Shown here piece after piece: positions 1 to 64,000 of a stretch of 64,000 bases of DNA. A model generated the notes under the pieces. It searched no databases. It worked only from the letters and a program-made list of their open reading frames with translations, and was not told where the DNA came from. This DNA comes from Woeseiaceae bacterium. GTDB taxonomy: Bacteria > Pseudomonadota > Gammaproteobacteria > Steroidobacterales > Woeseiaceae. Position 1 is the stretch's first letter. Each line of letters starts with the position of its first letter. Location: contig JASJCQ010000003.1 of assembly GCA_030065915.1 (NCBI GenBank), positions 1 to 64,000 on the forward strand, read 5' to 3'. Both the position numbers and the translations under genes were made by a program.

Positions 1-164
1 TTCATCAGGTCGTAGTGGACCTTGTGTCCGCCGGGGTCGAGCAGCATGCACTCGCCGCCGTTGGCGATGACCGCCTGGTTCGTCGGCACCATCTCGCCGT
101 GGCCGAAGCCTTCCAGCAGGATGAACTGATGGCCGTCCTGGTTGTAGAGCTGCCTCGCGCCCAT
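1..164 (-). CDS. MBL-fold metallo-hydrolase (ODP-like), N-terminal fragment
   Basis: Only the first 54 or so codons lie in the window. Translation from the ATG at 162-164 gives a start MGARQLYNQDGHQFILL, then a TNQAVIANGGECMLLDPGG stretch. This is the typical opening of MBL-fold proteins of the oxygen-binding di-iron (ODP/flavodiiron-like) group, where a TNQ-x-hydrophobic-I strand leads to the LLDPGG turn. The metal-binding HxHxDH motif would lie beyond the left edge, so activity cannot be judged. The gene sits 28 bp downstream of the Roadblock gene on the same strand, which suggests cotranscription and a shared sensory or switching role. The family assignment is by pattern only. Confidence 0.6.
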   Translation of the reverse strand, partial: MGARQLYNQDGHQFILLEGFGHGEMVPTNQAVIANGGECMLLDPGGHKVHYDLM

Positions 165-192
165 GATGAATAAGCTCCCGGGTTATCGTCAG

Positions 193-561
193 CTATGCGA
201 CGACGAGTTCGGCGACCTTGGCCGCGGCCTTCGGTCCTTCCAGTCGAATCAGACCGAGATTCGCACGTATCGGTGCTCGCAGCGCCAATATCGCGCCCGG
301 GCCTGCCATGTAGATGATCAGTAGCTCGCTCTTGCCCTCGATCATCATCTGGCTCAGCTGCCCGAGATCGGTCGTCGTGGCGATTCGGTTGCCCAGTCCG
401 ATCGACGATGCTCCCATCGCCGCGATGCGGGCGGCCTCGCCCTCGGGAAAATCGGTACAGATCGACAGGCCGTCGACCGTGGCAATCATCGCGCCACTGA
501 TGTCGGGCACGTTTTCGCGGAGCTGCCTGACAAGGGACATGTATTCTTCTTGTCTGCTCAT
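193..561 (-). CDS. Roadblock/LC7 domain protein (MglB-like)
   Basis: A 122-aa single-domain protein. The Roadblock/LC7 fold is suggested by the opening helix (VRQLRENVPDISGAMIAT), the strand-turn VDGLSICTDFPEG and the later LLIIYMAGPGAILALRAP strand pair. Proteins of this family act as homodimeric regulators (GAP-like or scaffolds) of small Ras-like GTPases such as MglA, but no GTPase gene is present here. A good ribosome-binding site (AGGAAG) precedes the ATG. The gene diverges from a three-gene plus-strand unit that also ends with a Roadblock-like protein, so this is probably one functional cluster. The partner GTPase, if any, may lie beyond the left edge. Confidence 0.8.
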   Translation of the reverse strand: MSRQEEYMSLVRQLRENVPDISGAMIATVDGLSICTDFPEGEAARIAAMGASSIGLGNRIATTTDLGQLSQMMIEGKSELLIIYMAGPGAILALRAPIRANLGLIRLEGPKAAAKVAELVVA

Positions 562-644
562 TTCGGCTTCCTCTTATTGCAGGCGCGACACTACGCTACC
601 TATAGTGGCGCTGAGCGTACAATCAGAACAAACCGAGGGTTCAA

Positions 645-1715
645 GTGGATCCGTTACGCATATCGCTGGTCGGACTCAGCCGATGGGAGTCGGTCTTCGT
701 GCAGACGACTGTCGATCTCGCATCGGGGATCGACCTCGCCCCATGGAGGCTCGTCAACGACCCAAAGTCTGCTGATGTTCTGCTCGTTGACGCTGACCGG
801 GGAGTCCAGGGAACTTCGTCCGGGAACCGTGATCTCGACGACGGACCCATCGTCGTCTCGTTCTCGGGAGAGGCGAACGCGCCGGGGCGAGGACTGACGC
901 GCCCGGTGAGCTACGGCGACCTCGTTGCCGTGCTGAAGCAGATTGAGTACGAGCTGGGCGAGCCGACGGCAAAACAGCGCGCGATCGCGGAACCGGCTCC
1001 TGAGCCGCAAGCCGTTGCGCCTACCGATGCACCCACCGATGTGCCCACCAAGCCCACATCCGACAGCACCAGCGCTCTTCAGGCGCCGCTGGGCCGTAGC
1101 GACGAATCGCTGGCGGACAAGACCCGTCAGGCAAGGCGCTTCGTCGAAGCGACGCGTCTCATCGGGCTCCTGAAACAGGTGGTGGAAAAAGGGGACCCGG
1201 TAGAGATCGCGCACGACGACTACCCCTCGTTCCTCGTGCTGCCGAAATACAGCGCGTATTCGACGCGTGCCGAGACGCTGGCGATACCCGGTCTGTTCCG
1301 TTGTTCGGCACTGGAGTTCAAGCTTCGACCCATTCCTGACGACGTGGCGGACGAGGCCATCGCCTCCGATCGCTGTCGCCCGCTGAGCCGACTTCTGTAC
1401 GGCGCTTCCCTGTTCGGCTCGGAAGGCCGCCTGCTGTTGAACGTCGGCCTGGAGGACAGGCTTCGACTGAACAACTGGCCCGATTTCGACGCCGTGCCGT
1501 ACCTGCCGGAACACAAGACCATCGCGAAGTTCATGCTCGTGCATACGGAAACGCTCGGTGAGATCGCGGCAGCAACGGACGTTCGGATCGACACGATCAT
1601 CGATTTCTGTAACGCCTGCGAGGCGACCGGACTGTTAGAGCGGCGCTCGGCGAATGGCATCATGCATACGCCAACTACGCTGATCGATCGCATGCGCGGG
1701 TTCTTCGGTACCTGA
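645..1715 (+). CDS. Hypothetical protein with receiver-like N-terminus and winged-helix-like C-terminus
   Basis: A 356-aa protein read from a GTG start with a GAGGG ribosome-binding site just upstream. Residues about 1-100 alternate hydrophobic strands and helices (RISLVGLSR, ADVLLVDAD, PIVVSFSG) in the manner of a degenerate response-regulator receiver. Residues about 110-155 are a Pro/Thr-rich linker. The last 70 residues (TLGEIAAATDVRIDTIIDFCNACEATG spread over about 300-330) look like a winged-helix domain. No enzyme motif is visible. It begins 83 bp from the divergent Roadblock gene and is followed at 36 bp by the next gene, so it likely heads an operon of three. Function is unknown; a link to Roadblock/GTPase signalling is inferred from context only. 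Confidence 0.65.
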   Translation: MDPLRISLVGLSRWESVFVQTTVDLASGIDLAPWRLVNDPKSADVLLVDADRGVQGTSSGNRDLDDGPIVVSFSGEANAPGRGLTRPVSYGDLVAVLKQIEYELGEPTAKQRAIAEPAPEPQAVAPTDAPTDVPTKPTSDSTSALQAPLGRSDESLADKTRQARRFVEATRLIGLLKQVVEKGDPVEIAHDDYPSFLVLPKYSAYSTRAETLAIPGLFRCSALEFKLRPIPDDVADEAIASDRCRPLSRLLYGASLFGSEGRLLLNVGLEDRLRLNNWPDFDAVPYLPEHKTIAKFMLVHTETLGEIAAATDVRIDTIIDFCNACEATGLLERRSANGIMHTPTTLIDRMRGFFGT

Positions 1716-1750
1716 AGCGGTCTCGAGACGAAGGACAGGACACTCCGGTC

Positions 1751-2596
1751 ATGGAAACACAACAACCCATCGTCAACCGCTCCGGCGTTCCGAATAGCCG
1801 AAGGACGGCATCCCTCGACGAGGAGATCCGTATCATCGGTGCAACGCTGTGGCCGTCAGCTGACGAACCCGGCGCCCCAATAGTCAGTGCCGCAGACACT
1901 ATCGAGGCGAGCCTGCTCCCGCCGACAACGCGTCTCGTCCGGGAATTCCCGGTCATCGGCCTGGACCGGGATTACATCCGCCACCTGGAGCGGCGCATAC
2001 TTCGACGACCCCGTGACCTCGAGTCTCACGTACGCCGTATATTGGCGCTGAGACAACTCAAGGATGCCGACGGTATAGCCGGCGCGCTCGCAGACCTGTT
2101 TCTCGTACTGGGGAGTCGAGGCAAGGCGCTCAAGGAACGGCTCTACCATGCCGTCAGGAAGCATGTCGAGCCGTCGCATGCCCGGTTCTTCGGGCGACAC
2201 CTGGATCGCGGACTTTCCCCGACCGATCCGATGCCGTCCTTCGAACGCTCGAGGCTGTCGAAGCAGGTGATCGGAACCACTCACATAGTTTCGGTTAGGG
2301 ACGACGCGCTGGGCGACGCTCTCGAACAGGCGCGGGTAGCCGCCGAGGCCGGCTACGCCGATGCAGCACGGGAACTGCTGGAAGGACTCCTCGAGATGGA
2401 CCCGGGCAATGAAGCGGTCTGCAACACACTGCTCGATATCTATGAGCGCAACGGTCTTCACCAGGCGTTTTTCACGACGTATACACGCTACCTTGGGCGG
2501 CCGCTCGCCTGTTTCGATCGCTGGTTGAGGACTGCCGCGAGATTTCGGCAAGACGACAGCGCCCGGGACGCCTCCGGTCCGGCGCAACAGCCATGA
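1751..2596 (+). CDS. Hypothetical protein with TPR-like C-terminal region
   Basis: A 281-aa protein without a signal peptide. The region around residues 185-250 has the small/large helix-turn-helix spacing of tetratricopeptide repeats (AGYADAARELLEGLLEMDPG, then NEAVCNTLLDIYERNG), followed by a short helical tail. This arrangement resembles the C-terminal FimV-type domain that mediates protein contacts. The N-terminal 150 residues are Arg-rich and unrecognised. Its stop overlaps the next start by 4 bp (ATGA at 2593-2596), indicating translational coupling to the downstream Roadblock-like protein. It is likely an adaptor within the same pathway; specific function is unknown. Confidence 0.6.
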   Translation: METQQPIVNRSGVPNSRRTASLDEEIRIIGATLWPSADEPGAPIVSAADTIEASLLPPTTRLVREFPVIGLDRDYIRHLERRILRRPRDLESHVRRILALRQLKDADGIAGALADLFLVLGSRGKALKERLYHAVRKHVEPSHARFFGRHLDRGLSPTDPMPSFERSRLSKQVIGTTHIVSVRDDALGDALEQARVAAEAGYADAARELLEGLLEMDPGNEAVCNTLLDIYERNGLHQAFFTTYTRYLGRPLACFDRWLRTAARFRQDDSARDASGPAQQP

Positions 2597-3240
2597 GCGC
2601 GATCAAACCGGAGCGATATGGCATCGCGAACGATCTCTACGTGCTTCCGACACCGGGTGGCGCCTACTTCGCGGTGTCGTCGACGGAGGACAGCCAGGTG
2701 CGACGCTTGCTGTTGGCCTTACTCAAGCACCAGTCCAGCCCGAAGGTGGACGCCGAGTCCGTCTGCAACTGGCTCAAAACCGATGACGAGCAGGCCGCGC
2801 TTGAGGTCCTGTACCGGGCGCAGACCCTCGGCTGGGTGCAAGGCTACGACGAACGCCACGACGTCTCCGAAGACGGCGTCGGGAAGGAACTCGACAGCCT
2901 GTTGCCGCATCTGTCGAGCGCGGGCCAGGCCATGATCGTCGACTGGAATGGCCTCACGCTGGCAAGTACCGGGCTGATTGCATCGACGGCCGACACGCTG
3001 GCAGCGCTGGCCGCCGACTTGATCGGAGTGCAGGAACGTCATGCTGGCCGGCTCGCCGAGTACCTCGGGGAAACGTCGCACGGCTGGGCCGCGGTCGACG
3101 CCTACGGTTCGAGCCGGATTGGCGCGTGGCCGCTGTATATCGGCGACAAGCGCATACTCCTCGTTATTCTCGGTGAACCGCTGTTCAACCATTCGCGATT
3201 TCTCGCGTTGATCTGGCTGCTGATCAACCACTACGGCTGA
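2593..3240 (+). CDS. Roadblock-like regulatory protein
   Basis: A 215-aa protein. The second half (from about residue 95) follows the Roadblock/LC7 pattern: helix DSLLPHLSSAGQAMIVD, the turn WNGLTLASTG, a long helix with TADTLAALAADLIGV, then the strands RIGAWPLYIGDKRILLVILG. The first 90 residues look like a helical domain (RRLLLALLKHQSSPKVD, LEVLYRAQTLGWVQG) perhaps for partner binding. It is translationally coupled to the preceding TPR-like gene by an ATGA overlap. Together with the divergent Roadblock gene this makes two Roadblock-type proteins within 3.3 kb. The assignment rests on pattern resemblance, not on a catalytic motif. Confidence 0.6.
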   Translation: MSAIKPERYGIANDLYVLPTPGGAYFAVSSTEDSQVRRLLLALLKHQSSPKVDAESVCNWLKTDDEQAALEVLYRAQTLGWVQGYDERHDVSEDGVGKELDSLLPHLSSAGQAMIVDWNGLTLASTGLIASTADTLAALAADLIGVQERHAGRLAEYLGETSHGWAAVDAYGSSRIGAWPLYIGDKRILLVILGEPLFNHSRFLALIWLLINHYG

Positions 3241-3312
3241 TTGGCAAGGTCCCGTTCACGACTGGCCCGACGGGCCCTGAATTTGGAAACGGCAGGTTGC
3301 TCGGTCAGCCAG

Positions 3313-4692
3313 TTATTCCGACTGTCGATCGAGGCGTTGCTCCAGCGCGTCGATCCTCGCCTGCTGCTCCTGGACGACGCGTGTCAGCACCGCGACGATG
3401 TCCATCGGGCTCAGCGAGTCTCGGTCCGTCGTTGCGACGAGGTCAGGCACATCTTCGGCGATGAACCCCAGGTGTTTCTCTTCCGCATCGCTCAGGTAAT
3501 TGAATCCGACCGGCTCTAGACTCGAAAGAGCAGCAAGCGCTTCCTCGAGCGTTAGCGACTCGATGTTCTCTTTCAGTGCGCGGGACGAACTATTGGTCCA
3601 CACGCCGCCTGCCGACACATAGGCACCGCTGGAAAGCTCCAGCGGGTGCTGCGGGCGATTGACGCCGAAGCCAATGTTGCCGTCTTTGTCGATCGTGATG
3701 CGATCCACCGATCCCGCACCGATCGTCATCGTGCTCGCCTGGTTGTGCAGGATGTATCCGGTCTCGCCGCGCATCTGCGTGATCATCAGGCCGGCTACCG
3801 CGGTGGTCTGGTCGTGGATCTGGATGCTGCCGTTCACCTCGAGTCTTTGCACCGGCTCTACCGTGCCGATGCCGACTCGGTTGCCGTCGTCATAGATCTG
3901 CGACTTGCCGCCGAAGGTAGGATCCTTGAAGCGGACCAGGAAGTTCTCGGTGCCCTTCAGGATGCCTTCGCCCGGCGGACCCTGCGGACCCTCGGGGCCC
4001 TGCGGTCCGGTTGGTCCCGGTGGTCCGGGCGGACCTGCCGGGCCGGTTGCACCGACGACTGTTTCAATCGAGCGCGATGGTTCGCGGTCGATTACTTCGC
4101 TGGCGGCGGGCGGTTCAGGCGCGGGTTCTGCGGCAGGCTCTTCCGCGACCATTACTTCCGGTTCTGGCGCATCGACGGGTTCCGGCGTGACCTGCTCAAC
4201 GACAGGCGGCACCTCTGACGCAACGGCGTTCGCTTCGTCCTCTACCACCGGCGCCGGCTCTGTTGATTCAGGAGCAGCTTCGGTCGGCTCCTTTTGCGCC
4301 ACGGCCTCCTCAGGCTCGGGGCTCTGAGCGGGGTCTGCTGCCTCTGTCTCCTCCGCCTCCTCAGCCGCATCCGGCGCCGATACCACCGCGGTCTCCGCAG
4401 CGTCGGTCCCGGCTTCGTCGGATGCGTCGATGCGTTCTTCAGTTACAAGCACCGACCAGTCTGAACTCACAAAGCCGGTAACACCGTCCTCCAGCTCGAC
4501 CTCGTACCAGCCGTCCAGCGTCTTTACGTGTGGCCGTGGCTTACTCTTGTGCAATCGACTGATCGCCTCGGCAGAGGCATCGGGAGCGCTGCGGATCCTC
4601 ACGTAGCTCTCTACTTCATCGATCGTTTTAACCACGTCAGCGGTGGCGATGGCAGACAGCAACAGCAGTATCAGGGCGGCGGAAGTACGCAT
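3313..4692 (-). CDS. Secreted SH3 / collagen-like / peptidase S74 chaperone-domain protein
   Basis: A 459-aa protein with a signal peptide ([18 protein letters not shown]). Residues about 20-85 form a bacterial SH3 domain ([28 protein letters not shown]). A long Ala/Glu/Pro-rich spacer follows (about 90-205), then a Gly-Pro-Pro collagen-like stretch with about nine GxP triplets near residues 215-245. A beta-rich shaft with [15 protein letters not shown] and [13 protein letters not shown] repeats typical of phage tail-fibre-like proteins comes next. The C-terminal 80 residues are an intramolecular chaperone (S74/ICA) domain ([18 protein letters not shown]) ending in a coiled coil. In tail spikes this domain trimerises the shaft and cleaves itself off. 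No other phage genes are nearby, so this is probably a cellular surface fibre. Confidence 0.8.
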
Positions 4693-4841
4693 TGTCTTCT
4701 CCGAATTTTGCTCACCTGCCCCTTTTGTGCCACAGCAGACGCCGTCAAAAGGTGACGCAGTTCCGTTCTCGGAGAAAAAATCCAGTGCTGTCGGCTACTT
4801 GCGACAGTCCGGGGCGCAGACTTCCAGCAGTCCGGCAGCGC

Positions 4842-6605
4842 TCATTCGCGAAGATACTTGAGCTCGCCCCCGACGAACGTCATCTCTACCTTCGTCTCCG
4901 GGATACGCTCTTCGTCGACCGTCAGCAGGTTTTGCGACAGCACGATGAAGTCGGCGTATTTGCCAGGCGTCAGCGAGCCCTTGATGTCTTCCTCGAACGC
5001 GGCGTAGGCGTTGTTGATCGTGTAGGTCATCAACGCTTCCTCGCGCGTCATGACGCGTTCCGGGTAGAAACGCTCACCGTTCACCATCATGCGCGACACG
5101 GAGGAGTAGTAGGACGCGATCGGGTCGATGCGCTCGACGGGCACGTCGGTGCCGTTCGTGACAACAGCGCCGGTCGCAAAGAACTCGCGCCACGGCTGAG
5201 ACGTCAGCCGGGAGCGCGCCTCGCCCAGCCGCGTCGGGATCCACGGCCCGTCCGAGGTGCCGTGCACGGCCTGGATAGACGCAATGACGCCGAGCTCTCC
5301 GAAACGGGGAACGTCCTCGGGCTGTACGTGCTGCGCGTGTTCTATCCTCCATCGAAGCATGCTGCCGTCAACGTCCATGCGCTCCCAGACGCGCTCGTAG
5401 AGATCTAGGACCTCGCGGACGGCGCGGTCGCCGATGGCGTGGGTCGCCATCTGATAGCCGTGCGTTACCGCATGTTCTGCGGTCGCCTCGATGTCCTCGA
5501 CCGTCTCCAGTACGAGGCCATAGGATTCGGGGAGGTCGAAATACGGCGCCAGCAACCAGGCGCCGTGCGCGCCCAGTGCGCCGTCGACCTGTTTCTTGAT
5601 GCCGCGAACCGTCAGGAAGTCGTTGCCCTCCGGCAACATCTTCAACACCGGCAGGGCCTCGTCGAGCATCTCGTTCGGTACGCCGCGCTCCAGCATGTAT
5701 AGCCTGACCGGCAGCTCACCCTCGGATTCGAGCTGCTTCAGGAACTCGATGTCGTCGAGGAAGTTTCTTGTGCGCTCCCCGGCATCCTGGAAGGACGTCA
5801 CGCCAAACATCAACGCCTGCTGGCCGGCCAGCTGCACCCGCTCGCGATCCTGCGCTTCTCGTTCTGCCGCCGAAAGGCCTTCGATGTAGTCTCGCTCGGC
5901 GCCATCAACGAGGTTGCGCGCCGTCTCACGCAGCATGCCGGTTGCCTCGCCGTTCGCATCCCGGACGATGGTCCCGCCGCGAGGGTCCGGCGTGTCTTTG
6001 TCGATACCGGCCGCCGCGAGTGCCGCATCGTTGGCGAAGTAGGCGTGCCCGCTGGCATGTGTGAGCCGGACCGGGTTGTCCGGCGATACGGCAGAGAGTG
6101 AGTCATTCACAGGCACACCCTCGACGGCGCCTTCAGGCACGCTGTCCCACTTGTCCTGGTGCCAGCCGCGGCCGGTGATCCACTCGCCGGGCTTCGCCTT
6201 GTCGGCGGCGGCAGAAACCTCGCGCACGACCTCGTCCCAGCTGCTGACGTCCATCAGGTCAAGAATCCGCAGCGACTCACCGAATCCCAGGAAATGGCCG
6301 TGGCCCTCGATGAAACCCGGCATAACGAAACGGCCTTCGAGTTCGATGACTTCGGTCTCTGGGCCAATGTAGTCGGCGATCTCCGCGTCCGTGCCAACGG
6401 CGGTGATCTGGTAGCCATCGACGGCCATAGCCTGAACGTTGCCCAACGCCGGATCGACCGTCGCTATCTCGCCGCCAATCAGCACGAGGTCGGCCGGCTG
6501 TTGCTCGACGGTCTCGCCCGAACCAGATTCGTTGGACTCGCTGCCGCAGGCGGCAAGCAAGCCGGCGATGGCCAGTAGTGAAAGTCGTCGGTTGAGTCCT
6601 GGCAT
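4842..6605 (-). CDS. Amidohydrolase family 3 (YtcJ-like) lipoprotein
   Basis: A 587-aa metal-dependent hydrolase. It opens with a lipoprotein signal (SLLAIAGLLAAC, lipid-attached Cys at residue 20), then a Ser/Glu-rich tether. The amidohydrolase scaffold is clear: the composite beta-domain LVLIGGEIATVDP, the first metal-binding HxH in FIEGHGHFLGFGE, the later THAIGDRAVREVLDLYE and WRIEHAQHVQPED segments, and the closing GSLTPGKYADFIVLSQNLL. This matches the YtcJ/PF07969 family, whose substrates are mostly undefined N-acyl or amide compounds. Lipidation puts it in the periplasm or on the outer membrane. It stands alone between opposed neighbours, and substrate cannot be inferred from context. 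Confidence 0.85.
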   Translation of the reverse strand: MPGLNRRLSLLAIAGLLAACGSESNESGSGETVEQQPADLVLIGGEIATVDPALGNVQAMAVDGYQITAVGTDAEIADYIGPETEVIELEGRFVMPGFIEGHGHFLGFGESLRILDLMDVSSWDEVVREVSAAADKAKPGEWITGRGWHQDKWDSVPEGAVEGVPVNDSLSAVSPDNPVRLTHASGHAYFANDAALAAAGIDKDTPDPRGGTIVRDANGEATGMLRETARNLVDGAERDYIEGLSAAEREAQDRERVQLAGQQALMFGVTSFQDAGERTRNFLDDIEFLKQLESEGELPVRLYMLERGVPNEMLDEALPVLKMLPEGNDFLTVRGIKKQVDGALGAHGAWLLAPYFDLPESYGLVLETVEDIEATAEHAVTHGYQMATHAIGDRAVREVLDLYERVWERMDVDGSMLRWRIEHAQHVQPEDVPRFGELGVIASIQAVHGTSDGPWIPTRLGEARSRLTSQPWREFFATGAVVTNGTDVPVERIDPIASYYSSVSRMMVNGERFYPERVMTREEALMTYTINNAYAAFEEDIKGSLTPGKYADFIVLSQNLLTVDEERIPETKVEMTFVGGELKYLRE

Positions 6606-6797
6606 AGGTCTTCCTGTCGTCCGTCGCTAAGCAGGTCTAATCCTAACCTATCGCCGAGAGGCGGTCGGCGCAGGCTTTGTTGACGCAAAACTGACGCGAA
6701 CTCCGATGTACTATCGATGTCTGATCCAGTCCGGTTCCAAAGACCGGCGGCCCGGACAGCCCATGTCCAACCCCCACCCAACCGTTTAGGAGCAACT

Positions 6798-7670
6798 ATG
6801 TCCAAGAAGATTCTGATTACCGGATGCAGCAGCGGGTTCGGCCTCGACGCCGCCAAGACTCTCGCCAAAAAAGGACACCAGGTCTTCGCTACCATGCGCG
6901 ACGTCGACGGGCGTAATGCGCCCAAAGCCCAGGACCTGCTGGACTTTGCTGAGGCCGAGGGCGTTTCGATTGCCGTGCTCGAGATGGACGTCACGTCTGA
7001 CGCCAGCGTTAACAGCGCCGTCGAAGGGATCGGAACGGTCGATGTGCTCATCAACAATGCGGGCCTGGGCTACGGCGGCCCGGTGGAGTCCTTCGAGGGC
7101 GACGAAATCCTTGCCCAGCTGGACCTTAATGTCGTCGGTACTGCGCGAGCCTCGAACGCGGTATTGCCGGGCATGCGAGCGCAGGGCGACGGCCTGATCA
7201 TCCAGGTCAGCTCGACCGCCGGGCGCGCGGGCTTCCCGGGCTTCGGCGTCTACCACGCGAGCAAGTGGGGTCTGGAGGGAATGAGTGAGGCGATGCGATA
7301 CGAACTCGCCCCGCTGGGCATCGACGTTGTTATCGTCGAGCCGGGCCCGTTCGCGACGAACTTCTTCGAGAACATGAAACAGGGATCGAGGCAGGACGTC
7401 ATGCCGGCCTACGGGCACATCGGCGAGTTCTTCACGGGCTTCCAGTCAACGGTCATGGAGTTGTTCGAAAACGAAGAAGCGCCCACGGACCCCCACGTCG
7501 TCGTCGACATCTTCGATCGGCTCATCGACACGCCGAAAGGCGAACGGCCGTTCCGTACGATCGCGGGACTGGACTTTGGCTTCCAGGCGCTGAACGATGC
7601 CGCCGAACCCATTCGCTTGGCCGGCCTCGAGTCCATGGGCATCGCCGACTGGGACGGCCCGAAAGCCTGA
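6798..7670 (+). CDS. Short-chain dehydrogenase/reductase (SDR)
   Basis: A 290-aa classical SDR. The ATG at 6798 was chosen because AGGAG lies six bases upstream and the protein then begins directly with the Rossmann strand (MSKKILITGCSSGFG). Present are the TGxxxGxG nucleotide motif, the NNAG motif (VLINNAGLGYGG), the catalytic Ser (VSSTAGRAG) and the YxxxK pair in GVYHASKWGLEGMSEAMRYE. The acidic residue position after strand 2 is replaced by R/D (MRDVDG), compatible with NADP(H). The C-terminal part (PGPFATNFFENM and onward) resembles the oxidoreductase group often annotated as SDR family oxidoreductases of unknown substrate. It is followed by a strong hairpin at 7683-7712. Confidence 0.9.
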   Translation: MSKKILITGCSSGFGLDAAKTLAKKGHQVFATMRDVDGRNAPKAQDLLDFAEAEGVSIAVLEMDVTSDASVNSAVEGIGTVDVLINNAGLGYGGPVESFEGDEILAQLDLNVVGTARASNAVLPGMRAQGDGLIIQVSSTAGRAGFPGFGVYHASKWGLEGMSEAMRYELAPLGIDVVIVEPGPFATNFFENMKQGSRQDVMPAYGHIGEFFTGFQSTVMELFENEEAPTDPHVVVDIFDRLIDTPKGERPFRTIAGLDFGFQALNDAAEPIRLAGLESMGIADWDGPKA

Positions 7671-7682
7671 CGTGCTATCGAG

Positions 7683-7712
7683 CGGCGCGGTCACTTGAAG
7701 GTGACCGCGCCG
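7683..7712. terminator. Strong 12-bp hairpin between convergent genes
   Basis: A perfect inverted repeat with 12-bp arms (7683-7694 and 7701-7712; arm CGGCGCGGTCAC) and a 6-nt loop. It sits 12 bp after the SDR stop and 11 bp before the GH16 stop on the opposite strand. There is no T-tract on either strand, so it may be a bidirectional terminator of the GC-rich type or an RNA 3'-end stabiliser. Confidence 0.6.
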
Positions 7713-7723
7713 AGTATTCTGTC

Positions 7724-9097
7724 TCAGTTCGCGGCGATGTTGGCGACGGAGCCTGAGTCGGGCATCTGGTAGACACGCACCCAGTCGACGAACAGTTTCT
7801 GCGGCAGCGCGGAATCGTCGGTCGGGCCACCGGCGCTGCCCCAGGCGCCGCCCATCGCGATGTTGATGATCAGGTTGTAGGGATGGTCGTAGGGCCAGGC
7901 TTCCCAGCCGGTGCCCTCGTTCATGTATGTGAAATACAGGACGTCGTCGACGAACATGTCGATGCGATCCTCGGACCATTCGACCGAGTAGACGTGAAAC
8001 TCGGTGTCCACATCGAAATCGAGTAGCCGCCCTTTGCGCTGTTCCCAGTTCACCCAGTAGTAGGCCCGGTTGTGCACGGTGCCGTGCACGTGACCCATCT
8101 GGTAGCCGACGTGCTCGAGGATGTCGATCTCGCCGGAATTCGGCCACGCGTCGCAGGTGCTGCTGCCCTGCCAGTCTGCACCGGCCTCGCAGGTCGTTGC
8201 GTACTTGAAGGCGTCCGATGGCAGCATCCAAACCGCCGGCCACGTGCCCTGGCCTCGGGGCACCTTGGCGCGAATATCGAATCGGCCGTACATGAAGTCC
8301 GCTTTGCCCTCGGTGTGGATGCGTCCTGACGTGTACTTCGCGCCCTCATAGTCCTCCAGGTGTGCCTCGATGACGAGCATGCCGTCCTCGACGCGGACGT
8401 TCTTCTCGCGATCTGTGTAGTACTGCTCCTCGAGGTTGACCTTGCCGGGTTTCCAGATGTTGTAGCTCCACTTGGCGGGATCCGGCACGCCGTCGTAGTC
8501 GAACTCGTCGCTCCATACCAGCTCCCACTCGTCCGAACGCGGTGCCTGTTCGCGGACGACGACTGCGCTCAGGATCGGTTGACCCGCAGTGGCCTCGAAG
8601 CGGATCTCGAGTTTGCCGTCGGTGACGTTTACAGCGGGCGTGGCCACCGTTAAGCCGGAGATTGTCTTGCCGTCGCGCCACGCCATCACGTCCAGTTCCG
8701 GAATGCGCTTCTCGCCGTTGACGATGACGTCGAATACGCGCGTACCGCCGCCAGCATCCTCGACATGCTCCGCGAACAGCAACGTCACGTCGTAGACGCC
8801 GTTAGGCAGCTCCTTGTCGACGCGTATGTCGCCTTCGCGGAAGCTCTGGTACAGCATGGGGTCCTGCGAGCCTTTGACGACCTCCATGGCACCGACCGTA
8901 CCGCCCGTTACCGACGACTCGGCTTCGTACTCGACACCGTCTATGCCGGTGTAGGCCTCGCCGCCGACGTTGGTCGCCCAGATGTACGCCGATTCGGCCT
9001 TGTCCTCTTCGGCTGGCGCCGTCGAGGCTGGCGTTTTGGTGTCTGCACCGCATCCGGCCAGTAGCAGTAATACAGGGAAGAAGTTCTTATAGGTCAC
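7724..9097 (-). CDS. Malectin-domain GH16 endo-beta-glucanase (laminarinase-type) lipoprotein
   Basis: A 457-aa lipoprotein (FFPVLLLLAGC, Cys16). Residues about 38-185 form a malectin-like carbohydrate-binding module (YIWATNVGGEAYTGIDGVEY, then NGVYDVTLLFAEHVEDAGGG and VFDVIVNGEK). From about residue 190 a GH16 catalytic domain follows (WELVWSDEFDYDGVPDPAKW). The catalytic motif is GEIDILEHVG, matching ExDxxE with nucleophile and acid/base Glu, and the product-side strands DNPYNLI-type and AMGGAWG are present. The family hydrolyses beta-1,3 or mixed beta-1,3/1,4 glucans such as laminarin. It is about 45 kb from the second GH16 at 53.7 kb, so it may be an outlying member of the same glucan system. 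Confidence 0.92.
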   Translation of the reverse strand: MTYKNFFPVLLLLAGCGADTKTPASTAPAEEDKAESAYIWATNVGGEAYTGIDGVEYEAESSVTGGTVGAMEVVKGSQDPMLYQSFREGDIRVDKELPNGVYDVTLLFAEHVEDAGGGTRVFDVIVNGEKRIPELDVMAWRDGKTISGLTVATPAVNVTDGKLEIRFEATAGQPILSAVVVREQAPRSDEWELVWSDEFDYDGVPDPAKWSYNIWKPGKVNLEEQYYTDREKNVRVEDGMLVIEAHLEDYEGAKYTSGRIHTEGKADFMYGRFDIRAKVPRGQGTWPAVWMLPSDAFKYATTCEAGADWQGSSTCDAWPNSGEIDILEHVGYQMGHVHGTVHNRAYYWVNWEQRKGRLLDFDVDTEFHVYSVEWSEDRIDMFVDDVLYFTYMNEGTGWEAWPYDHPYNLIINIAMGGAWGSAGGPTDDSALPQKLFVDWVRVYQMPDSGSVANIAAN

Positions 9098-9326
9098 TTG
9101 TTATTTCTCCTTCTACGGGCTTCTGTTCCAACGGCCCGGTTTCTTCGCGGCGTCAATCAGTCGAGCTCGAGCGACAGACGCCGGCCGACTATCCTACCGC
9201 GTTATTCATTGCGTGGGTCGCTCGCCTGTCCTTACTTCCACCCTGCCTGTCGAGAGCCGCCCCCTTCGTCCTGGTGCGTTACTTTCAGTCGGCAGACCCA
9301 AGAGCACCCGCACTCAGTCTTCTGCG

Positions 9327-10391
9327 CTATTTCCAGCCAGCCCTGTCGAACACCTTGACGGCTTCGGCCTGGTGCACGCCAAGCTCGCCAGCATTCAGCG
9401 AGTCAGCCTCGAACGAGCCCAGCGATTGCAGCGCATCGGAACCCGGCAACCCGGCAACGGCGGGATACTCGTGATTGCCGTTGGCGAAGTATTGCTGGGC
9501 GGACTCGGTGGTCAGGTACTCGAGAAAACGAATGGCGTTGTCCCGGTTGGGTGCCGTCTTGATGACTCCGGCGCCACTGATATTTACATGGGTGCCGGTC
9601 GTTCCCTGGTTCGGGAAGATCACACCGATGTTGTCGACGATGGCATTGTCTTCGGGATTGTCTGACGCCTTCAGGCGAGCAATGTAATAGGTGTTGGCGA
9701 CGCCGATCTGGCATTCGCCGCTGGCGACCGCACGGATCTGGCCGGTGTCGTTGCTCTGCGGCTCCCTTGCGAAGTTTGCGACGACGCCACGCGCCCATTC
9801 CTCTGCCGCCTCGCTACCGTAGCGAGACACGATGCTCGCAAGCAGCGAGATATTGTAGATGTTGCCCGACGAGCGGATACATACCTTGCCTGCGTAGGCC
9901 GGGTCGGCGAGATCCTGGTAGGTCGCCAGTCCTTCGGGAACACCCGCCGCTTTGTTATAGACAATGACGCGCGCGCGCGTCGACAGGCCGAACCAGGCGC
10001 CTTCCGAATGACGCAGGGACTCGGGTATGCGACTCGAAAGAACCTCCGACTCGATCGGCGCGAAAATGCCGGCCTCCTCAGCGCGCCACAGCCGTCCCGC
10101 ATCGACGGTAATCAGCAGGTCAGCCGGGCTGAACTCGCCTTCGGACTGGATCCGGGCGATGAGTTCGTCCGCGCCGGCTTCGATGCGGTTGACCTCAATA
10201 CCGGTCGCGGCCGTGAAGTCCTCGTACAACGCGAGGTCCGTGTCGTAGTGACGCGAAGAATAGACGTTCACGACGCCGTTGGCGCCCGGAGCGTCAGCGG
10301 GAGTCGTGCCCGTTTCAGAGTTGGTTTCCGTGCCGCAGCCGACGAGCAGCAGCGAAGTCACGATGAAACCACCGAGGATTCGGTTCAGCAT
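9327..10391 (-). CDS. fbpA: Fe(III) ABC transporter periplasmic binding lipoprotein
   Basis: A 354-aa solute-binding protein with lipobox LLLVGC. The mature protein starts with VVNVYSSRHYDTDLALYEDF, characteristic of the FbpA/FutA/AfuA ferric-binding class. The two adjacent tyrosines that coordinate Fe(III) in this family are visible in GVANTYYIARL. The GTHVNISGAGVIKTAPNRDNA segment and the C-terminal EYLTTESAQQYFANGNHEYP fit the same class. It is the second gene of a minus-strand unit, 32 bp after the ATPase gene. A long palindrome (10426-10450) lies in the short gap and may set its expression. The permease is on the opposite strand. Confidence 0.9.
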   Translation of the reverse strand: MLNRILGGFIVTSLLLVGCGTETNSETGTTPADAPGANGVVNVYSSRHYDTDLALYEDFTAATGIEVNRIEAGADELIARIQSEGEFSPADLLITVDAGRLWRAEEAGIFAPIESEVLSSRIPESLRHSEGAWFGLSTRARVIVYNKAAGVPEGLATYQDLADPAYAGKVCIRSSGNIYNISLLASIVSRYGSEAAEEWARGVVANFAREPQSNDTGQIRAVASGECQIGVANTYYIARLKASDNPEDNAIVDNIGVIFPNQGTTGTHVNISGAGVIKTAPNRDNAIRFLEYLTTESAQQYFANGNHEYPAVAGLPGSDALQSLGSFEADSLNAGELGVHQAEAVKVFDRAGWK

Positions 10392-10423
10392 GGGGACTCT
10401 CTGGAGATGAAAGGAAGCAGAGC

Positions 10424-11467
10424 TTATTGCGAATGAGTCTTATTCGCAATGTTCTCGGGAAATACGCGCTCGTGCATCGGCCGAACCAGGACCCGCGTAC
10501 CGGAAGAAATCTCGTGTGGCCGCCCGATTCGAACGCGGATGACGCTCTCATCCGGAGCCTGAACGCAAACCAGGTCGTCCGCGCCGGACACTCGCAGCTC
10601 GGCGACCGGTAAGCCCTCCGGGTGCGCTTCCACAGTCATGCCGTCGGGGCGAACCAGCAGTTCCAGTTCGCAGTCCGCCGGCGCCGCAATGGCGAGGCAG
10701 TCGGCCGGCCAGTCACCGAAGGCGGTCTCGATGGTGTCGCCGGACTTGCGCGCGCGGATGCGTTGAGTCTGGCCGAACAGGCGCGCGACGCTGGCGTGGG
10801 CCGGGTGGTCGAACAGGTCACGCGGCGAGCCTTGCTGGACGACACGTCCCTCATCGAGCGCGATGACGATGTCGGCGAGCGCAGTGACGTCGTCGCTGTC
10901 GTGGGTGACGAACACAGCAACCATGTCGAGTTCGGTGACGAGCTGTCGCGTTGCATCTCGAAGCTGGCGACGCAGAGCTTGGTCGAGATTGGCATAGGGC
11001 TCGTCGAAGAGCAGCACTCGCGGCTTCGGCGCCAGCGCGCGCGCCAGCGCGACACGTTGTCGCTGGCCGCCGGACAGCTCGTGCGGGTGGCGCTTTTCCA
11101 GTCCTGCCAGGTCGGTGAGCCCGATCAGCTCTGCGATTTGCGTGCCCGACGCTCCGTCGCGGAGCCCGAAGCCGATGTTCTGCTCGACCGTCAGGTGCGG
11201 GAACAGGGCTCCTTCCTGGAAAACCAGGCCCACCGAACGCTGCTCGGGCGGCACGTTCAGCCCGGGCGCGGACACAGGCTGGTCGTCGACGTGAATCTCA
11301 CCCTGCTGCACCAGGAGCAGGCCCGCCGCGAGGCGCAACAGCGTGCTCTTGCCACAGCCGGACGGGCCAACCACGCAGGTGATGGCACCGGCGGGGGCGG
11401 CAAAACTCACGTCGCGCAAAACGGGCGTTCGCTCGTACGCGAAATGTATAGAATCGAAGCGGAGCAT
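10424..11467 (-). CDS. fbpC: Fe(III) ABC transporter ATP-binding protein
   Basis: A 347-aa ATPase. Walker A is GPSGCGKSTLLR, the signature LSGGQRQRVALARAL, and Walker B VLLFDEPYANLD followed by the switch histidine in VFVTHDSDD. A C-terminal domain of about 110 residues (TOBE-like, GDTIETAFGDWPADCLA and onwards) fits the FbpC/AfuC subfamily, which energises Fe(III) uptake together with an inner-membrane FbpB permease. It starts only 22 bp from the divergent permease start, so any promoter must overlap coding sequence on one side. It is followed directly by the binding-protein gene. Confidence 0.92.
   Translation of the reverse strand: MLRFDSIHFAYERTPVLRDVSFAAPAGAITCVVGPSGCGKSTLLRLAAGLLLVQQGEIHVDDQPVSAPGLNVPPEQRSVGLVFQEGALFPHLTVEQNIGFGLRDGASGTQIAELIGLTDLAGLEKRHPHELSGGQRQRVALARALAPKPRVLLFDEPYANLDQALRRQLRDATRQLVTELDMVAVFVTHDSDDVTALADIVIALDEGRVVQQGSPRDLFDHPAHASVARLFGQTQRIRARKSGDTIETAFGDWPADCLAIAAPADCELELLVRPDGMTVEAHPEGLPVAELRVSGADDLVCVQAPDESVIRVRIGRPHEISSGTRVLVRPMHERVFPENIANKTHSQ
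10426..10450. promoter_or_regulatory. Palindrome in the fbpC-fbpA junction
   Basis: A perfect inverted repeat with 9-bp arms (ATTGCGAAT, 7-nt spacer, ATTCGCAAT). It overlaps the last codons of fbpC and lies 35 bp upstream of the fbpA start. It could be an operator for an iron regulator, since the inner AATGAG/CTTATT half-sites vaguely resemble a Fur box, or an RNA hairpin that stabilises or separates the binding-protein transcript. Sequence alone does not decide between these. Confidence 0.5.
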
Positions 11468-11489
11468 TACGTCGGAAAGACTTTGGCTG

Positions 11490-13172
11490 ATGGCAACAAA
11501 CCAGACTTACATCCATAAGAGTATGACCGTTTCCGGCCGGTTTGCCAGTGGCCTGTCACTGCTGTCGACGATAATCGTCACGATCGTCGTCGCGGCGCCG
11601 ATCGTCGCCGTTGTGTTTGCGGCGTGGGCACCGGCCGACGCCGCCTGGCAGCATCTGTCCGAAACCGTGCTCGGTGACTACATCGTTAATACCTTGTTGC
11701 TGATGCTGCTGACGGGCTTGCTGGCCGGCGCGCTCGGCATCTCGACGGCCTGGCTTGTTGCAACCTGCCGCTTCCCGGGACATGCCTGGCTGTCATGGAT
11801 GCTCGTGCTGCCGCTGGCGGCGCCCGCCTACGTCGTCGCCTATGCCTACACTGACCTGCTGGACGTATCGGGCCCGGTGCAGACAACGCTTAGAAACATG
11901 CTGGGGTTGGGCATCGACCAGTTGGCTCTCAGTGGCGTGCGCAGCCTGCCCGGCGCGGCCGTGATGCTCAGCCTGGTGCTGTACCCATACGTGTACCTGC
12001 TGTGCCGGTCGAGTTTCGTGACGTCGGCGAGTACACATTTCGAAGCGGCGCGCACATTGGGCCGTTCTCCGATGAGCGCATTCCTGACGATCGCGATACC
12101 CGCCGCGCGACCGGCGATCGCCGGTGGCGTCGCTCTCGTCGTCATGGAAACGCTTGCGGACTTCGGCGTCGTGCAGCACTTCTCCGTACCGACGTTCAGC
12201 ACCGGCATCTACCGGACCTGGATCGGCCTCGGCGAACCGGCCGCGGCGATGCGACTCGCGTTCCTGATGCTGGGGCTGGTGGCCTTGCTGGTCGGGCTCG
12301 AAGTGCTGGGCCGCCGTGGCAAACCGGACGTGTACGCGCTCGGCAATCCGCTCAGGTTCGAACTGCATGGAGCAAAGGCCGTCGCTGCTACGGCAGTGTG
12401 TGCATTGCCCGTCCTGTTTGGCTTTGTCATCCCGGTCGCACTGCTCCTTTACTACCAGGCCACCGGCGGTGGCGACCCGCTGGCGGGCGCGCGTTTCTTC
12501 GATTTTGCAAAGAACAGCGTCATCGTTTCACTGGCCGCCGCCATCGTCGCTACGCTGTTTGCGTTGCTCCTCGCGAGCACGGCGAGGCGCGTGCCCGGAC
12601 GTCTCACCGGCGCAGCGATTCGGATCAGCACGCTGGGCTATGCACTGCCGGGCACACTCCTGGCCGTCGGATTGCTCAGCGCAACCACGGATCTCGATCG
12701 CGCACTTACGACAGCGCTTCGCGACAACTTCGGCTACAGCGGTAGCCTCGTCTTATCCGGCACGGCGTTTCTTCTCATTTATGCCTACGCCTGCCGATTC
12801 CTGACGGTTTCCTACAATAGCGTTCACGCCGGCTTTGCCGGCCTGTCGCCGGCGTTCGATGCCGCGGCGCGAACGCTGGGTGCGACGCCAGGTGACGTCG
12901 TCAGGCGCATCCACGTCCCGCTATTGCGACCGAGCCTGATCGCGGCACTGCTGCTGGTGTTCGTCGACGCGATGCGCGAGCTGCCGGCCACGTTGCTGCT
13001 GCGGCCGTTCAACTTCGACACGCTGGCGACGCGGGTCTACTGGCTGGCCAGTGATGAGAAGCTAGCGGAGGCCGCCAGCGCTGCGTTGCTGATCGTGGCG
13101 CTCGGTGTAGGACCTGCGCTGCTTGCCAACCGGGTCGCGCTGTCGGCCGCCAGGAAGCGGACGTCTCAATAA
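11490..13172 (+). CDS. fbpB: Fe(III) ABC transporter permease
   Basis: A 560-aa permease with about twelve hydrophobic segments, the double-length FbpB/CysW-like architecture with two permease domains. Each half carries an EAA loop: FEAARTLGRSPMSAFLTIAIP near residue 180 and FDAAARTLGATPGDVVRRIHVP near residue 465. These contact the ATPase. The ATG at 11490 has GGAAAG ten bases upstream; an internal ATG at 11523 is an alternative with poorer spacing. It is transcribed divergently from fbpC-fbpA. All three components are therefore present, but the usual single A-B-C operon order is broken, and both promoters must fit in or around a 22-bp gap. Confidence 0.92.
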   Translation: MATNQTYIHKSMTVSGRFASGLSLLSTIIVTIVVAAPIVAVVFAAWAPADAAWQHLSETVLGDYIVNTLLLMLLTGLLAGALGISTAWLVATCRFPGHAWLSWMLVLPLAAPAYVVAYAYTDLLDVSGPVQTTLRNMLGLGIDQLALSGVRSLPGAAVMLSLVLYPYVYLLCRSSFVTSASTHFEAARTLGRSPMSAFLTIAIPAARPAIAGGVALVVMETLADFGVVQHFSVPTFSTGIYRTWIGLGEPAAAMRLAFLMLGLVALLVGLEVLGRRGKPDVYALGNPLRFELHGAKAVAATAVCALPVLFGFVIPVALLLYYQATGGGDPLAGARFFDFAKNSVIVSLAAAIVATLFALLLASTARRVPGRLTGAAIRISTLGYALPGTLLAVGLLSATTDLDRALTTALRDNFGYSGSLVLSGTAFLLIYAYACRFLTVSYNSVHAGFAGLSPAFDAAARTLGATPGDVVRRIHVPLLRPSLIAALLLVFVDAMRELPATLLLRPFNFDTLATRVYWLASDEKLAEAASAALLIVALGVGPALLANRVALSAARKRTSQ

Positions 13173-13223
13173 GGCGCACGAAGGATCGCAGACGAACCCA
13201 CTGCGCTAGCTGAATCGCAGCTG

Positions 13224-13243
13224 GTCCTTTTACCGATAAGGAC
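13224..13243. terminator. Weak hairpin between convergent genes
   Basis: Arms GTCCTT (13224-13229) and AAGGAC (13238-13243) flank an 8-nt loop and touch the stop codon of the vWA gene. There is no T-tract. This is a possible terminator of the permease or vWA transcript, weakly supported. Confidence 0.3.
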
Positions 13244-14658
13244 TACTGCGACAGCTCAACGCTGACTTCCGTCAGATCGCCCGGCGTGACCTCGGTAATC
13301 ACCTCCGTTCGATCTCCCCGAACCTCCCTGATCTTCACCGTGTATAGCCCCGGCATCAGGTCGAAACTGACGGGGTTCTTGGATTCGTTAGCGTAGGCCC
13401 GTCGACCCACAACGCTGCGGTCGTCGGCATCGTAGATCTGCACGACGGCATCGATCAGGATATCCGCTCGGCGCACCTCAACGGATAATGTGCCGCTCTT
13501 GAAGTCGTGCTGTATCTCCGTGGTCTCACCACCTGCGATCGCAACATTCTCGAAGCGCTGCTCGACACTGCCCTTCAGTTCCACTGACTTCACTTCAACG
13601 TCGTACGAACCGGCAGGCACCGTAAGCACGCGTGGGTTGCTCGTCGCGGCGACGTAGGTTCGACCGGCGGCGACCTGCTGTCGCTCTCCACGAGACAGTA
13701 CACGTACGGTGGCATCGCTCAGTTCCCCGTTTCTTGTCACGAGCACAGAAACCTGTCCCGAGCTGAAGTCGAACGCGCGCTCCACGAGACCGCCGTCTGT
13801 GATTGCGAAATCAAACTGGAACGATGGCCGTCCGCCGATACCGACTGCCGCGACGGTCGCCGTGTAGCGCCCGTCTTCCAGGGGAATCCGCCGCGGGTTC
13901 GTTTCGTCCGACACATAGGTGCGTCCGCCGTCGACCCGCTCGTCCGTCTCGGCGTCGAAGACATTGACCGACGCATCCTGTAGTCCACCGTTTGCCGTAA
14001 CCGTAACCGCGAGGCGACCGTCCGGTGTTTCGGGTTTTTCATAGGCCGTGACCAGTGCGTCCGACAACTGCGCCGCATCCTCAACAGCCAGGTACAGCCC
14101 TCCGCCCGCCTGCGCCGCGCATTCCAGCTGCGCTGTATCTTCTCCGGCAACGTCGAATCCGACGACGTGCAATACGAACGGAAGGCCAGACGCCTTTGCC
14201 GCACTGACCGCCTGGCATGGGTCCCGGGAGCAGGTCTCCAGCCCGTCGCTGATCAGGATGACTGACGCTCGCGACTCAGGATCAATCAAGTCGAAGGCGA
14301 CTTCGAGGGATGCAGTAATCGGGGTCTTACCCTTCGGCGAAACCGAGTTGATCGTCGACTTGAGGTCGTCCTTGTCGATGGGTTGTACGTCTGCCAGTGT
14401 CTCGATGTCTTCGCAGTCACCTTCCGTTCTGTGACCGTAGGCAACGAGACCGACCTCGGTATCGTCCGGCAGTTCATCAATCAACTGCCCGACGGCACGC
14501 CGCGCGATGACAATCTTGTTCTCGCCGTCGATCTGCCCCCACATCGAGTTCGACGCATCGAGCACGAGGATCAGGTCGTTTCCGGACGACTCCGCGCTCG
14601 CAGTTATCGAGATCAGCAACGAAGCCGCAAGAGCAATCAGTGTGTGTTTCGAGCGCAT
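13243..14658 (-). CDS. Secreted von Willebrand factor A domain protein with PEGA-like repeats
   Basis: A 471-aa protein with a signal peptide (HTLIALAASLLISITASAES). Residues about 27-200 form a vWA domain with an intact metal-ion-dependent adhesion site (LVLDASNSMWGQ, then TPITASLEVAFD and LISDGLETC). Paired cysteines in GDCEDIE and CSRDPC suggest periplasmic disulfides. The rest is three copies of a roughly 90-residue beta-sandwich repeat, each with the pattern of a strand (LAVTVTANGGLQDASV), the phrase GRTYV or RRAYA, and a closing strand near LPxGxYxxxV, like PEGA or carboxypeptidase-regulatory modules. It is probably a periplasmic or surface protein involved in protein contacts. It stands alone. 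Confidence 0.8.
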   Translation of the reverse strand: MRSKHTLIALAASLLISITASAESSGNDLILVLDASNSMWGQIDGENKIVIARRAVGQLIDELPDDTEVGLVAYGHRTEGDCEDIETLADVQPIDKDDLKSTINSVSPKGKTPITASLEVAFDLIDPESRASVILISDGLETCSRDPCQAVSAAKASGLPFVLHVVGFDVAGEDTAQLECAAQAGGGLYLAVEDAAQLSDALVTAYEKPETPDGRLAVTVTANGGLQDASVNVFDAETDERVDGGRTYVSDETNPRRIPLEDGRYTATVAAVGIGGRPSFQFDFAITDGGLVERAFDFSSGQVSVLVTRNGELSDATVRVLSRGERQQVAAGRTYVAATSNPRVLTVPAGSYDVEVKSVELKGSVEQRFENVAIAGGETTEIQHDFKSGTLSVEVRRADILIDAVVQIYDADDRSVVGRRAYANESKNPVSFDLMPGLYTVKIREVRGDRTEVITEVTPGDLTEVSVELSQ

Positions 14659-14985
14659 GGGCGGAAGCCTCCGTCCGACGAAGCGGTCACAAGAGTATAG
14701 CGGTTTGGACCGATGTTGCTTTGCGGGCGGTGACAGGCAGGCGTGATGCTTACGCCGCGCTTTTTACTGCAGGCAACCGCCAGTGCAGAGGTGCTTTCTG
14801 GAAATGAAAGGCGTAGGAACGCGAATGGCAGCTTCTCCCAAAGCAGCCGCTTGAGAGTCTTGTTTGGGGCAATCGAGACCTTCTGCTATCGGCCAGAAGC
14901 GGACTTCCGTAGCTCAACCGCTAGTAGCGATTCTATTGAACTCACCACGGAGTTCGTCGACGAGGTGCGGTTGGCCGGTAACCGA
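14659..14985. other. Gene-free stretch at the start of the accessory island
   Basis: No convincing ORF. The right half contains repeat copy A (14824-14908). The composition becomes visibly AT-richer from about 14,760, marking the left boundary of the accessory island. No integrase, attachment site or insertion-sequence end was recognised. Confidence 0.5.
14824..14908. repeat. Two-hairpin dispersed repeat, copy A
   Basis: Two imperfect palindromic units of about 27 bp lie about 30 bp apart. Unit 1 starts GGCAGCTTCTCCCAAAGCAG and unit 2 reads TCTGCTATCGGCCAGAAGCG. Both match the loose motif [G/T]xCxGCxxxxGGxCAxxAGCxGxC shared with copies B-E. The copy lies immediately 3' of the gene at 14986-15189. 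Confidence 0.55.
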
Positions 14986-15189
14986 TTATCCCAGATAGGT
15001 CTCGGCTGATATGCTCAGCGTTCCATCTCGCCCCTTAGCCTCCCACTGATGCAATTCCTGCGATCCGGCTACGCCGTACGTTTCATCTTCGCACTCATAG
15101 CCGAGTGATTTGAGGCTGTTAGCCAAATGGTCGAACAGAGCCTTGTCGAACTCTCTTCCAACAATCCAGGTCTTCGAAGACTCTTCCAC
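14986..15189 (-). CDS. Small hypothetical protein in repeat-flanked island
   Basis: A 67-aa protein from a GTG start, with no signal peptide and no membrane segment. It alternates charged helix (REFDKALFDHLANSLKSLG) with a strand-rich C-terminus (WEAKGRDGTLSISAETYLG). Two cysteines/acidic residues in YECEDE are unremarkable. It has no recognised family. Support for coding comes from sensible residue composition, its placement between repeat copies A and B with its start 13 bp from copy B, and the same strand as its four island neighbours. The ribosome-binding site is weak, so the start is uncertain. Confidence 0.5.
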   Translation of the reverse strand: MEESSKTWIVGREFDKALFDHLANSLKSLGYECEDETYGVAGSQELHQWEAKGRDGTLSISAETYLG

Positions 15190-15201
15190 GGTGCGAGTAC
15201 T

Positions 15202-15280
15202 GATGTCTGCAATGGGTCAGGAGCCGTCAGTCTACCGCAAAACGTCTGGGCGGCTGTTTACGGCCAAGAGCAGTCATTTA
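15202..15280. repeat. Two-hairpin dispersed repeat, copy B
   Basis: Unit 1 (about 15202-15231) begins TGTCTGCAATGGGTCAGGAG. Unit 2 (about 15250-15280) begins CGGCTGTTTACGGCCAAGAG. Spacing and motif are as in copies C-E. It lies 3' of the lipoprotein gene at 15308-16057 and 5' of the 67-aa gene. Confidence 0.6.
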
Positions 15281-15307
15281 GGATCGAGTTCGACAATGAC
15301 ATGAACG

Positions 15308-16057
15308 TCAGTCAACGTATGCGCCGCCTGTCTCTATCTCCAGTGGCAACACAATGCCTTTTGTAGGAAAGAATCGACCTGTGAAGTTGAACCCCGGCTT
15401 AGACGGCCCCGGTCTCGGGCAACTCAAAGTTGAATAAAAATCTTGATACGGCACGCCGGCCAATATCATCGGCCTGGATTCTCTGTAGACGACAGCCGAT
15501 TTTTGAAGCGTGCCGCAGCCATGCGGGAACATCGAAGACACTTGATCCGTGAAACCACTCCATATTCGAGTGGAGACTGCCGCTGTAGACAGGTCTCGTG
15601 GCTCGCTCGGCCCTTCGTGCCGCTCCGATATATACCATGCAAAGCTGTCAGACTGTTCGAATCGAATCCTATTGATCATCTCAGGCTCTATCGTTTCAAA
15701 CTGATCAAACGACTCGACCGCTCCACGCCACAAATTCAAATCCAAGTAAACCCGGGAAACGATAGCGGAATGGCAATAAATTATGACGTGGACAGTAGGA
15801 ATTTGTGTTCGATCACCATCAGCCTGCCGTAACCCAATCACTGAGTAGAGCGACATGTAAACGCTCATCTCTTGAGAACCTACTTTTGATTCCGATTCGC
15901 AGCCGAATGCATGCTCCATATTCTGTTTGAATGACAAGATAAACGGATCGTTGCGTATCTTTGCTTCGACGGTTTCCAAAAGTTCTGTCTCGGATCTGAC
16001 ACACCCGCCTAGCAATACGGCAATCAATAGAGCAGTGATTTTGAAAAGAACTCGCAC
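15308..16057 (-). CDS. Hypothetical lipoprotein in repeat-flanked island
   Basis: A 249-aa lipoprotein. The GTG at 16057 was chosen because it gives a compact signal peptide (VRVLFKITALLIAVLLGGC) starting 18 bp from repeat copy C. The upstream ATGs at 16093 and 16117 lie inside the repeat itself. After lipidation at the Cys of LLGGC the mature domain is mixed alpha/beta with several cysteines (HAFGCES, IIYCHS, PHGCGT, LSCPRPG), consistent with disulfide-bonded periplasmic folding. No family is recognised. Low Arg/GC codon use compared with flanking chromosomal genes suggests a transferred gene. Confidence 0.6.
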   Translation of the reverse strand: MRVLFKITALLIAVLLGGCVRSETELLETVEAKIRNDPFILSFKQNMEHAFGCESESKVGSQEMSVYMSLYSVIGLRQADGDRTQIPTVHVIIYCHSAIVSRVYLDLNLWRGAVESFDQFETIEPEMINRIRFEQSDSFAWYISERHEGPSEPRDLSTAAVSTRIWSGFTDQVSSMFPHGCGTLQKSAVVYRESRPMILAGVPYQDFYSTLSCPRPGPSKPGFNFTGRFFPTKGIVLPLEIETGGAYVD

Positions 16058-16074
16058 AGACTTAAGGTTACTCC

Positions 16075-16150
16075 AATGTCCGCTTTGGTTCATAAGCTGC
16101 GAGACTACTTCAAACATCTGACCGGCTGGTCACCGCCAATAGCGGCCGCC
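16075..16150. repeat. Two-hairpin dispersed repeat, copy C
   Basis: Unit 1 (16075-16105) begins ATGTCCGCTTTGGTTCATAA and unit 2 (16121-16150) reads GGCTGGTCACCGCCAATAGC, both foldable into short hairpins. It lies between the lipoprotein gene (its 5' side) and the 159-aa gene (its 3' side). Confidence 0.6.
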
Positions 16151-16228
16151 GGCTCCACATTGCGACGATGTCCGTTTCTTTCGGCAATCCGAAAATCTGA
16201 CGCTATTAAACAGGTCTGGCTGTACAGC

Positions 16229-16708
16229 TCATGTTTCGATAATGGTGTACTTTATTTCGGAACCAGGTGGAAAATTAATCATCTTGGCGCCGTTTTCGAA
16301 GAGGGCACTGCCTTCCGGCCCGATGTAGAAGTCCCCGTATCTACTCCACTCCTTCCTGACCCATCGAGCTAGCTTGTGATAGAACCGTCGCGTCTGTTCG
16401 TACATTTCCGGTGAGTCGTTGCAACAAGAGATGGAGCCAAGCACCAGGTAGGGGTCTGAATAGTATGGCCTTATGAAATCAAGCAGCGGATGGCACGCTT
16501 CGATGTAAGCCCTACGGTCACCCCAGTCGACAGGCACAAGTTCGTCAATTGTTTTGGGCGATAGATAACAGCTAGGCCTGTGTTCGGGATCGTCCGGGAT
16601 ATCCTGACCCTCTAGCAGTGGAATCAAATTCAATCCAATGGAAAAGGCATACTCAGTCAGGCGCTGAGTGTCGCTCCTGCTACCGTATAAACCGATGGAA
16701 TGCCCCAT
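16229..16708 (-). CDS. Hypothetical protein in repeat-flanked island
   Basis: A 159-aa soluble protein. The ATG at 16708 has GAGG eight bases upstream. It starts MGHSIGLYGSRSDTQRLTEY, has adjacent cysteines in LGSISCCNDSPEMYEQ, and ends with an aromatic-rich domain (FYHKLARWVRKEWSRYGDFY, then IGPEGSALFENGAK). No signal peptide or membrane segment is seen. It resembles small stand-alone proteins of gene-cassette arrays, but no family could be named. It is followed on its 3' side by repeat copy C. Confidence 0.55.
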   Translation of the reverse strand: MGHSIGLYGSRSDTQRLTEYAFSIGLNLIPLLEGQDIPDDPEHRPSCYLSPKTIDELVPVDWGDRRAYIEACHPLLDFIRPYYSDPYLVLGSISCCNDSPEMYEQTRRFYHKLARWVRKEWSRYGDFYIGPEGSALFENGAKMINFPPGSEIKYTIIET

Positions 16709-16805
16709 CACCGCATCCTCGCTACCATCCCATCCGACTACGCGGTTGGCTCGAATCAGGCTTCCTAAGTCAGTCGACTGCGGATTTCTAAATGCTCAAC
16801 GCGAT

Positions 16806-16881
16806 CGGCCGCAAAGGGTCAGTAGAAGCCATCCTAACTCAAAATGCCTGGCCGGCTGATTACGGTCAGAAGCGGTCGCCC
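16806..16881. repeat. Two-hairpin dispersed repeat, copy D
   Basis: Unit 1 (about 16806-16832) contains GGCCGCAAAGGGTCAGTAGA and unit 2 (about 16851-16881) CCGGCTGATTACGGTCAGAA. It is most similar to copy E: both share GCAAAGGGTCAG and CTGGxCGGC. It lies 3' of the CPBP protease gene. Confidence 0.6.
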
Positions 16882-16917
16882 ATCTCGTACACTTCAGCCA
16901 GATATCTAAAGCGGATA

Positions 16918-17658
16918 CTAGGTGACTCTGTCCAACATTGACATCGTATTGAGGGTGCAATGAGCAATGATCAGAGGCCATAGGTTTCTATCGAACAGAA
17001 CGTAGCCAATACCCATTGCCAGGCCGATCAGGCCGACCGTTATTGATCGCTCCGATAGGTCATTCGTATGTCGGAAACCGAATATTGCAGCCTGGGCGAC
17101 TACTGCAATAGCCGTAGCGAGCGCGCCGTTGGAAAGTGCTTTTTCGATCCAGTTGATCAGGAACCCGCGGTCCAGGATTTCTTCAAGGGCTGACTGAAGC
17201 CAAACGAATGGAATGAACGCGAAGAACAGAGCCCAGTCACCGCGCATATCCCCGAACTTCGACACGGCGCTTTCTTCGGAACGGTCAGGCGCTAGCCCAA
17301 GGGCCAGTTGTTCATTTACTAATTGAAAGACAATGACAAGACCTATCGCTAAACCGAGAACCGCTGCCGTCGCGATGAGCGTGCTCTTGTAACTCCTGGG
17401 CGCACGTAGGCCCAAGTCTGCCCATGTCACGTTTCTGGCCTTCATTCGCCAGGCAGCGACAGCGAGCGTTGTCAGCGACCAGAATAGTCCGTTGGCGAGA
17501 AAACCGATTTCCGAGACGTACACTTTTCGTATCAAGAACATCACCGAAAGGTATATCGCCAAGTCGATGAGGAATGCTTGAGAGTTTGGTTGTCGCGGAT
17601 CGTCGGTTACATGTGCCGTTTCGTTGATGAGAGATCCCTTATGTCCGTTTAGGGCCAT
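16918..17658 (-). CDS. CPBP-family intramembrane metalloprotease
   Basis: A 246-aa integral membrane protein with six to eight hydrophobic segments. The three conserved CPBP (CAAX protease/bacteriocin-processing) motifs are all intact: EExxxR in ALEEILDRGFL, FxxxH in FGFRHTND, and HxxxN in IAHCTLNTMS. These supply the metal-binding and catalytic Glu and His residues of this glutamic-type membrane protease family. The ATG at 17658 was chosen; longer in-frame extensions upstream lack membrane character. It follows the DUF7079 gene by 61 bp. In accessory islands such genes often serve bacteriocin immunity or maturation, which is possible here but not shown. Confidence 0.75.
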   Translation of the reverse strand: MALNGHKGSLINETAHVTDDPRQPNSQAFLIDLAIYLSVMFLIRKVYVSEIGFLANGLFWSLTTLAVAAWRMKARNVTWADLGLRAPRSYKSTLIATAAVLGLAIGLVIVFQLVNEQLALGLAPDRSEESAVSKFGDMRGDWALFFAFIPFVWLQSALEEILDRGFLINWIEKALSNGALATAIAVVAQAAIFGFRHTNDLSERSITVGLIGLAMGIGYVLFDRNLWPLIIAHCTLNTMSMLDRVT

Positions 17659-17719
17659 GAGCCGGCAGTCTATCTCAAAACACGCGCGTGGATGGATTCG
17701 GTTACTTCCAGCCGCCCAT

Positions 17720-18076
17720 CTACGCGCATTCGCTTGTTTTTCTTGGTCCGATCTTTTTCCAGTGACTGTTGGTATATATGCGAAACCAGAGAGGTCGCCG
17801 CTTCCCAAACCGGTGCTTTTTCAATACTCGCTTCTTCAGCCACTCCACCTCGAATCCACACCACTCAGGAGCAGGCAACATCAAGATATTGAATCGAACC
17901 GCTGGCATTACCTCGTTGAATAATATGGCTTCGATATCGTCTACCGAGTACTTCGACGACTTGCAGGTTTTGACTATGTGGTCATAGCTGAGAGTAACGT
18001 CTGTATCCATGAACAGCATCTGTAGCGCGTCCCAGACAGGCGTCCGATCATTGATGTCGTTTTCGGGAGATTGCAT
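17720..18076 (-). CDS. DUF7079-like small protein
   Basis: A 118-aa protein. The core VWDALQMLFMDTDVTLSYDH, followed by YSVDDIEAILFNEVMPAVRF and WCGFEVEWLKKRVLKKH, fits my recollection of the DUF7079 family: short proteins starting with RxPVWxALSxLFLDTE and ending WLxxRIL. Function is unknown for that family. The start at 18076 is preferred over 18145, which falls inside repeat copy E. The C-terminal tail is basic (KKHRFGKRRPLWFRIY). It is probably cotranscribed with the CPBP protease. Confidence 0.6.
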   Translation of the reverse strand: MQSPENDINDRTPVWDALQMLFMDTDVTLSYDHIVKTCKSSKYSVDDIEAILFNEVMPAVRFNILMLPAPEWCGFEVEWLKKRVLKKHRFGKRRPLWFRIYTNSHWKKIGPRKTSECA

Positions 18077-18117
18077 CGAGTGCTTTGGGTGCCGATAGGA
18101 TGTTGATGGAATTACGA

Positions 18118-18194
18118 ACGGCTGCAAAGGGTCAGAAGTCGCCATTCTAACCTGAACCACCTGGTCGGCCGGTACCCGGTCCCAAGCGGCCGTT
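18118..18194. repeat. Two-hairpin dispersed repeat, copy E
   Basis: Unit 1 (18118-18146) begins ACGGCTGCAAAGGGTCAGAA. Unit 2 (18165-18194) reads GGCCGGTACCCGGTCCCAAG. It closes the island on the right, beyond which ordinary GC-rich chromosomal genes resume at 18,361. Confidence 0.6.
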
Positions 18195-18360
18195 GAGACT
18201 GACCACCGGCACTGTTGATTGCGAGAATCCAGCACCGTTCTCGACCGATCAGCGACTTGAGCAAGTCTCCGACACTTCTAATTGCAATCCGACGATTTTG
18301 TCTACCAGAAAACAGAGGTAAAGAGAGGCGGATCCAGTGCTTCGACCGAACACTGCCTGC

Positions 18361-18981
18361 TCAGAATATCCACCAGCCGTCGTCGAGATCATCTTCGCAG
18401 CGGCTGAGCTGCACTCCCCACTCCTTCGCGCGGTACTCGACGCTGCGAGCAACGTCCTTGAGCCAGCCCTTCTTGCGGTAGGTCTTGCGTTTCCAGCCGC
18501 CCTGTCCTTCGTGGTACGCCAGGTACTGGTTGTAAGGGTCCCACTTGGAGATACCGACCTGGCGCTGAGACTGGTCCGTGTACCAGCCGACGAAATCGAT
18601 CGCATCGCCAAAGTCGTCGCGGTCGGCGCCGCGCCGGCCGGTGTCGGACTTGTAGCGCGCCCACGTGCTCTCCAGCGCCTGGGCATAGCCGTAGGCGTCA
18701 GACGGTCGCGTCCAGGGGATGAAACCGAGCAGCCGGTCGCGCGGCGGCCTCGCATTGAACTTGAAGGTCGATTCCTGGCGGATGATCGCAAGCTGCACGT
18801 GGATGGGCGTGCCCCATCGCTTCTCGGACTTCTTCGCGTCCTTGTACCAGCGCTTCTTCTCTTCGAAGATCGCGCAGATGTTTTCGACATTGGCCGGTGG
18901 CGCGGTGCCGCAGCCGGCCAGGCTCGTCACGAGCACAGCAGCAAGACCTGCGACCAGCGGTTTTCCGAGAATCATCTGCAT
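18361..18981 (-). CDS. Lytic transglycosylase-like (SLT) lipoprotein
   Basis: A 206-aa protein with lipobox VTSLAGC (Cys24). The soluble-lytic-transglycosylase fold is suggested by VQLAIIRQESTFKFNARPPR, in which the Glu of QES is the expected catalytic acid. This is followed by AYGYAQALESTWARYKSDTG, a variant of the GLMQ-x-P region, and the C-terminal YNQYLAYHEGQGGWKRKTY. It would cleave peptidoglycan between MurNAc and GlcNAc. Its length is close to small SLT proteins found with secretion systems, but none is nearby. It sits just right of the accessory island. Confidence 0.8.
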   Translation of the reverse strand: MQMILGKPLVAGLAAVLVTSLAGCGTAPPANVENICAIFEEKKRWYKDAKKSEKRWGTPIHVQLAIIRQESTFKFNARPPRDRLLGFIPWTRPSDAYGYAQALESTWARYKSDTGRRGADRDDFGDAIDFVGWYTDQSQRQVGISKWDPYNQYLAYHEGQGGWKRKTYRKKGWLKDVARSVEYRAKEWGVQLSRCEDDLDDGWWIF

Positions 18982-19058
18982 TGAGTGAGCGAGCGCGGGG
19001 CCAGAATCCCGCGCTCGCCGTGATTGTACCGAAACCGGCCCCGGTTCTCGACGCGCGG

Positions 19059-19355
19059 CTAGAAAAGTACGCCGATGCCGATGCCGAGCAGGAAGGTGAC
19101 CGCCGCCGCCGCAACGAGATGATGCAGGGCGAATTCGGTGCGAGCCGGCTTGACGCCGCCCTTCGCCAGAATGTCTTCGCGCTCGACCTCGAGTACGGAC
19201 GCGAGCGCGCTCGACGTTTCCAGCGAGGCGACGCCGGTCTTCTCGATTCTCTGGATCGTTCGAACCGACAAGTCACACAGTTCGGCGAGCTGCTCCTGCG
19301 TCCAGCCCTTGCCTGTCCGAAGCGACCGGACGGTCTCCGATTCCAGCAGCATCAC
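19059..19355 (-). CDS. XRE-type HTH protein with C-terminal transmembrane helix
   Basis: A 98-aa protein. Residues 8-62 are a helix-turn-helix of the Cro/CI type (SLRTGKGWTQEQLAELCDLS, then VRTIQRIEKTGVAS). The last 22 residues (LVAAAAVTFLLGIGIGVLF) form one transmembrane segment, so the regulator is probably anchored in the inner membrane. The start overlaps the stop of the upstream gene by 4 bp, implying translational coupling, so the upstream membrane protein is a likely partner or target. Comparable HTH-plus-membrane proteins exist, but the regulated promoter is not evident. Confidence 0.8.
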   Translation of the reverse strand: MMLLESETVRSLRTGKGWTQEQLAELCDLSVRTIQRIEKTGVASLETSSALASVLEVEREDILAKGGVKPARTEFALHHLVAAAAVTFLLGIGIGVLF

Positions 19356-19759
19356 GCACCCCCGGCCAGCAGACCGACCAGGTGGCCGAGGCCGTAGCCG
19401 ACGGCGGCGCCCAACGCGGCGAACAACGCGATGGACCAGAACTTAACCTCGGCGTTGATCTGGTGCGTGACTTCGTGAACGACGCGGCCGTCGACACGCG
19501 CCTCCAGGAACACGGTCTTCATGCGATCGCGGTAGCCGAACTGGACTTCCATGCGATCGCCGGCAACGTCGATGGTGTGGGTGCCGGTCATCGCGAATCC
19601 CAGGTGGCTGACGACGAGGCTGTCGTCGACCCAGATCTTCTCGCGGAAGCTCCAGGCCGAGTTGTGAGCGACGACCTGGTGACCTTTGTAGATGAACGGA
19701 AAGTAGATCCCGTCGCGGATGGACAATTTCAGATCGTCCCGATTGATTGAATTAAACAT
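19352..19759 (-). CDS. Hypothetical protein with C-terminal glycine-rich membrane helix
   Basis: A 135-aa protein with a GGAGG ribosome-binding site. Residues 1-100 are beta-rich (YFPFIYKGHQVVAHNSAW, REKIWVDDSLVVSHLGF, DRMEVQFGYRDRM). The C-terminus (FWSIALFAALGAAVGYGLGH and on) forms one or two Gly/Ala-rich membrane helices. It is translationally coupled to the HTH gene. No family is recognised; a membrane-associated sensor or carrier role paired with the regulator is inferred from the overlap only. Confidence 0.6.
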   Translation of the reverse strand: MFNSINRDDLKLSIRDGIYFPFIYKGHQVVAHNSAWSFREKIWVDDSLVVSHLGFAMTGTHTIDVAGDRMEVQFGYRDRMKTVFLEARVDGRVVHEVTHQINAEVKFWSIALFAALGAAVGYGLGHLVGLLAGGA

Positions 19760-20085
19760 GCTGTTCCTCCGATGTTGACGAGGCCAGTCTGGGAGCGTCT
19801 GGGAGCGTGCAACACGCCACGGGGCCGACTGTCAGGTGCGTGTCACCCTGAATTTCGCGCCGATTCTACAGGATTGCGCCAGCACGCCCCGACCAGCGGT
19901 TTCGACTGCCGTTTTGCATCGAATTCCGACCCTGGATACTCGTGCAAGTGCTAAAATCAAGAGTGGTTGCCAACGGCCTTTCGCGGTCGTCAGGCGGCGA
20001 GCGACACGGGACACACGCTGTCGTTCGTCATAGCCGGTGACGCGACTCGCGTCGGTCCGGATTGGCAGTCGAGAGGGATACAGCG
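19760..20085. other. Intergenic region upstream of two divergent units
   Basis: No gene is supported. It must hold the promoters of the minus-strand pair and the plus-strand antiporter. A tandem decamer (TCTGGGAGCG twice) lies near 19,787-19,807. No clear -35/-10 pair was identified. Confidence 0.35.
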
Positions 20086-21375
20086 ATGGATATATTGTTT
20101 CTCCTTCTTGTTCTGCTCGTTGTGACGCGTACGTTCGCGGAGCTCGCCGAACGAGTGAGCCTGCCGGCGATCGCCGGTGAACTGACGGCCGGCGTGGCGC
20201 TCGGACTGGCGCTGCAGGTCTTCCAGGGCAACTTCCCGGGCCTCTGGTCGGCCACGCAAAGCGAAACCTACGACTCTATCGTCCATCTGGGCATGTTCTT
20301 CCTGCTGTTACTGGCGGGTATTCGCATGGAGCCACTCGATTTCGCACGGTCGTCCCGGTCGGCGATACTGGTGGCCTTCGGCGGCATGGTCGTGCCCATG
20401 GCGGCCGGAATCACCATCGGCATGGTCGCCCTGCCCGACTCGCCACTGAAGAACGTCCAGTGCCTGTTTCTCGGCACGGCACTCGCGATCACCGCGGTGC
20501 CGGTCACGGTCCGCATCTTCATGGACATCGGGGAACTCGATAGCCGGGTCGGCAAGACCGTCGTCGCGGCAGCTGTCTGGGACGACCTCTTCAGCCTGTT
20601 CCTGCTCGCGCTGCTGATCGCTGCCATTGGCAGCAACAACGGCATGCACTTCGGCCTTGAGGACGGGGCCATGCTGCTGGGCAAAGTCCTGCTGTTCTTC
20701 GCCGTGACGATCCCGGTCGGGCTGTTCGTGTTCCCCATGCTGGCAAGGTACTTCAAGAACCTGCATTTCCCCGAGGTCGACTTCAGCATGCTGCTGATCG
20801 GCGCGCTGGCTTATGCGACGTTCGCCGAGAAGATGGAGATGCACTTCATCGTTGGCGCGTTCCTCGCCGGCATCTTCTTTCATCCCAAGTCCGTCGATCC
20901 GGCCGTTTATCGACGCGTCGAGGCGCAGGTGTCCGGCATCACTCGCGGCTTCCTGGCGCCGGTCTTTTTCGTTTCCGTCGGCCTGCAGATGGACTACACG
21001 GCCGTAACGATGGCGCCCGTGTTCCTCGTCACGCTGTGCCTCGTCGCGCTGGTCAGCAAGTTCATTGGCGCCGGCGTTCCCGCCCACTGGGTCGGCCTGT
21101 CGAATCGCGAGTCGCTGATGGTCGGCATCGGCATGGGCGGCCGGGGCGCCGTTGAACTGATCGTTGCCGGCGTCGCGCTCGAAGCCGGCCTGTTCCTGCA
21201 ACCGTCTCCGACACCCCCGATCGTTGAAAGCCTCTATTCGTCCATCGTCGTCATGGCGCTGGTGACGACGCTCGCGACGCCGATACTGCTCAAGCGTGTG
21301 GTGCGAACTAAGAAACTGTTCCCGCGGACACGCGCTGCACGCGAGCTGCGTCAGTCAGAGTCAAATACGGACTAA
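20086..21375 (+). CDS. Cation/proton antiporter (CPA2, KefB/NapA-like membrane domain)
   Basis: A 429-aa membrane protein with about twelve segments. The ATG at 20086 is preceded by GAGAGG; an upstream TTG would add eight residues. The sequence follows the Na+/H+ exchanger fold: ERVSLPAIAGELTAGVALGL in the first segments, the crossover and active-site region ALAITAVPVTVRIFMDIGEL, KTVVAAAVWDDLFSLFLLAL with the key Asp-Asp-type position, and GIGMGGRGAVELIVAGVALE in the C-terminal bundle. There is no RCK/TrkA-N cytoplasmic domain, unlike full KefB. It likely exchanges Na+ or K+ for protons. It is followed by a strong hairpin. Confidence 0.9.
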   Translation: MDILFLLLVLLVVTRTFAELAERVSLPAIAGELTAGVALGLALQVFQGNFPGLWSATQSETYDSIVHLGMFFLLLLAGIRMEPLDFARSSRSAILVAFGGMVVPMAAGITIGMVALPDSPLKNVQCLFLGTALAITAVPVTVRIFMDIGELDSRVGKTVVAAAVWDDLFSLFLLALLIAAIGSNNGMHFGLEDGAMLLGKVLLFFAVTIPVGLFVFPMLARYFKNLHFPEVDFSMLLIGALAYATFAEKMEMHFIVGAFLAGIFFHPKSVDPAVYRRVEAQVSGITRGFLAPVFFVSVGLQMDYTAVTMAPVFLVTLCLVALVSKFIGAGVPAHWVGLSNRESLMVGIGMGGRGAVELIVAGVALEAGLFLQPSPTPPIVESLYSSIVVMALVTTLATPILLKRVVRTKKLFPRTRAARELRQSESNTD

Positions 21376-21377
21376 TG

Positions 21378-21401
21378 CAACCGGCGTCGAAGCGCCGGTT
21401 G
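21378..21401. terminator. Hairpin between convergent genes
   Basis: Perfect 9-bp arms (CAACCGGCG at 21378-21386, CGCCGGTTG at 21393-21401) with a 6-nt loop, directly after the antiporter stop and 14 bp before the stop of the opposed small gene. There is no T-tract, so it is a probable bidirectional terminator. Confidence 0.6.
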
Positions 21402-21414
21402 AGGGCGGGCCAGG

Positions 21415-21621
21415 CTACTCGGAGGCGTCCGATGAACGCTTCAGGTATTGCCTGATGGCCAGGACCGCGAGCACAGCGATCAGGATCGATACGGGAAGAT
21501 GGTGGGAACCGAAGAATTGATGCCCGATGCGCTCTAGTACAGTCTGTTCGCTCCCGGGAACGTGCGCCAGTGAAACTCGCTGAACCAGCAAGAGGATCAA
21601 CGCGCTGAAGCCTAATCTCAT
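21415..21621 (-). CDS. Small secreted or membrane protein
   Basis: A 68-aa protein with an N-terminal signal (MRLGFSALILLLVQRVSLAH), a short polar segment (VPGSEQTVLERIGHQFFGSH) and one transmembrane helix (LPVSILIAVLAVLAIRQYL) with a positively charged cytoplasmic end. The architecture resembles small envelope proteins of unknown role. The start is 174 bp from divergent hypC. Whether it belongs to hydrogen metabolism is unknown. Confidence 0.55.
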   Translation of the reverse strand: MRLGFSALILLLVQRVSLAHVPGSEQTVLERIGHQFFGSHHLPVSILIAVLAVLAIRQYLKRSSDASE

Positions 21622-21795
21622 CGTGCTACCCCTGGACTATTATTCTGATTGGCGGCGGACCGCTAAGAGTTACAGACTAGGCGGCCAGTCGCCGCAACAA
21701 AATAGGCGTTATTACGTACGCGTGTGCGGTCTCCACCAGATTATAGTGATTTGCAAAGAATTTTCGGTTTTGGGGTGTCCTTCTGGGGGTGTTTC

Positions 21796-22023
21796 ATGTG
21801 TCTTGCAGTCCCTATGCAAGTCCGCACGGTAGACGGGTTTAACTGCGTCTGCGAGGCGCGCGGCATTGAACGGGAAGTCAGCCTGTTCATGTTGCAGAAT
21901 GAGAATGTCGAGATCGGCGACCACGTCCTCGTGCACGTGGGCTACGCGATCCAGAAGGTGAGCGAGGAGCAGGCCGCCGATACCTGGCAGCTGTTCGACG
22001 AAGTACTCGCTGCCGAGATCTAG
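21796..22023 (+). CDS. hypC: Hydrogenase maturation chaperone HypC
   Basis: A 75-aa chaperone beginning MCLAVPMQV. The invariant Cys2 is needed to carry the Fe(CN)2CO group with HypD and to bind the hydrogenase large-subunit precursor. The OB-like small beta-barrel follows (VCEARGIEREVSLFML, VEIGDHVLVHVGYAI) with the helical tail EEQAADTWQLFDEVL. GGGGGTG lies just upstream of the start. It is the first gene of hypC-B-D-F-E on the plus strand and presumably serves both hydrogenases in this locus, since no second HypC/HybG is present in the window. Confidence 0.95.
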   Translation: MCLAVPMQVRTVDGFNCVCEARGIEREVSLFMLQNENVEIGDHVLVHVGYAIQKVSEEQAADTWQLFDEVLAAEI

Positions 22024-22050
22024 TCCAAGACTCCACGACGGGAAGAAACG

Positions 22051-22851
22051 ATGTGCGATACCTGCGGCTGTAACATCACACCTGGCAACGAACACCTGGT
22101 GAAGGAAGGCGGACACCTGGCCGCAACGTCATCGGGCCACGAATCGGTCGAGGTGCTGGAGGGCCTGCTGCACGCAAACGACCATCAGGCCATGCACAAC
22201 CGCGAGCACTTTGATCGGCACGGCGTGCTCGCCATCAACCTGATGTCATCCCCCGGCGCCGGCAAGACCAGCCTGCTCGAGGCAACGATCGAGGCGAGTG
22301 GCGGAGAATTTCGCTACGCCGTGATCGAGGGCGACCTGGAGACCGAGAATGACGCTCAGCGCATCCGCGACAAGGGCACGCGGGCGATTCAGATCTCGAC
22401 CGGCAGCGCCTGCCACCTCGATGCACACATGGTTCATGACGCACTGCACGAACTCGACCTTGACGAGTTCGACATCGTGTTTATCGAGAACGTCGGTAAC
22501 CTGGTCTGCCCCGCCAGCTTCGACCTGGGCCAGCACGCTAACGTCACGCTGCTGTCGACGCCCGAAGGCGACGACAAACCGGCGAAGTACCCGGTCATGT
22601 TCCGATCGTCCGATCTCGTGCTGATCTCGAAGGCAGACCTGCTGCCGGTGCTCGATGATTTCGACCCTGACGCTGCCGCAGCTGCCGTCCGACAGCTGGC
22701 CAGTGACGCGCCGCTAATTGAGATTTCCTCGAAATCCGGCGTTGGCCTCGATGCCTGGCTGGACTGGCTGCGTGCGGCCAAGCAGGAACAGCTCGAGAGA
22801 CCGGTGGTGGTGCACACTCATACGCATACACACTCACACGCCACAGGATAA
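22051..22851 (+). CDS. hypB: Hydrogenase nickel-incorporation GTPase HypB
   Basis: A 266-aa SIMIBI-class GTPase. The N-terminal CDTCGC motif is the high-affinity nickel site known from HypB. The P-loop is MSSPGAGKTSLLEATI, followed by VIEGDLETENDAQRI and the metal-site segment STGSACHLDAHMV, then the switch IENVGNLVCPA and the base-specificity ISKADLL. Unusually, the His-rich stretch is at the extreme C-terminus (VVHTHTHTHSHATG) instead of near the N-terminus, where HypB nickel-storage runs normally lie. It is coupled to hypD by a 1-bp overlap. It delivers Ni(II) with HypA, which is encoded on the opposite strand at the end of the hup operon. Confidence 0.95.
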   Translation: MCDTCGCNITPGNEHLVKEGGHLAATSSGHESVEVLEGLLHANDHQAMHNREHFDRHGVLAINLMSSPGAGKTSLLEATIEASGGEFRYAVIEGDLETENDAQRIRDKGTRAIQISTGSACHLDAHMVHDALHELDLDEFDIVFIENVGNLVCPASFDLGQHANVTLLSTPEGDDKPAKYPVMFRSSDLVLISKADLLPVLDDFDPDAAAAAVRQLASDAPLIEISSKSGVGLDAWLDWLRAAKQEQLERPVVVHTHTHTHSHATG

Positions 22852-23978
22852 TGCAGCCCACCGACCGCGAATGGCTCCAGGCGCTGCACGAGCTCAAGCT
22901 CGACAAGCCGGTGCGTATCATGAACGTCTGCGGTGGGCACGAGCGTTCTATTTCGATGGCCGGATTGCGAACGGCCATTCCTGACAACATCGAACTCGTG
23001 CCCGGACCCGGCTGCCCGGTCTGCATCTGCCCCGAAGAAGACGTCTACGAGGCGATGCAGCTGGCACTCAACGAGGACATTATCCTGGTGGCCTTCGGCG
23101 ACATGCTGCGCGTGCCGGTCAACGTGCCGAAGCGCGAGCCTCGCTCGCTCGAGCAGGCCAAAGCCGCGGGCGCTGACATTCGCCCGATCGCATCGCCGGG
23201 TGAGGCGGTCCGCATCGCGACGGCGAATCCGGACAGAAAGGTCGTGTTTTTCGCGGCGGGATTCGAGACGACGACGGCGCCGGTCGCCGCGATGCTCGCC
23301 GAGGGCGCGCCCGACAACCTACTGGTGCTGCTGTCCGGTCGACTGACCTGGCCGGCCGTAGCCATGCTACTGGAATCCGAGACACCGGGGTTTGACGCGC
23401 TGATTGCGCCGGGCCACGTGTCGACGGTCATGGGACCGGAGGAGTGGGAGTTCGTCGCGGAGAAACATGGCCTGCCATGTGCCGTCGCGGGGTTCCGCGC
23501 CGACACGCTGCTCGCCGCAATGTACTCGGTGCTGCGACAGTTGCAGGAAAAGAAGCCCTTCCTCGACAACTGTTACCCGGAAGTCGTCCGACCGGGCGGC
23601 AACCCGGAGGCGCGCGCGGCGCTGGAAAAGACGATGCGCGTCGTCGACGCGAACTGGCGCGGAGTCGGCACGATTCCCAACTCGGGTTACGAATTGCGTG
23701 ACGGCTACGCGGCGCACGATGCCCGAAAACACTTGCCGTCCTATGCAGACGACCTGCGCAAGCGTGCCGGAGAGATGCCACCCGGCTGCGACTGCGCACG
23801 CGTCGTGCTCGGCAAGATCTACCCGAATGAGTGCCGTCTCTACGGCGTTGCCTGCACGCCCAGAAAACCAATAGGCCCTTGCATGGTGTCAGACGAAGGC
23901 GCCTGCCGAATCTGGTGGTCTTCGGGCTACAGAGACAATGTCAGTGGCGAATCGCAGGGCCGAAAGGCCGTTGGCTGA
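22851..23978 (+). CDS. hypD: Hydrogenase maturation protein HypD
   Basis: A 375-aa iron-sulfur scaffold on which the Fe(CN)2CO moiety is assembled. Visible conserved motifs are VCGGHERSISMAGLRTAIP (the CGGHE site), the PGPGCPVCICPEEDV redox cysteines, GFETTTAPVAAML, and the C-terminal cysteine set binding the 4Fe-4S cluster (GCDCARVVLGKIYPNEC, PIGPCMVSDEGACRIWW). Its length is that of the family. It overlaps the hypF start by 41 bp if hypF begins at 23938. Confidence 0.95.
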   Translation: MQPTDREWLQALHELKLDKPVRIMNVCGGHERSISMAGLRTAIPDNIELVPGPGCPVCICPEEDVYEAMQLALNEDIILVAFGDMLRVPVNVPKREPRSLEQAKAAGADIRPIASPGEAVRIATANPDRKVVFFAAGFETTTAPVAAMLAEGAPDNLLVLLSGRLTWPAVAMLLESETPGFDALIAPGHVSTVMGPEEWEFVAEKHGLPCAVAGFRADTLLAAMYSVLRQLQEKKPFLDNCYPEVVRPGGNPEARAALEKTMRVVDANWRGVGTIPNSGYELRDGYAAHDARKHLPSYADDLRKRAGEMPPGCDCARVVLGKIYPNECRLYGVACTPRKPIGPCMVSDEGACRIWWSSGYRDNVSGESQGRKAVG

Positions 23979-26259
23979 CGCGTCAGGCCCTCGCTGCAGG
24001 GCCAGGAAGATCACACTTCGCGGACATGTACAGGGCGTTGGCTTTCGGCCATTCGTCTATCGATTGGCGACTGAGCACGGCCTCAGCGGATATGTTCGTA
24101 ACCAGTTGGGCGAAGTCGAGATCGTCGCCGCTGGCGACGAGCCGCAACTCAAGCGTTTCGAACGCGAGCTGATTGAGCGAGCGCCACCGTTGGCGCGCCC
24201 CGAACTCGTCGACACCTCGCCGTTCGACGGGCCGTCCTTTAGTGCGTTCGAGATCTCGCCGAGCAGCGAGGCCAGTGACGCGTCCATATTCATACCGCCC
24301 GACTATTTCATGTGCGACGAGTGCCGAGCCGATCTTTCCGATCCGGCGGACCGACGCTATCGATACCCGTTCACGAACTGCACACAATGCGGACCCCGTT
24401 ACACACTGATCGAGGCACTGCCCTACGACCGTCCGAACACGAGCATGGCGAGCTTCCCTATGTGCGAGGACTGCGAAAGAGAATACCGGGATCCTGCGGA
24501 CCGACGTTTCCATGCCGAGCCGGTCGCCTGCCCGGTGTGCGGACCACGCTTGACCTTCAGGGACCCGGCCCGCGCGAATGATGAGCACGAGGAGGCCGCC
24601 CTGTCGGCGACGGTCGACGCTATCCGCGACGGTCGGATCGTCGCCGTGAAGGGTATCGGCGGCTACCACCTGGTCTGCGACGCGCGAAACGAACTCGCCG
24701 TCGCGAGGCTCAGGCGACGCAAGCACCGTCCGAAAAAGCCGCTGGCCGTAATGTTCCCCGCCGATAAGGAGGACGCGCTCAGGAGCATTTGTGAGCAGGC
24801 CGTGCTCGACGATAAGGCTGCGGCGTTGATCACGAGCCCGGCACGCCCGATTGTTCTTCTCGAGAAGGGCGCCGACTACAGTCTCGCACCGGGCATTGCT
24901 CCGGGCTTAGACGAGATCGGCGTGTTCCTCCCCTACAGCCCGTTGCACGAACTCCTGCTCTCCGACGTCGGCGGTCCGCTGGTCGCGACCTCCGGCAACG
25001 TCAGCGGAGAGCCCGTCCTGATCGACAACGCGGAGGCCGACGCGCGACTGGCAAGCGTCGCCGACGCCTTCCTGCACCATGACCGGCCAATTGTCCGGCC
25101 CGCCGATGACTCGGTGTATCGGACGATAGGGCTTAAGTCGCGACCCATACGCATCGGCCGGGGCGCTGCACCACTGGAAATACAGGTGCCCTGGCAGCAG
25201 GCGGTGCCCACCCTGGCCGTAGGTGGGCATATGAAGGCCACACTGGCGCTCTGCTGGGACGACCGTGTCGTGATCTCGCCGCATATCGGGGAGATGGATG
25301 CGCCGAGGAGCCTCGACGTCTTCGAGAAAGTCGCGAGCGACCTGCAGGCACTGTATGGCGTCAGGGTCGAGCGCATTGCCTGTGACGCACACCCGGGCTA
25401 CACGACGCATCGCTGGGCACGACAACAGGGGCTATCCGTCGAAACGGTCTGGCACCATCGGGCGCATGCGAGCGCGCTCGCGGGCGAGCACAATCGCAGC
25501 GGTCGCTGGCTGGTCTTCGCCTGGGACGGCGTCGGTCTCGGCGAGGATGGCAGCCTGTGGGGCGGCGAGGCATTGCTCGGCGCGCCCGGCGACTGGCATC
25601 GCGTCGCGAGCCTCAGACCGTTCCGGCTGCCGGGTGGCGAACGCGCAGGGCGGGAACCCTGGCGAAGCGCTGCCGCGCTGCATTGGGAATGCGACCGGGC
25701 CTGGCAGCCAACGCGCGATCCGAACGGTCTTGCGCGAGCGGCGTGGGTCAGCGACCTGAACTGCCCGACGTCATCGGCCGCTGGCAGACTATTCGATGCG
25801 GCCGCCGCCATCGTACTGGGCTGCGACGACGTCAGTTTCGAGGCCGAGGGTCCGATGTGGTTAGAGTCGCTGTGTCGCGAGCAGCGTCCCCCCGTAGATC
25901 TGAAGCTCGCCAAAGACGCTGAGGGCATCTGGCGCAGCGACTGGCAGGCGCTGTTGCCCATGCTCGCCGATGAAAGCTTGAGCGCCGAACATCGCGCCGA
26001 GTGTTTCCACTCGAGCATGGCGCAAATCGTTGTCGATCAGGCGAGCCAACTCCGCGAGGAGCACAACATTGAACACATCGGCCTGACCGGCGGCGTCTTC
26101 CAGAATCGCGTTCTTGCAGACACTTGTATCGAACGGCTGAGCGCGTCAGGCTTCGAGGTTAACCTGGCCAGTGCGTTGCCGTGCAACGATGGCGGATTGT
26201 GTTTCGGCCAGGCGATAGAACTCGCCGCACGCTATGACAGGAACAACGCAGATGGATGA
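23938..26259 (+). CDS. hypF: Carbamoyltransferase HypF
   Basis: A 773-aa protein that makes carbamoyl-adenylate from carbamoyl phosphate and transfers it to HypE for cyanide ligand synthesis. Domains in order: acylphosphatase-like (RKITLRGHVQGVGFRPFVYR, about 23-110), two zinc-finger-like motifs (CDECRADLSDPADRRYRYPF and CEDCEREYRDPADRRFHAEP with trailing CPVC), a YrdC-like domain (VAVKGIGGYHLVCDARNE), and a Kae1-like domain with VWHHRAHAS and TGGVFQN. The start at 23938 lies inside hypD, but the acylphosphatase motif begins only 22 residues later, so an internal start downstream of hypD is not possible without losing part of it. It overlaps hypE by 8 bp. Confidence 0.95.
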   Translation: MSVANRRAERPLADASGPRCRARKITLRGHVQGVGFRPFVYRLATEHGLSGYVRNQLGEVEIVAAGDEPQLKRFERELIERAPPLARPELVDTSPFDGPSFSAFEISPSSEASDASIFIPPDYFMCDECRADLSDPADRRYRYPFTNCTQCGPRYTLIEALPYDRPNTSMASFPMCEDCEREYRDPADRRFHAEPVACPVCGPRLTFRDPARANDEHEEAALSATVDAIRDGRIVAVKGIGGYHLVCDARNELAVARLRRRKHRPKKPLAVMFPADKEDALRSICEQAVLDDKAAALITSPARPIVLLEKGADYSLAPGIAPGLDEIGVFLPYSPLHELLLSDVGGPLVATSGNVSGEPVLIDNAEADARLASVADAFLHHDRPIVRPADDSVYRTIGLKSRPIRIGRGAAPLEIQVPWQQAVPTLAVGGHMKATLALCWDDRVVISPHIGEMDAPRSLDVFEKVASDLQALYGVRVERIACDAHPGYTTHRWARQQGLSVETVWHHRAHASALAGEHNRSGRWLVFAWDGVGLGEDGSLWGGEALLGAPGDWHRVASLRPFRLPGGERAGREPWRSAAALHWECDRAWQPTRDPNGLARAAWVSDLNCPTSSAAGRLFDAAAAIVLGCDDVSFEAEGPMWLESLCREQRPPVDLKLAKDAEGIWRSDWQALLPMLADESLSAEHRAECFHSSMAQIVVDQASQLREEHNIEHIGLTGGVFQNRVLADTCIERLSASGFEVNLASALPCNDGGLCFGQAIELAARYDRNNADG

Positions 26260-27253
26260 CACACGTATTTCACTAGCCCACGGCAACGGCGGTCGCTTCA
26301 TGCGCGAGCTGATCGAATCGGTGTTCGTCCGGCACCTGGGCGAGTCGACGATCGATGTGCAGGCCGATGCCGTGCCGATTGACCTCGACGGCGGCGAGGT
26401 CATGATCACGACCGACGGTTTTACCGTGCAACCGCTGGAGTTTCCCGGCGGCGATATCGGCTCACTCGCGATTCACGGCACAACCAACGACCTGGCCGTT
26501 GCGGGCGCACGTCCGCTGTACCTGACGCTGAACGCGTTCATCGAGGAAGGCTTCGAAGTCGAACAGCTCGACCGGATCGTCGCAAGCCTTGCACAGACCG
26601 CGAGGGACGTCGGTGTCACCGTCTCTGCCGGCGACACGAAGGTTGTCCGAAACGGCGAAGGTGGCGGGCTGTACCTCGCGACGACCGGCGTCGGCGTCCG
26701 CCTGCCGGGCACCCAGCCATCCCTTACCCGCATAAGCGACGGTGACGTGCTGATCGTCAGCGGCACGATCGGCGATCACGGCACCGCGGTCATGCTCGCG
26801 CGGGAAGCGTTCGGGCTGCGCGGCGACGTCATTTCCGACGCAGCCTCCGTGATCCCGTTCACCGAAGCATTGCTGGGTCTCGACGGGCTCCGCTTCATGC
26901 GCGACCCGACACGTGGCGGCCTCGCATCGGTGGCGCATGAAATTCTCCGTGCAACGGGCTTTGGTGTCCGTCTCGAACCGACGGTCCCGGTCCGGGAGCC
27001 GGTACAGGCCGTCTGCGACATGCTGGGTTACGACCCCTACTACCTGGCCTGCGAAGGCCGGGTCGTTGCGATCGTCGCGCGGGAGCAAGCGGACGAGGCC
27101 GTCGCCGCATGGCAGGCGATCGAGGGTGGCGGGGACGCGGCGCGCATCGGCAGGATCGACGGTGCGAGCCAGCGTGTCATTCTCGAGACATCGCTTGGCG
27201 GTGAACGTTTCCTCGAGGAACTCGAGGACGACCCACTGCCACGAATCTGCTGA
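26252..27253 (+). CDS. hypE: Hydrogenase maturation dehydratase HypE
   Basis: A 333-aa PurM/SelD-like ATP-binding protein. The ATG at 26252 gives MDDTRISLAHGNGGRFM, the standard N-terminus. GDIGSLAIHGTTNDLAVAGA and MRDPTRGGLASVAHEI are the ATP-site motifs. The chain ends in PRIC, the C-terminal cysteine that HypF carbamoylates and HypE then dehydrates to thiocyanate. It is the last gene of hypCBDFE and stops 8 bp before the stop of hypA on the other strand, leaving no visible terminator between the convergent operons. Confidence 0.95.
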   Translation: MDDTRISLAHGNGGRFMRELIESVFVRHLGESTIDVQADAVPIDLDGGEVMITTDGFTVQPLEFPGGDIGSLAIHGTTNDLAVAGARPLYLTLNAFIEEGFEVEQLDRIVASLAQTARDVGVTVSAGDTKVVRNGEGGGLYLATTGVGVRLPGTQPSLTRISDGDVLIVSGTIGDHGTAVMLAREAFGLRGDVISDAASVIPFTEALLGLDGLRFMRDPTRGGLASVAHEILRATGFGVRLEPTVPVREPVQAVCDMLGYDPYYLACEGRVVAIVAREQADEAVAAWQAIEGGGDAARIGRIDGASQRVILETSLGGERFLEELEDDPLPRIC

Positions 27254-27261
27254 GCGCCGTA

Positions 27262-27663
27262 TTATTCCGGTGCGGACTGTCCCCCGGATGAGTCGGGTGC
27301 CGGCTCCGCACGTGTATTCGGAGTCTCCAGCTCAACCCGCTGCAGCAACAGGTCTTCGCCACTGACGACCCGGGTCCTGTGGTCACCGCAGGCGCCGCAG
27401 ATCAGTTTATTCGGCTCAGCGTCGGTCTCCGCGCCGCACTGGCTGCACAAGACGCGAATGGGAACGACTTCGATAGACAACTCGGCGGTCTCTGCGATGC
27501 TGCCCGCAACCGCCAGCGGATACGCATTCTCGAGGAGCGGCGCTTCGACACCTGACAAAGGACCCAGCTTGACCTCGATTCGGGTCACTCGTGTCGCCCC
27601 ATGCTCAGCGGCGATCTGCTGAACCTTCTCGAGCAGCGCCAGGCAGACCGATAACTCGTGCAC
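27262..27663 (-). CDS. hypA: Hydrogenase nickel-insertion protein HypA
   Basis: A 133-aa protein beginning MHELSVCLALLEKVQQIA; the N-terminal Met-His-Glu forms the nickel site. The zinc site is the paired CSQC and CGAC. The last 30 residues (LQRVELETPNTRAEPAPDSS onwards) are a low-complexity extension beyond the usual 113-120 aa length. It is the final gene of the minus-strand hup operon, 0-1 bp from the HybE-like gene. With HypB on the other strand it completes nickel insertion. Confidence 0.93.
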   Translation of the reverse strand: MHELSVCLALLEKVQQIAAEHGATRVTRIEVKLGPLSGVEAPLLENAYPLAVAGSIAETAELSIEVVPIRVLCSQCGAETDAEPNKLICGACGDHRTRVVSGEDLLLQRVELETPNTRAEPAPDSSGGQSAPE

Positions 27664-28118
27664 TAGCTGGCCCCGAGGCTCGCAAAAAACTCCCTGCGGC
27701 TCAGGGGCTTCGACTTCTGCTCCTGCAGCTCCTCGCCCTCGGAGCGCACGAGCCTGGCGGTTTCCGCGGCAATGGCCCTCGCCGTTTCCTGGTCAGGAAA
27801 ATCGGACACGGTGCGAAACAGGATGGCTGACAGCAGCGTGCCGACCCCATCGTCGTGGCTGACGGTGAAGTCGTAGGGTCCGGAGGGCAGATCGATCTTC
27901 AGGCTGTCGCCTTGCGTCAGCCCGCACAACGAGTCATCGGCGGGCAGCAACACGAGGTTCATGAACCACGGCGAGATCAAAACGCCGAGCTGGTGCGCCT
28001 CGAAGGGCTCGAAGGCGACGGCCTCGACGGACAGTTCGGAATTGACGATCGGCAGACCCTGCATTCGCTCAACATAAATCGCGTCGAAGTGCCGAACGAG
28101 TTCATCGGGCGTGGTCAT
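27663..28118 (-). CDS. hybE: [NiFe]-hydrogenase assembly chaperone, HybE family
   Basis: A 151-aa protein. VERMQGLPIVNSELSVEAVAF, HQLGVLISPWFMNLVLLPA and LPSGPYDFTVSHDDGVG are the HybE-family landmarks. These chaperones bind the Tat signal or small-subunit precursor and hold it until the large subunit is mature. In many genomes this domain is fused to rubredoxin; here rubredoxin is the separate, immediately upstream gene. The C-terminal tail SRREFFASLG resembles a twin-arginine motif by composition but is C-terminal, so it is not a Tat signal. Confidence 0.85.
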   Translation of the reverse strand: MTTPDELVRHFDAIYVERMQGLPIVNSELSVEAVAFEPFEAHQLGVLISPWFMNLVLLPADDSLCGLTQGDSLKIDLPSGPYDFTVSHDDGVGTLLSAILFRTVSDFPDQETARAIAAETARLVRSEGEELQEQKSKPLSRREFFASLGAS

Positions 28119-28119
28119 G

Positions 28120-28323
28120 TCAGGCCTCGACGGGAAGAAACGCGCTTGCCTCGGAGTCGCATTCGGGACAGCGCCAGTAGTCCGGCAGATCGAGGAAAGC
28201 CGTTCCTGGCGGTACCTGCCACAACTCGTCGCCCTCGGCCGGATCGTAGACGTGCCAGCAGATCCGGCACTCGAGCTTCGACATCGGATCGAGCCGTGGC
28301 GTAGACGGGTCGGGTTCGCTCAT
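28120..28323 (-). CDS. hupI: Rubredoxin (HupI/HoxR type)
   Basis: A 67-aa rubredoxin with a short N-terminal extension. The iron site is the classic pair CRICWHVYDP and WRCPECD, with the intervening DELWQVPPGTAFLDLPDYW. In uptake-hydrogenase operons (HoxR, HupI) this protein supports proper small-subunit cluster assembly under oxygen, which fits the oxygen-tolerant-type small subunit here. Its start overlaps the hupH stop by 4 bp. Confidence 0.93.
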   Translation of the reverse strand: MSEPDPSTPRLDPMSKLECRICWHVYDPAEGDELWQVPPGTAFLDLPDYWRCPECDSEASAFLPVEA

Positions 28324-29177
28324 GCGACGTCCGGCAGGTACGGCGCCAGAATCTGCTCCAGGCGCTCGGCGGAGTCGGCCAGGTCCTCGGCGGCGGCCAT
28401 GACAACGATCGGCACGCCCACGATCTCCAATGAGTTCAGGATCAGCGTGCCCATCGAATTGTAGTAGCGCACCCACCAGATATTCGGCGTCGCCGTGCTG
28501 ATGATCTGGCACTTGCCGTAGGCGCGTGACAAGACGTCGACGGGACCGCGCCCGAGTCGTTCGTCGAGGAATTCGAGTTCGGGGTCCGACAGAGGCAGCA
28601 GGCTCAGGTTGATCGAGTGCGCCTCGCCGCTGTCGTTGTAGGTGGCGACGCGCGCTTCCAGCTCCGACAGGATCGGCAGGGCGTTGAGGATCTCCGATGG
28701 ATCTTCAGGCTCCGCGGTGTCGATAGCCTTTGGGTCTTCTGCTGACTGGCTGAAGACATGCGGCAGCTCTCCAACCTCCAGCAGGTCGGCAACGATTTTG
28801 TCCCCGTCGAAGTACATCGTGCGCCAGACACCGGCGAGCACCGATTCCTGTGTCTTGGCCACAACGTCTCCGTCCAGTGTGATGCTGACTTCGCCCTCGC
28901 CCAACACCTGGTTGACGAGTTCGCGACTGTCCGCGTCGAGTTCGCTCAGGTTCGCGAGCATCGGCGGTTGGCCGGGTTGGTAGTCGGCCAGCGCGCTTCG
29001 GAGCCAGTTAATCGCCTCCAACGCGCCGGGAAGGCCGGTGATTTCGTCGGCCTGCTCCAGGTACGGTGCGGTGTACGTGGACATGTCGCTGGGCATGGAA
29101 ATGTAGGAGAGCTTCTGCTCCCCCTCCGGCTGGCTGCCGGGGCCCATGACGCGTATCGGTATCTGGTTGATGCTCAC
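28320..29177 (-). CDS. hupH: Hydrogenase expression/formation protein HupH (HyaF family)
   Basis: A 285-aa protein. The N-terminal region (INQIPIRVMGPGSQPEGEQ) and the C-terminal HupH domain (YGKCQIISTATPNIWWVRYY followed by STGTLILNSLEIVGVP-type sequence, here NSMGTLILNSLEIVGVPIVV) match the family. HupH/HyaF is needed for small-subunit maturation in group 1 uptake hydrogenases. It follows the thioredoxin-like gene by 27 bp. Confidence 0.92.
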   Translation of the reverse strand: MSINQIPIRVMGPGSQPEGEQKLSYISMPSDMSTYTAPYLEQADEITGLPGALEAINWLRSALADYQPGQPPMLANLSELDADSRELVNQVLGEGEVSITLDGDVVAKTQESVLAGVWRTMYFDGDKIVADLLEVGELPHVFSQSAEDPKAIDTAEPEDPSEILNALPILSELEARVATYNDSGEAHSINLSLLPLSDPELEFLDERLGRGPVDVLSRAYGKCQIISTATPNIWWVRYYNSMGTLILNSLEIVGVPIVVMAAAEDLADSAERLEQILAPYLPDVA

Positions 29178-29204
29178 TGTGCCGTCCTCCTTGTCCGGAT
29201 GATG

Positions 29205-29621
29205 TCAGGCCGTGACGACCGGGATGCTGAATCCCGGCGCGCGCCTCGGTGCCGCGACGAGCAGCTCGGCGATCTTGTCCAGGTACTCGCTCCAGTCCTG
29301 GATACGCGTGATGGCGCCAACGTATTCTCCGCCGCGCACGAACACCAGCGACGGATATGCCGAGAACCCGTATTGCTGCTTCAGCGTCTTGCCGGTGCCC
29401 CAGGTGTCGGTAACGACACCGGGTGTCAGCTGTCCTTCAAAAGCCGACACGAGTTCGGGCAGCACGACCGCTACGTCGGTGGTGTCCTTGCTCATCTCCG
29501 GGTCGCCCGCGAAGAACAACACGTTCATGCCTGGCTGTGCGGCGAATTCGTCATGGCTATCGAGATCGATCTCGGGATAGCCGAGCTCACTGATCAGCCT
29601 GTCGATCAGCGGGTGGGTCAT
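29205..29621 (-). CDS. hupG: Thioredoxin-like hydrogenase chaperone (HyaE/HupG family)
   Basis: A 138-aa thioredoxin-fold protein (NVLFFAGDPEMSKDTTDVAV, then TDTWGTGKTLKQQYGFSAYP and SLVFVRGGEYVGAITRIQDW). The active-site CxxC is replaced (AGDPEMSK), as in HyaE/HupG, which act as Tat-signal-binding chaperones instead of oxidoreductases. It lies between the protease and hupH and overlaps the protease gene by 4 bp. Confidence 0.88.
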   Translation of the reverse strand: MTHPLIDRLISELGYPEIDLDSHDEFAAQPGMNVLFFAGDPEMSKDTTDVAVVLPELVSAFEGQLTPGVVTDTWGTGKTLKQQYGFSAYPSLVFVRGGEYVGAITRIQDWSEYLDKIAELLVAAPRRAPGFSIPVVTA

Positions 29622-30232
29622 GGTGTCGTTCCTCCGAAATCCGGCCGGCCCTGTTCGTATTTGTCGATGTCCAGTGCGCTCGGGCCAACAAGCGCAGCAC
29701 TATCCGACGTCTCGGCGAGATCGATGCCCCAACCCGAGAGCACGTCGACGGCCATCGCAACGGCAGGCTCGACCTGCTCTCGAACGCAATCGCGGAGGCT
29801 GCCGCCGTAGTCGTCGAGCAATTCCGGCTGTACGCCGATCAGTGCAATTCGGCCCGGCAGTTCGCCGGAGAGCTCAGCCGTGGACAACACTTCCTGGAAG
29901 CCTGCCTGGTGCATGCTCATCTTCTTGACGCCCATGAAGCGCGGCACGTCGTCGCCCTCGACAAGCTTCAGCGTGCCCGGCTCGAGGCCGAAGTCCACCG
30001 CATCGAAGATCAGTAGTTGCGTGGCAGCACGCACCCACGGCAGCAGGAAGATGCCCTGCGTTCCGCCGTCCATGACGCGGACGTTGTCGGGAAACACATA
30101 ACGCTCGTTCAAGGTTTCGACGGCGCGGATGCCGAAGCCCTCGTCGGCCCACAGGATGTTGCCGATGCCGAGAACCAGTGTCTCGAAGGCGTCGGGGTTT
30201 CCGTCAGCCGGGATGTAATCGATCGTCTTCAT
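29618..30232 (-). CDS. hupD: [NiFe]-hydrogenase large-subunit maturation endopeptidase
   Basis: A 204-aa protein from the ATG at 30232, which is inside the end of the cytochrome gene (4-bp overlap). The HyaD/HybD family signature LVLGIGNILWADEGFGIRAV supplies the first nickel-sensing Glu or Asp. DGGTQGIFLLPWV and FDAVDFGLEPGTLKL follow, then the conserved MSMHQAGFQEVL histidine. It removes the C-terminal peptide of HupL after nickel insertion. The tail (about 35 residues after DVLSGWGID) is longer than in E. coli HyaD. Confidence 0.93.
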   Translation of the reverse strand: MKTIDYIPADGNPDAFETLVLGIGNILWADEGFGIRAVETLNERYVFPDNVRVMDGGTQGIFLLPWVRAATQLLIFDAVDFGLEPGTLKLVEGDDVPRFMGVKKMSMHQAGFQEVLSTAELSGELPGRIALIGVQPELLDDYGGSLRDCVREQVEPAVAMAVDVLSGWGIDLAETSDSAALVGPSALDIDKYEQGRPDFGGTTP

Positions 30233-30945
30233 TGTGGACTGCGTGGGCCGTCGTCTTTGAATCGACGATAGCCGTCGATCATTGCACTGATGCCGTTCTG
30301 CCGCGACATGACATCGGCGCGAATCACCATGTAGATGTGAACGATGGCGAAAGCCACCATGACCCACATACCGACGTAGTGCCACATGCGCACCGCTTGC
30401 GAGCTGGGTTCAATAAGGAACACCCAGCCGAACAGGGTATCCGCCCAGCTGTCGGCACCTGCGCCCTGGCTGTACAGCGCGAAGCCCGTGCAGATCATGA
30501 AGATCGCGAGCCAGAGGTTGAATAACCACATGAACATCATCGCCAGCGGATTATGGCCTCGGTACTTTGCGACCTTGCGGGTCAGGAACAGGTACATCTT
30601 GATCTCGTGCCACATGCGCCTCCAGTACACGCGCTCCCAGAACGGCGGCGTTAGCATCCCGCGCGCATATCGATTGCCGACGATGGCCCAGTAGAGACGT
30701 AAGACGAGTCCGACCGCGAACACCATGGCCGCGCTGAAGTGCACGAGACGGATATTGCCCATCAGGAAGCTGTCGCTCGCCTCGCCCGTCTGCGACGGCA
30801 GGGGGTTCGCGATGAAGTAACCCGTGATGGCCAGGACGGTCAGCGTCAGCGCATGGACCCAGTGCCAGACACGCACCGGCGCTTCGAAGACATAGAGACT
30901 GCCGGTATATTCGTCGTTGCTTGCTGCTACCCCGCTTGATGCCAT
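30229..30945 (-). CDS. hupC: Ni/Fe-hydrogenase b-type cytochrome (second copy)
   Basis: A 238-aa four-helix diheme cytochrome b. Heme-ligand histidines are visible in VRVWHWVHALTL, IRLVHFSAAMV and AVRMWHYVGMW. The family takes electrons from the small subunit to the quinone pool. It is strikingly similar throughout to the gene at 31017-31736, sharing for example GHNPLA, TGFALYSQG and SSQAVRMWHY, and both end in RRFKDDGP-x-SPQ, so the pair is a tandem duplication. It is translationally coupled to hupD. Confidence 0.93.
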   Translation of the reverse strand: MASSGVAASNDEYTGSLYVFEAPVRVWHWVHALTLTVLAITGYFIANPLPSQTGEASDSFLMGNIRLVHFSAAMVFAVGLVLRLYWAIVGNRYARGMLTPPFWERVYWRRMWHEIKMYLFLTRKVAKYRGHNPLAMMFMWLFNLWLAIFMICTGFALYSQGAGADSWADTLFGWVFLIEPSSQAVRMWHYVGMWVMVAFAIVHIYMVIRADVMSRQNGISAMIDGYRRFKDDGPRSPQ

Positions 30946-31016
30946 ATCAAGCCCTCCCTAAGGAATCCTGATCGCGCTCCGCTCTCGGCCGTCCGCGCTG
31001 ATCGGATCGATCGTTG

Positions 31017-31736
31017 TCATTGCGGCGACATCGGCCCGTCGTCCTTGAAGCGCCGGTAGCCGTCGATCATTCCGCTGATGCCATTCTGCCGTGACGCGAA
31101 ATCGAGTCGCAGGATGACGTAAATGTGCGTGATGACGAAGAACACCCACACCCACATGCCGATGTAGTGCCACATCCGCACCGCCTGCGAACTGGGCTCG
31201 ATGACGAACACCCAGCCGAACAGGAGGTCGGCCCAGCTGCCGGCCCCGGTGCCTTGGCTGTACAGCGCGAAGCCGGTGCAGGCCATGAAGATGCCGAGGA
31301 ACACGTTGATCACCCACAGCGACAGCTGCGCCAGCGGGTTGTGTCCGACGTTCTTACTGGCCTTGCGGGTCAGGAACGAATAGAACTTCACTTCATGCCA
31401 GACGCGCTTCCACCACTCACCACTCCACACCGGGAGCACGACGAGTTCTCGTGCGTACTCATTGCCAACGATGGCCCAGTAGAATCTCACCAGCATCCCG
31501 ATGGCGAACACCATCGCGGAAATGAAGTGCACCAGCCTGAAGGTACCCATAACGAAATGGTCGCTCGCTTCACCGCCCAGCGAAGGTAACGGGTGGGCGA
31601 TAAAATAGCCGGTCACGCACAGCACGACGATCGCAATCGCGTGCACCCAGTGCCAGACCCGTACCGGCACTTCATAGACGTAGATCGGTTCCTGCGACTG
31701 CTCGCGGCCCATCGTCGATTCGGTCGTCGTTGCCAA
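31017..31736 (-). CDS. hupC: Ni/Fe-hydrogenase b-type cytochrome (first copy)
   Basis: A 239-aa paralogue of the next gene. The same four membrane segments and heme histidines are present (VRVWHWVHAIAI, FRLVHFISAMV, RMWHYIGMW). It lies 9 bp after hupL, so it is the canonical-position HupC. The second copy follows after 71 bp. Differences concentrate in the N-terminus and the loop after helix 2 (ELVVLPVWSGEWW against GMLTPPFWERVYW). Either both copies work with HupSL, perhaps under different conditions, or one has taken another partner. Confidence 0.95.
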   Translation of the reverse strand: MATTTESTMGREQSQEPIYVYEVPVRVWHWVHAIAIVVLCVTGYFIAHPLPSLGGEASDHFVMGTFRLVHFISAMVFAIGMLVRFYWAIVGNEYARELVVLPVWSGEWWKRVWHEVKFYSFLTRKASKNVGHNPLAQLSLWVINVFLGIFMACTGFALYSQGTGAGSWADLLFGWVFVIEPSSQAVRMWHYIGMWVWVFFVITHIYVILRLDFASRQNGISGMIDGYRRFKDDGPMSPQ

Positions 31737-31745
31737 TACTGACTC

Positions 31746-33539
31746 CTAGCGGACCTTGATCGTCGTGAGCTCCTCGCCCTCATGGGATATCACGTGCGTC
31801 GAGCACGCAAGGCAGGGATCGAAGCTGTGTACCGTGCGCAGGATCTCGAGCGGCTGGTCGGCATTGACCATCGGCGTATCGAGCAGTGATGCCTCGTAGG
31901 CACCGATGTTGCCGGCCGGGTCTCTGGGCGACGCGTTCCATGTCGTCGGTACCACGCACTGGTAGTTCTCTATCTTCGTGTCCTTGATGTGGACCCAGTG
32001 GCCGAGTGCCCCGCGCGGCGCTTCGCCGAAACCCACGCCCTTGACGTCGGTTTCCCACGTAGACGGGTCAAACTTCTCCATGTTGGCGGTTGCGGTGTCG
32101 CCACGCTTGATGTTCGCCATCATCTCGTCGTACACCTCGCGCATCTTGTGCGCCTGCCAGGAACTCTCGAGTCCACGAGCCGCCGTACGACCGAGCGTCG
32201 AGAACAGCGCTTCGAGCGGCAGATCGAGCTCCGCGAGCGTGCGATCGACCTGCTCCTTGATGTCCTCCTTGCCACGGGCGTAGGCAATCAGGTACCGGGA
32301 CAGCGGCCCGACTTCCATCGCGTTGCCGCGCCAGCGAGGCGCCTTCAACCAAGAGTATTTGCCACCCTCGTCGAGCTGCTCGATGTTGGTCCTCGTTCCC
32401 TTGGCGTTCGGCCCCAGCCCGTAGCGGGGGTCCGTAATGCCGTCCCAGGGATGCAGGCCGACGGCCTCGTCCGGGTATTCGTACCAGGAATGCACGACAT
32501 ACTCCTGGACCTGCTCGGGATCCCGAACGTCGACGTCGTATACCGTGGACAGGTCGCCGTTCAGGATCGCGCCTGCCGGCATCATCAGGCTCGCGTTCGT
32601 GTGATTGTTCGCGTAGGCGGGGAATTCGCCGTAGGACAGCACGTTCTTCGATGACAGCCCTCCGCCGTAGTTCCAGTCCTTGTAGAACGACGCGATGGCC
32701 TTCAGGTCCGGTAGGTACACCTGGTCGACGAAATCGATCGTCTGGTTGATCAGGTCAGAGACGATGTTGAGCCACGCCATGTTGACGGTGCCCACCGCGC
32801 CGGATTCTTCGATGTTGATCGAGCAGGGCATGCCGCCGACGACCCAATTCGGATGCGGGTTACGTCCGCCGAAGATCGTATGAATCTTGACGATCTCTTT
32901 CTGGAAATCCAGTGCCTCGAGGTAGTGCGTCGTCGCCATCAGGTTCGCTTCGGGCGGCAACTTGTAGGCCGGGCTGCCCCAGTAGGCGTTGGCGAAGATT
33001 CCGAGCTGACCCGACTCGACGAACTTCTTCAGCCGGTTCTGCACGTCGGAGAAGTAGCCCGGCGACGACTTAGGCCACCGGCTGATCGACTGCTGCAGTT
33101 CGGATGTCGCTTTCGGATCTGCGCTTAGTGCGCTGACCACGTCGACCCAGTCGAGGGCGTGCAGGTGATAGAAATGCACGACGTGATCGTGGATGTGCTG
33201 CGCGAGCATCATCAGGTTACGAATGTGGTTGGCGTTGGTCGGAATCTCGATGCCGAGCGCATCCTCGACGGCACGCACCGACTGCAGTGCGTGTACGCCG
33301 GTGCATACGCCGCAGATCCGCTCCGTGAAGGCCCAGGCGTCTCGTGGATCACGCCCTTGCAAGATAACCTCGAGCCCGCGCCACATCGTGCCGGACGAAA
33401 CGGCGTTGCGTATGACGTTGTTCTCGTCGAGGTTAACCTCAATGCGAAGGTGGCCCTCGATGCGGCAAATCGGGTCTACGACGACGCGCTTGCCACTGTC
33501 ATCCAGGTTGAAGCCGTCCGGTGTCGTTACGCTAACCAT
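31746..33539 (-). CDS. hupL: [NiFe]-hydrogenase large subunit, group 1 uptake type
   Basis: A 597-aa catalytic subunit carrying the NiFe(CN)2CO centre. The L1 motif is [20 protein letters not shown] and the C-terminal L2 motif DPCLACSTH. These provide the four cysteines of the active site, followed by a 15-residue peptide ([15 protein letters not shown]) that HupD removes. The strands [10 protein letters not shown] and the [14 protein letters not shown] region are typical of the HyaB/HoxG/HupL group. It overlaps the small-subunit gene by 8 bp. Confidence 0.97.
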
Positions 33540-34632
33540 TGTTCACCTCCTCGGCCTGCTTGGATCTCTTGCCAGTCGCCTTCGAGATCACCGTGCCAGC
33601 CGCGTGGGCCGCGACGCCAATGGCCGCGGCGGCCGCCAGCGTGCCACCGACCTTCTCGGCGTTCGCCTCGACGTTGCCGGCGACTTTCAGGTTCGTTACC
33701 GCGCTGTAGAAGCTGCCCTTGTCCCAGAAATTATCCTCGGCGCAACCCAGGCAGCCATGGCCGGACTTGACGGGCCAGGACAGGCCACCGTTCCACTCGA
33801 TCGTGGAACAGGCGTTGTAAGTAGTCGGGCCCTTGCAGCCGACCTTGTACAGGCAGTAGCCCTTCCGAGCGCCCTCGTCATCGAAGGCCTCGACGAACTG
33901 GCCGGCGTCGAAGTGCGGGCGCCGGTAGCACTTATCGTGCAGGCGCTGGCCGTAGAACATCTTCGGCCGCCCCTGGCGATCGAGGGGCGGCAGCCGGTCG
34001 AAAGCGACCATGTACGTAATAACGCCGGTCATGACTTCGGCAATCGGCGGGCAGCCCGGCACTTTCACGATCGGCTTGTCGAGAATCACCTTGTGTATCG
34101 GTGTCGCCTGCGTCGGGTTCGGCTTGGCCGCCTGTACGCAGCCCCAGGATGCGCAGGAACCCCAGGCGATAATCGCCTTGCAGTGGTCCGCCATGTGCCT
34201 GAGCTTCTCGACGTACGGCTTGCCGCCCTGGATGCAGTACATGCCATCTTCATTCAGCGGCGGGTTGCCCTCGCAGGCGAGGATGTATTCGCCGTCGTAC
34301 TTCTCGATGGTCTGTTCGAGCAGTTCCTCGGCCTGGTAACCGGCCGCCGCCATCAGCGTGTCGCTGTAGTCCAGCGAGATCATGCTTAATATGACGTCGC
34401 CGGCGAGCGGGTTGCCGGAGCGGATGAAGGACTCGGAACAACAGGTGCACTCCAGGCCGTGCAGCCAGATGACCGGCGTTCGCGGCTTATTTTCGAGCGC
34501 GTGCGCGAGCTTGCCGGCGAACTCCGGGCCGAGACCGAGACCGGCGGCGGTCAGCGAACAAAATTTAAGGAAGCTACGGCGGGTAATGCCGTGTTTGCGC
34601 ATCACGTCGTAGAACGTTTCTTTGGCTGGCAT
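33532..34632 (-). CDS. hupS: [NiFe]-hydrogenase small subunit with six-cysteine proximal cluster site
   Basis: A 366-aa precursor. The ATG at 34632 was chosen because it puts the Tat motif ([11 protein letters not shown]) at residues 16-26. Proximal-cluster ligands are C62, C65, C160 and C194. Two extra cysteines, C64 (ECTCCSES) and C165 (GSCASWGC), are those that convert the 4Fe-4S into a 4Fe-3S cluster in oxygen-tolerant enzymes such as E. coli Hyd-1. The medial and distal cluster region ([56 protein letters not shown]) is intact. A C-terminal Ala/Gly membrane anchor ends the protein. It is the first gene of the operon. Confidence 0.97.
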
Positions 34633-34886
34633 AGACGTACCCCCTGGGTCGGTCGTGCGTAGGCCGGGCGTCCCCTTCTTCTTATTTTTGTTGCATCCTT
34701 GCAAACGCCGTTCAAGACGCGGCTTCCCGGACGTTTCCTGATGCTGCGCCAGCGGAGAATGATTATGAATCGTGGTTCTTACCTACTCATAAAGTCGAAC
34801 TGAATGAGAATGAGGAGCATTCAAATCAATGGCCCGCGAAACTTCGAGCAGGAGTACACTGTCGAAACCGGAGCGCGGATCGGACA
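34633..34886. promoter_or_regulatory. Divergent intergenic region upstream of hupS
   Basis: This region must contain the hup operon promoter (minus) and one for the 87-aa gene (plus). I found no convincing -24/-12 (sigma-54) or -35/-10 pair. A small inverted repeat (TGAATG at 34801-34806, CATTCA at 34818-34823) lies 64 bp upstream of the plus-strand gene and is only a weak operator candidate. Confidence 0.35.
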
Positions 34887-35150
34887 ATGAGCAAAAAAAT
34901 AAAGAACGAGAAAGCTCTGTTAAAGGAAGCGTTGAGGATCGTGCTGGATGATGCGGTGCGTCGCGGCGTCGTGGAATTCGAGCCGACCGACTCGCACGAC
35001 CTGAAGATCGAATACGCCTACCGCCTGCTTGTACACGATGGGGCAATCACCCCGCTGCCGAACAACCAGATCAGCATGCCGAATATTCGCCACCGGCTCG
35101 CGATGTGGGTCCGGCACAAGCTGCCGCCCGATCACGAGCTGCTGAAATAG
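34887..35150 (+). CDS. Small basic hypothetical protein
   Basis: An 87-aa helical protein (KKIKNEKALLKEALRIVLDD, VEFEPTDSHDLKIEYAYRLL, ending RHRLAMWVRHKLPPDHELLK). It has no signal peptide or cysteines. It precedes the Tat-secreted flavoprotein by 26 bp on the same strand and may be cotranscribed. No family is recognised; it could be a small regulator or chaperone for its neighbour. Confidence 0.5.
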   Translation: MSKKIKNEKALLKEALRIVLDDAVRRGVVEFEPTDSHDLKIEYAYRLLVHDGAITPLPNNQISMPNIRHRLAMWVRHKLPPDHELLK

Positions 35151-35176
35151 CGCCGCAACTTTTCCCGGGGGAACGG

Positions 35177-37021
35177 ATGAAGAACAAGATCACACGTCGA
35201 GATTTCCTGAACGGCACGCAGGTCGCGATCGGGGCGTCGTTGCTGACGCCCTGGACCGAGGTCTTCGGCCGCGAGGCGGACAAGTTCGCACTCGGTCCCG
35301 ACTACTACCCCCCGGCCAAGACCGGCCTGCGCGGCAGTCACAACGGCTCCTGGGAGACGATGCACGCGCGCGTCGCCGGCTTAAGCTTTGCAGCGGGACC
35401 TGTCGAGGAAGACTATGACCTTGTCGTCGTGGGCGGCGGTATCAGTGGCCTGTCGGCGGCGCATTTCTACCGCCAGGAGCATCCGACGGCCCGGATACTG
35501 GTGCTGGACAATCATGACGACTTTGGCGGGCACGCGAAGCGAAACGAATTCACCGTTGACGGGCGCAGGCAGATCGCCTACGGCGGTACCGAGTCGATAG
35601 ACACGCCGTCCGGGTACACCGACGTTGCCAAGGCGACGCTGAAAGACATCGGCGTCGACGTGCAGCGTTTCTACGAGTATTTCGACCAGGAACTGTTCGA
35701 CAAGTTTGACCTGTCCTATGGCATTGCATTCGATGCCGAGACCTATGGCGAACGGAAACTCGTGACGGGATACGGCAGCCGGCCGTGGAAGGACTTTATT
35801 GCCGAGACGCCATTGAGCGATGTCGCCAAGGCCGATCTGCTTCGCGCGTTTACTGAAGAACGCGACTACCTGCCCGGCATGAGTCGCGACGAGAAGGTCG
35901 AACTCCTGAGCAGGATCAGCTACCGCAGCTACCTGAAGGACTACGTCAAGGTCGACGAGCAGGTGCTCGAGATCTACCAGCGCTGGGGCATGAGCTACTG
36001 GTGCGTGGGCATGGATGAGGTGCCCGCGATCTACATTCTTGGTTACGGAGACGGTGGAGGCCTGCCGGGACTCACCCATACGATCCAGCAACAGGGCGGG
36101 CGTGGCGTCGAGCCGTACATCTTCCATTTCCCGGACGGGAACGCGTCGATCGCGCGATTGCTGGTGCGGAGCCTGATTCCTGAGGCGTTGCCGGGATCGA
36201 GCATGGAAGACAGCGTGCTCGCGCGTCTCAATTACCAGAAACTCGATGTCGACGGTGCGCTCGTTCGCATCCGACTGAACAGCACCGTCGTCAATGTCGC
36301 TCACGGCAAGGATCAAGAGGCGGTGCTGTTAAGCTACGTGCATGCCGGCGACACGCATACCGTTCGGGCCAGGAAGTGCATCATGGCCTGCTACAACAGC
36401 GCGATTCCTTATATCTGCCCGGAACTCCCAGACGAACAGAAAGCCGGGCTCGCCTACAACGTCAAGGTACCGCTGACCTATACAAAGGTTACGGTGCCGA
36501 ACTGGAACGCGTTCGCCGAGCTGGGACTGCGCTTCGTCTACTACACGAAAGACTTCTACAAGCAGGTCGAACTCGACTACCCGGTCAGCATGGGCGGCTA
36601 CGAATTCGGCTCGGACCCGAGCGAGCCCATGACACTGCACATGTGTCATGTGCCCTACTTCGATGACATCCAGGGACCCAAGCAGTGGCGGGCCGGACGC
36701 CGGCAGCTGCTCGAGACGCCGTTCTCAACCTTCGAGCACCACGTAAAGGACCAGCTGGACCAGGCGCTGTCGGGCGCCGGCTTCGACCCGGATCGCGACA
36801 TCACCGCCATCACCGTGAATCGCTGGGCGCACGGCTACTCCTACAGCCCGGATTTGTTGTGGGAACCCGAGTACGCGTCGGACGCGGACAAGCCGTGGGT
36901 CAAGGGCAGGCAGCCCTACGGCCGAATCGCAATCGCCAACTCGGACTCGAACGCCTCGGCCGACACGAACACGGCGATCAGCCAGGCGTACCGGGCGGTT
37001 CAGGACATCGAAAAGAGCTAG
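35177..37021 (+). CDS. Tat-exported FAD-dependent oxidoreductase (spermidine dehydrogenase-like)
   Basis: A 614-aa flavoprotein. The ATG at 35177 has GGGGGAACG upstream and yields a Tat signal (MKNKITRRDFLNGTQVAIGA). The dinucleotide-binding motif is DLVVVGGGISGLSAAHFYRQ near residue 78, with DDFGGHAKRNEF following. The opening mature sequence (GPDYYPPAKTGLRGSHNGSW) resembles proteins I recall as SpdH-type spermidine dehydrogenases, about 620 aa with the same Tat motif. The C-terminal YSYSPDLLWEP and ANSDSNASADTNTAISQAYR complete the FAD site. It is periplasmic. It lies between two hydrogenase operons, but no functional link is evident. Confidence 0.8.
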   Translation: MKNKITRRDFLNGTQVAIGASLLTPWTEVFGREADKFALGPDYYPPAKTGLRGSHNGSWETMHARVAGLSFAAGPVEEDYDLVVVGGGISGLSAAHFYRQEHPTARILVLDNHDDFGGHAKRNEFTVDGRRQIAYGGTESIDTPSGYTDVAKATLKDIGVDVQRFYEYFDQELFDKFDLSYGIAFDAETYGERKLVTGYGSRPWKDFIAETPLSDVAKADLLRAFTEERDYLPGMSRDEKVELLSRISYRSYLKDYVKVDEQVLEIYQRWGMSYWCVGMDEVPAIYILGYGDGGGLPGLTHTIQQQGGRGVEPYIFHFPDGNASIARLLVRSLIPEALPGSSMEDSVLARLNYQKLDVDGALVRIRLNSTVVNVAHGKDQEAVLLSYVHAGDTHTVRARKCIMACYNSAIPYICPELPDEQKAGLAYNVKVPLTYTKVTVPNWNAFAELGLRFVYYTKDFYKQVELDYPVSMGGYEFGSDPSEPMTLHMCHVPYFDDIQGPKQWRAGRRQLLETPFSTFEHHVKDQLDQALSGAGFDPDRDITAITVNRWAHGYSYSPDLLWEPEYASDADKPWVKGRQPYGRIAIANSDSNASADTNTAISQAYRAVQDIEKS

Positions 37022-37101
37022 CTGATCCGTTCATTAGGCGCCTTTGAACTACCGCTGTCATTTCGGCATTTATACGTATTCGCGGGCACTTACGCGCTCT
37101 G

Positions 37102-37107
37102 TATAAC
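37102..37107 (+). promoter_or_regulatory. Possible -10 box upstream of hoxF
   Basis: TATAAC lies 34 bp before the GTG start of hoxF, in a locally AT-rich stretch. The matching -35 position (TTCGCG at 37079-37084, 17-bp spacing) is poor, so an activator-dependent promoter is possible. Weakly supported. Confidence 0.3.
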
Positions 37108-37141
37108 CATATTAATCCAGTAGTTAGCAGGTGAATTTACG

Positions 37142-38905
37142 GTGTCCACAGCGAGCCGAGCAGCGGCCGGCCAGAAGCTGGCCGAGTACAACAACAATCC
37201 TGTCAACGTCCTGCAGATCATGCGGCAGATCCAGCTGCAGGCGGGCTGCGTCGATGCGGATGCCATCGAGATGCTGTCGGATGGACTGGGCATACCACGC
37301 GCGCAGCTTTTGGCGCTGGTGCAGTTCTACAGCTTCCTGCACCTGGAGCCACGCGGTAAGTACGACCTGTATCTGAGCGATAGCATCACCGATCGCATGC
37401 TCGGCAGTCTCGAAACTGCCGAGGTGCTGACCCGTGAGCTCGGTCTGTCGCCGGAGGGGCACTCGGAGGACGGTGAGATCTCGCTGTCGACAACATCCTG
37501 TACCGGGCTCTGTGAGCGTGGGCCCGCGATGATCGCCAACGGTCATGCCATTCAGCGCGTCGATACGAAACGTGCGAAGGAGATCGCCAAGTTGATCACC
37601 TCCGGTATTCCTGTCGAAGACTGGCCCGTCGTCTGGAAGGCGATAGACGACGTCATCGTCAAGAAGGGGCCCCTGCTCGGCAAGACGCTGACGCCAGGCG
37701 CCGCGATCGAGCGCGCGATGCGTCTCGGCCCGCACCTGACCATCGCCGAGCTGGAAGTGTCCGGTCTGCGCGGCTGCGGCGGTGCGGGCTTCCCGACGCA
37801 CCTGAAATGGGAGACCTGTCGGTCCATCGACGCCGACCAGCGCTTCGTCGTCTGCAATGCGGACGAGGGCGAGCCCGGTACATTCAAGGATCGCGCGCTA
37901 TTAAATCAGTACGCCGAGGTCTTGCTCGAAGGCATGACCGTCTGCGCGGTCACGATCGGCGCGAAGACGGGTTACATCTACCTGCGGCACGAGTATGAAT
38001 TCCTGCGTGCCCAGCTGCTGCAGCACATCGAGGCTCGCCGGGAAGCCGGGCTGCTCGGCCGCAACATTCTTGGCCACCACGGCACCGACTTCGAGATCTA
38101 TGTCTACATGGGCGCGGGCAGCTACGTGTGTGGCGAGGAATCCGCACTGCTCGAGTCGCTGGAAGGCAAGCGTGGCATTCCACGCATCCGGCCGCCATTC
38201 CCCGTCACCCGCGGCCTGTGGGGCAAGCCGACAATCGTCAACAACGTCGAGACGCTGTGTTACGCCGCCGGCATCCTCGAGCACGGCGCCGCGTTCGTCA
38301 TGCATAAAGGCAATGAGCCTGGCTGGAAGCTCTTGAGCGTCAGCGGCGACTGCGCCAAACCGGGCATCTATGAGATCCCGCTGGGCACACCGATCAGCGA
38401 GGTACTGGCCGAATGTGGCGCCAGCGACGTGCAGGCTATCCAGGTCGGCGGCCCCGGTGGCGAACTGATATCCGAAGAGGAATCCGGGCGTTTGCTGCCG
38501 TTCGATGACGTGAACACCGGCGGCTCGTTCATCGTCTTCGATTCGACGCGCGACATGTTCGACGTGGCGTCGAACTTCACGCACTTCTTCGCCCACGAGA
38601 GCTGCGGTTTTTGCACGCCGTGTCGTGCGGGCACAAAGCTGATGGCGCAGATGACCGACAAGATCCTGGACGGCCATGGCGCGAGACTGGACATCGACCA
38701 GATTCATACGCTGAATCGCGTCATGACCCAGGCCAGCCACTGCGGGCTCGGCCAGAAGGCGGCGGTCCCAATCCTGACGACCTTCGAGAAGTTCCCGGAG
38801 AGCTTCCACCAGCGCATGGAAGATGTGGATTACAAACCGGCCTTCGATGTGGACGCCGCAATCGAACGCTCAAGGGAAATTGTTAGCGAGGAGAGGTCAA
38901 GCTAA
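37142..38905 (+). CDS. hoxF: NAD-linked hydrogenase diaphorase subunit HoxF
   Basis: A 587-aa protein read from a GTG with AGGTGA upstream. Residues 1-150 are NuoE-like, but only the second cysteine pair (C120 and C124 in TSCTGLCERG) remains of the four [2Fe-2S] ligands. Residues about 175-570 are NuoF-like: NAD/FMN-binding GCGGAGFPTHLKW and CNADEGEPGTFKDR, GAGSYVCGEESALLESLEGK, and the 4Fe-4S ligands SCGFCTPCRAG plus the Cys of SHCGLGQ. It oxidises or reduces NAD with electrons from HoxUY. It is the first gene of hoxF-UY-H-W, overlapping hoxUY by 1 bp. Confidence 0.93.
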   Translation: MSTASRAAAGQKLAEYNNNPVNVLQIMRQIQLQAGCVDADAIEMLSDGLGIPRAQLLALVQFYSFLHLEPRGKYDLYLSDSITDRMLGSLETAEVLTRELGLSPEGHSEDGEISLSTTSCTGLCERGPAMIANGHAIQRVDTKRAKEIAKLITSGIPVEDWPVVWKAIDDVIVKKGPLLGKTLTPGAAIERAMRLGPHLTIAELEVSGLRGCGGAGFPTHLKWETCRSIDADQRFVVCNADEGEPGTFKDRALLNQYAEVLLEGMTVCAVTIGAKTGYIYLRHEYEFLRAQLLQHIEARREAGLLGRNILGHHGTDFEIYVYMGAGSYVCGEESALLESLEGKRGIPRIRPPFPVTRGLWGKPTIVNNVETLCYAAGILEHGAAFVMHKGNEPGWKLLSVSGDCAKPGIYEIPLGTPISEVLAECGASDVQAIQVGGPGGELISEEESGRLLPFDDVNTGGSFIVFDSTRDMFDVASNFTHFFAHESCGFCTPCRAGTKLMAQMTDKILDGHGARLDIDQIHTLNRVMTQASHCGLGQKAAVPILTTFEKFPESFHQRMEDVDYKPAFDVDAAIERSREIVSEERSS

Positions 38906-40170
38906 TGAGCCAGACCATCAAAATCGATGGCGTAACCGTTCCGTTCGTCGAGGGCCAGACGATCATCCAGGCCGCACAGGATGCGGACATCTTCATTCCT
39001 CACCTGTGCTATCACCCCGACTACTCGGCGAACGGCAGCTGCAAGATGTGCACCTGTCGCGTCAACGGCCGACAGATGTCGAGCTGCACGACGAAGGCCG
39101 CCGCGGGCCAGGTCGTCGAGAGCAACACCGAGGAGATCAACTCGGAGCGGCGCGTGCTGGCGCAGATGCTATTCGTTGAGGGCAACCATCACTGCCCGTC
39201 CTGCGAACAGAGTGGCAACTGCGTGCTGCAGAACATGGCGCACCGGCTCGGCATGACGGCGCTGACATTCCCGAATTTTTATCCGGGCAGGCCGACCGAC
39301 GCCAGCCATCCCGACATCCTCCTGAACCGGGACCGCTGCATCTACTGCGAGCTGTGCGTACGCGCGTCTCGCGAATCCGATGGCAAGGACGTGTTCTGCA
39401 TCAGTGGACGCTCCGAGAACAAACGATTGGCCATTAATTCCAGAAGCGGCGAGCTGCTTGACTCAGGCCTGACGCGCGACGATGCGGCGGCCAGTGTCTG
39501 CCCGGTCGGCGCGTTGATTCGCAAGCGCGAAGGCTTTGCCACCCCGATCGGTGAACGCGAGTTCGACCGCAACCCGGGGCAGGCCGTCAATATCCGCGCG
39601 GGCACCCTGCCGAAGCTGCCGCGGCAGCCCGGACAGAAAATTCGCGTCGCGACCTGCTCGTTGGCGGGCTGCTTCGGCTGCCACATGTCGCTGCTCGATA
39701 TCGATGAGCGACTCGTCGATCTCGTCCAGGTCGTCGAGTTTGATCGTACCCCGCTCGATGACATCAAGGACTTCACCCAGGACTGCGATATCGGGCTGAT
39801 CGAAGGCGGTGTCTGCAATACCGAGAACGTCGAGACGCTGCGCAAGTTCCGTAAGCACTGCAAGGTCCTGATCGCCGTCGGCGCCTGCGCAATTAATGGC
39901 GGAGTACCGTCACTGCGCAACGGCATCGACGTACGCGAGCTGCTGGAGACCTCATACGTCGACGGGCTGGGTGTCGACAACCCCGGCATACCGACGGACC
40001 CCGAGCTACCGTATATTCTGGAGAACGTGAGTCCGATTCACGAGGTCGTCAAGGTGGACTATTTCCTGCCGGGCTGTCCGCCGCCCGCCGATGCGTTCTG
40101 GCATATCCTGAGCAACATCGCCCAGGATGAGCAGCCGGATCTGCCGTATGACCTCATGCACTTTGACTGA
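38905..40170 (+). CDS. hoxUY: HoxU-HoxY fusion: diaphorase small subunit joined to hydrogenase small subunit
   Basis: A 421-aa continuous reading frame. Residues 1 to about 225 are HoxU/NuoG-like: [2Fe-2S] ligands CYHPDYSANGSCKMCTC and SSC, a His-Cys cluster motif HHCPSCEQSGNC, and a further cluster DRCIYCELC with SVCPVGAL. After a linker of about 20 residues rich in Pro and Gly, residues 244-421 are HoxY: proximal-cluster cysteines CSLAGCFGCHMSLLDIDERL, GACAINGGVP and PGCPPPADA, ending like a normal HoxY. In Cupriavidus necator and cyanobacteria these are two genes. The fusion would hard-wire the electron path between modules. No stop or frameshift is visible at the junction. Confidence 0.93.
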   Translation: MSQTIKIDGVTVPFVEGQTIIQAAQDADIFIPHLCYHPDYSANGSCKMCTCRVNGRQMSSCTTKAAAGQVVESNTEEINSERRVLAQMLFVEGNHHCPSCEQSGNCVLQNMAHRLGMTALTFPNFYPGRPTDASHPDILLNRDRCIYCELCVRASRESDGKDVFCISGRSENKRLAINSRSGELLDSGLTRDDAAASVCPVGALIRKREGFATPIGEREFDRNPGQAVNIRAGTLPKLPRQPGQKIRVATCSLAGCFGCHMSLLDIDERLVDLVQVVEFDRTPLDDIKDFTQDCDIGLIEGGVCNTENVETLRKFRKHCKVLIAVGACAINGGVPSLRNGIDVRELLETSYVDGLGVDNPGIPTDPELPYILENVSPIHEVVKVDYFLPGCPPPADAFWHILSNIAQDEQPDLPYDLMHFD

Positions 40171-40180
40171 GACGAGACCG

Positions 40181-41659
40181 ATGACCTACCTCGAAACTGC
40201 AAGCAATCCGGAGACCCTCAACCGTGTCGTGATCGAGCCGATCACGCGCGTGGAAGGCCACGGCAAGGTGACGCTGCTGACCGACGCAGAGAACATCGTT
40301 CAGCAGGCGCGCCTGCATATCGTCGAGTTCCGTGGCTTCGAGCGTTTCATCCAGGGCCGACCTTACTGGGACGCGCCCGTCGTCGTGCAGCGGCTGTGCG
40401 GCATTTGCCCGGTCAGCCATCATCTCGCCGCCGGTAAGGCGATCGACCATATCGTCGGCGGCAGCGAATTGACGCCGGCCGCAAGAAAGCTCAGGGAGCT
40501 CGCGCACTACGGACAGCTGCTGCAGAGCCACGCGCTGCACTTCTTCATGCTGTGCTCTCCCGATCTGCTGTTTGGCTTCGAGAGCGATGTCGCGCAGCGC
40601 AACTTCTTTGCCGTCGTCGACAAGTATCCGGATATCGCGATCAAGGGCATTCGCTTGCGCAAGTACGGCCAGGAAGTCATCGCCGCGGTTCTCGGCAAGC
40701 GTGTGCATGGCACCGGCGCGATCCCGGGCGGCATGAACAAAGCCCTCGAAGCCGCCGAGCGCGACACGTTGATCACTGACTTCGAGCACATCCTCGAATG
40801 GTCAAAAGATGCTGTGGACCTCGCTCGCGACAGCTTCATGGCCAACATGCCGCACAATGACCGTTTTGGCAGCATGCGCTCGAACTACGTCAGCCTGGTT
40901 CGCGAAGACGGCGCGCTCGAGCTGTACGACGGCGTGTTCCGCGCCAAGGATCCGGATGGGAACATCATCTTTGACGGCGTCAGCGACCAGGAGTACCACC
41001 AGCATATTCGCGAGGAGGTACGGAACTGGAGCTACATGAAGTTCCCCTACCTGTCGGCGCTGGGGTCGGAGGCTGGCTGGTATCGCGTCGGCCCGCTGGC
41101 CCGCATGAACAACTGCGACTTCATTGACACGCCCCTGGCGGAGGCCGAACGCCGGCAGTACGCCGAATACGGCAAGGACGCACCGGTCGAGGCGTCGCTG
41201 GCCTATCACTGGGCGCGCATGATCGAACTGCTGCACTGTGCCGAGAAGATCCAGCAGCTGCTCGACGATCCCGATATTCTCAGTAGCGACCTGCTCGTCA
41301 AGGGCAATCGCACGTCGGAAGGCATCGGGGTCATCGAGGCAACGCGCGGCACGCTGATTCACCACTACGAGGTCGACGACAACGACCTGATCCGCAAGGC
41401 GAACCTGATCGTTGCGACCACGCACAACAACCAGGCAATGAACGAGGCCATTCGTCAGGTAGCGCAGGAGAAGCTGGACGGCGAAGAGATCAACGAGCCA
41501 CTGCTGAACAACATCGAGGTCGCGGTGCGCGCCTACGACCCGTGCCTGTCGTGCGCGACGCACGCGGTCGGCAAGATGCCGCTGAAGGTGGAGCTGGTCA
41601 ATCACAAAGGCGAGCTCGTGCACAGCCTGCGTCGGGATTCGGATGGCACGGTCAGCTGA
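40181..41659 (+). CDS. hoxH: NAD-linked [NiFe]-hydrogenase large subunit HoxH (group 3d type)
   Basis: A 492-aa catalytic subunit. The ATG at 40181 follows hoxUY by 10 bp. N-terminal VVIEPITRVEGHGKVTLL is the group 3 opening. The L1 motif is RLCGICPVSHHLAAGKAID and the L2 motif DPCLSCATH, followed by a C-terminal extension (AVGKMPLKVELVNHKGEL and on) that a maturation protease removes. Assignment to group 3d rests on partnership with HoxF/U/Y. It overlaps the protease gene by 17 bp. Confidence 0.96.
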   Translation: MTYLETASNPETLNRVVIEPITRVEGHGKVTLLTDAENIVQQARLHIVEFRGFERFIQGRPYWDAPVVVQRLCGICPVSHHLAAGKAIDHIVGGSELTPAARKLRELAHYGQLLQSHALHFFMLCSPDLLFGFESDVAQRNFFAVVDKYPDIAIKGIRLRKYGQEVIAAVLGKRVHGTGAIPGGMNKALEAAERDTLITDFEHILEWSKDAVDLARDSFMANMPHNDRFGSMRSNYVSLVREDGALELYDGVFRAKDPDGNIIFDGVSDQEYHQHIREEVRNWSYMKFPYLSALGSEAGWYRVGPLARMNNCDFIDTPLAEAERRQYAEYGKDAPVEASLAYHWARMIELLHCAEKIQQLLDDPDILSSDLLVKGNRTSEGIGVIEATRGTLIHHYEVDDNDLIRKANLIVATTHNNQAMNEAIRQVAQEKLDGEEINEPLLNNIEVAVRAYDPCLSCATHAVGKMPLKVELVNHKGELVHSLRRDSDGTVS

Positions 41660-42179
41660 TCCCTCGCTGGTCGTATTCGCCTGGGGCAACCTGAGCCGTG
41701 CCGATGATGGCGCGGGGCCTGAGCTTGCGGAGCGGCTGCGGACACTACGGCTCGACGAACTGTTGATCATCGAAGACATGCAGCTGCAGATCGAGCACAC
41801 GGCGGACATCGTGCCGGACGTGCCGATCCTGTTTATCGATGCGAGCGTCGCAATCACGGAAGGCTTTGCGCTGCAGCGGCTGAAGCCGCGACCGGATGCC
41901 AGCGTGACGACGCACGCGCTTTGCCCGACCGCGTTGCTGCAGCTCTATGAGACGACGGCCCGACGCCCTTCGCCGCCCGCTTACCAGCTGCACATCGCGG
42001 GACAGAGTTTCGAGCTGGGCGAGGAACCCGGCGAGGTCAACGCCAGCGCCACCGAAGCCGCGTGGGCCTACCTCGAGGATTTGCTGGCACGACCGCCGGG
42101 CAGCTGGGGACGGGTGTTGGAATGCGATAGTGTCGAGCGGCTCGAGCAGGCTCGGGCCGTTTCAGCGACCGCCGTATAG
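41643..42179 (+). CDS. hoxW: HoxH maturation endopeptidase (HoxW-like)
   Basis: A 178-aa protein of the hydrogenase protease family: VVFAWGNLSRADDGAGPELA (first nickel-sensing Asp), LLIIEDMQLQIEHTADIV, ILFIDASVAITEGFAL and THALCPTALLQLYE with the conserved His. Compared with HupD the G-x-G-N motif is altered to AWGN. It overlaps hoxH and ends the hox operon. It is presumably specific for HoxH, as these proteases generally recognise one large subunit each. Confidence 0.9.
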   Translation: MARSADPSLVVFAWGNLSRADDGAGPELAERLRTLRLDELLIIEDMQLQIEHTADIVPDVPILFIDASVAITEGFALQRLKPRPDASVTTHALCPTALLQLYETTARRPSPPAYQLHIAGQSFELGEEPGEVNASATEAAWAYLEDLLARPPGSWGRVLECDSVERLEQARAVSATAV

Positions 42180-42292
42180 ACTGTCGATCCGGGCGGCTGC
42201 GAAGGTCTGGAATCCATGGCGCTGAGAACTCCAGTAGGACGAAGGCGTGTAATTAACTACGATAGGGCGATCTGAATAAACGCAGGCCCGAC

Positions 42293-42688
42293 ATGCGCCT
42301 TCTCGGAAATCTCATCTTCTTCATCTTCGGCGGCTTCGTCATTTTTTTCGGTTACGTGCTGGGCGGCATTGTGTTGTGCCTGACCATCATCGGCATACCG
42401 TTCGGCTTCCAGTGTTTCAAGTTGGCGGGCGGGGTGCTCGCGCCGTTCGGTCGGGAGGTTCGAGCGATTCGCCAGCCGGACAGCACGCTGTCGATCATCC
42501 TGAACATCATCTGGATCATCCTGCCGGGCATCGAGCTCGCGATCATGCACCTCGCCCTGGCGTTGTTGTTCGGCATCACGATCATCGGTATTCCAGTCGC
42601 CAAGCAGCACCTCAAACTGCTGCCGCTGGCCTTACTGCCGTTCGGCCGCCAGATGGTCGATATGGAGACGGGTCGGACCTATCCCTGA
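42293..42688 (+). CDS. YccF-family inner membrane protein
   Basis: A 131-aa protein made of two similar halves, each with a hydrophobic helix pair and the motif TIIGIPFGFQCFKLA or TIIGIPVAKQHLKLL followed by P(F)G. This is the duplicated YccF (DUF307) domain. It has no known biochemical role. It stands 113 bp after the hox operon. Confidence 0.88.
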   Translation: MRLLGNLIFFIFGGFVIFFGYVLGGIVLCLTIIGIPFGFQCFKLAGGVLAPFGREVRAIRQPDSTLSIILNIIWIILPGIELAIMHLALALLFGITIIGIPVAKQHLKLLPLALLPFGRQMVDMETGRTYP

Positions 42689-42732
42689 TCAGTTCCAGCA
42701 AAGCGATACCCGGCCTCTTTGATTGCCTATTG

Positions 42733-42746
42733 CGTGAGTGTTCACG
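42733..42746. promoter_or_regulatory. Operator-like palindrome upstream of marR-type gene
   Basis: CGTGA-N4-TCACG, a perfect palindrome 19 bp before the MarR start. It lies between a candidate -35 (TTGCGT, 42730-42735) and -10 (TATGCT, 42754-42759, 18-bp spacing), an arrangement that fits autorepression by the MarR protein. Confidence 0.45.
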
Positions 42747-42765
42747 TATTTGTTATGCTTTGCTC

Positions 42766-43203
42766 ATGAACACTGAAATCACCAGGGAACAGGACTTCGC
42801 GCTGCGCTTCGCGGACGCGTGGTTGCGAATGGAGCGTAAGCTCGATCACTCACTCGGCGCGATCCGCGGCATCAGCCTGGCCGAGTATCGCCTGCTGCGC
42901 GCACTTGGCGACGCCCCGGGAGCCAGCGCCAGTCGCGTGGACCTGGCGCAGGCCGTCGGGCTGACGCCGTCCGGCGTGACGCGTGCGCTGAAGCCGATGG
43001 AAAAGCTCGGCATCGTCTCGACGGTCAAGAGCAAGCGGGATGCGCGCCTCGCTATTGCGGCATTGACACCCGCGGGCAGGGAGCTCTTGAGCGATGCGTC
43101 CGGTGTCGTCGACGATGCTGCGAAGGCGATGCTCAAGCGTGCGCCCGATACGCGGAACCGGCTCGACGAGCTTGCCGAGCTGATGGAGGCGATTGGCCGG
43201 TAG
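42766..43203 (+). CDS. MarR-family transcriptional regulator
   Basis: A 145-aa winged-helix repressor. The helix-turn-helix is in ASRVDLAQAVGLTPSGVTRA and the wing follows in KLGIVSTVKSKRDARLAIAA (the D-R pair of the wing is typical). The ATG at 42766 is used; the palindrome just upstream suggests autoregulation. Its other targets may include the DUF2177 gene 76 bp downstream on the same strand. Confidence 0.9.
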   Translation: MNTEITREQDFALRFADAWLRMERKLDHSLGAIRGISLAEYRLLRALGDAPGASASRVDLAQAVGLTPSGVTRALKPMEKLGIVSTVKSKRDARLAIAALTPAGRELLSDASGVVDDAAKAMLKRAPDTRNRLDELAELMEAIGR

Positions 43204-43279
43204 CATGCATTTGCTGCGATTCGCGAAACAGTTGGCATCCGAACCGCGTGTGGCAATCCGATCGCGTTAGAGTGACGGG

Positions 43280-43672
43280 ATGAGATACCTGAAAGCAGCC
43301 GTCGCAACGGCCATCGCCTTCCTCGTCATCGACCTTGCGTGGATCACACTGTTCCTCGGCGACGTCTACGAGGCCCAGCTCGGCAACATGATGCGAGAAG
43401 CGCCTGACGCCCTCGCAGCAGGCGCCTTCTACCTGGGCTATATCGCCGGCATCGTCTACCTGGCTATCCGCCCGGCACTGCAGGCCGGGCGGGTTGGCCC
43501 CGCGCTCACTAACGGGGCCGTTCTCGGCGCTCTCGCCTACGGTACCTATACGTTGACCAACTACGCGATCTTCAAGCAGTGGTCGGTGACGCTGGTGCTG
43601 TCCGACATCGCATGGGGCACCGTCCTGACGGCGAGCTGCGCCGGTGTCGGCTATGTGGCCGCCCGGAAGTAG
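43280..43672 (+). CDS. DUF2177-family membrane protein
   Basis: A 130-aa protein with four transmembrane segments (AAVATAIAFLVIDLAWITLF, FYLGYIAGIVYLAI, NGAVLGALAYGTYTLTNYA, and the last near LVLSDIAWGTVLTASCAGVG). The Y(G)TYxLTNxA and SDIAWGT signatures mark DUF2177, which has no established function. It follows the MarR gene on the same strand and may be its target. Confidence 0.88.
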   Translation: MRYLKAAVATAIAFLVIDLAWITLFLGDVYEAQLGNMMREAPDALAAGAFYLGYIAGIVYLAIRPALQAGRVGPALTNGAVLGALAYGTYTLTNYAIFKQWSVTLVLSDIAWGTVLTASCAGVGYVAARK

Positions 43673-43734
43673 CGCCGCCGGGAATCCGGTCGGGCGATGG
43701 CCGGGAATTGAACGTGTGATGGTAAGATGTGCGG

Positions 43735-44190
43735 ATGATTAAACGACTGCTGATCGCCTCACTGATTCCCGGTCTCCTGGCCTCTCCTGTTGCGTGGTCG
43801 CAGGCCCAGGACATGGCCGCCGAACGGGCCCGAATCGCCAACCAGCGTATCCAGGTTGAAGCCGCACGAATCGCCGAAGAAGAAAAACGTCGGGCCCAGG
43901 CGGAGGCCGAGGAAGCGGCAGCCCGGGAGCGCTATGAGGAGCGCCTCGTGCAACGCGCAGAGGCCAATGCGAGGACCCCGGTTGAAGAGCAGCCGGTCAT
44001 CGAACCGATTCCTCTCGGCCCGGCTTCTTCGCCGGCACCCGTTCCTGCTCCGGTGTCTGCCTCGAATCAACCTGGACTGTCACGAATCCTCGAACAGATC
44101 AAGACGCTGGGCGAGCTGCGTGACGCGGGCTACGTCACCGACGAAGAATTCCAGCGTATCAAGTCGAAGATCCTCGACGGCGAGCTGTAA
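43735..44190 (+). CDS. Periplasmic coiled-coil protein with SHOCT domain
   Basis: A 151-aa protein. The ATG at 43735 gives a signal peptide (MIKRLLIASLIPGLLASPVA); an in-frame GTG six bases earlier is possible. Residues about 28-85 form a charged Glu/Arg/Ala coiled coil, then a Pro-rich linker. The last 35 residues are a SHOCT motif (LGELRDAGYVTDEEFQRIKS). SHOCT is a short oligomerisation module. A periplasmic location of the coil is unusual but expected from the signal. Confidence 0.75.
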   Translation: MIKRLLIASLIPGLLASPVAWSQAQDMAAERARIANQRIQVEAARIAEEEKRRAQAEAEEAAARERYEERLVQRAEANARTPVEEQPVIEPIPLGPASSPAPVPAPVSASNQPGLSRILEQIKTLGELRDAGYVTDEEFQRIKSKILDGEL

Positions 44191-44227
44191 TCGTAAGATC
44201 GCCTCCGGCACCAATTCGCAGCCCTAC

Positions 44228-46030
44228 TTACTTTATATAGCGAATATCGTCCAGGTAGAACGTGACGGGCGAGGTCCGGCCTTCGATGGAAACGAAGAAG
44301 CCTGTCTTGATGCTGGAAAGGTCGGCGCCTTTCAGCGGCACGCGATAGAGCGTCCATTCATCGGTCAGATCGACGTTCTCGACCTTCTCCATCGCAGAAT
44401 CAGGATACGCCCGATCCGTTCCCAGTAAACCGACGCCGAAGCTGATCCTTTCGCCGCCGTATTTGCCGCGAGCCCAGAACTCCAGCGCGGTGGCGCCCTC
44501 GAGATTGTAGCCACCGTCCTGGTCGCCCCAGTTACCCGACGGATGCTGCCACGCGACACCGGCCCAGTTGTAGACGCCTTCATAGCGTATACGGATGCAG
44601 TGCTCGCCGGTCTTCGGATTACCGCTGTGGTTACCGTCGACCGTCAGGGCGTCGACGTTACCCATCCAGCCGGATGGGGCCCAAGGCCCCGTGTCGAAAG
44701 TGTCATCGTAGACCGCGAGCGGCAGACGCGTGCGAGGCGTTCCTTTGACGAGCAACGGCAGGTTTGCCGTCGCCGCTTTGCCGGCTTCATCGTAGACATA
44801 GTAATAGAGGCGATAAGCGCCCGGCTCGGCCGGCATCTCGATCGTCGCCGATGCGACGCTGCTCTCGGCCACGACGCCGTCGATCTCGGCCGGCGTCGGG
44901 CGGAAATCGCCCCCGGTAAGGAAATCGTTGGTCTCGGGGAGCAGCACCCAGCGTGCCGTGATTTCGTCGCCTTCCGGATCGCTGACAGCGACTTCAACTT
45001 TCAGCGTCGTGCCCGGATCCATCTCGGCAGACCGATCGATCCTGAGCGGTTCCACTCGCGGCGCAAGGTTCTCAGGCGCGGCGCCCGACCACAATCGCGT
45101 CATCGTATCGATGGCCCCGGTCGGCGCACCGTCCGCGAGAAACATGCCGTGCCAGGTCGGCGTGCCTTCCATCTTGTGACCCCAGATGAATGCATAGCCG
45201 CCCAGGGCACGATGCGGCTGGCTCAGGATCGCTTCGTTGTACGCCCTTTCGTAGAAAGCCGCCTTGTCCGTGCTGGTTTGCTCGATCGGCGCCTCCCACG
45301 CTGTCTTCGGCATCTCCCAGGCACCGACGGCGCCGAACTCCGTCATCACGTAGGGTTTGCTGGCGCCGCCATCGTCGAGAAACTGTGGAATGACGACGGC
45401 GCCGCCGTAGGCGTTGATGCCGTGGATATCGATCGCAGGCATCTTGTTGTGCACCCAGTCGATGCGCTCGCCGTGCACGAACGTCGTGGTCGTCATCGTC
45501 GGGTGGTTGGGGTCTATCTCCTTCACCATCGCCGCGATGTCGTTCACTGCTTTCCAGATCGCCGGGTTCTCGCCGTTCTCGAAGCCCTCCATCTCGTTGC
45601 CGATACCCCAGAGGAGGACGGCGGGATGATCCTTGTAGCGCATCACGATGTCGCGCGACCGATTGAACTGGACCTCAACCTGCTTCGGGTCGTCATAGTC
45701 GAAGCCGTGACGCTCGTGGCCGAGCCAGATGCCGACGCTCACGGACAGGCCGAGCGCGTGGGCCTCATCCAGCAGGACCCGCAGATCTTCGTCGCCACGG
45801 ACATCGAGACCGTCCCAGGTGCGGATGGAGTTACCGCCGGCCTCCGCCAGCTGTGCCAGCGAATCGTGGCCGCCGGCGCCACGAATGAAATAGGGCTCGC
45901 CGCCGCGCAGCAGCTGCCAGCCCTGTTCGGTCTTCTTGAGCTCGACAGGAATCGCTTCTGCCATCGAATTCGTCCATGAAAAAAAGAACCCTGCGAGTAG
46001 CAGGGTTCTTAAGCTATTGCCGTGAAGCAT
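44228..46030 (-). CDS. Secreted GH2-like TIM-barrel glycosidase with C-terminal carbohydrate-binding module
   Basis: A 600-aa protein. From the ATG at 46030 the N-terminus is a plausible signal peptide (cleavage after SMAEA), although its codons coincide with a terminator; an alternative ATG gives a start at MAEAIPVE. Residues about 30-320 form a clan GH-A barrel: GWQLLRGGEPYFIRGAGGHD, acid/base Glu146 in WGIGNEMEGF, nucleophile Glu231 in YVMTEFGAVG. A cadherin/PKD-like domain follows (about 340-440), then a jelly-roll CBM (about 445-600). The barrel resembles that of the 1055-aa barrel protein upstream. A beta-glucan substrate is inferred from GH16 neighbours. Confidence 0.85.
   Translation of the reverse strand: MLHGNSLRTLLLAGFFFSWTNSMAEAIPVELKKTEQGWQLLRGGEPYFIRGAGGHDSLAQLAEAGGNSIRTWDGLDVRGDEDLRVLLDEAHALGLSVSVGIWLGHERHGFDYDDPKQVEVQFNRSRDIVMRYKDHPAVLLWGIGNEMEGFENGENPAIWKAVNDIAAMVKEIDPNHPTMTTTTFVHGERIDWVHNKMPAIDIHGINAYGGAVVIPQFLDDGGASKPYVMTEFGAVGAWEMPKTAWEAPIEQTSTDKAAFYERAYNEAILSQPHRALGGYAFIWGHKMEGTPTWHGMFLADGAPTGAIDTMTRLWSGAAPENLAPRVEPLRIDRSAEMDPGTTLKVEVAVSDPEGDEITARWVLLPETNDFLTGGDFRPTPAEIDGVVAESSVASATIEMPAEPGAYRLYYYVYDEAGKAATANLPLLVKGTPRTRLPLAVYDDTFDTGPWAPSGWMGNVDALTVDGNHSGNPKTGEHCIRIRYEGVYNWAGVAWQHPSGNWGDQDGGYNLEGATALEFWARGKYGGERISFGVGLLGTDRAYPDSAMEKVENVDLTDEWTLYRVPLKGADLSSIKTGFFVSIEGRTSPVTFYLDDIRYIK
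45979..46010 (-). terminator. Canonical intrinsic terminator inside the GH2-like 5' coding region
   Basis: On the minus strand an 11-bp perfect stem (AAGAACCCTGC and its complement at 45984-45994 and 46000-46010), a 5-nt loop and a run of seven T. It lies 37 bp after the stop of the lipoprotein gene at 46048, so it fits that gene's 3' end, yet it falls in codons 7-17 of the GH2-like gene. Confidence 0.85.
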
Positions 46031-46047
46031 GTGGTTGCCGGGCAGCG

Positions 46048-46833
46048 TCAGAACTCGCCCGCAACGATGACGCCATCGTCAAAGTTCGGCGGGCTGGCCG
46101 GCTGGTACGAATAACCCCACTCGAGCAGCAACTCCAATACGTTGATCGGGTCGCCGGGCACGAGCCGGCGCAGGCCCGTCGCGTCAGTGCGATACAGGTT
46201 GTCTGCCGTCAACTCGTTCAGAGGAATGGCAAAAGCCACCGGCTCGCCATCGGGGCTGGCCGCCGGGCAACACTCGAACACCGTTACCGAGCCGAAGAAG
46301 TTGTCCAGCAAAGAGCGATACGCTTTCTTCGCCTGCTCACGAATCAGCTCGTCTTCGTCCAACACGTTACTGTTTGCATCAAACAACTCGTGCAGCGCCA
46401 GTGCCGTGTAGAACTGATTTTCACCGCTCGGACGACGCGCCAGTGCGGTTGCCCACAGGTAGAAGCGCGCCTTGGCCCCGCTCGGCCCGGCCGGGATCGA
46501 GTTGAATAACTCGAACTTGTTATCCAACCCCGGGAAGTTCGGGTTGAACTCGATGATCGTCGTCGTCGCGAACGGGTTCTCCGGATCGTCGAGTACGCAG
46601 GTCTCCGGGTGGACACCGACGTCCTCGCAGGCCAGGTTCAGGACCACGTCGGTCGGCAGCGTGATTGCATTGATGGGAATACCGTCATCCGCATCTCGCT
46701 CGCCCCCGTTGCTGCATCCACCCAACACCAGGGCCGTTACGCTCAGTACCGCTGCAAACAGAAGCTTGATGCCAGCCGGCCGAGTCTCGTCTCGATTCAG
46801 TTTTGTCATTTTCATAAATCCTAGGCTTTTCAT
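46048..46833 (-). CDS. Unknown lipoprotein of the glucan locus
   Basis: A 261-aa lipoprotein (LSVTALVLGGC). The start at 46833 has AGGACAGAGC, an excellent ribosome-binding site overlapping the upstream stop; internal ATGs at 46815 and 46809 also have AGGA. The mature part contains Cys pairs (LACEDVGVHPETC, FECCPAAS) and a helical middle (FYTALALHELFDANSNVLDE, REQAKKAYRSLLDNFFGSV), and ends with INVLELLLEWGYSYQP. No family is recognised. It is 8 bp downstream of the barrel-glycosidase gene, so the two probably form one outer-membrane unit. Confidence 0.75.
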   Translation of the reverse strand: MKSLGFMKMTKLNRDETRPAGIKLLFAAVLSVTALVLGGCSNGGERDADDGIPINAITLPTDVVLNLACEDVGVHPETCVLDDPENPFATTTIIEFNPNFPGLDNKFELFNSIPAGPSGAKARFYLWATALARRPSGENQFYTALALHELFDANSNVLDEDELIREQAKKAYRSLLDNFFGSVTVFECCPAASPDGEPVAFAIPLNELTADNLYRTDATGLRRLVPGDPINVLELLLEWGYSYQPASPPNFDDGVIVAGEF

Positions 46834-46841
46834 GCTCTGTC

Positions 46842-49800
46842 CTAAAACTGGTAGGTGAAGTAAAGAATGGTCTGGAACTGGTAGTCGCCATTGACGTCGA
46901 ACAGTTCGTCACCCTCCTCGAGCGCCCGGTACTGCGCGCGAATTCCGACTCTCGTCGCGCGCTCTTCGTCCTGCACCGAGCCGAACTGAACGCCCGAGCC
47001 GCCGAGCAACATCGAGTAATCGAGCTGCCACTGGTCGCTGTATTGCAGGTTGAACTGGCGGAAGAAGTCGTACGGACCGAAAGCATCTTGCTTGTAGTAG
47101 CCCGAGAAGAAGTGCTTGCGATTCCATTCCGCACTCCAGTGGAACTCGAAGTAGTCCGCGGTGCCGTCATTCTTGCCACCCGGGTTGCCCGATGCCTGCT
47201 CGAAACCGCGCATGATGTCGAAGATGTAGCGCGCCGACGGGTTCGGGTTCATGACGATGCGGCTGGAAACGCCCCAGACGTCCTCAGCCGGGAAGCCCGT
47301 GCCGAAAGGAACGTTCTGTCCAATGGGCTCGAAGAAGAACAGGTAGGAGTCCGTAAACGTCGGGTACTCGGTATAGGTGCCGCCGATGTTGAACGCGAAC
47401 TTCGCGTCTTCACGCCAGTCGTTGTCCCAATCGTAGAACTGGGTGGCGCCGGTCGGATCGTAGGTCAGGTACAGCTCCGCCGAACGCGCCTCGCGATTGC
47501 CGAGAACGGCGAACGGGTCGGTGTCCGTATCCCTCGGCTGCGTGCCCGGCAGCAACACCCCACCCTCGATGCTCGGGAAGATCGTCGGGTTTGCATGCAC
47601 GAGGTTGTCTCGATACAGCACGCGCGGCATCAGCATATAGTCTCCGAAGCGCACGATCATGCCGGCCTCAATCTCCTGCTTGTTGCCATCGCCGGAGTTC
47701 GGCAAGCGACTCGGATCCATGACACCGAATGTGCGATGCACGGTACCGGCGTCGGCAACGAGACCCTGGTGAGTCGCTTTCACGTAGGTCTCCTGCCACG
47801 GGAACGTGACCTTGGCGCGGAAGCCGAGTGCATCCTCATTCTCGATTTCGTCGAGGAACACGTTGCCCTGCCTGTCTATGCGGTCGAAGGTCTCGTCGAT
47901 CTCCTCGGGCGCGGAAATGATGCCGCCGAGCTCGAGCTTGATGCCGTTGGGGAATTCACGCTCCGCCGTCAGCGCCGTCTGACGATTCTGCCGGACGGTC
48001 GTATCGGTCGGATCAACACCGCTGTCACGACGCGCCAGGTCCTCGGAATGAATGAAGGTCCAGTCGAAGTTGGCCCAGCGGAAGTCATACTTGAACATAA
48101 ACTTGGGGTTGGCACCCCAGTACACCTCGGGACCGATCAGGAAGGTCAGGTTCTTGAAGTCGCCCTTGCCGGTGATCTCGAGACCCTGCGGTGCTTTGGC
48201 GTTCCAGATGTCCATGCCCGGAATATCCGTTGTTTCACGCAACAATCCCCAGTGGTCGCCTTCGTAACCCCAGTGGAACCGGGACGTGTGGTAGAAGGCC
48301 TCGACATCGGCAAGTTCACCCTCGTAGGTCGCGCTAAAGTCGTAGATCTCGACCCGCTCGCGGTCGTTAAAGGTGACCGGTACATCTTCGATAACGACGA
48401 TCTCGCCCCCAACACGGGTGCGCTCGTTCGTCTGGATCGACAGAGGGCGGCCGCGATCGCCGTAGGAAAACTCCAGTGGCTGCTTGTTCGCGACGTTGCC
48501 GAGGATGTTTACCGTCATCTGGCCCTGGGTCCTGTCGTTGGGCTGGAACTCGAAATCGAGGAAGGCCATCTGGCCATCCGAGAAAGACAGTGCGTCGTCG
48601 CCTTCCTCATCGATCCGCGCTTCGTTGCCCCTTAAGACCATCTCGCCTTCAAGGCGACCGCCGGTCAGCCTGAGCCTTCGCTTGTCTTCGGCGCTTTCGG
48701 CCGCCAGCTTGCCGACCTCGCCTTTAAGGTCGAGGAGCTCGAGATTGATGCCGGCGAAGAGCTGGTCGACGCCGTCCCTGTCAAGCTCCAGCGGGCTCTT
48801 GCTGAAGATTTGCTGCATCACGTAATAGGCCGTACGCGGACGGGCTGTCGCCACCCCCTCACTGTTGCTTGGGCCGAGAGCAACGATGCCGAACCACTCC
48901 TCGTTCATGTTGTTCTGCCCCGGCGCCCAGTCAAATTCATAACCCTGGTTGGCCCACGAGGCATTCGTGTTCTGGATGTCGAGCTGCTCGATCTGCAGGT
49001 ACTTCCACCACTCATCACGCCATTCGAAGATGAAGGCGCCGATTGAGTTGCCTTCCTCGCCCATGCCGTAGGACTTCTGGTACATCTCTTCCCACTGGTC
49101 TTTAAGGATCAGCGCCTGGTTCAACTGATCTTCCTGGAAGCTGCGAGCATTGAAGGCGTCACTGCCAAACTCGAAGAACGCCACCGGCAGATCGAGCTTT
49201 TCTTCGGCTACGGCCCACAGGTCCGTGAAGCTCTTGCCGCGATAGACGTTACTGCCCAGCACATCGAGCGACGGCATCAGCTCCTGGATCAGGTCGATGT
49301 ACTGCAGGTCACCGTTGACGATCGTGAACGGCTGGTTCGGTGCGATCGCCTTACCGGCCGCGATGACTTCTTCGAAGAGGCTGTACAGGTAGCGTGCCTT
49401 GGCCGTGTTCTGCTCGCCCTCCGGCAGGTTCTCGATCTCGAAGCTGGACCATGACAGGCCATAGTTGCTCTCGTTACCGAAGGCAAACATCAGGACGCCC
49501 TTGGTGTCCTTGTAGCGCTCGACGAAGACCTGCATGTCTCGCTTGAGTACTTCGCGAGTCGCCGGATCCGAGTAGTCCGTAAACGGAACCCACTTGCCGT
49601 TGATGTTGTATCCGTAACGACCCATGAGCGGGTTGATGATGCTCATAATGCCGTGTTCTTCATAAATATAGGTCACCCACTTCGGCGGGATCATCGTGAA
49701 GGTACGGATCGTGTTGACGCCCATCTCCGCCATCAGGCCGAAATCGTAGTCCAGGATCTTGCGGATCTGGTCGTCGGACTGGCCGAACAGGTTGTACGTG

Positions 49801-50009
49801 TAGTTCTGCCCGCGCGGCGTGTAGCCCCACACGACGCCCTTCATGTAGTAGGGCTCGCCGTTCACGCGGAGCTGCCAGCCGTTCTCGTCCTTGTAGGTCG
49901 TAACGACGTCAGACTGCGCGTAACTGACTTGTGGGAGACAAAGCGCCAGCGCAAGCACGAACAACCCGAATGCGACCTTGACACGTTTCGTAAGGCTTAT
50001 TCCCGCCAT
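46842..50009 (-). CDS. GH2-like TIM-barrel glycosidase fused to an outer-membrane beta-barrel
   Basis: A 1055-aa protein. The ATG at 50009 yields a signal peptide (KVAFGLFVLALALCLPQVSY, AQ|S). Residues about 38-410 are a GH-A-type catalytic barrel: NGWQLRVNGEPYYMKGVVWG, acid/base Glu180 (FAFGNESNYG), nucleophile Glu280 (VAFFEFGSDAF). A short coiled coil (about 420-445) and a beta-sandwich-like region (about 450-545) follow. The remaining 500 residues alternate amphipathic strands with polar loops (FMFKYDFRWANFDWTFIHS, KLELGGII, YMLMPRVLYRDN, FHWSAEWNRKHFFSGYYKQD) and end in FQTILYFTYQF, a terminal Phe typical of BAM substrates. It appears to be a surface-tethered glycosidase-porin in one chain. 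Confidence 0.85.
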   Translation of the reverse strand: MAGISLTKRVKVAFGLFVLALALCLPQVSYAQSDVVTTYKDENGWQLRVNGEPYYMKGVVWGYTPRGQNYTYNLFGQSDDQIRKILDYDFGLMAEMGVNTIRTFTMIPPKWVTYIYEEHGIMSIINPLMGRYGYNINGKWVPFTDYSDPATREVLKRDMQVFVERYKDTKGVLMFAFGNESNYGLSWSSFEIENLPEGEQNTAKARYLYSLFEEVIAAGKAIAPNQPFTIVNGDLQYIDLIQELMPSLDVLGSNVYRGKSFTDLWAVAEEKLDLPVAFFEFGSDAFNARSFQEDQLNQALILKDQWEEMYQKSYGMGEEGNSIGAFIFEWRDEWWKYLQIEQLDIQNTNASWANQGYEFDWAPGQNNMNEEWFGIVALGPSNSEGVATARPRTAYYVMQQIFSKSPLELDRDGVDQLFAGINLELLDLKGEVGKLAAESAEDKRRLRLTGGRLEGEMVLRGNEARIDEEGDDALSFSDGQMAFLDFEFQPNDRTQGQMTVNILGNVANKQPLEFSYGDRGRPLSIQTNERTRVGGEIVVIEDVPVTFNDRERVEIYDFSATYEGELADVEAFYHTSRFHWGYEGDHWGLLRETTDIPGMDIWNAKAPQGLEITGKGDFKNLTFLIGPEVYWGANPKFMFKYDFRWANFDWTFIHSEDLARRDSGVDPTDTTVRQNRQTALTAEREFPNGIKLELGGIISAPEEIDETFDRIDRQGNVFLDEIENEDALGFRAKVTFPWQETYVKATHQGLVADAGTVHRTFGVMDPSRLPNSGDGNKQEIEAGMIVRFGDYMLMPRVLYRDNLVHANPTIFPSIEGGVLLPGTQPRDTDTDPFAVLGNREARSAELYLTYDPTGATQFYDWDNDWREDAKFAFNIGGTYTEYPTFTDSYLFFFEPIGQNVPFGTGFPAEDVWGVSSRIVMNPNPSARYIFDIMRGFEQASGNPGGKNDGTADYFEFHWSAEWNRKHFFSGYYKQDAFGPYDFFRQFNLQYSDQWQLDYSMLLGGSGVQFGSVQDEERATRVGIRAQYRALEEGDELFDVNGDYQFQTILYFTYQF

Positions 50010-50081
50010 AGCGATTACTCTTGTTTGATTATTTTCTTTGCAAACGTCGAAGTGTTTCATTGTCTTTATTCGCTCCCGACG

Positions 50082-53000
50082 TTAGTTAATTGTGAAAGTG
50101 ACGTTGTCAAACGAGACGTCCTGAGCGCAATCATCGAACGCAGCGCAAGCGACCTTCAACGACAGAACCAGGCCACCGCTCACATCCCATGAGCCGCCCC
50201 CTCCAGGCGCGACGAATCCCGTTCCCGCGGTTACCGTGCCTGTAACAGGCGTCCAGGTCGTGGTCGGGGAGAGTGGTGTTGGATCCCCGTTGAGGAAATT
50301 CCGGCCTCCTTCGTCCATGCCCATGCTATTCAGGAAGATCACTTCAGCAAACACGGCAGCACCGGGTTGGGTCACGGTTCCGTACAAGTCGAAAGTAACC
50401 GTGATCGTATCGCCAGCCGTTACCGTGCCTGCCGCCAGGCCCTCCTGGCTGATCACGGCATCGTTAAAGGATGCCGCAGTGCCGTCTACGATCAGCCTGG
50501 CCACAGTGCCTGTACGACCGCCCTGGCCGCTGCTGTCGGCAGCGATGGATCCGAGAGTGCCCCCAGCGTCATCAAACAGGCCCTGAGTCCAGCCGTCGAG
50601 GCTGCCGCCGTTGTCTTCGAAGTCGCCGTTGACGAGGACGGTGCTGCCACCGCCGCCGCCACCGCCACCGGTGACAACGAGTGCGACATCGTCGATGTAG
50701 ACCTCACCGGCCTCGCCGTTCAGGTCGAACAACACGCGGCTGTCGGCATCACCGAAACCGGTCGCTTCCAGGTCGAGCGAGAAGTCCTGCCAACCGGTGT
50801 TCAGGTCGACCGGAACTGAGTTATTCGAGAAGTCAGTGTTCGACGGGCCGCCCGACAAACCGATGCCTGCAATGATCGCACGCGCGGTATTGGACCTTGC
50901 CTTGAATGTCAGCGTGTAGGTCTCGTCCGGCGTGATCGCAAGCTTCTGACTGAGGTTCACCGCGAACGCCGACATCGGGTCAGGCGAAGTGATGTCGACG
51001 AAGTGCACGTTGTTGCCGCCGACGTTGACGATCCTCTCAGCCAGAATCGGATCGGTCACGCCTGCGAGCCACGGCGAAACCCCGGACTCGAAGTCGCCGT
51101 TGGTCAGCAACCCGCTGTCGTGCGCCGGGATTGCCGGGCACGCAGACGACGTCTGCTGGATGTCATCGTACTCGAAGGTCCAGTTGGCCGGCTCTGTATC
51201 TGCGGCGCCCTGGAGGCCGTTGTCAAAGATCACCGTGTAGCCCGTGACGTCGCCAGCCTCGCCGGTAAAGTCAAAGCAAAGCTCCTCCCAGGTGCCGCTG
51301 CCACTGTGCCAGACAGCGCGCTCGATATTCAGGCCTTCCAGCTTGAACGTGACGCGTACCGGCCGCGGTGAGCGAACCAGCATCGTGTAGGAGTCGCCGG
51401 CGGCAAGTGCGACAGCTCCGCCAAGGTCGTAGGTGCTTCCTCCGAACGGCTGACCCGGGAACTTCTGCATCTCGACGACTATCGCGCTGGTGTTGAGACC
51501 ACCGACATCCGGGTTTGGAACGGCAGCCGACATGCCACCATCGAAGTTGTTGAACATCGGGCTCCCCGACTCGAAGTCTACATCGCCGGGCGATCCGCCG
51601 CCGCCACCGCTGGTGGCACCGTCGACGGTCAGGCTCACGTCGTCAATATCGACCGTGCTCGCCACCGTACCGAGGTCGAACAACACCCGGCTGTCCGCAC
51701 CGCCGAAGCCGGTCGCGGTCAGGTTCAACGTGAACGTCCGCCAATCGGTCGTCACGGCAACGTCCTGTGTCACCGCCGTGAACGGGTCCACGCTCAGGCC
51801 GATACCCACAACAATATTGCGATCCACCGTCGCCCGTGCGCGGAATTCCAGGACGTAATCCTCGTCCTGCGTGATATCCAGCACCTGGCTCAGGTTCGTG
51901 TCGAACACCATGCCGCCGTCGGCCGCGTCCGCCGTGTAGAAGTTATTGGTCGCAATCGTGCCCGCATTGATCCACGGCGCCTTGTCCGTCGCACTGGTCT
52001 GGAAGTCGCCGTTCGTCAGTAGCTCGGCGCCGCCGCCACCGTCGACGGTCAGGCTCACGTCGTCAATTTCGACCGTGCTCGCCACCGTGCCGAGGTCGAA
52101 CAGCACCCGGCTGTCCGCACCGCCGAAGCCGGTCGCGGTCAGGTTCAACGTGAACGTCTGCCAATCGGTCGTCACGGCAACGTCCTGCGTCACCGCCGTG
52201 AACGGATCCACGCTCAGGCCGATACCCACAACAATATTGCGATCCACCGTCGCCCGTGCGCGGAAGGTCAGCACGTAATTCTCGTCCTGCGTGATATCCA
52301 GCACCTGGCTCAGGTTCGTGTCGAACACGGCGCCACCGTCAGCCGCGTCTGCCGTGTAGAAGTTGTTGACCGCAACGGTGCCCGCGTTGATCCAAGGCGC
52401 TTTGTCCGTCGCGCTCGCCTCGAAGTCACCGTTTGTCAGCAGCTCGCCGCCACCGGTTGGAGGAGGAGTACCGCCGCCGCCAGGTCCGACAGCAATGTCA
52501 TCGAAGTAGTAGGTCTGGGCACCGGCCATCGCGCCGGTGGCGCCAAAGTTCGGGAAAACGATGACCTTGTCGTAGGTTGCCGCCGGGTCGAAAGCGGGTG
52601 TGTCGGTCACGTTGTTGGTGAAATCGAACTGCAACGTTTCCCAGGTCATCGCCATCGTCGTCGACGTCTCTGTCTCGACGCTGATTGCGCTGGCGCCGGA
52701 GTTTTCGATCTTCAGGCGAATCGGCGTGCCGGCCATCGGCGACCAGACTCGCATGGACATGATCGTGCTCGACGCATCCAGCGGGATGACGCCCGAAGAC
52801 TCATTGGCGCCGGTCGATACGACGGTGCCGGCGAAGATATCCGCGGAGTCGGAACGATTGATCTGCAGTACATTGTTGCTCGCGTCTTCGGGATCTGCGA
52901 CGACAGAAGAATCCTCGGCGCCGCCGAAGCCACGGAGCGTGTACGTCGTGCCGGCGTCATCGAATGTCAGCGTTGTGAACGCAGCCGGGGGCGGGCCGCC

Positions 53001-53621
53001 GCTACCGGCGCAGCTGTCTACCTGCTCGATGTCGTCGTAGTAGAAGGTCCAGTTAGCCGGGTCGCTTGCCGCCTGACCCTGCGTACCGAGATCGAAAATG
53101 ATTGTCAGGCTCGGGTTCGAGATGCCTGCCGCGGCGCCATCGAACGTCACGCAGAACTGCTGCCACTCGCTGCCGCCGGTGTGCGTGAAGAAGCGCTCGA
53201 TGTTCGACTCGTCCGTCTTGAACAACACCTCGACTGAGCGCGGTGACCAGACCTTGATATTGAACGACTCACCCTGCGAGAAGTCGATCGGGTCGCTGTA
53301 AGTCAGTTTCGTTCCGCCAAACACCTCGTCCATGAACTTCTGCATCTGCGCGACGTTGTCACTCGTGTTGATGCCGCTCTTGTCCGGGTTCTCGATGATC
53401 GTCGTTGCGCCGCCGTTGAAGTTAATGATCTCGGGCGCTTCGCAGAAGATCTCGAAGTTGGTCGGGTCGCAGAAATCTGCCGGCAAGTCCGGTAGTGGAT
53501 CTGCGGGCGAGTTTGCGATCGGCTCTGGACCGTCACCTTCTCCGAAACAGCCAGCCAGGAACAGGGCCGATGTCAGAAGGGTCAGGGCGCGGAATTCACG
53601 CGTAAATGCTTTTGCTTGCAT
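50082..53621 (-). CDS. Multi-module carbohydrate-binding lipoprotein
   Basis: An 1179-aa protein with lipobox SALFLAGC (Cys25). No catalytic motif; the chain is a string of beta-sandwich modules. In order: type A (about 55-205, EIINFNGGATTIIENPDKSG), B (about 215-380, FDDAGTTYTLRGFGGAEDS), C and C' (about 395-675, two near-identical CBM4/9-like units beginning ELLTNGDFE), A' (about 690-840, FNNFDGGMSAAVPNPDVGG), C'' (about 850-995) and D (about 1005-1179, VLVNGDFEDNGGSLDGWTQG). Gly-rich linkers join them. It is likely outer-membrane anchored for glycan capture and is followed 72 bp later by the barrel-glycosidase. Confidence 0.85.
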   Translation of the reverse strand: MQAKAFTREFRALTLLTSALFLAGCFGEGDGPEPIANSPADPLPDLPADFCDPTNFEIFCEAPEIINFNGGATTIIENPDKSGINTSDNVAQMQKFMDEVFGGTKLTYSDPIDFSQGESFNIKVWSPRSVEVLFKTDESNIERFFTHTGGSEWQQFCVTFDGAAAGISNPSLTIIFDLGTQGQAASDPANWTFYYDDIEQVDSCAGSGGPPPAAFTTLTFDDAGTTYTLRGFGGAEDSSVVADPEDASNNVLQINRSDSADIFAGTVVSTGANESSGVIPLDASSTIMSMRVWSPMAGTPIRLKIENSGASAISVETETSTTMAMTWETLQFDFTNNVTDTPAFDPAATYDKVIVFPNFGATGAMAGAQTYYFDDIAVGPGGGGTPPPTGGGELLTNGDFEASATDKAPWINAGTVAVNNFYTADAADGGAVFDTNLSQVLDITQDENYVLTFRARATVDRNIVVGIGLSVDPFTAVTQDVAVTTDWQTFTLNLTATGFGGADSRVLFDLGTVASTVEIDDVSLTVDGGGGAELLTNGDFQTSATDKAPWINAGTIATNNFYTADAADGGMVFDTNLSQVLDITQDEDYVLEFRARATVDRNIVVGIGLSVDPFTAVTQDVAVTTDWRTFTLNLTATGFGGADSRVLFDLGTVASTVDIDDVSLTVDGATSGGGGGSPGDVDFESGSPMFNNFDGGMSAAVPNPDVGGLNTSAIVVEMQKFPGQPFGGSTYDLGGAVALAAGDSYTMLVRSPRPVRVTFKLEGLNIERAVWHSGSGTWEELCFDFTGEAGDVTGYTVIFDNGLQGAADTEPANWTFEYDDIQQTSSACPAIPAHDSGLLTNGDFESGVSPWLAGVTDPILAERIVNVGGNNVHFVDITSPDPMSAFAVNLSQKLAITPDETYTLTFKARSNTARAIIAGIGLSGGPSNTDFSNNSVPVDLNTGWQDFSLDLEATGFGDADSRVLFDLNGEAGEVYIDDVALVVTGGGGGGGGSTVLVNGDFEDNGGSLDGWTQGLFDDAGGTLGSIAADSSGQGGRTGTVARLIVDGTAASFNDAVISQEGLAAGTVTAGDTITVTFDLYGTVTQPGAAVFAEVIFLNSMGMDEGGRNFLNGDPTPLSPTTTWTPVTGTVTAGTGFVAPGGGGSWDVSGGLVLSLKVACAAFDDCAQDVSFDNVTFTIN
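51621..52460 (-). repeat. Tandem 420-bp duplication inside the carbohydrate-binding lipoprotein gene
   Basis: Two head-to-tail copies with a period of exactly 420 bp (140 codons): the anchor GTCGACGGTCAGGCTCACGT occurs at 51621 and again at 52041. Most of each copy is identical at DNA level, with only scattered substitutions, so the duplication is recent or maintained by gene conversion. Confidence 0.9.
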
Positions 53622-53752
53622 GGATGAAATCTCTGGCTAACTTTAAAGTGTGAAAAAAAATGTTCTTGTTGTTATTTCGCGGGAGAATCGTCCTGAGGCT
53701 CCCGCACTGTTTGTGTTCTTCCCTATAGAGCTGCGCTATTCACTTTGCCGCG

Positions 53753-54733
53753 CTAATCGGGCCTCACACCCGAATACACCCTGACCCAGTCGACCAGCAT
53801 CGACGCGGGCAGCGCGGTGTTATCCACGTCATCGCCCGGGAAGCTGCCGCCGACCGCCGTGTTCAGGATGATGTAGAACGGCTGGTCAAACGGTGCGGGG
53901 AAGTCGCCACCTGTCGAGGACCATGAGTTCTGCGTCAGCCACAGTACGTCGTCGAAATACCAGCGAATCTCGTTTTCATCCCACTCGACCGCATAGGTAT
54001 GAAAACCCTCGGTGATATTCGGCGATGGCGCATAGGTGTCGCCTGAAAATGCAATGTTTGGAGACTCGCCGCCGTAGTAGAGATTGCCGACGATGTTGTT
54101 GAAGCCGCCGCCGCCCGGGCCCGGCAGTGCACCGAGGTTGACGGCCTCGACGATATCAATCTCGCCGGTAGCAGCCCAGCGACCGTAGGGGCTGCCCTGC
54201 GACAGCAGCCAGAATGCAGACCACAGGCCCTGACCGGCCGGGAACTTGATCTTCGCAGCGATCCGCCCGTAGCGGACGTTGACGCGATCGCGTGTCGTGA
54301 TGCGGGCAGATGTGTAGTTGAATCCTTCGATCGACTCAGACCGCGCGGTGATCCTCAGGAAACCGTTTTCTAGCTGGGCGTTGCGCGGAAGGTAGTACTG
54401 CTTTTCAAAGTTGCCCCAGCCCGGTGGCAGGCCCATGACGCCGCCGTCGCCGATAAACTCGGAACCGTCGCCGGTGGCGAAGAACCACGTCTCGGGGTCG
54501 AGCTGGTCGCCATCGAACTCGTCACTCCAGACGAGGTTAAAGGTGCCGCCCGGCGTGACCTCAACAAGATCGAAGACGGCAGTCGTCGGGTTGCTGATGT
54601 TGACGTTCTGCTGAATGTCAGCCGGTTGAGTGTTGGTCAGGCCCTGTGGCTGACTGCCGTTGTTACATGCAGCCAGAGTCAACGATGCGGCCAAGACGGC
54701 CGGACAGATAATCCTACTTCTCTTTGGAAGCAT
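53753..54733 (-). CDS. GH16 endo-beta-glucanase (laminarinase-type) lipoprotein
   Basis: A 326-aa lipoprotein (VLAASLTLAAC, Cys22) with a short tether and one GH16 domain. FNLVWSDEFDGDQLDPETWF opens the catalytic domain, the active-site motif is TGEIDIVEAVN with the ExDxxE pattern, and FHTYAVEWDENEIRWYFDDV and LNTAVGGSFPGDD complete it. It would cut beta-1,3-glucans endo-fashion at the cell surface or in the periplasm. It heads the minus-strand glucan locus; its long 5' leader contains a strong hairpin and a palindrome that may control it. Confidence 0.92.
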   Translation of the reverse strand: MLPKRSRIICPAVLAASLTLAACNNGSQPQGLTNTQPADIQQNVNISNPTTAVFDLVEVTPGGTFNLVWSDEFDGDQLDPETWFFATGDGSEFIGDGGVMGLPPGWGNFEKQYYLPRNAQLENGFLRITARSESIEGFNYTSARITTRDRVNVRYGRIAAKIKFPAGQGLWSAFWLLSQGSPYGRWAATGEIDIVEAVNLGALPGPGGGGFNNIVGNLYYGGESPNIAFSGDTYAPSPNITEGFHTYAVEWDENEIRWYFDDVLWLTQNSWSSTGGDFPAPFDQPFYIILNTAVGGSFPGDDVDNTALPASMLVDWVRVYSGVRPD

Positions 54734-54769
54734 TGGCTTGTTCCCCCCGCGAACAATTTTTATTAGATG

Positions 54770-54784
54770 TTTTACGTAGTAAAA
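54770..54784. promoter_or_regulatory. Perfect palindrome upstream of GH16 gene
   Basis: TTTTACGTAGTAAAA lies about 37 bp upstream of the GH16 start, a position and symmetry suitable for a repressor operator. The regulator is not encoded in the adjacent genes. Confidence 0.45.
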
Positions 54785-54829
54785 CGTTTTTCTCGAGCCC
54801 TAGCAATAACAAAGAATGACAGCGCTGTC

Positions 54830-54868
54830 AAAAAAATATCTCCTTTTGCACCTAAACGGTGCAAAAGG
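54830..54868 (-). terminator. Leader hairpin with T-tract upstream of GH16 gene
   Basis: An 11-bp perfect stem (CCTTTTGCACC at 54842-54852, complement at 54858-54868) with a 5-nt loop, followed on the minus strand by AGATA and seven T. No minus-strand gene lies upstream to terminate, so it may be a transcription attenuator in the GH16 leader or a block to antisense transcription. Confidence 0.55.
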
Positions 54869-55117
54869 GGCCGCCACTAAACAGCAAAGAGCTGATAGCC
54901 GACAAAAAGCGAAGGGAATTTCGAACTTACTCTTCGAAATTTTCGAACCTCGATAACTTATGAAATCTCGTCGCAAGGCCGCCCTGAGCCAAACTTTCCG
55001 GCGGGTCGGGGCTGCTTTTTCAATGCGTACTGCGCTAGGGGTATGCCGCAATAGCCGGGATCGCCGCATTGCTGGACTATTGCTGCGGACTCCGAGACCT
55101 CTAACGCGACAAAGACC

Positions 55118-57871
55118 ATGACTGAAAAACACGTTTACTCATTTAACGACGGCGACGGCAAGAACAAACAGCTGCTGGGCGGTAAAGGCGCGAACCTCTG
55201 TGAGATGACCCAGATCGGGATCAACGTCCCGCCAGGCTTCGTCATCACGACCAAGGCTTGCCTGGACTACCTCGACCAGGACGCATTGCCGGACGGGCTG
55301 ATGGATGCGGTCAAACACGAGATCGAACAGCTGGAAGCTGCAACGGGCAAGACGTTCGGCCGTGGCCGTGACCCGCTGCTGGTCTCCGTACGGTCCGGAT
55401 CGGCGATGTCGATGCCGGGCATGATGGATACGATCCTGAACCTCGGACTCAACGATGAGACGCTCGCAGGGCTGATCGAGCAAACCGGCGACGAGCGTTT
55501 TGCCTATGACGCGTACCGTCGCTTCATTCAGCTATTCGGCAAGGTTGCGTTCGGCATCGCCGACGAACACTTCGACGAGTACTTCGAGGACGTGAAAGTT
55601 ACCGCCGGCGTCAAGGCCGATATCGGGCTGACGGCGGAACACCTGAAGGAGATCAGCGAGCACTTCCTCGCGGTCGTCAAACGTGAGGCCGGGCGCGACT
55701 TCCCGCAGGACGTCATGGAGCAGCTCAAGCTGGCGGTCGAGGCCGTGTTCCGCTCCTGGATGGGCAAGCGCGCCGTCGACTACCGCCGCGAGTTCAACAT
55801 CACGCCTGACATGGCTAACGGCACAGCGGTCAACGTCTGCACGATGGTGTTCGGCAACAAGGGCGATGACTGCGCGACCGGCGTAGGCTTCACCCGCAAC
55901 CCGGGCACCGGCGAGAACGAGATGTTCGGCGAATACCTGACCAACGCGCAGGGCGAGGATGTCGTTGCCGGCATTCGCACGCCGAAGCCACTGCAGAGCC
56001 TTGAAGATGAGATGCCGGACCAGTACGAGCAGCTGGTCGCTCTCAGGAACACGCTCGAATCGCACTACCAGGAAGTCCAGGATTACGAGTTCACTATCGA
56101 GAAAGGTACGCTGTACTGCCTGCAGACGCGCAACGGCAAGATGAACGCCACCGCGATGGTCAAGACCTCGGTCGATATGTTCGCCGAAGAGCTGATTACG
56201 CGCGACCAGGCCCTGTTGCGGATCGACCCGGAGCTGCTGGAACAGTTGCTGCACCCCCGTCTCGACCCCGACAAAATCACGAAGCCGCTCGCAACCGGGC
56301 TGCCCGCCTCGCCGGGCGCCGCGTCCGGCAAGTGCGTCTTCGATGCCGACCTGGCCGAGAAGCTGGGTAACCTGGGTGAGAAGGTCATACTCGTTCGCGA
56401 GGAGACGCGTCCGGAAGACATCCACGGCTTCTTCGCAGCGGAGGGCATCCTGACGAGCCGCGGCGGCAAGACATCGCACGCAGCGGTCGTCGCGCGCGGC
56501 ATGGGCAAGCCCTGCGTGGCCGGCGCCGAGGGTATCGAGGTCGACACGGCGCTCAGGCAGGCGCAGGTGGGCGACTACGTCATCCACGAGGGCGATGTCA
56601 TCACGCTGGACGGCGCCACGGGCGTCGTCTACCTGGGCGAGATTCCGACCATCGCGGCGGACTTCTCCGACGACCTGCGCACCTTGCTGGGCTGGGCGGA
56701 TGACACTGCCCATTTGAAAGTCATGGCCAACGCCGACACGCCGGCAGCGGCGAAACAGGCACTGGACTACGGCGCCATGGGCATTGGCCTGTGCCGCACC
56801 GAGCGCATGTTCAACGCGAGCGAGCGGCTGCCTATCGTCATCGACATGATCCTCGCCGATACCACAGAGGAGCGGCAGGCCGCGCTCGACCGGCTGCTTC
56901 CGATACAGCGTGCCGACTTCATCGAGTTGTTCACGGTCATGGCTCCGAACCCGGTCACGGTGCGCCTGCTCGACCCGCCGATGCATGAGTTTCTGCCAAC
57001 CGAGCAGGACCTGCTCGAACAGATCGACAACCTGCGCCTGTATCGCGACGTCGTACGCGGAAGGATGGCGGCGTTGACGACGTTCGATACACACCCGGAA
57101 CTGCCGAAGCCTTTCGACGAGCTCAGCGAAGAGCTGGTCAACGATGCGCTGATCAAGAAAGAACGCATGCTGAAGAAGGTTCGGGAACTTCGCGAGGTCA
57201 ACCCGATGCTCGGTCACCGCGGTGTGCGTCTCGGCATCGCGTATCCCGAGATTTACGCAATGCAGATCGAGTCGATACTCGAGGCCGCTGTCGAATGCTC
57301 GAAGAAGGGCATCTCGGTGCAGCCCGAGATCATGATCCCGCAGGTCATCACATCCCAGGAGCTCGCCGCTGTGAAACGCTCGATCGATGCGTTGACGGAG
57401 AAGCTCGAGAAGGAGGTTGGCGAAAAACTGAAGTTCAAGTTCGGCACGATGATCGAGACGGTCAGGGCCTGCACACGCGCCGGACAGCTGGCCGAGAATG
57501 TCGAGTTCTTCTCATTCGGCACGAACGACCTGACGCAGGCCGCGTTCTCGTTCTCACGCGAGGACGCCGAGAACAAGTTCCTGCCGATGTACAACGACTC
57601 GGGCATCCTGCAGGACAACCCGTTCGAGGTACTGGATACGATGGGGGTCGGACAGCTCATCAAGATGGCGGTAGATAACGGGCGTAAGGCTCGCGAGAAC
57701 CTCAAGATCGGTATCTGCGGCGAACAGGGCGGACATCCGGAATCGATCCGCTTCTGTCATCACGCCGGGCTGAACTACGTCTCCTGTTCAGGACCTCGCG
57801 TGCCGATCGCTCGACTGGCGGCTGCCCATGCGCAGTTGCTCGACGGCGCGTTCAAGTCCGCGCACAACTAG
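55118..57871 (+). CDS. ppdK: Pyruvate phosphate dikinase
   Basis: A 917-aa enzyme interconverting pyruvate + ATP + Pi and PEP + AMP + PPi. The N-terminal ATP-grasp domain starts YSFNDGDGKNKQLLGGKGAN and contains VSVRSGSAMSMPGMMDTILN. The swivelling phosphohistidine is His454 in LTSRGGKTSHAAVVARGMG. The C-terminal PEP/pyruvate barrel has the IGLCRTERMF segment, FGTMIETVRA and FFSFGTNDLTQAAFSFSRED, ending with the catalytic Cys region GICGEQGGHPESIRFCH. Full family length. It may support gluconeogenic or reversible glycolytic flux; the hydrogenase and glucan genes do not specify which. Confidence 0.97.
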   Translation: MTEKHVYSFNDGDGKNKQLLGGKGANLCEMTQIGINVPPGFVITTKACLDYLDQDALPDGLMDAVKHEIEQLEAATGKTFGRGRDPLLVSVRSGSAMSMPGMMDTILNLGLNDETLAGLIEQTGDERFAYDAYRRFIQLFGKVAFGIADEHFDEYFEDVKVTAGVKADIGLTAEHLKEISEHFLAVVKREAGRDFPQDVMEQLKLAVEAVFRSWMGKRAVDYRREFNITPDMANGTAVNVCTMVFGNKGDDCATGVGFTRNPGTGENEMFGEYLTNAQGEDVVAGIRTPKPLQSLEDEMPDQYEQLVALRNTLESHYQEVQDYEFTIEKGTLYCLQTRNGKMNATAMVKTSVDMFAEELITRDQALLRIDPELLEQLLHPRLDPDKITKPLATGLPASPGAASGKCVFDADLAEKLGNLGEKVILVREETRPEDIHGFFAAEGILTSRGGKTSHAAVVARGMGKPCVAGAEGIEVDTALRQAQVGDYVIHEGDVITLDGATGVVYLGEIPTIAADFSDDLRTLLGWADDTAHLKVMANADTPAAAKQALDYGAMGIGLCRTERMFNASERLPIVIDMILADTTEERQAALDRLLPIQRADFIELFTVMAPNPVTVRLLDPPMHEFLPTEQDLLEQIDNLRLYRDVVRGRMAALTTFDTHPELPKPFDELSEELVNDALIKKERMLKKVRELREVNPMLGHRGVRLGIAYPEIYAMQIESILEAAVECSKKGISVQPEIMIPQVITSQELAAVKRSIDALTEKLEKEVGEKLKFKFGTMIETVRACTRAGQLAENVEFFSFGTNDLTQAAFSFSREDAENKFLPMYNDSGILQDNPFEVLDTMGVGQLIKMAVDNGRKARENLKIGICGEQGGHPESIRFCHHAGLNYVSCSGPRVPIARLAAAHAQLLDGAFKSAHN

Positions 57872-57894
57872 TCGGCATCGGCAGGGCCGCTCAG

Positions 57895-57924
57895 GCCGCG
57901 TCGGGCAGCCATGCCCGGCGCGGC
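57895..57924 (+). terminator. Hairpin downstream of ppdK
   Basis: A 13-bp stem with one G-U-type mismatch (57895-57907 and 57912-57924) closed by a 4-nt loop, 24 bp after the ppdK stop. There is no T-tract, so it is a GC-rich terminator or 3'-end stabiliser. Confidence 0.55.
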
Positions 57925-58041
57925 TAGCCAACACGGAAGCGCTCCATTCCCAGGTGGATGCGCCGGCGCGCCCGCAGACGGCCGCCTGAACGAGGTCACA
58001 AGCTTGTCGGTAAGGGAGAGCGCCCCCGAGCTTGAAGCCGG

Positions 58042-60234
58042 TCAGTACCCCTGGCGATTGCGGCCACGTTGTCGGCGAGACTGGATCGAGATCGGCGTCG
58101 TCGGAAACTCCGGCTCGGCCGTGGGGCGCCCGACGAAGAACCCCTGTGCCATATCCACACCCAGCTCAGACAACAGCACCAGCGCCTCGGCGCTCTCGAC
58201 ATACTCTGCGATAACGCGCATGCCCGCCTCCTGGCCGATCTCGGCGATCAGGCGTATCACCTTTTGCTCCACGGGATTCTCGACGATATCTGCAACGAAC
58301 GCCCCGTCGATCTTGATGTAGTCGCAATCGAGCTTCTGCAGGTAACTCAGCGCGCTGTAGCCGGTGCCGAAATCGTCCAGCGCCAGCTTGCACCCGAGTG
58401 CGCGCAGCTCCGCGATTTGTCGTTCGACGTGCACGGCATGACGTATCGCAAGACTCTCGGTTATCTCGAGGACGATGTTCTGCGGTGGTACATCGAACTC
58501 GACGAGCGTCCGCCCGATGTAAGCAGGCAGGTCTTCACTCTCAAAGGCGTGTGCGGAGATATTGATCGACAATTTCAGGTCGCGATGCTGCTTCACAAAC
58601 CGGGTGTAGGCAATCGCCGAGTGACGAATAACCCACAGGTCGATCTCGGACATCATGCCGAAGCGAACCGCGGCCGGCAGGAAGGCGTCCGGCGACACCA
58701 GCGAACCATCCTCATGCCGGGCGCGCAGCAACACCTCATGGTGCGTGGTCCTGCCAGTCTGGATGTCGTTGATGGGCTGAAAATGCAGTTCGAAATTGTC
58801 GTTGTCGAGAGCGCCGCGCAAGCGGTTAATCCAACCAAGATCGAACTCTCCGCTTTCGGTCAGCGACCCGCCATCGAACAGCCGTGCCCGGTTGCGCCCA
58901 GCTCTCTTGGCCTCGCGGCAGGCAATGTCAGCCTGGGCGATCAGCTCGTCCAACTGCAGGTTCGATGACGTCGCTATCGTCATGCCTATACTGCAGTGGA
59001 CGTGGAAGACGTGCTCATTCTCGATGTGCGTCAAACGCCGCATATCCGTCAGGATGCGGTCGGCGGCCTCGCGCGCCTCGCGATTGCCGGCGCCCGGGAA
59101 CAGGACAGCGAATTCGTCGCCGCCGAAGCGGGCGACAAAGCCCTCGTCGCCGACACTGCTCGACAGGACATCGGCGACTTTTCGAATCAGGCGGTCGCCG
59201 GCAGGGTGACCGCAGAGGTCGTTGATGTACTTGAACTGATCGAGGTCCACGAACAGCAGTGCCGCGGAACCACCGCGTCGTTCGATAAGGTCAAGTGCCG
59301 CCCTGAGCTCCTCGCTGAACCTGCGTCGGTTGTAGAGGCCCGTCAGGCTATCGTGATTTGCCCGGTCAAGCAGTTCGGCATCCCGTGTCGCTATAGCGCT
59401 GGCGGCGTTTTTCAGGGCTTCGGTGATGGTCGCGGTCTCTCGGTAACCGGCCGACTTGAACTCGACACCGAGATTGCCCTTTGCAAGCTCGTTAATCGGG
59501 TCTTCCAGCTGCGAGATGGAGCGCAGGGCGCGTTGCAGAACGCGGCGGCCGTACGTGGCCAGTGCGACAAGAAGCACCGCCAGCAGCAGCACGGCGTTTC
59601 GAATGTTGGCCAGCAGGCCTTCGTGAAAGTGTGCAAAGTCGAGGTGAATGGCGACGAAGCCCCGGATCTCGGTACTCGCCTGCGATTCGAGCGCCTTCGG
59701 GTCGAAACCAAACAGGTCATCGCTCGCGATCTTCTCTGTCCAGACCGGCGCCAGGATATCGAACCGTCGGGAGTTCGCGATGTGCGGGCTGAACAGGTAC
59801 GGATGTTCGCTGCCGACAACGTCGCTGGCGTCGGCCAGTCGATAGGCCGGCAGGTCGTCAGGCGGAGCCGCCTGCGTTGCCTTGTCGATCGAGAACAGCG
59901 CCTCTCCGTTGCGGTCGTAGTAGACGACGCTTGCTATTTCCGGGTAGCGCTCGGTGAAACTCTCGAGACGTATCAACGCCTCGTTGTCATCGGCGAGATA
60001 GAGCGGCGATCCAAGCTCATTGAGTTCCTCGGTCCATTGCAACGCCCAGCGGCCGTAGTTGTCCTTCAGCACCCACTGCCCGCCCCAGTACAACATCACG
60101 ATCGCGACGGCGCCGACGATTGCAGCGCTCAGTATCTGGATCGACAGGATCTCGTTCACGAGCAATCGTTGCCCGGACCTGCGCCAGGGACGCGCGTCGA
60201 TTCGACTTTGCAGGCTGCTCAGAAGACTCGTCAT
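58042..60234 (-). CDS. Membrane GGDEF-EAL cyclic-di-GMP protein
   Basis: A 730-aa protein. An N-terminal membrane helix (ILSAAIVGAVAIVMLYWGG), a periplasmic sensor of about 150 residues, a second helix (AVLLLAVLLVALATYGRRVL) and a HAMP-like segment lead to a GGDEF domain (ARFGGDEFAVLFPGAGN). It lacks the RxxD inhibitory site upstream. The EAL domain has EVLLRARHE (variant EVL), the conserved ITES and LALDDFGTGYSALSYLQKL, and KIDGAFV, so phosphodiesterase residues appear intact. The start overlaps the stop of the binding-protein-like gene by 4 bp, which suggests that the periplasmic protein is its ligand-sensing partner. Confidence 0.93.
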   Translation of the reverse strand: MTSLLSSLQSRIDARPWRRSGQRLLVNEILSIQILSAAIVGAVAIVMLYWGGQWVLKDNYGRWALQWTEELNELGSPLYLADDNEALIRLESFTERYPEIASVVYYDRNGEALFSIDKATQAAPPDDLPAYRLADASDVVGSEHPYLFSPHIANSRRFDILAPVWTEKIASDDLFGFDPKALESQASTEIRGFVAIHLDFAHFHEGLLANIRNAVLLLAVLLVALATYGRRVLQRALRSISQLEDPINELAKGNLGVEFKSAGYRETATITEALKNAASAIATRDAELLDRANHDSLTGLYNRRRFSEELRAALDLIERRGGSAALLFVDLDQFKYINDLCGHPAGDRLIRKVADVLSSSVGDEGFVARFGGDEFAVLFPGAGNREAREAADRILTDMRRLTHIENEHVFHVHCSIGMTIATSSNLQLDELIAQADIACREAKRAGRNRARLFDGGSLTESGEFDLGWINRLRGALDNDNFELHFQPINDIQTGRTTHHEVLLRARHEDGSLVSPDAFLPAAVRFGMMSEIDLWVIRHSAIAYTRFVKQHRDLKLSINISAHAFESEDLPAYIGRTLVEFDVPPQNIVLEITESLAIRHAVHVERQIAELRALGCKLALDDFGTGYSALSYLQKLDCDYIKIDGAFVADIVENPVEQKVIRLIAEIGQEAGMRVIAEYVESAEALVLLSELGVDMAQGFFVGRPTAEPEFPTTPISIQSRRQRGRNRQGY

Positions 60235-61235
60235 GGGTTCTTCTCCGCCGCCTTCGAACGGCGACCGGCAATCGTTACCGTGCCAGCCCTATGCCGGGTA
60301 TCGATACGTATTTCCCTGAGCGGCGTCATCGGCGGCACGGCGTCGATCTGACCGCGATGAATCTGCTCGGCGATAGTGTGAATGCGCTCGGCGACATCGG
60401 CCGTGTCCGGCGAGACGCTGATGCTGGCGCCCATCGAAAGCATGCTGGGATTGGGGGCGAGAACCGAAACGTCCCGACGATTCGCGAGCTCGATCATCTC
60501 CCTCAGCACTCGAGCGCTCAGGACGCGATTGTCTGGCAGCAGCCAGAACCCGTCGATGTCCCGCGCTATTCGCTTGAACAGGTACAGCGCCTCCTGGTCG
60601 GAGCCCGCTTCCACGACGCTGACACTGATGCCGTGCAGCGCCGCCGCCCGCTTCGCCTCCAAGACGAGGTCTGCGTGTCCGGGTCCGATCAGTAATCCGA
60701 TCGATTCGAGCGTCGGCTCGTCTTGCTTCCATGCGTTGAGCTGCTGTTCGAGCGGAGCGAACGCGTCAACACCGCGACTGTGGTCCTGCAAAAGCCCATG
60801 GTCCTGGTGGTTGAAAACATAGCTGAAGATGACTGGCGCAGTCGACATTGCAATGGCGGATCGTGCTGCGCGAAGACCGACAGCAATGACCGCGCTTGCC
60901 TGACCGTCGTTGATCAGGCGAAAAGCACTGACCGGCGGCTGGCTCTTGTCGCTTAAATCGTAGATCGAGATGGACGCAAACAGCTCCGACAGCTCCTCGG
61001 CAAGTGCCTCGTAGGCTTCGTTCCGATTGGTCAGTACAACGGCGACCGTTGGCGGGACGAAGGAAAGCTCCGGCGCAGCCGGTTCCTGCTCAGTGGCAGG
61101 AGCAGGAATCGCCTCGTCGACCGTCGTGACGGGCTCCTCAATGACGATCGGCTCTGGCGACGGTGGTGGTGTAGCACACGCATATAGCGCGGTCACCGCC
61201 ATAGCCAGCGCAATGAATCTGAGTTTGCTAAGCAT
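60231..61235 (-). CDS. ABC-type substrate-binding-like lipoprotein coupled to the GGDEF-EAL gene
   Basis: A 334-aa lipoprotein (IALAMAVTALYAC). The ATG at 61235 was chosen as the start of the signal. Two alpha/beta lobes follow: VAVVLTNRNEAYEALAEELS, ASAVIAVGLRAARSAIAMST, then SIGLLIGPGHADLVLEAKRA and GFWLLPDNRVLSARVLREMI, the pattern of the ABC_sub_bind (TrpX-like) fold. No ABC permease or ATPase is adjacent. Instead its stop overlaps the GGDEF-EAL start, so it is likely a periplasmic sensor that passes ligand state to the cyclic-di-GMP protein. Confidence 0.82.
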   Translation of the reverse strand: MLSKLRFIALAMAVTALYACATPPPSPEPIVIEEPVTTVDEAIPAPATEQEPAAPELSFVPPTVAVVLTNRNEAYEALAEELSELFASISIYDLSDKSQPPVSAFRLINDGQASAVIAVGLRAARSAIAMSTAPVIFSYVFNHQDHGLLQDHSRGVDAFAPLEQQLNAWKQDEPTLESIGLLIGPGHADLVLEAKRAAALHGISVSVVEAGSDQEALYLFKRIARDIDGFWLLPDNRVLSARVLREMIELANRRDVSVLAPNPSMLSMGASISVSPDTADVAERIHTIAEQIHRGQIDAVPPMTPLREIRIDTRHRAGTVTIAGRRSKAAEKNP

Positions 61236-61573
61236 TGTCCCCCCTGGCTTCCGTGCCGCGGTGCCGCCAGGCGATGGCCTGTTAACCAAGACAGCTACTC
61301 GACCTCCGTGCCGAAAATCGCCGCCTTCCCTTCACGCTACGTTATCAAGGATCACGCAAATCAACACCGAAGGGTTCCGGTTTTCACAAAATACAGCGGA
61401 CCAAAAACCGGATTATGTAAGAAGCACCGGAGCTTCTTGCTGCCGGGACGCAGCCTCGTCTCCCTCTACGCCGGAACACCGGCTCCCAAGCGCTGCGGAA
61501 TTGTGCTGATTGCGTATTGTCGATCGCCGCTGCGGAGACTAGCGTTGATACGAGAGACGACCGGAGTGATGCC
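61236..61573. other. Divergent intergenic region
   Basis: About 340 bp between the binding-protein-like gene (-) and the DUF6491 gene (+). No gene, hairpin or clear promoter boxes were recognised, although promoters for both directions are expected here. Confidence 0.4.
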
Positions 61574-62080
61574 ATGAATACTCGGTTCAAGACTGCTTTA
61601 GTAATGCTCGTCTCGGCGCTGCTGACCACAGGCTGCGCGGTCTCGCCAGAGGCCGAGGAACGCCGTCAGGCGATCGATGCAAGTATCGCCGAGATTCTCA
61701 GTCAGCCCATCGACGTGGATACTTACGCTGAACCGCGGCGCTGCCTGTCCAGCCGGGATTTCCGGAGCTATCGCGCACTCAACAACCAGTACATGCTGTT
61801 TGTGGGCCGCCGCGGCCAGCAGTGGGTGAACCGGCTGCGCTCGAGCTGCTTCGACCTCGATCGCGGCGACGTGCTGATTACACGCTCGCTGAGCAGCAAC
61901 CGGATCTGTGAGCGCGACACTTTTGAAGTCGCCGACTGGTTCAGCTGGCCATGGTACCGGCGCTATCCGTGGCAGTGGGGAATCGGGCTCGGCGCCGGCG
62001 GTTCCTGCATGCTGGGCGAATTCCACCCGGTCACGGATGAACAGGTCAGAGAAATCGAGGCGGTTATCGAGAACCCGTGA
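61574..62080 (+). CDS. DUF6491-like lipoprotein
   Basis: A 168-aa lipoprotein (VMLVSALLTTGC, Cys21). The mature part has a helical start (EERRQAIDASIAEILS) and a beta domain with C-L-S-S-R, NNQYMLFVGRRGQQWVNRLR, a Cys in RSSCFDLDRG and the CERDTFEVADWF segment. It ends CMLGEFHPVTDEQVREIEAV. The arrangement matches the DUF6491 family of small gammaproteobacterial envelope proteins. Function is unknown. Confidence 0.75.
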   Translation: MNTRFKTALVMLVSALLTTGCAVSPEAEERRQAIDASIAEILSQPIDVDTYAEPRRCLSSRDFRSYRALNNQYMLFVGRRGQQWVNRLRSSCFDLDRGDVLITRSLSSNRICERDTFEVADWFSWPWYRRYPWQWGIGLGAGGSCMLGEFHPVTDEQVREIEAVIENP

Positions 62081-62112
62081 TCGCGGGCCGGTGAAACTCC
62101 GGGAATCGAGGC

Positions 62113-64000
62113 TTACTCGGCGAGGGCGATATCGCGGTCGCCGAACCGATAGCGGAACCCGACACCGAAGACCCAGAGATCGTAGTCATACGGGTCGGCC
62201 CCGAGCGTCAGCAACGTCGAAATCGTGGCGGGCTCAACCTCCTGCAGGGCCCAGTCGTCCGCCGAGAACTGCTCGTAGCGCAGCGTCGCTGTGATCTCGA
62301 GCTGCTCGGAGTGACGGTATTCGGCCTCGATGCGCAACGAATCCAGCTTGGACTCGAGATCGGGAAGCGGCCTGAATCCGTTCGTGTCGGTGGTGACGCC
62401 GATCGCACTGTCGCCGTTGCCACGCGTGTAGTCGAAACTCAGGTCCAGCTTCTCGGCGACGTTACGCAGCGCAAGGCCTATGCCCAAGTGGTCGAAATTG
62501 TCGTCGTGCGCCGCGCTCCAGTCGGCATCGCCGAAACCCGCACTGCCCAGCTGGGACGCTTCAATCTGCTCATCGCCATAGACGAGATACGCCGATGCCG
62601 TTTCACTGATCGTCCAGGTGAGATCGGTCGTCAGGCGCGTCTCGCGCGCATCGGTCATGCCGAGTAGCGAACGAGAGTAGTCGTCGTCACTGCGGTAAAA
62701 AGTCGCGCCCACCGACAGCGGTGCATTCGGCAACGACGCTGATGCGACAAACTCGAGAAACTCCCTGTAGCGGTAGGCGAGATTGTATTTACGCAGCAAC
62801 GGATTCTGTCCCGCGCTTGCCGTCACGCTCAGGTCGTAGCGATCGATATCACGCCTCGATGCGCCGCCACGCAGGCGCAGATCAGCCCAGCCTCTGGGCT
62901 TCCAGCGGACCTGGCCCCAGCCGGTGTCCTCGGTCTGTTCCGCAACCTCCTGGAAATCCCGGTCCAGGGTCTTGTAGTCGTAGCCGGCGCTCAGGCGCCA
63001 GTCGCTGAACAGCCGGTATTCGGCGCTCAGGTTCAGCTTGCTGCGCTCGAAGCTGTACGGGATGTTCTGCTCGGGCTCACCCGAATTTACGAGATCGACG
63101 ATGACGCGCGTCCACTCGGTCTGCGGTGTCGTGTTGTCCCTGTCGTCGTACCGGTAGGCGGCCTTGACTCGCAGACCGTCCATGGGTCTCGCCGTCCAGG
63201 TCACGGCGAAGTTGGTCGTGTCTACACTGCCGTCGAGGGATGACCTCGGCAGCGGATCCGACGGAATGCCGCTCAGAGACGTATACGGCAGCAGGCCGTC
63301 ATCCTGCTCGCCTTTGCCGGTCGCCAGGGAAGCCGCCACAACGGAGCGCCACGTGTCGAACCTGTAGTGGCCTGACAGCGTCAGCTGCTGGAACTCGTTG
63401 TCCGGCGCTTCGGCCATGACGTTGCGTTCCGGGTTCATTATTGTCGCGAATGGCGACTGCCAGCTCAGCGAGTCGTTGCTGTTGCTGAAGAACGAGCCGT
63501 AGTAAGCCAGTGTCGCGCTGCCTCTCGGCAGGCGATACTGGATGCCGAGGTCGATCTGGTCTGTCTCGTAGTCGTGCACACGCGGTAGCTGTGCGGCCTG
63601 GGAAAAACCGGATCCGGCGATGATGTCGATGCCTTCGTTGTTCTGGCGTCGGAAATCAGCAAACACGCGCCATTGCTCACCGGACAACCAGTGACCACCG
63701 GCGTCGAGGATGCGACGATCGCTTTCGATGCCGCGAGTGCGCAACGACGAGTCCAGGGCCGTCATGCCGGACGTGCTGCCGGCGCCGACCCATCCGGCGG
63801 GAACGCCGAGGCTGCCGGTGAAGATCGTCTGCGTCGTATCGAACAGGCGGTATGGCAGCTCCCGATACGCAAGGTAGAACCCGTAGTTCCCCTGCTTGCC
63901 GCCGCTGATCTCCGCGAAACGCGACGCGAGACCGAGGTCCTCGATCATCCAGTCGAGTTGGTAGTCGTCAGTGGTGTAGTGGCCACTGCCATCGAAGTTG
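62113..64000 (-). CDS. MtrB/PioB-family outer-membrane beta-barrel (5' end outside window)
   Basis: At least 628 residues of an incomplete ORF that stays open to the right edge. In-frame sequence before the first internal ATG reads NFDGSGHYTTDDYQLDW. The features fit the MtrB/PioB family: NYGFYLAYRELPYRLFDTTQ, repeated long amphipathic strands (GIQYRLPRGSATLAYYGSFF, LSAGYDYKTLDRDFQEVAEQ, LRIEAEYRHSEQLEITATLR) and a closing strand VFGVGFRYRFGDRD. MtrB/PioB barrels insulate a decaheme cytochrome and pass electrons across the outer membrane. The cytochrome partner, normally adjacent, is not in the window. Other large porins cannot be excluded. Confidence 0.82.
   Translation of the reverse strand, partial: NFDGSGHYTTDDYQLDWMIEDLGLASRFAEISGGKQGNYGFYLAYRELPYRLFDTTQTIFTGSLGVPAGWVGAGSTSGMTALDSSLRTRGIESDRRILDAGGHWLSGEQWRVFADFRRQNNEGIDIIAGSGFSQAAQLPRVHDYETDQIDLGIQYRLPRGSATLAYYGSFFSNSNDSLSWQSPFATIMNPERNVMAEAPDNEFQQLTLSGHYRFDTWRSVVAASLATGKGEQDDGLLPYTSLSGIPSDPLPRSSLDGSVDTTNFAVTWTARPMDGLRVKAAYRYDDRDNTTPQTEWTRVIVDLVNSGEPEQNIPYSFERSKLNLSAEYRLFSDWRLSAGYDYKTLDRDFQEVAEQTEDTGWGQVRWKPRGWADLRLRGGASRRDIDRYDLSVTASAGQNPLLRKYNLAYRYREFLEFVASASLPNAPLSVGATFYRSDDDYSRSLLGMTDARETRLTTDLTWTISETASAYLVYGDEQIEASQLGSAGFGDADWSAAHDDNFDHLGIGLALRNVAEKLDLSFDYTRGNGDSAIGVTTDTNGFRPLPDLESKLDSLRIEAEYRHSEQLEITATLRYEQFSADDWALQEVEPATISTLLTLGADPYDYDLWVFGVGFRYRFGDRDIALAE

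Follow-up and report, generated by a model that had tools for sequence, protein, structure and literature searches.

A predicted fusion of a GH158-like glycosidase and an outer-membrane barrel as a candidate for laminarin uptake

In Gram-negative cells the entry of laminarin is usually credited to SusC/D systems or TonB receptors, and the locus analysed here raises the question of what else could perform this outer-membrane step. According to one report (PMC11345257), more than 10% of the carbon dioxide fixed worldwide each year ends up in laminarin. GH149 clusters without an outer-membrane transporter were noted in a published survey (PMC5827456). In the window, a stretch of 64,000 nucleotides from a Woeseiaceae bacterium (contig JASJCQ010000003.1), one gene encodes a glycosidase and a predicted outer-membrane barrel in a single chain, a combination that the first-pass annotation had proposed and that structure prediction, fold search and the conserved pairing of the two parts now back. 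The features are as follows:

44228..46030, minus strand: GH158 enzyme with a weak C-terminal CBM30-like region (9oro, 6pal)
46048..46833, minus strand: small partner lipoprotein, 8 bp after the fusion gene, no Pfam model
46842..50060, minus strand: glycosidase-barrel fusion gene (open frame)
46848..48674, minus strand: predicted 26-stranded outer-membrane barrel, residues 446-1054 (models, fold search, loops, alternation)
48684..48779, minus strand: two-helix linker, residues 411-442 (models; weak seven-residue hydrophobic repeat)
48807..49916, minus strand: GH158/GH157-like clan GH-A catalytic domain, residues 32-401 (model, profile and fold comparison)
49170-49172, minus strand: Glu280 codon, conserved, aligned with GH158
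49470-49472, minus strand: Glu180 codon, conserved, aligned with GH158
49917..50009, minus strand: signal peptide, residues 1-31 (by eye; hydrophobic leader ending LPQVSYA, then Q)
50082..53621, minus strand: multi-CBM (CBM_4_9) lipoprotein, 21 bp before the fusion gene (lipobox by eye)
53753..54733, minus strand: GH16 lipoprotein, likely endo-β-1,3-glucanase (PF00722, E = 9.3e-22; lipobox by eye)

The fusion measures 1072 amino acids from the first ATG (50060) and 1055 from the ATG at 50009, the start used in the first-pass annotation, from which all residue numbers are counted here. Because the frames of two relatives (L021 and L024) share a similar upstream extension, 50060 may be the true start; the plus strand across the same coordinates contains three stops. 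The best 80 of 189 confirmed related stretches were analysed; full-length relatives show 35-88% identity. Six truncated relatives (L037, L044, L046, L052, L063, L081) were left out of the alignments and 74 remained, from which we derived a 46-row alignment (A1; the window and 45 relatives under 72% identity) and a 65-row alignment (A2; the window and 64 relatives under 90% identity). The secretion signal claimed earlier corresponds to the hydrophobic leader, and the claimed C-terminal Phe is present in the window protein; the last residue is F in 20 of 46 aligned rows and L, K, N, M, I, D, R or W in the others. Also as described before, a multi-CBM lipoprotein, with CBM_4_9 matched in 3 stretches, and another lipoprotein lie alongside. 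The GH158 enzyme matches 9oro (E = 4.2e-97) and 6pal (E = 4.3e-62), and its CBM30 match (E = 0.016) is below the cut-off. The family of the small lipoprotein occupies the same position in loci of Gammaproteobacteria and Myxococcota.

The catalytic domain

Structure prediction places a TIM barrel in residues 32-401. This region had been described as a GH2-like barrel with both catalytic glutamates, of which the barrel and the two residues stand but the GH2 assignment does not. PF02836 (GH2) matches the window protein at E = 0.06, scoring 12.9 bits where the cut-off is 21; 27 of 46 aligned rows match it at E <= 0.001, and the fusion of the Sediminicola locus L096 exceeds the Pfam cut-off. GH2 enzymes carry an N-terminal sugar-binding sandwich and Ig-like domains ahead of the TIM barrel; in the model of the fusion the TIM domain begins at the mature N-terminus and such preceding domains are absent. 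With PF02836 below its cut-off and GH158 favoured in the profile search, the GH2 label was rejected.

Glu180 and Glu280 (149 and 249 in the mature protein) are invariant in all 46 aligned sequences, as is Asn179, and the two glutamates align to the GH158 motifs GNE and EFG/EWG. The model shows a strand at 141-147 followed by N148-E149, and a strand at 245-250 that contains E249 (mature numbers); the acid/base Glu, with Asn before it, thus follows strand 4 and the nucleophile Glu follows strand 7, as in clan GH-A, and clan GH-A enzymes were also the matches in a VIA structure comparison of the whole chain. In profile and fold comparison, GH158 and GH157 came first or tied for this domain. The sequence-profile match is a distant one, to the endo-β-1,3-glucanases BuGH158 (6pal) and GH158(Pro) (9oro), the latter at E = 2.3e-7 and covering part of the domain; a single-sequence search with the window protein found no GH158 at E <= 1. 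The sequence-profile search did not return LaGH157 (GH157, 9g4n), which is without a barrel, at E <= 1. In BuGH158 an Ig-like domain stands at the C-terminus (PMC7157763), whereas the fusion is predicted to have linker helices and a membrane barrel instead, and the window's own GH158 is a gene separate from the fusion. Judged by sequence profiles and the model, the enzyme domain is nearer to GH158/GH157 endo-β-1,3-glucanases than to GH2.

Might this domain cut little and act instead in the periplasm as a cap or a binding domain, gating the pore or passing sugars on? Its closest solved relatives are glucan-binding enzymes, and the lowest-confidence segments of the model include mature 150-166, directly after the acid/base residue, and 304-320, both within the domain. 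Nevertheless, three residues that never vary (Asn179, Glu180 and Glu280) would be needless for a mere cap, and we regard this role as quite unlikely compared with that of a working glycosidase, which we prefer.

The barrel and its orientation

From residue 446 onward the strands form a single predicted barrel of ~610 residues and 26 strands. A separate sandwich joint had been claimed ahead of it; in both models the strands after the helices belong to the barrel itself. The barrel was modelled separately, the whole-chain VIA comparison having been filled by the TIM domain, and gave a pLDDT of 85 and a pTM of 0.81. In each of two fold comparisons the 50 matches listed were all membrane barrels, judged by title except for 8agd and 4q35, which we take to be membrane barrels. 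Structure prediction thus gave a membrane barrel instead of the β-helix or soluble sandwich that had been named as the outcome speaking against the proposal. No solved relative of the barrel was found by sequence profile at E <= 10. Its 65 aligned members have no Pfam family and show only scattered weak matches: DUF6882 in 5 of 65 (best E = 0.00019) and four further families, each in a single member.

The amphipathic strands reported earlier are seen here as well: the alternation score is z = 5.0 in the C-terminal half (averaged over 40 of 65 rows) vs -0.1 in the TIM part (30 of 46 rows). Because two lipoproteins scored 2.8 and 2.5, this test separates poorly and is not decisive alone; the mtrB-like barrel of the window scored 1.2 and TonB barrels 0.9 to 4.6. 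AlgE, the Occ porins, chitoporin, ScrY/LamB and the PapC/FimD ushers have 16-24 strands and no attached glycosidase, unlike the fusion with its predicted 26, and bear no detectable sequence relation to its barrel; their TM scores are only 0.17-0.42.

The prediction combines the features of an outer-membrane barrel protein, namely a signal peptide and a barrel whose inner turns are short and whose outer loops are long. With the strands counted from the C-terminus, the outer loops average 19.8 residues vs 5.8 for the inner turns (one-sided p = 0.0003). From the even number of strands and this loop pattern we deduce that both barrel ends and the N-terminal enzyme would be periplasmic, with the enzyme cutting sugars that leave the pore. 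The first-pass annotation had placed the glycosidase at the outer mouth of the pore, feeding its products inward. The fusion and its glucan setting are real, and the outer loops 574-607, 629-635 and 978-988, which are unusually conserved (0.74-0.88 vs 0.50 for the strands), could suit docking from outside. However, strand parity and loop lengths put strand 1 and the enzyme on the periplasmic side, and an external N-terminal domain would have to pass through the barrel in the manner of an autotransporter, a class with much smaller barrels of far fewer strands. We consider the external position unlikely and keep the periplasmic one; a classical autotransporter was ruled out by its strand number.

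Conservation, gene neighbourhood and TonB systems

The same domain pairing recurs across genomes, a check that the first-pass annotation had called for: all 44 long barrel matches lie within frames of 1,012-1,200 amino acids. Three further barrel matches are partial, one each in genomes G580 and G696 and one in G665, where it is a second piece. Carriers of the fusion bear eight phylum labels (the tree was built by a quick method), and the fusion stays single-copy and in the same setting across phyla. These sequence comparisons indicate that the conservation of the pairing is more than chance. A phage or plasmid origin was rejected, as a search of a phage collection with the fusion gave no match and, among 72,556 plasmid records, 2 did so, both of them replicons of Bacteroidota. 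Cultivable hosts include Flavobacterium, Leucothrix and Myxococcus.

Genes for laminarin breakdown lie near the fusion, GH16 in 64 and GH149 in 43 of 82 loci (tblastn). Many of the 82 loci are from related species, and 44 of them extend 8 kb or more to each side of the fusion; in these 44 the counts are GH16 43, GH149 26, GH17 25, MFS 21 and GH30 19. Of 77 testable loci, at least 69 have a lipoprotein after the fusion (lipobox pattern, within 150 bp); an alternative lipobox pattern gave 58 of 77, some far downstream and likely false, and finds L019, one of the 8 missed by the 150-bp pattern. Among the 23 longer partner lipoproteins, one gammaproteobacterial row (L036) contains a stretch of the small family. 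We also scanned 56 unlabelled neighbour frames (same strand, 200-1,000 amino acids, within 8 kb; high-GC and near-duplicate loci skipped), and among the 25 of 75 Pfam families listed are sugar transporters, GH1 and glucose-6-phosphate/Entner-Doudoroff enzymes; just 2 frames hold glycosyltransferase family 2. These data speak against a channel that exports cell-made glucan, as AlgE does alginate, while the glycosidase trims it: the neighbours (GH16, GH149, GH17, GH30, MFS) are catabolic, the listed families include those of sugar transport and catabolism, and a Formosa cluster of GH16, GH17, GH30 and MFS-GH17 responds to laminarin (PMC6246565). Export is, in our judgement, scarcely credible, and uptake is the direction we pursue.

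SusD was found near the fusion in none of the 82 loci, and a TonB receptor in 3, each over 8 kb from the fusion, leaving 79 with none, in the flanks covered. The plug domain PF07715 was absent from the window chain, the 65 barrel rows and the 46 full-chain rows. The earlier statement that SusC/D and TonB receptors are missing therefore holds for the neighbourhood but not for the contig, where a TonB receptor with GH149 and GH16 as neighbours lies ~37 kb from the fusion; the source genome has 31 plug-domain matches in total. In Flavicella, a TonB receptor lies ~14 kb and SusD ~18 kb from the fusion. Thus, TonB routes coexist with the fusion. In Formosa, by comparison, laminarin PULs are described as having TonB receptors and SusD proteins nearby (PMC6246565). 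Given the TonB receptors of the source genome, one of them in a GH16/GH149 cluster, the barrel might merely anchor the glucanase, with uptake through general porins or separate TonB receptors. Yet a 26-stranded barrel with conserved loops that are candidates for pointing inward would be costly where a lipid anchor would do, and the fusion is kept as a single copy in one setting across phyla, which makes mere anchoring very unlikely next to a transport role.

A proposed route and its relation to known systems

We propose that the fusion is probably a channel carrying its own glycosidase, the outer-membrane step of a laminarin uptake that needs neither SusC/D nor TonB. Surface lipoproteins (GH16 and CBM proteins) would bind laminarin and release oligosaccharides, which would diffuse through the wide predicted barrel past its conserved, partly aromatic loops. 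The periplasmic GH158-like domain would then cleave the emerging β-1,3-glucan chains, which may maintain an inward gradient and prevent return. GH158, GH17, GH30 and GH149 enzymes with MFS or ABC transporters, all present in the gene content, would complete the breakdown in their presumed compartments. More tentatively, and with slightly less than even confidence, we suggest a hitherto unrecognised type of importer, in which a large plug-free barrel with a covalently linked periplasmic endo-glucanase draws in laminarin fragments by cleaving them on exit and replaces SusC/D-TonB in laminarin degraders under the eight phylum labels.

With SusC/D laminarin systems this arrangement shares an outer-membrane step with surface lipoproteins and GH16, but no plug or SusD partner was found for the fusion and energy coupling is not expected. 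FbGH17B, the Formosa MFS-GH17 fusion, likewise joins a laminarin transporter to a glycosidase and couples cutting to uptake, as excerpted from PMC6246565; it is helical, sits in the inner membrane and has a C-terminal GH17, whereas the fusion here has a predicted outer-membrane barrel and an N-terminal GH158-like domain. A conserved laminarin PUL of Muricauda comprises a "GH2 β-glycosidase" with GH16, GH149, GH30, MFS, GH17 and LuxR, and the excerpted text treats this "GH2" as an enzyme, with no mention of a barrel (PMC13188888). It is probably of the same family as the fusion, because the Sediminicola locus is similar (regulator, fusion, GH16, GH149, GH17) and its fusion passes the GH2 cut-off. 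Such loci are already in print, with the fusion protein probably called "GH2". A search of titles and abstracts, with subscription papers and preprints mostly outside its reach, found no description of the fusion or the barrel.

A barrel family that lacks a Pfam entry has been concealed by automatic annotation as "GH2". For the outer-membrane step missing from laminarin loci, the fusion is a specific candidate and, if the proposal is true, would by our literature search be the first described outer-membrane channel to carry its own glycosidase.

The fusion gene and its genomic setting

In the fusion chain, a signal peptide and a clan GH-A glycosidase domain nearest to GH158/GH157 (residues 32-401) are joined through linker helices (411-442) to a predicted outer-membrane β-barrel (446-1054). 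Its gene sits in the middle of a tight run of five minus-strand genes, with gaps of 131, 21, 8 and 17 bp:

53753-54733, minus strand, GH16 lipoprotein (family assigned, lipobox by eye)
50082-53621, minus strand, multi-CBM lipoprotein (family assigned, lipobox by eye)
46842-50060, minus strand, fusion gene (residue numbers counted from the ATG at 50009)
46048-46833, minus strand, small lipoprotein (lipobox by eye)
44228-46030, minus strand, GH158 enzyme (family assigned)

Elsewhere in the window (22051-28118, 30229-34704 and 37142-42179), inspection by eye pointed to what look like two [NiFe]-hydrogenase clusters and maturation genes. One cluster is on the minus strand and comprises the large and small subunits plus a pair of cytochrome-b-like genes; the other is of the Hox type and is read from the plus strand. 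Also by eye, the stretch from 62113 to 64000, continued at 64225-70493 of the same contig, holds an mtrB/PioB-like barrel gene and, after it, genes whose starts are rich in CxxCH, which suggests an extracellular electron transfer system.

Structure and topology of the barrel half

Structure prediction gave a pLDDT of 83 and a pTM of 0.64 for the mature chain, and 85 and 0.81 for residues 409-1055 alone; counted from the models, both contain the same 26 main strands (at least 7 residues) and seven short ones. According to a VIA comparison, the best 50 entries are all membrane barrels by title, including AlgE, Occ porins, MOMP, chitoporin, ScrY, LamB, Wzi, the PapC/FimD ushers, OmpM1, TonB receptors and human VDAC1, except 8agd, whose title is silent and which we take to be a Deinococcus barrel complex. 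With Foldseek, outer-membrane barrels (including LptD) are named in 49 of 50 titles, and the remaining entry, 4q35, is described simply as “a membrane protein”; the TM scores are modest (0.17-0.42), and therefore none of these is a close match. Searches for a Pfam family covering the barrel of the window protein, and for a solved structure related to it by sequence, returned none.

In residue alternation, the window barrel scores z = 5.0 and the mean is 4.1 over 40 of the 65 aligned barrel rows, while 30 TonB-receptor chains are weaker (mean 2.9, range 0.9-4.6), and 23 longer partner lipoproteins and 15 SusD proteins average 1.1 and -0.6, respectively. However, the window's multi-CBM lipoprotein also scores 2.8 and a Bacteroides lipoprotein 2.5, and the mtrB-like barrel no more than 1.2. 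On the predicted strands alone, alternation was 0.69 versus 0.34, above all 2,000 shuffles. The fusion of a β-glucanase-like domain to an outer-membrane barrel is well supported, and we regard it as very probable.

With an even number of strands, the barrel should begin and end on one side of the membrane, the periplasmic one, and the enzyme domain comes before strand 1. Counting strands back from the C-terminal one in the 65 rows, outer loops average 19.8 residues versus 5.8 for inner turns (one-sided rank test, p = 0.0003 for length and p = 0.026 for length variation). The outer loops of porins are usually their most variable part; here, outer loops 574-607, 629-635 and 978-988 and inner loop 851-870 show conservation of 0.74-0.88 versus 0.50 for the strands, and we therefore infer that they are involved in substrate handling or constrict the pore.

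Distribution and partner genes

We confirmed 189 stretches related to the fusion and used the best 80, among which the closest named relative is L017, from a Woeseiaceae metagenome-assembled genome (88% identity), which makes it probable that the window belongs to this family. By record titles these 80 carry eight phylum labels, four with a single row: Pseudomonadota, Bacteroidota, Myxococcota, Gemmatimonadota, Balneolota, Zixiibacteriota, Eiseniibacteriota and Cloacimonadota. The tree requires 8 label changes, the minimum possible being 7, so the family largely follows phyla. The fusion occurs in 19 of 60 relatives and 2 of 397 Pseudomonadota (own genome counted in both), and in 38 of 392 genomes of Flavobacterium's phylum (centre genome counted). 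In this last set 36 of the 39 listed barrel matches span most of the barrel and three are partial. All 44 long matches (36, 2 and another 6 not counted before, over three genome sets) lie within open frames of 1,012-1,200 residues, a length that leaves room for the enzyme domain, the enzyme itself being read in the aligned rows; no free-standing full barrel was found among the matches in these sets.

In at least 69 of the 77 loci that allowed the test, a lipoprotein is encoded downstream of the fusion. The small partner forms one family across Gammaproteobacteria and Myxococcota (profile probability 100%, 34% identity), has no Pfam model and, where seen, always directly follows the fusion. No relation was found to the longer, mainly Bacteroidota type (probability 0.8 and 0.3%); one Bacteroidota example contains Big_2 and weak CBM30-like regions.

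Glucan enzymes and transport routes

Around the fusion, tblastn over 82 loci detected GH16 in 64, GH149 in 43, GH17 in 42, MFS in 33, GH30 in 29, GH3 in 19 and GH158 in 10. Among the 44 loci flanked by 8 kb or more on each side, the counts were 43 (GH16), 26 (GH149), 25 (GH17), 21 (MFS) and 19 (GH30), and every one had at least one of six enzyme families; these are raw counts without a random-locus control, from loci that are not independent (many are Flavobacterium or Myxococcaceae). GH149 was assigned by a 2053-bit match to 6hq6, a β-1,3-oligosaccharide phosphorylase, and GH17, GH30 and MFS_2 by Pfam. Queries taken from carrier genomes (30 TonB receptors, 15 SusD proteins) detected SusD in none of the 82 loci and a TonB receptor in three (L023, 8.3 kb; L021, 10.4 kb; L018, 11.0 kb); most of these loci extend no further than about 10 kb to either side, and many less.

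TonB routes are nevertheless present in carriers. The window's own genome has 31 plug hits in all, and about 31-46 kb from the fusion a second glucan cluster (81144-95951 of the same contig) holds GH16, a tryptophan halogenase, a TonB receptor (87366-90377, about 37 kb away) and a GH149-like phosphorylase that shares 45% identity with a GH149. In a Flavicella genome, a TonB receptor and SusD lie about 14 kb and 18 kb from the fusion. Carriers can thus have the fusion alongside TonB routes, for which it is not always a replacement.

In the parts of the literature consulted, GH149 clusters are classed as Type I (ABC transporter), Type II (TonB receptor) and Bacteroidetes PULs, and the authors note that Type I lacks an extracellular laminarinase and an outer-membrane transporter (PMC5827456). 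The Leucothrix arctica cluster (GH16, GH30, fusion, small lipoprotein, GH149) resembles Type I, but with the gap filled. Its GH149 is followed by a family-5 solute-binding protein and by genes resembling permeases and ATPases (L041:17456-22965); in this species ABC transport may therefore bring oligosaccharides into the cytoplasm. The conserved Muricauda laminarin PUL comprises LuxR, “GH2”, GH16, GH149, GH17, GH30 and MFS (PMC13188888), and its “GH2” is probably the fusion. In Formosa, a cluster carries GH17, GH30 and an MFS-GH17 fusion, which the authors believed to be of a new type; one GH16 of that PUL is made on laminarin only, and the laminarin enzymes are placed close to TonB receptors and SusD (PMC6246565). 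Maribacter has SusC/D for laminarin (PMC11345257), and Woeseiaceae sediment genomes are reported to have laminarin-type GH16, GH17, GH149 and GH158, seven of the PULs containing one SusC gene (PMC12175321). The consulted parts of these papers make no mention of a barrel attached to a glycosidase.

Our best reading, favoured with moderate confidence, is that the fusion serves as a laminarin channel that works without TonB and has its enzyme in the periplasm. The locus appears to be a polysaccharide-utilisation locus in which an enzyme-bearing channel provides the outer-membrane step.
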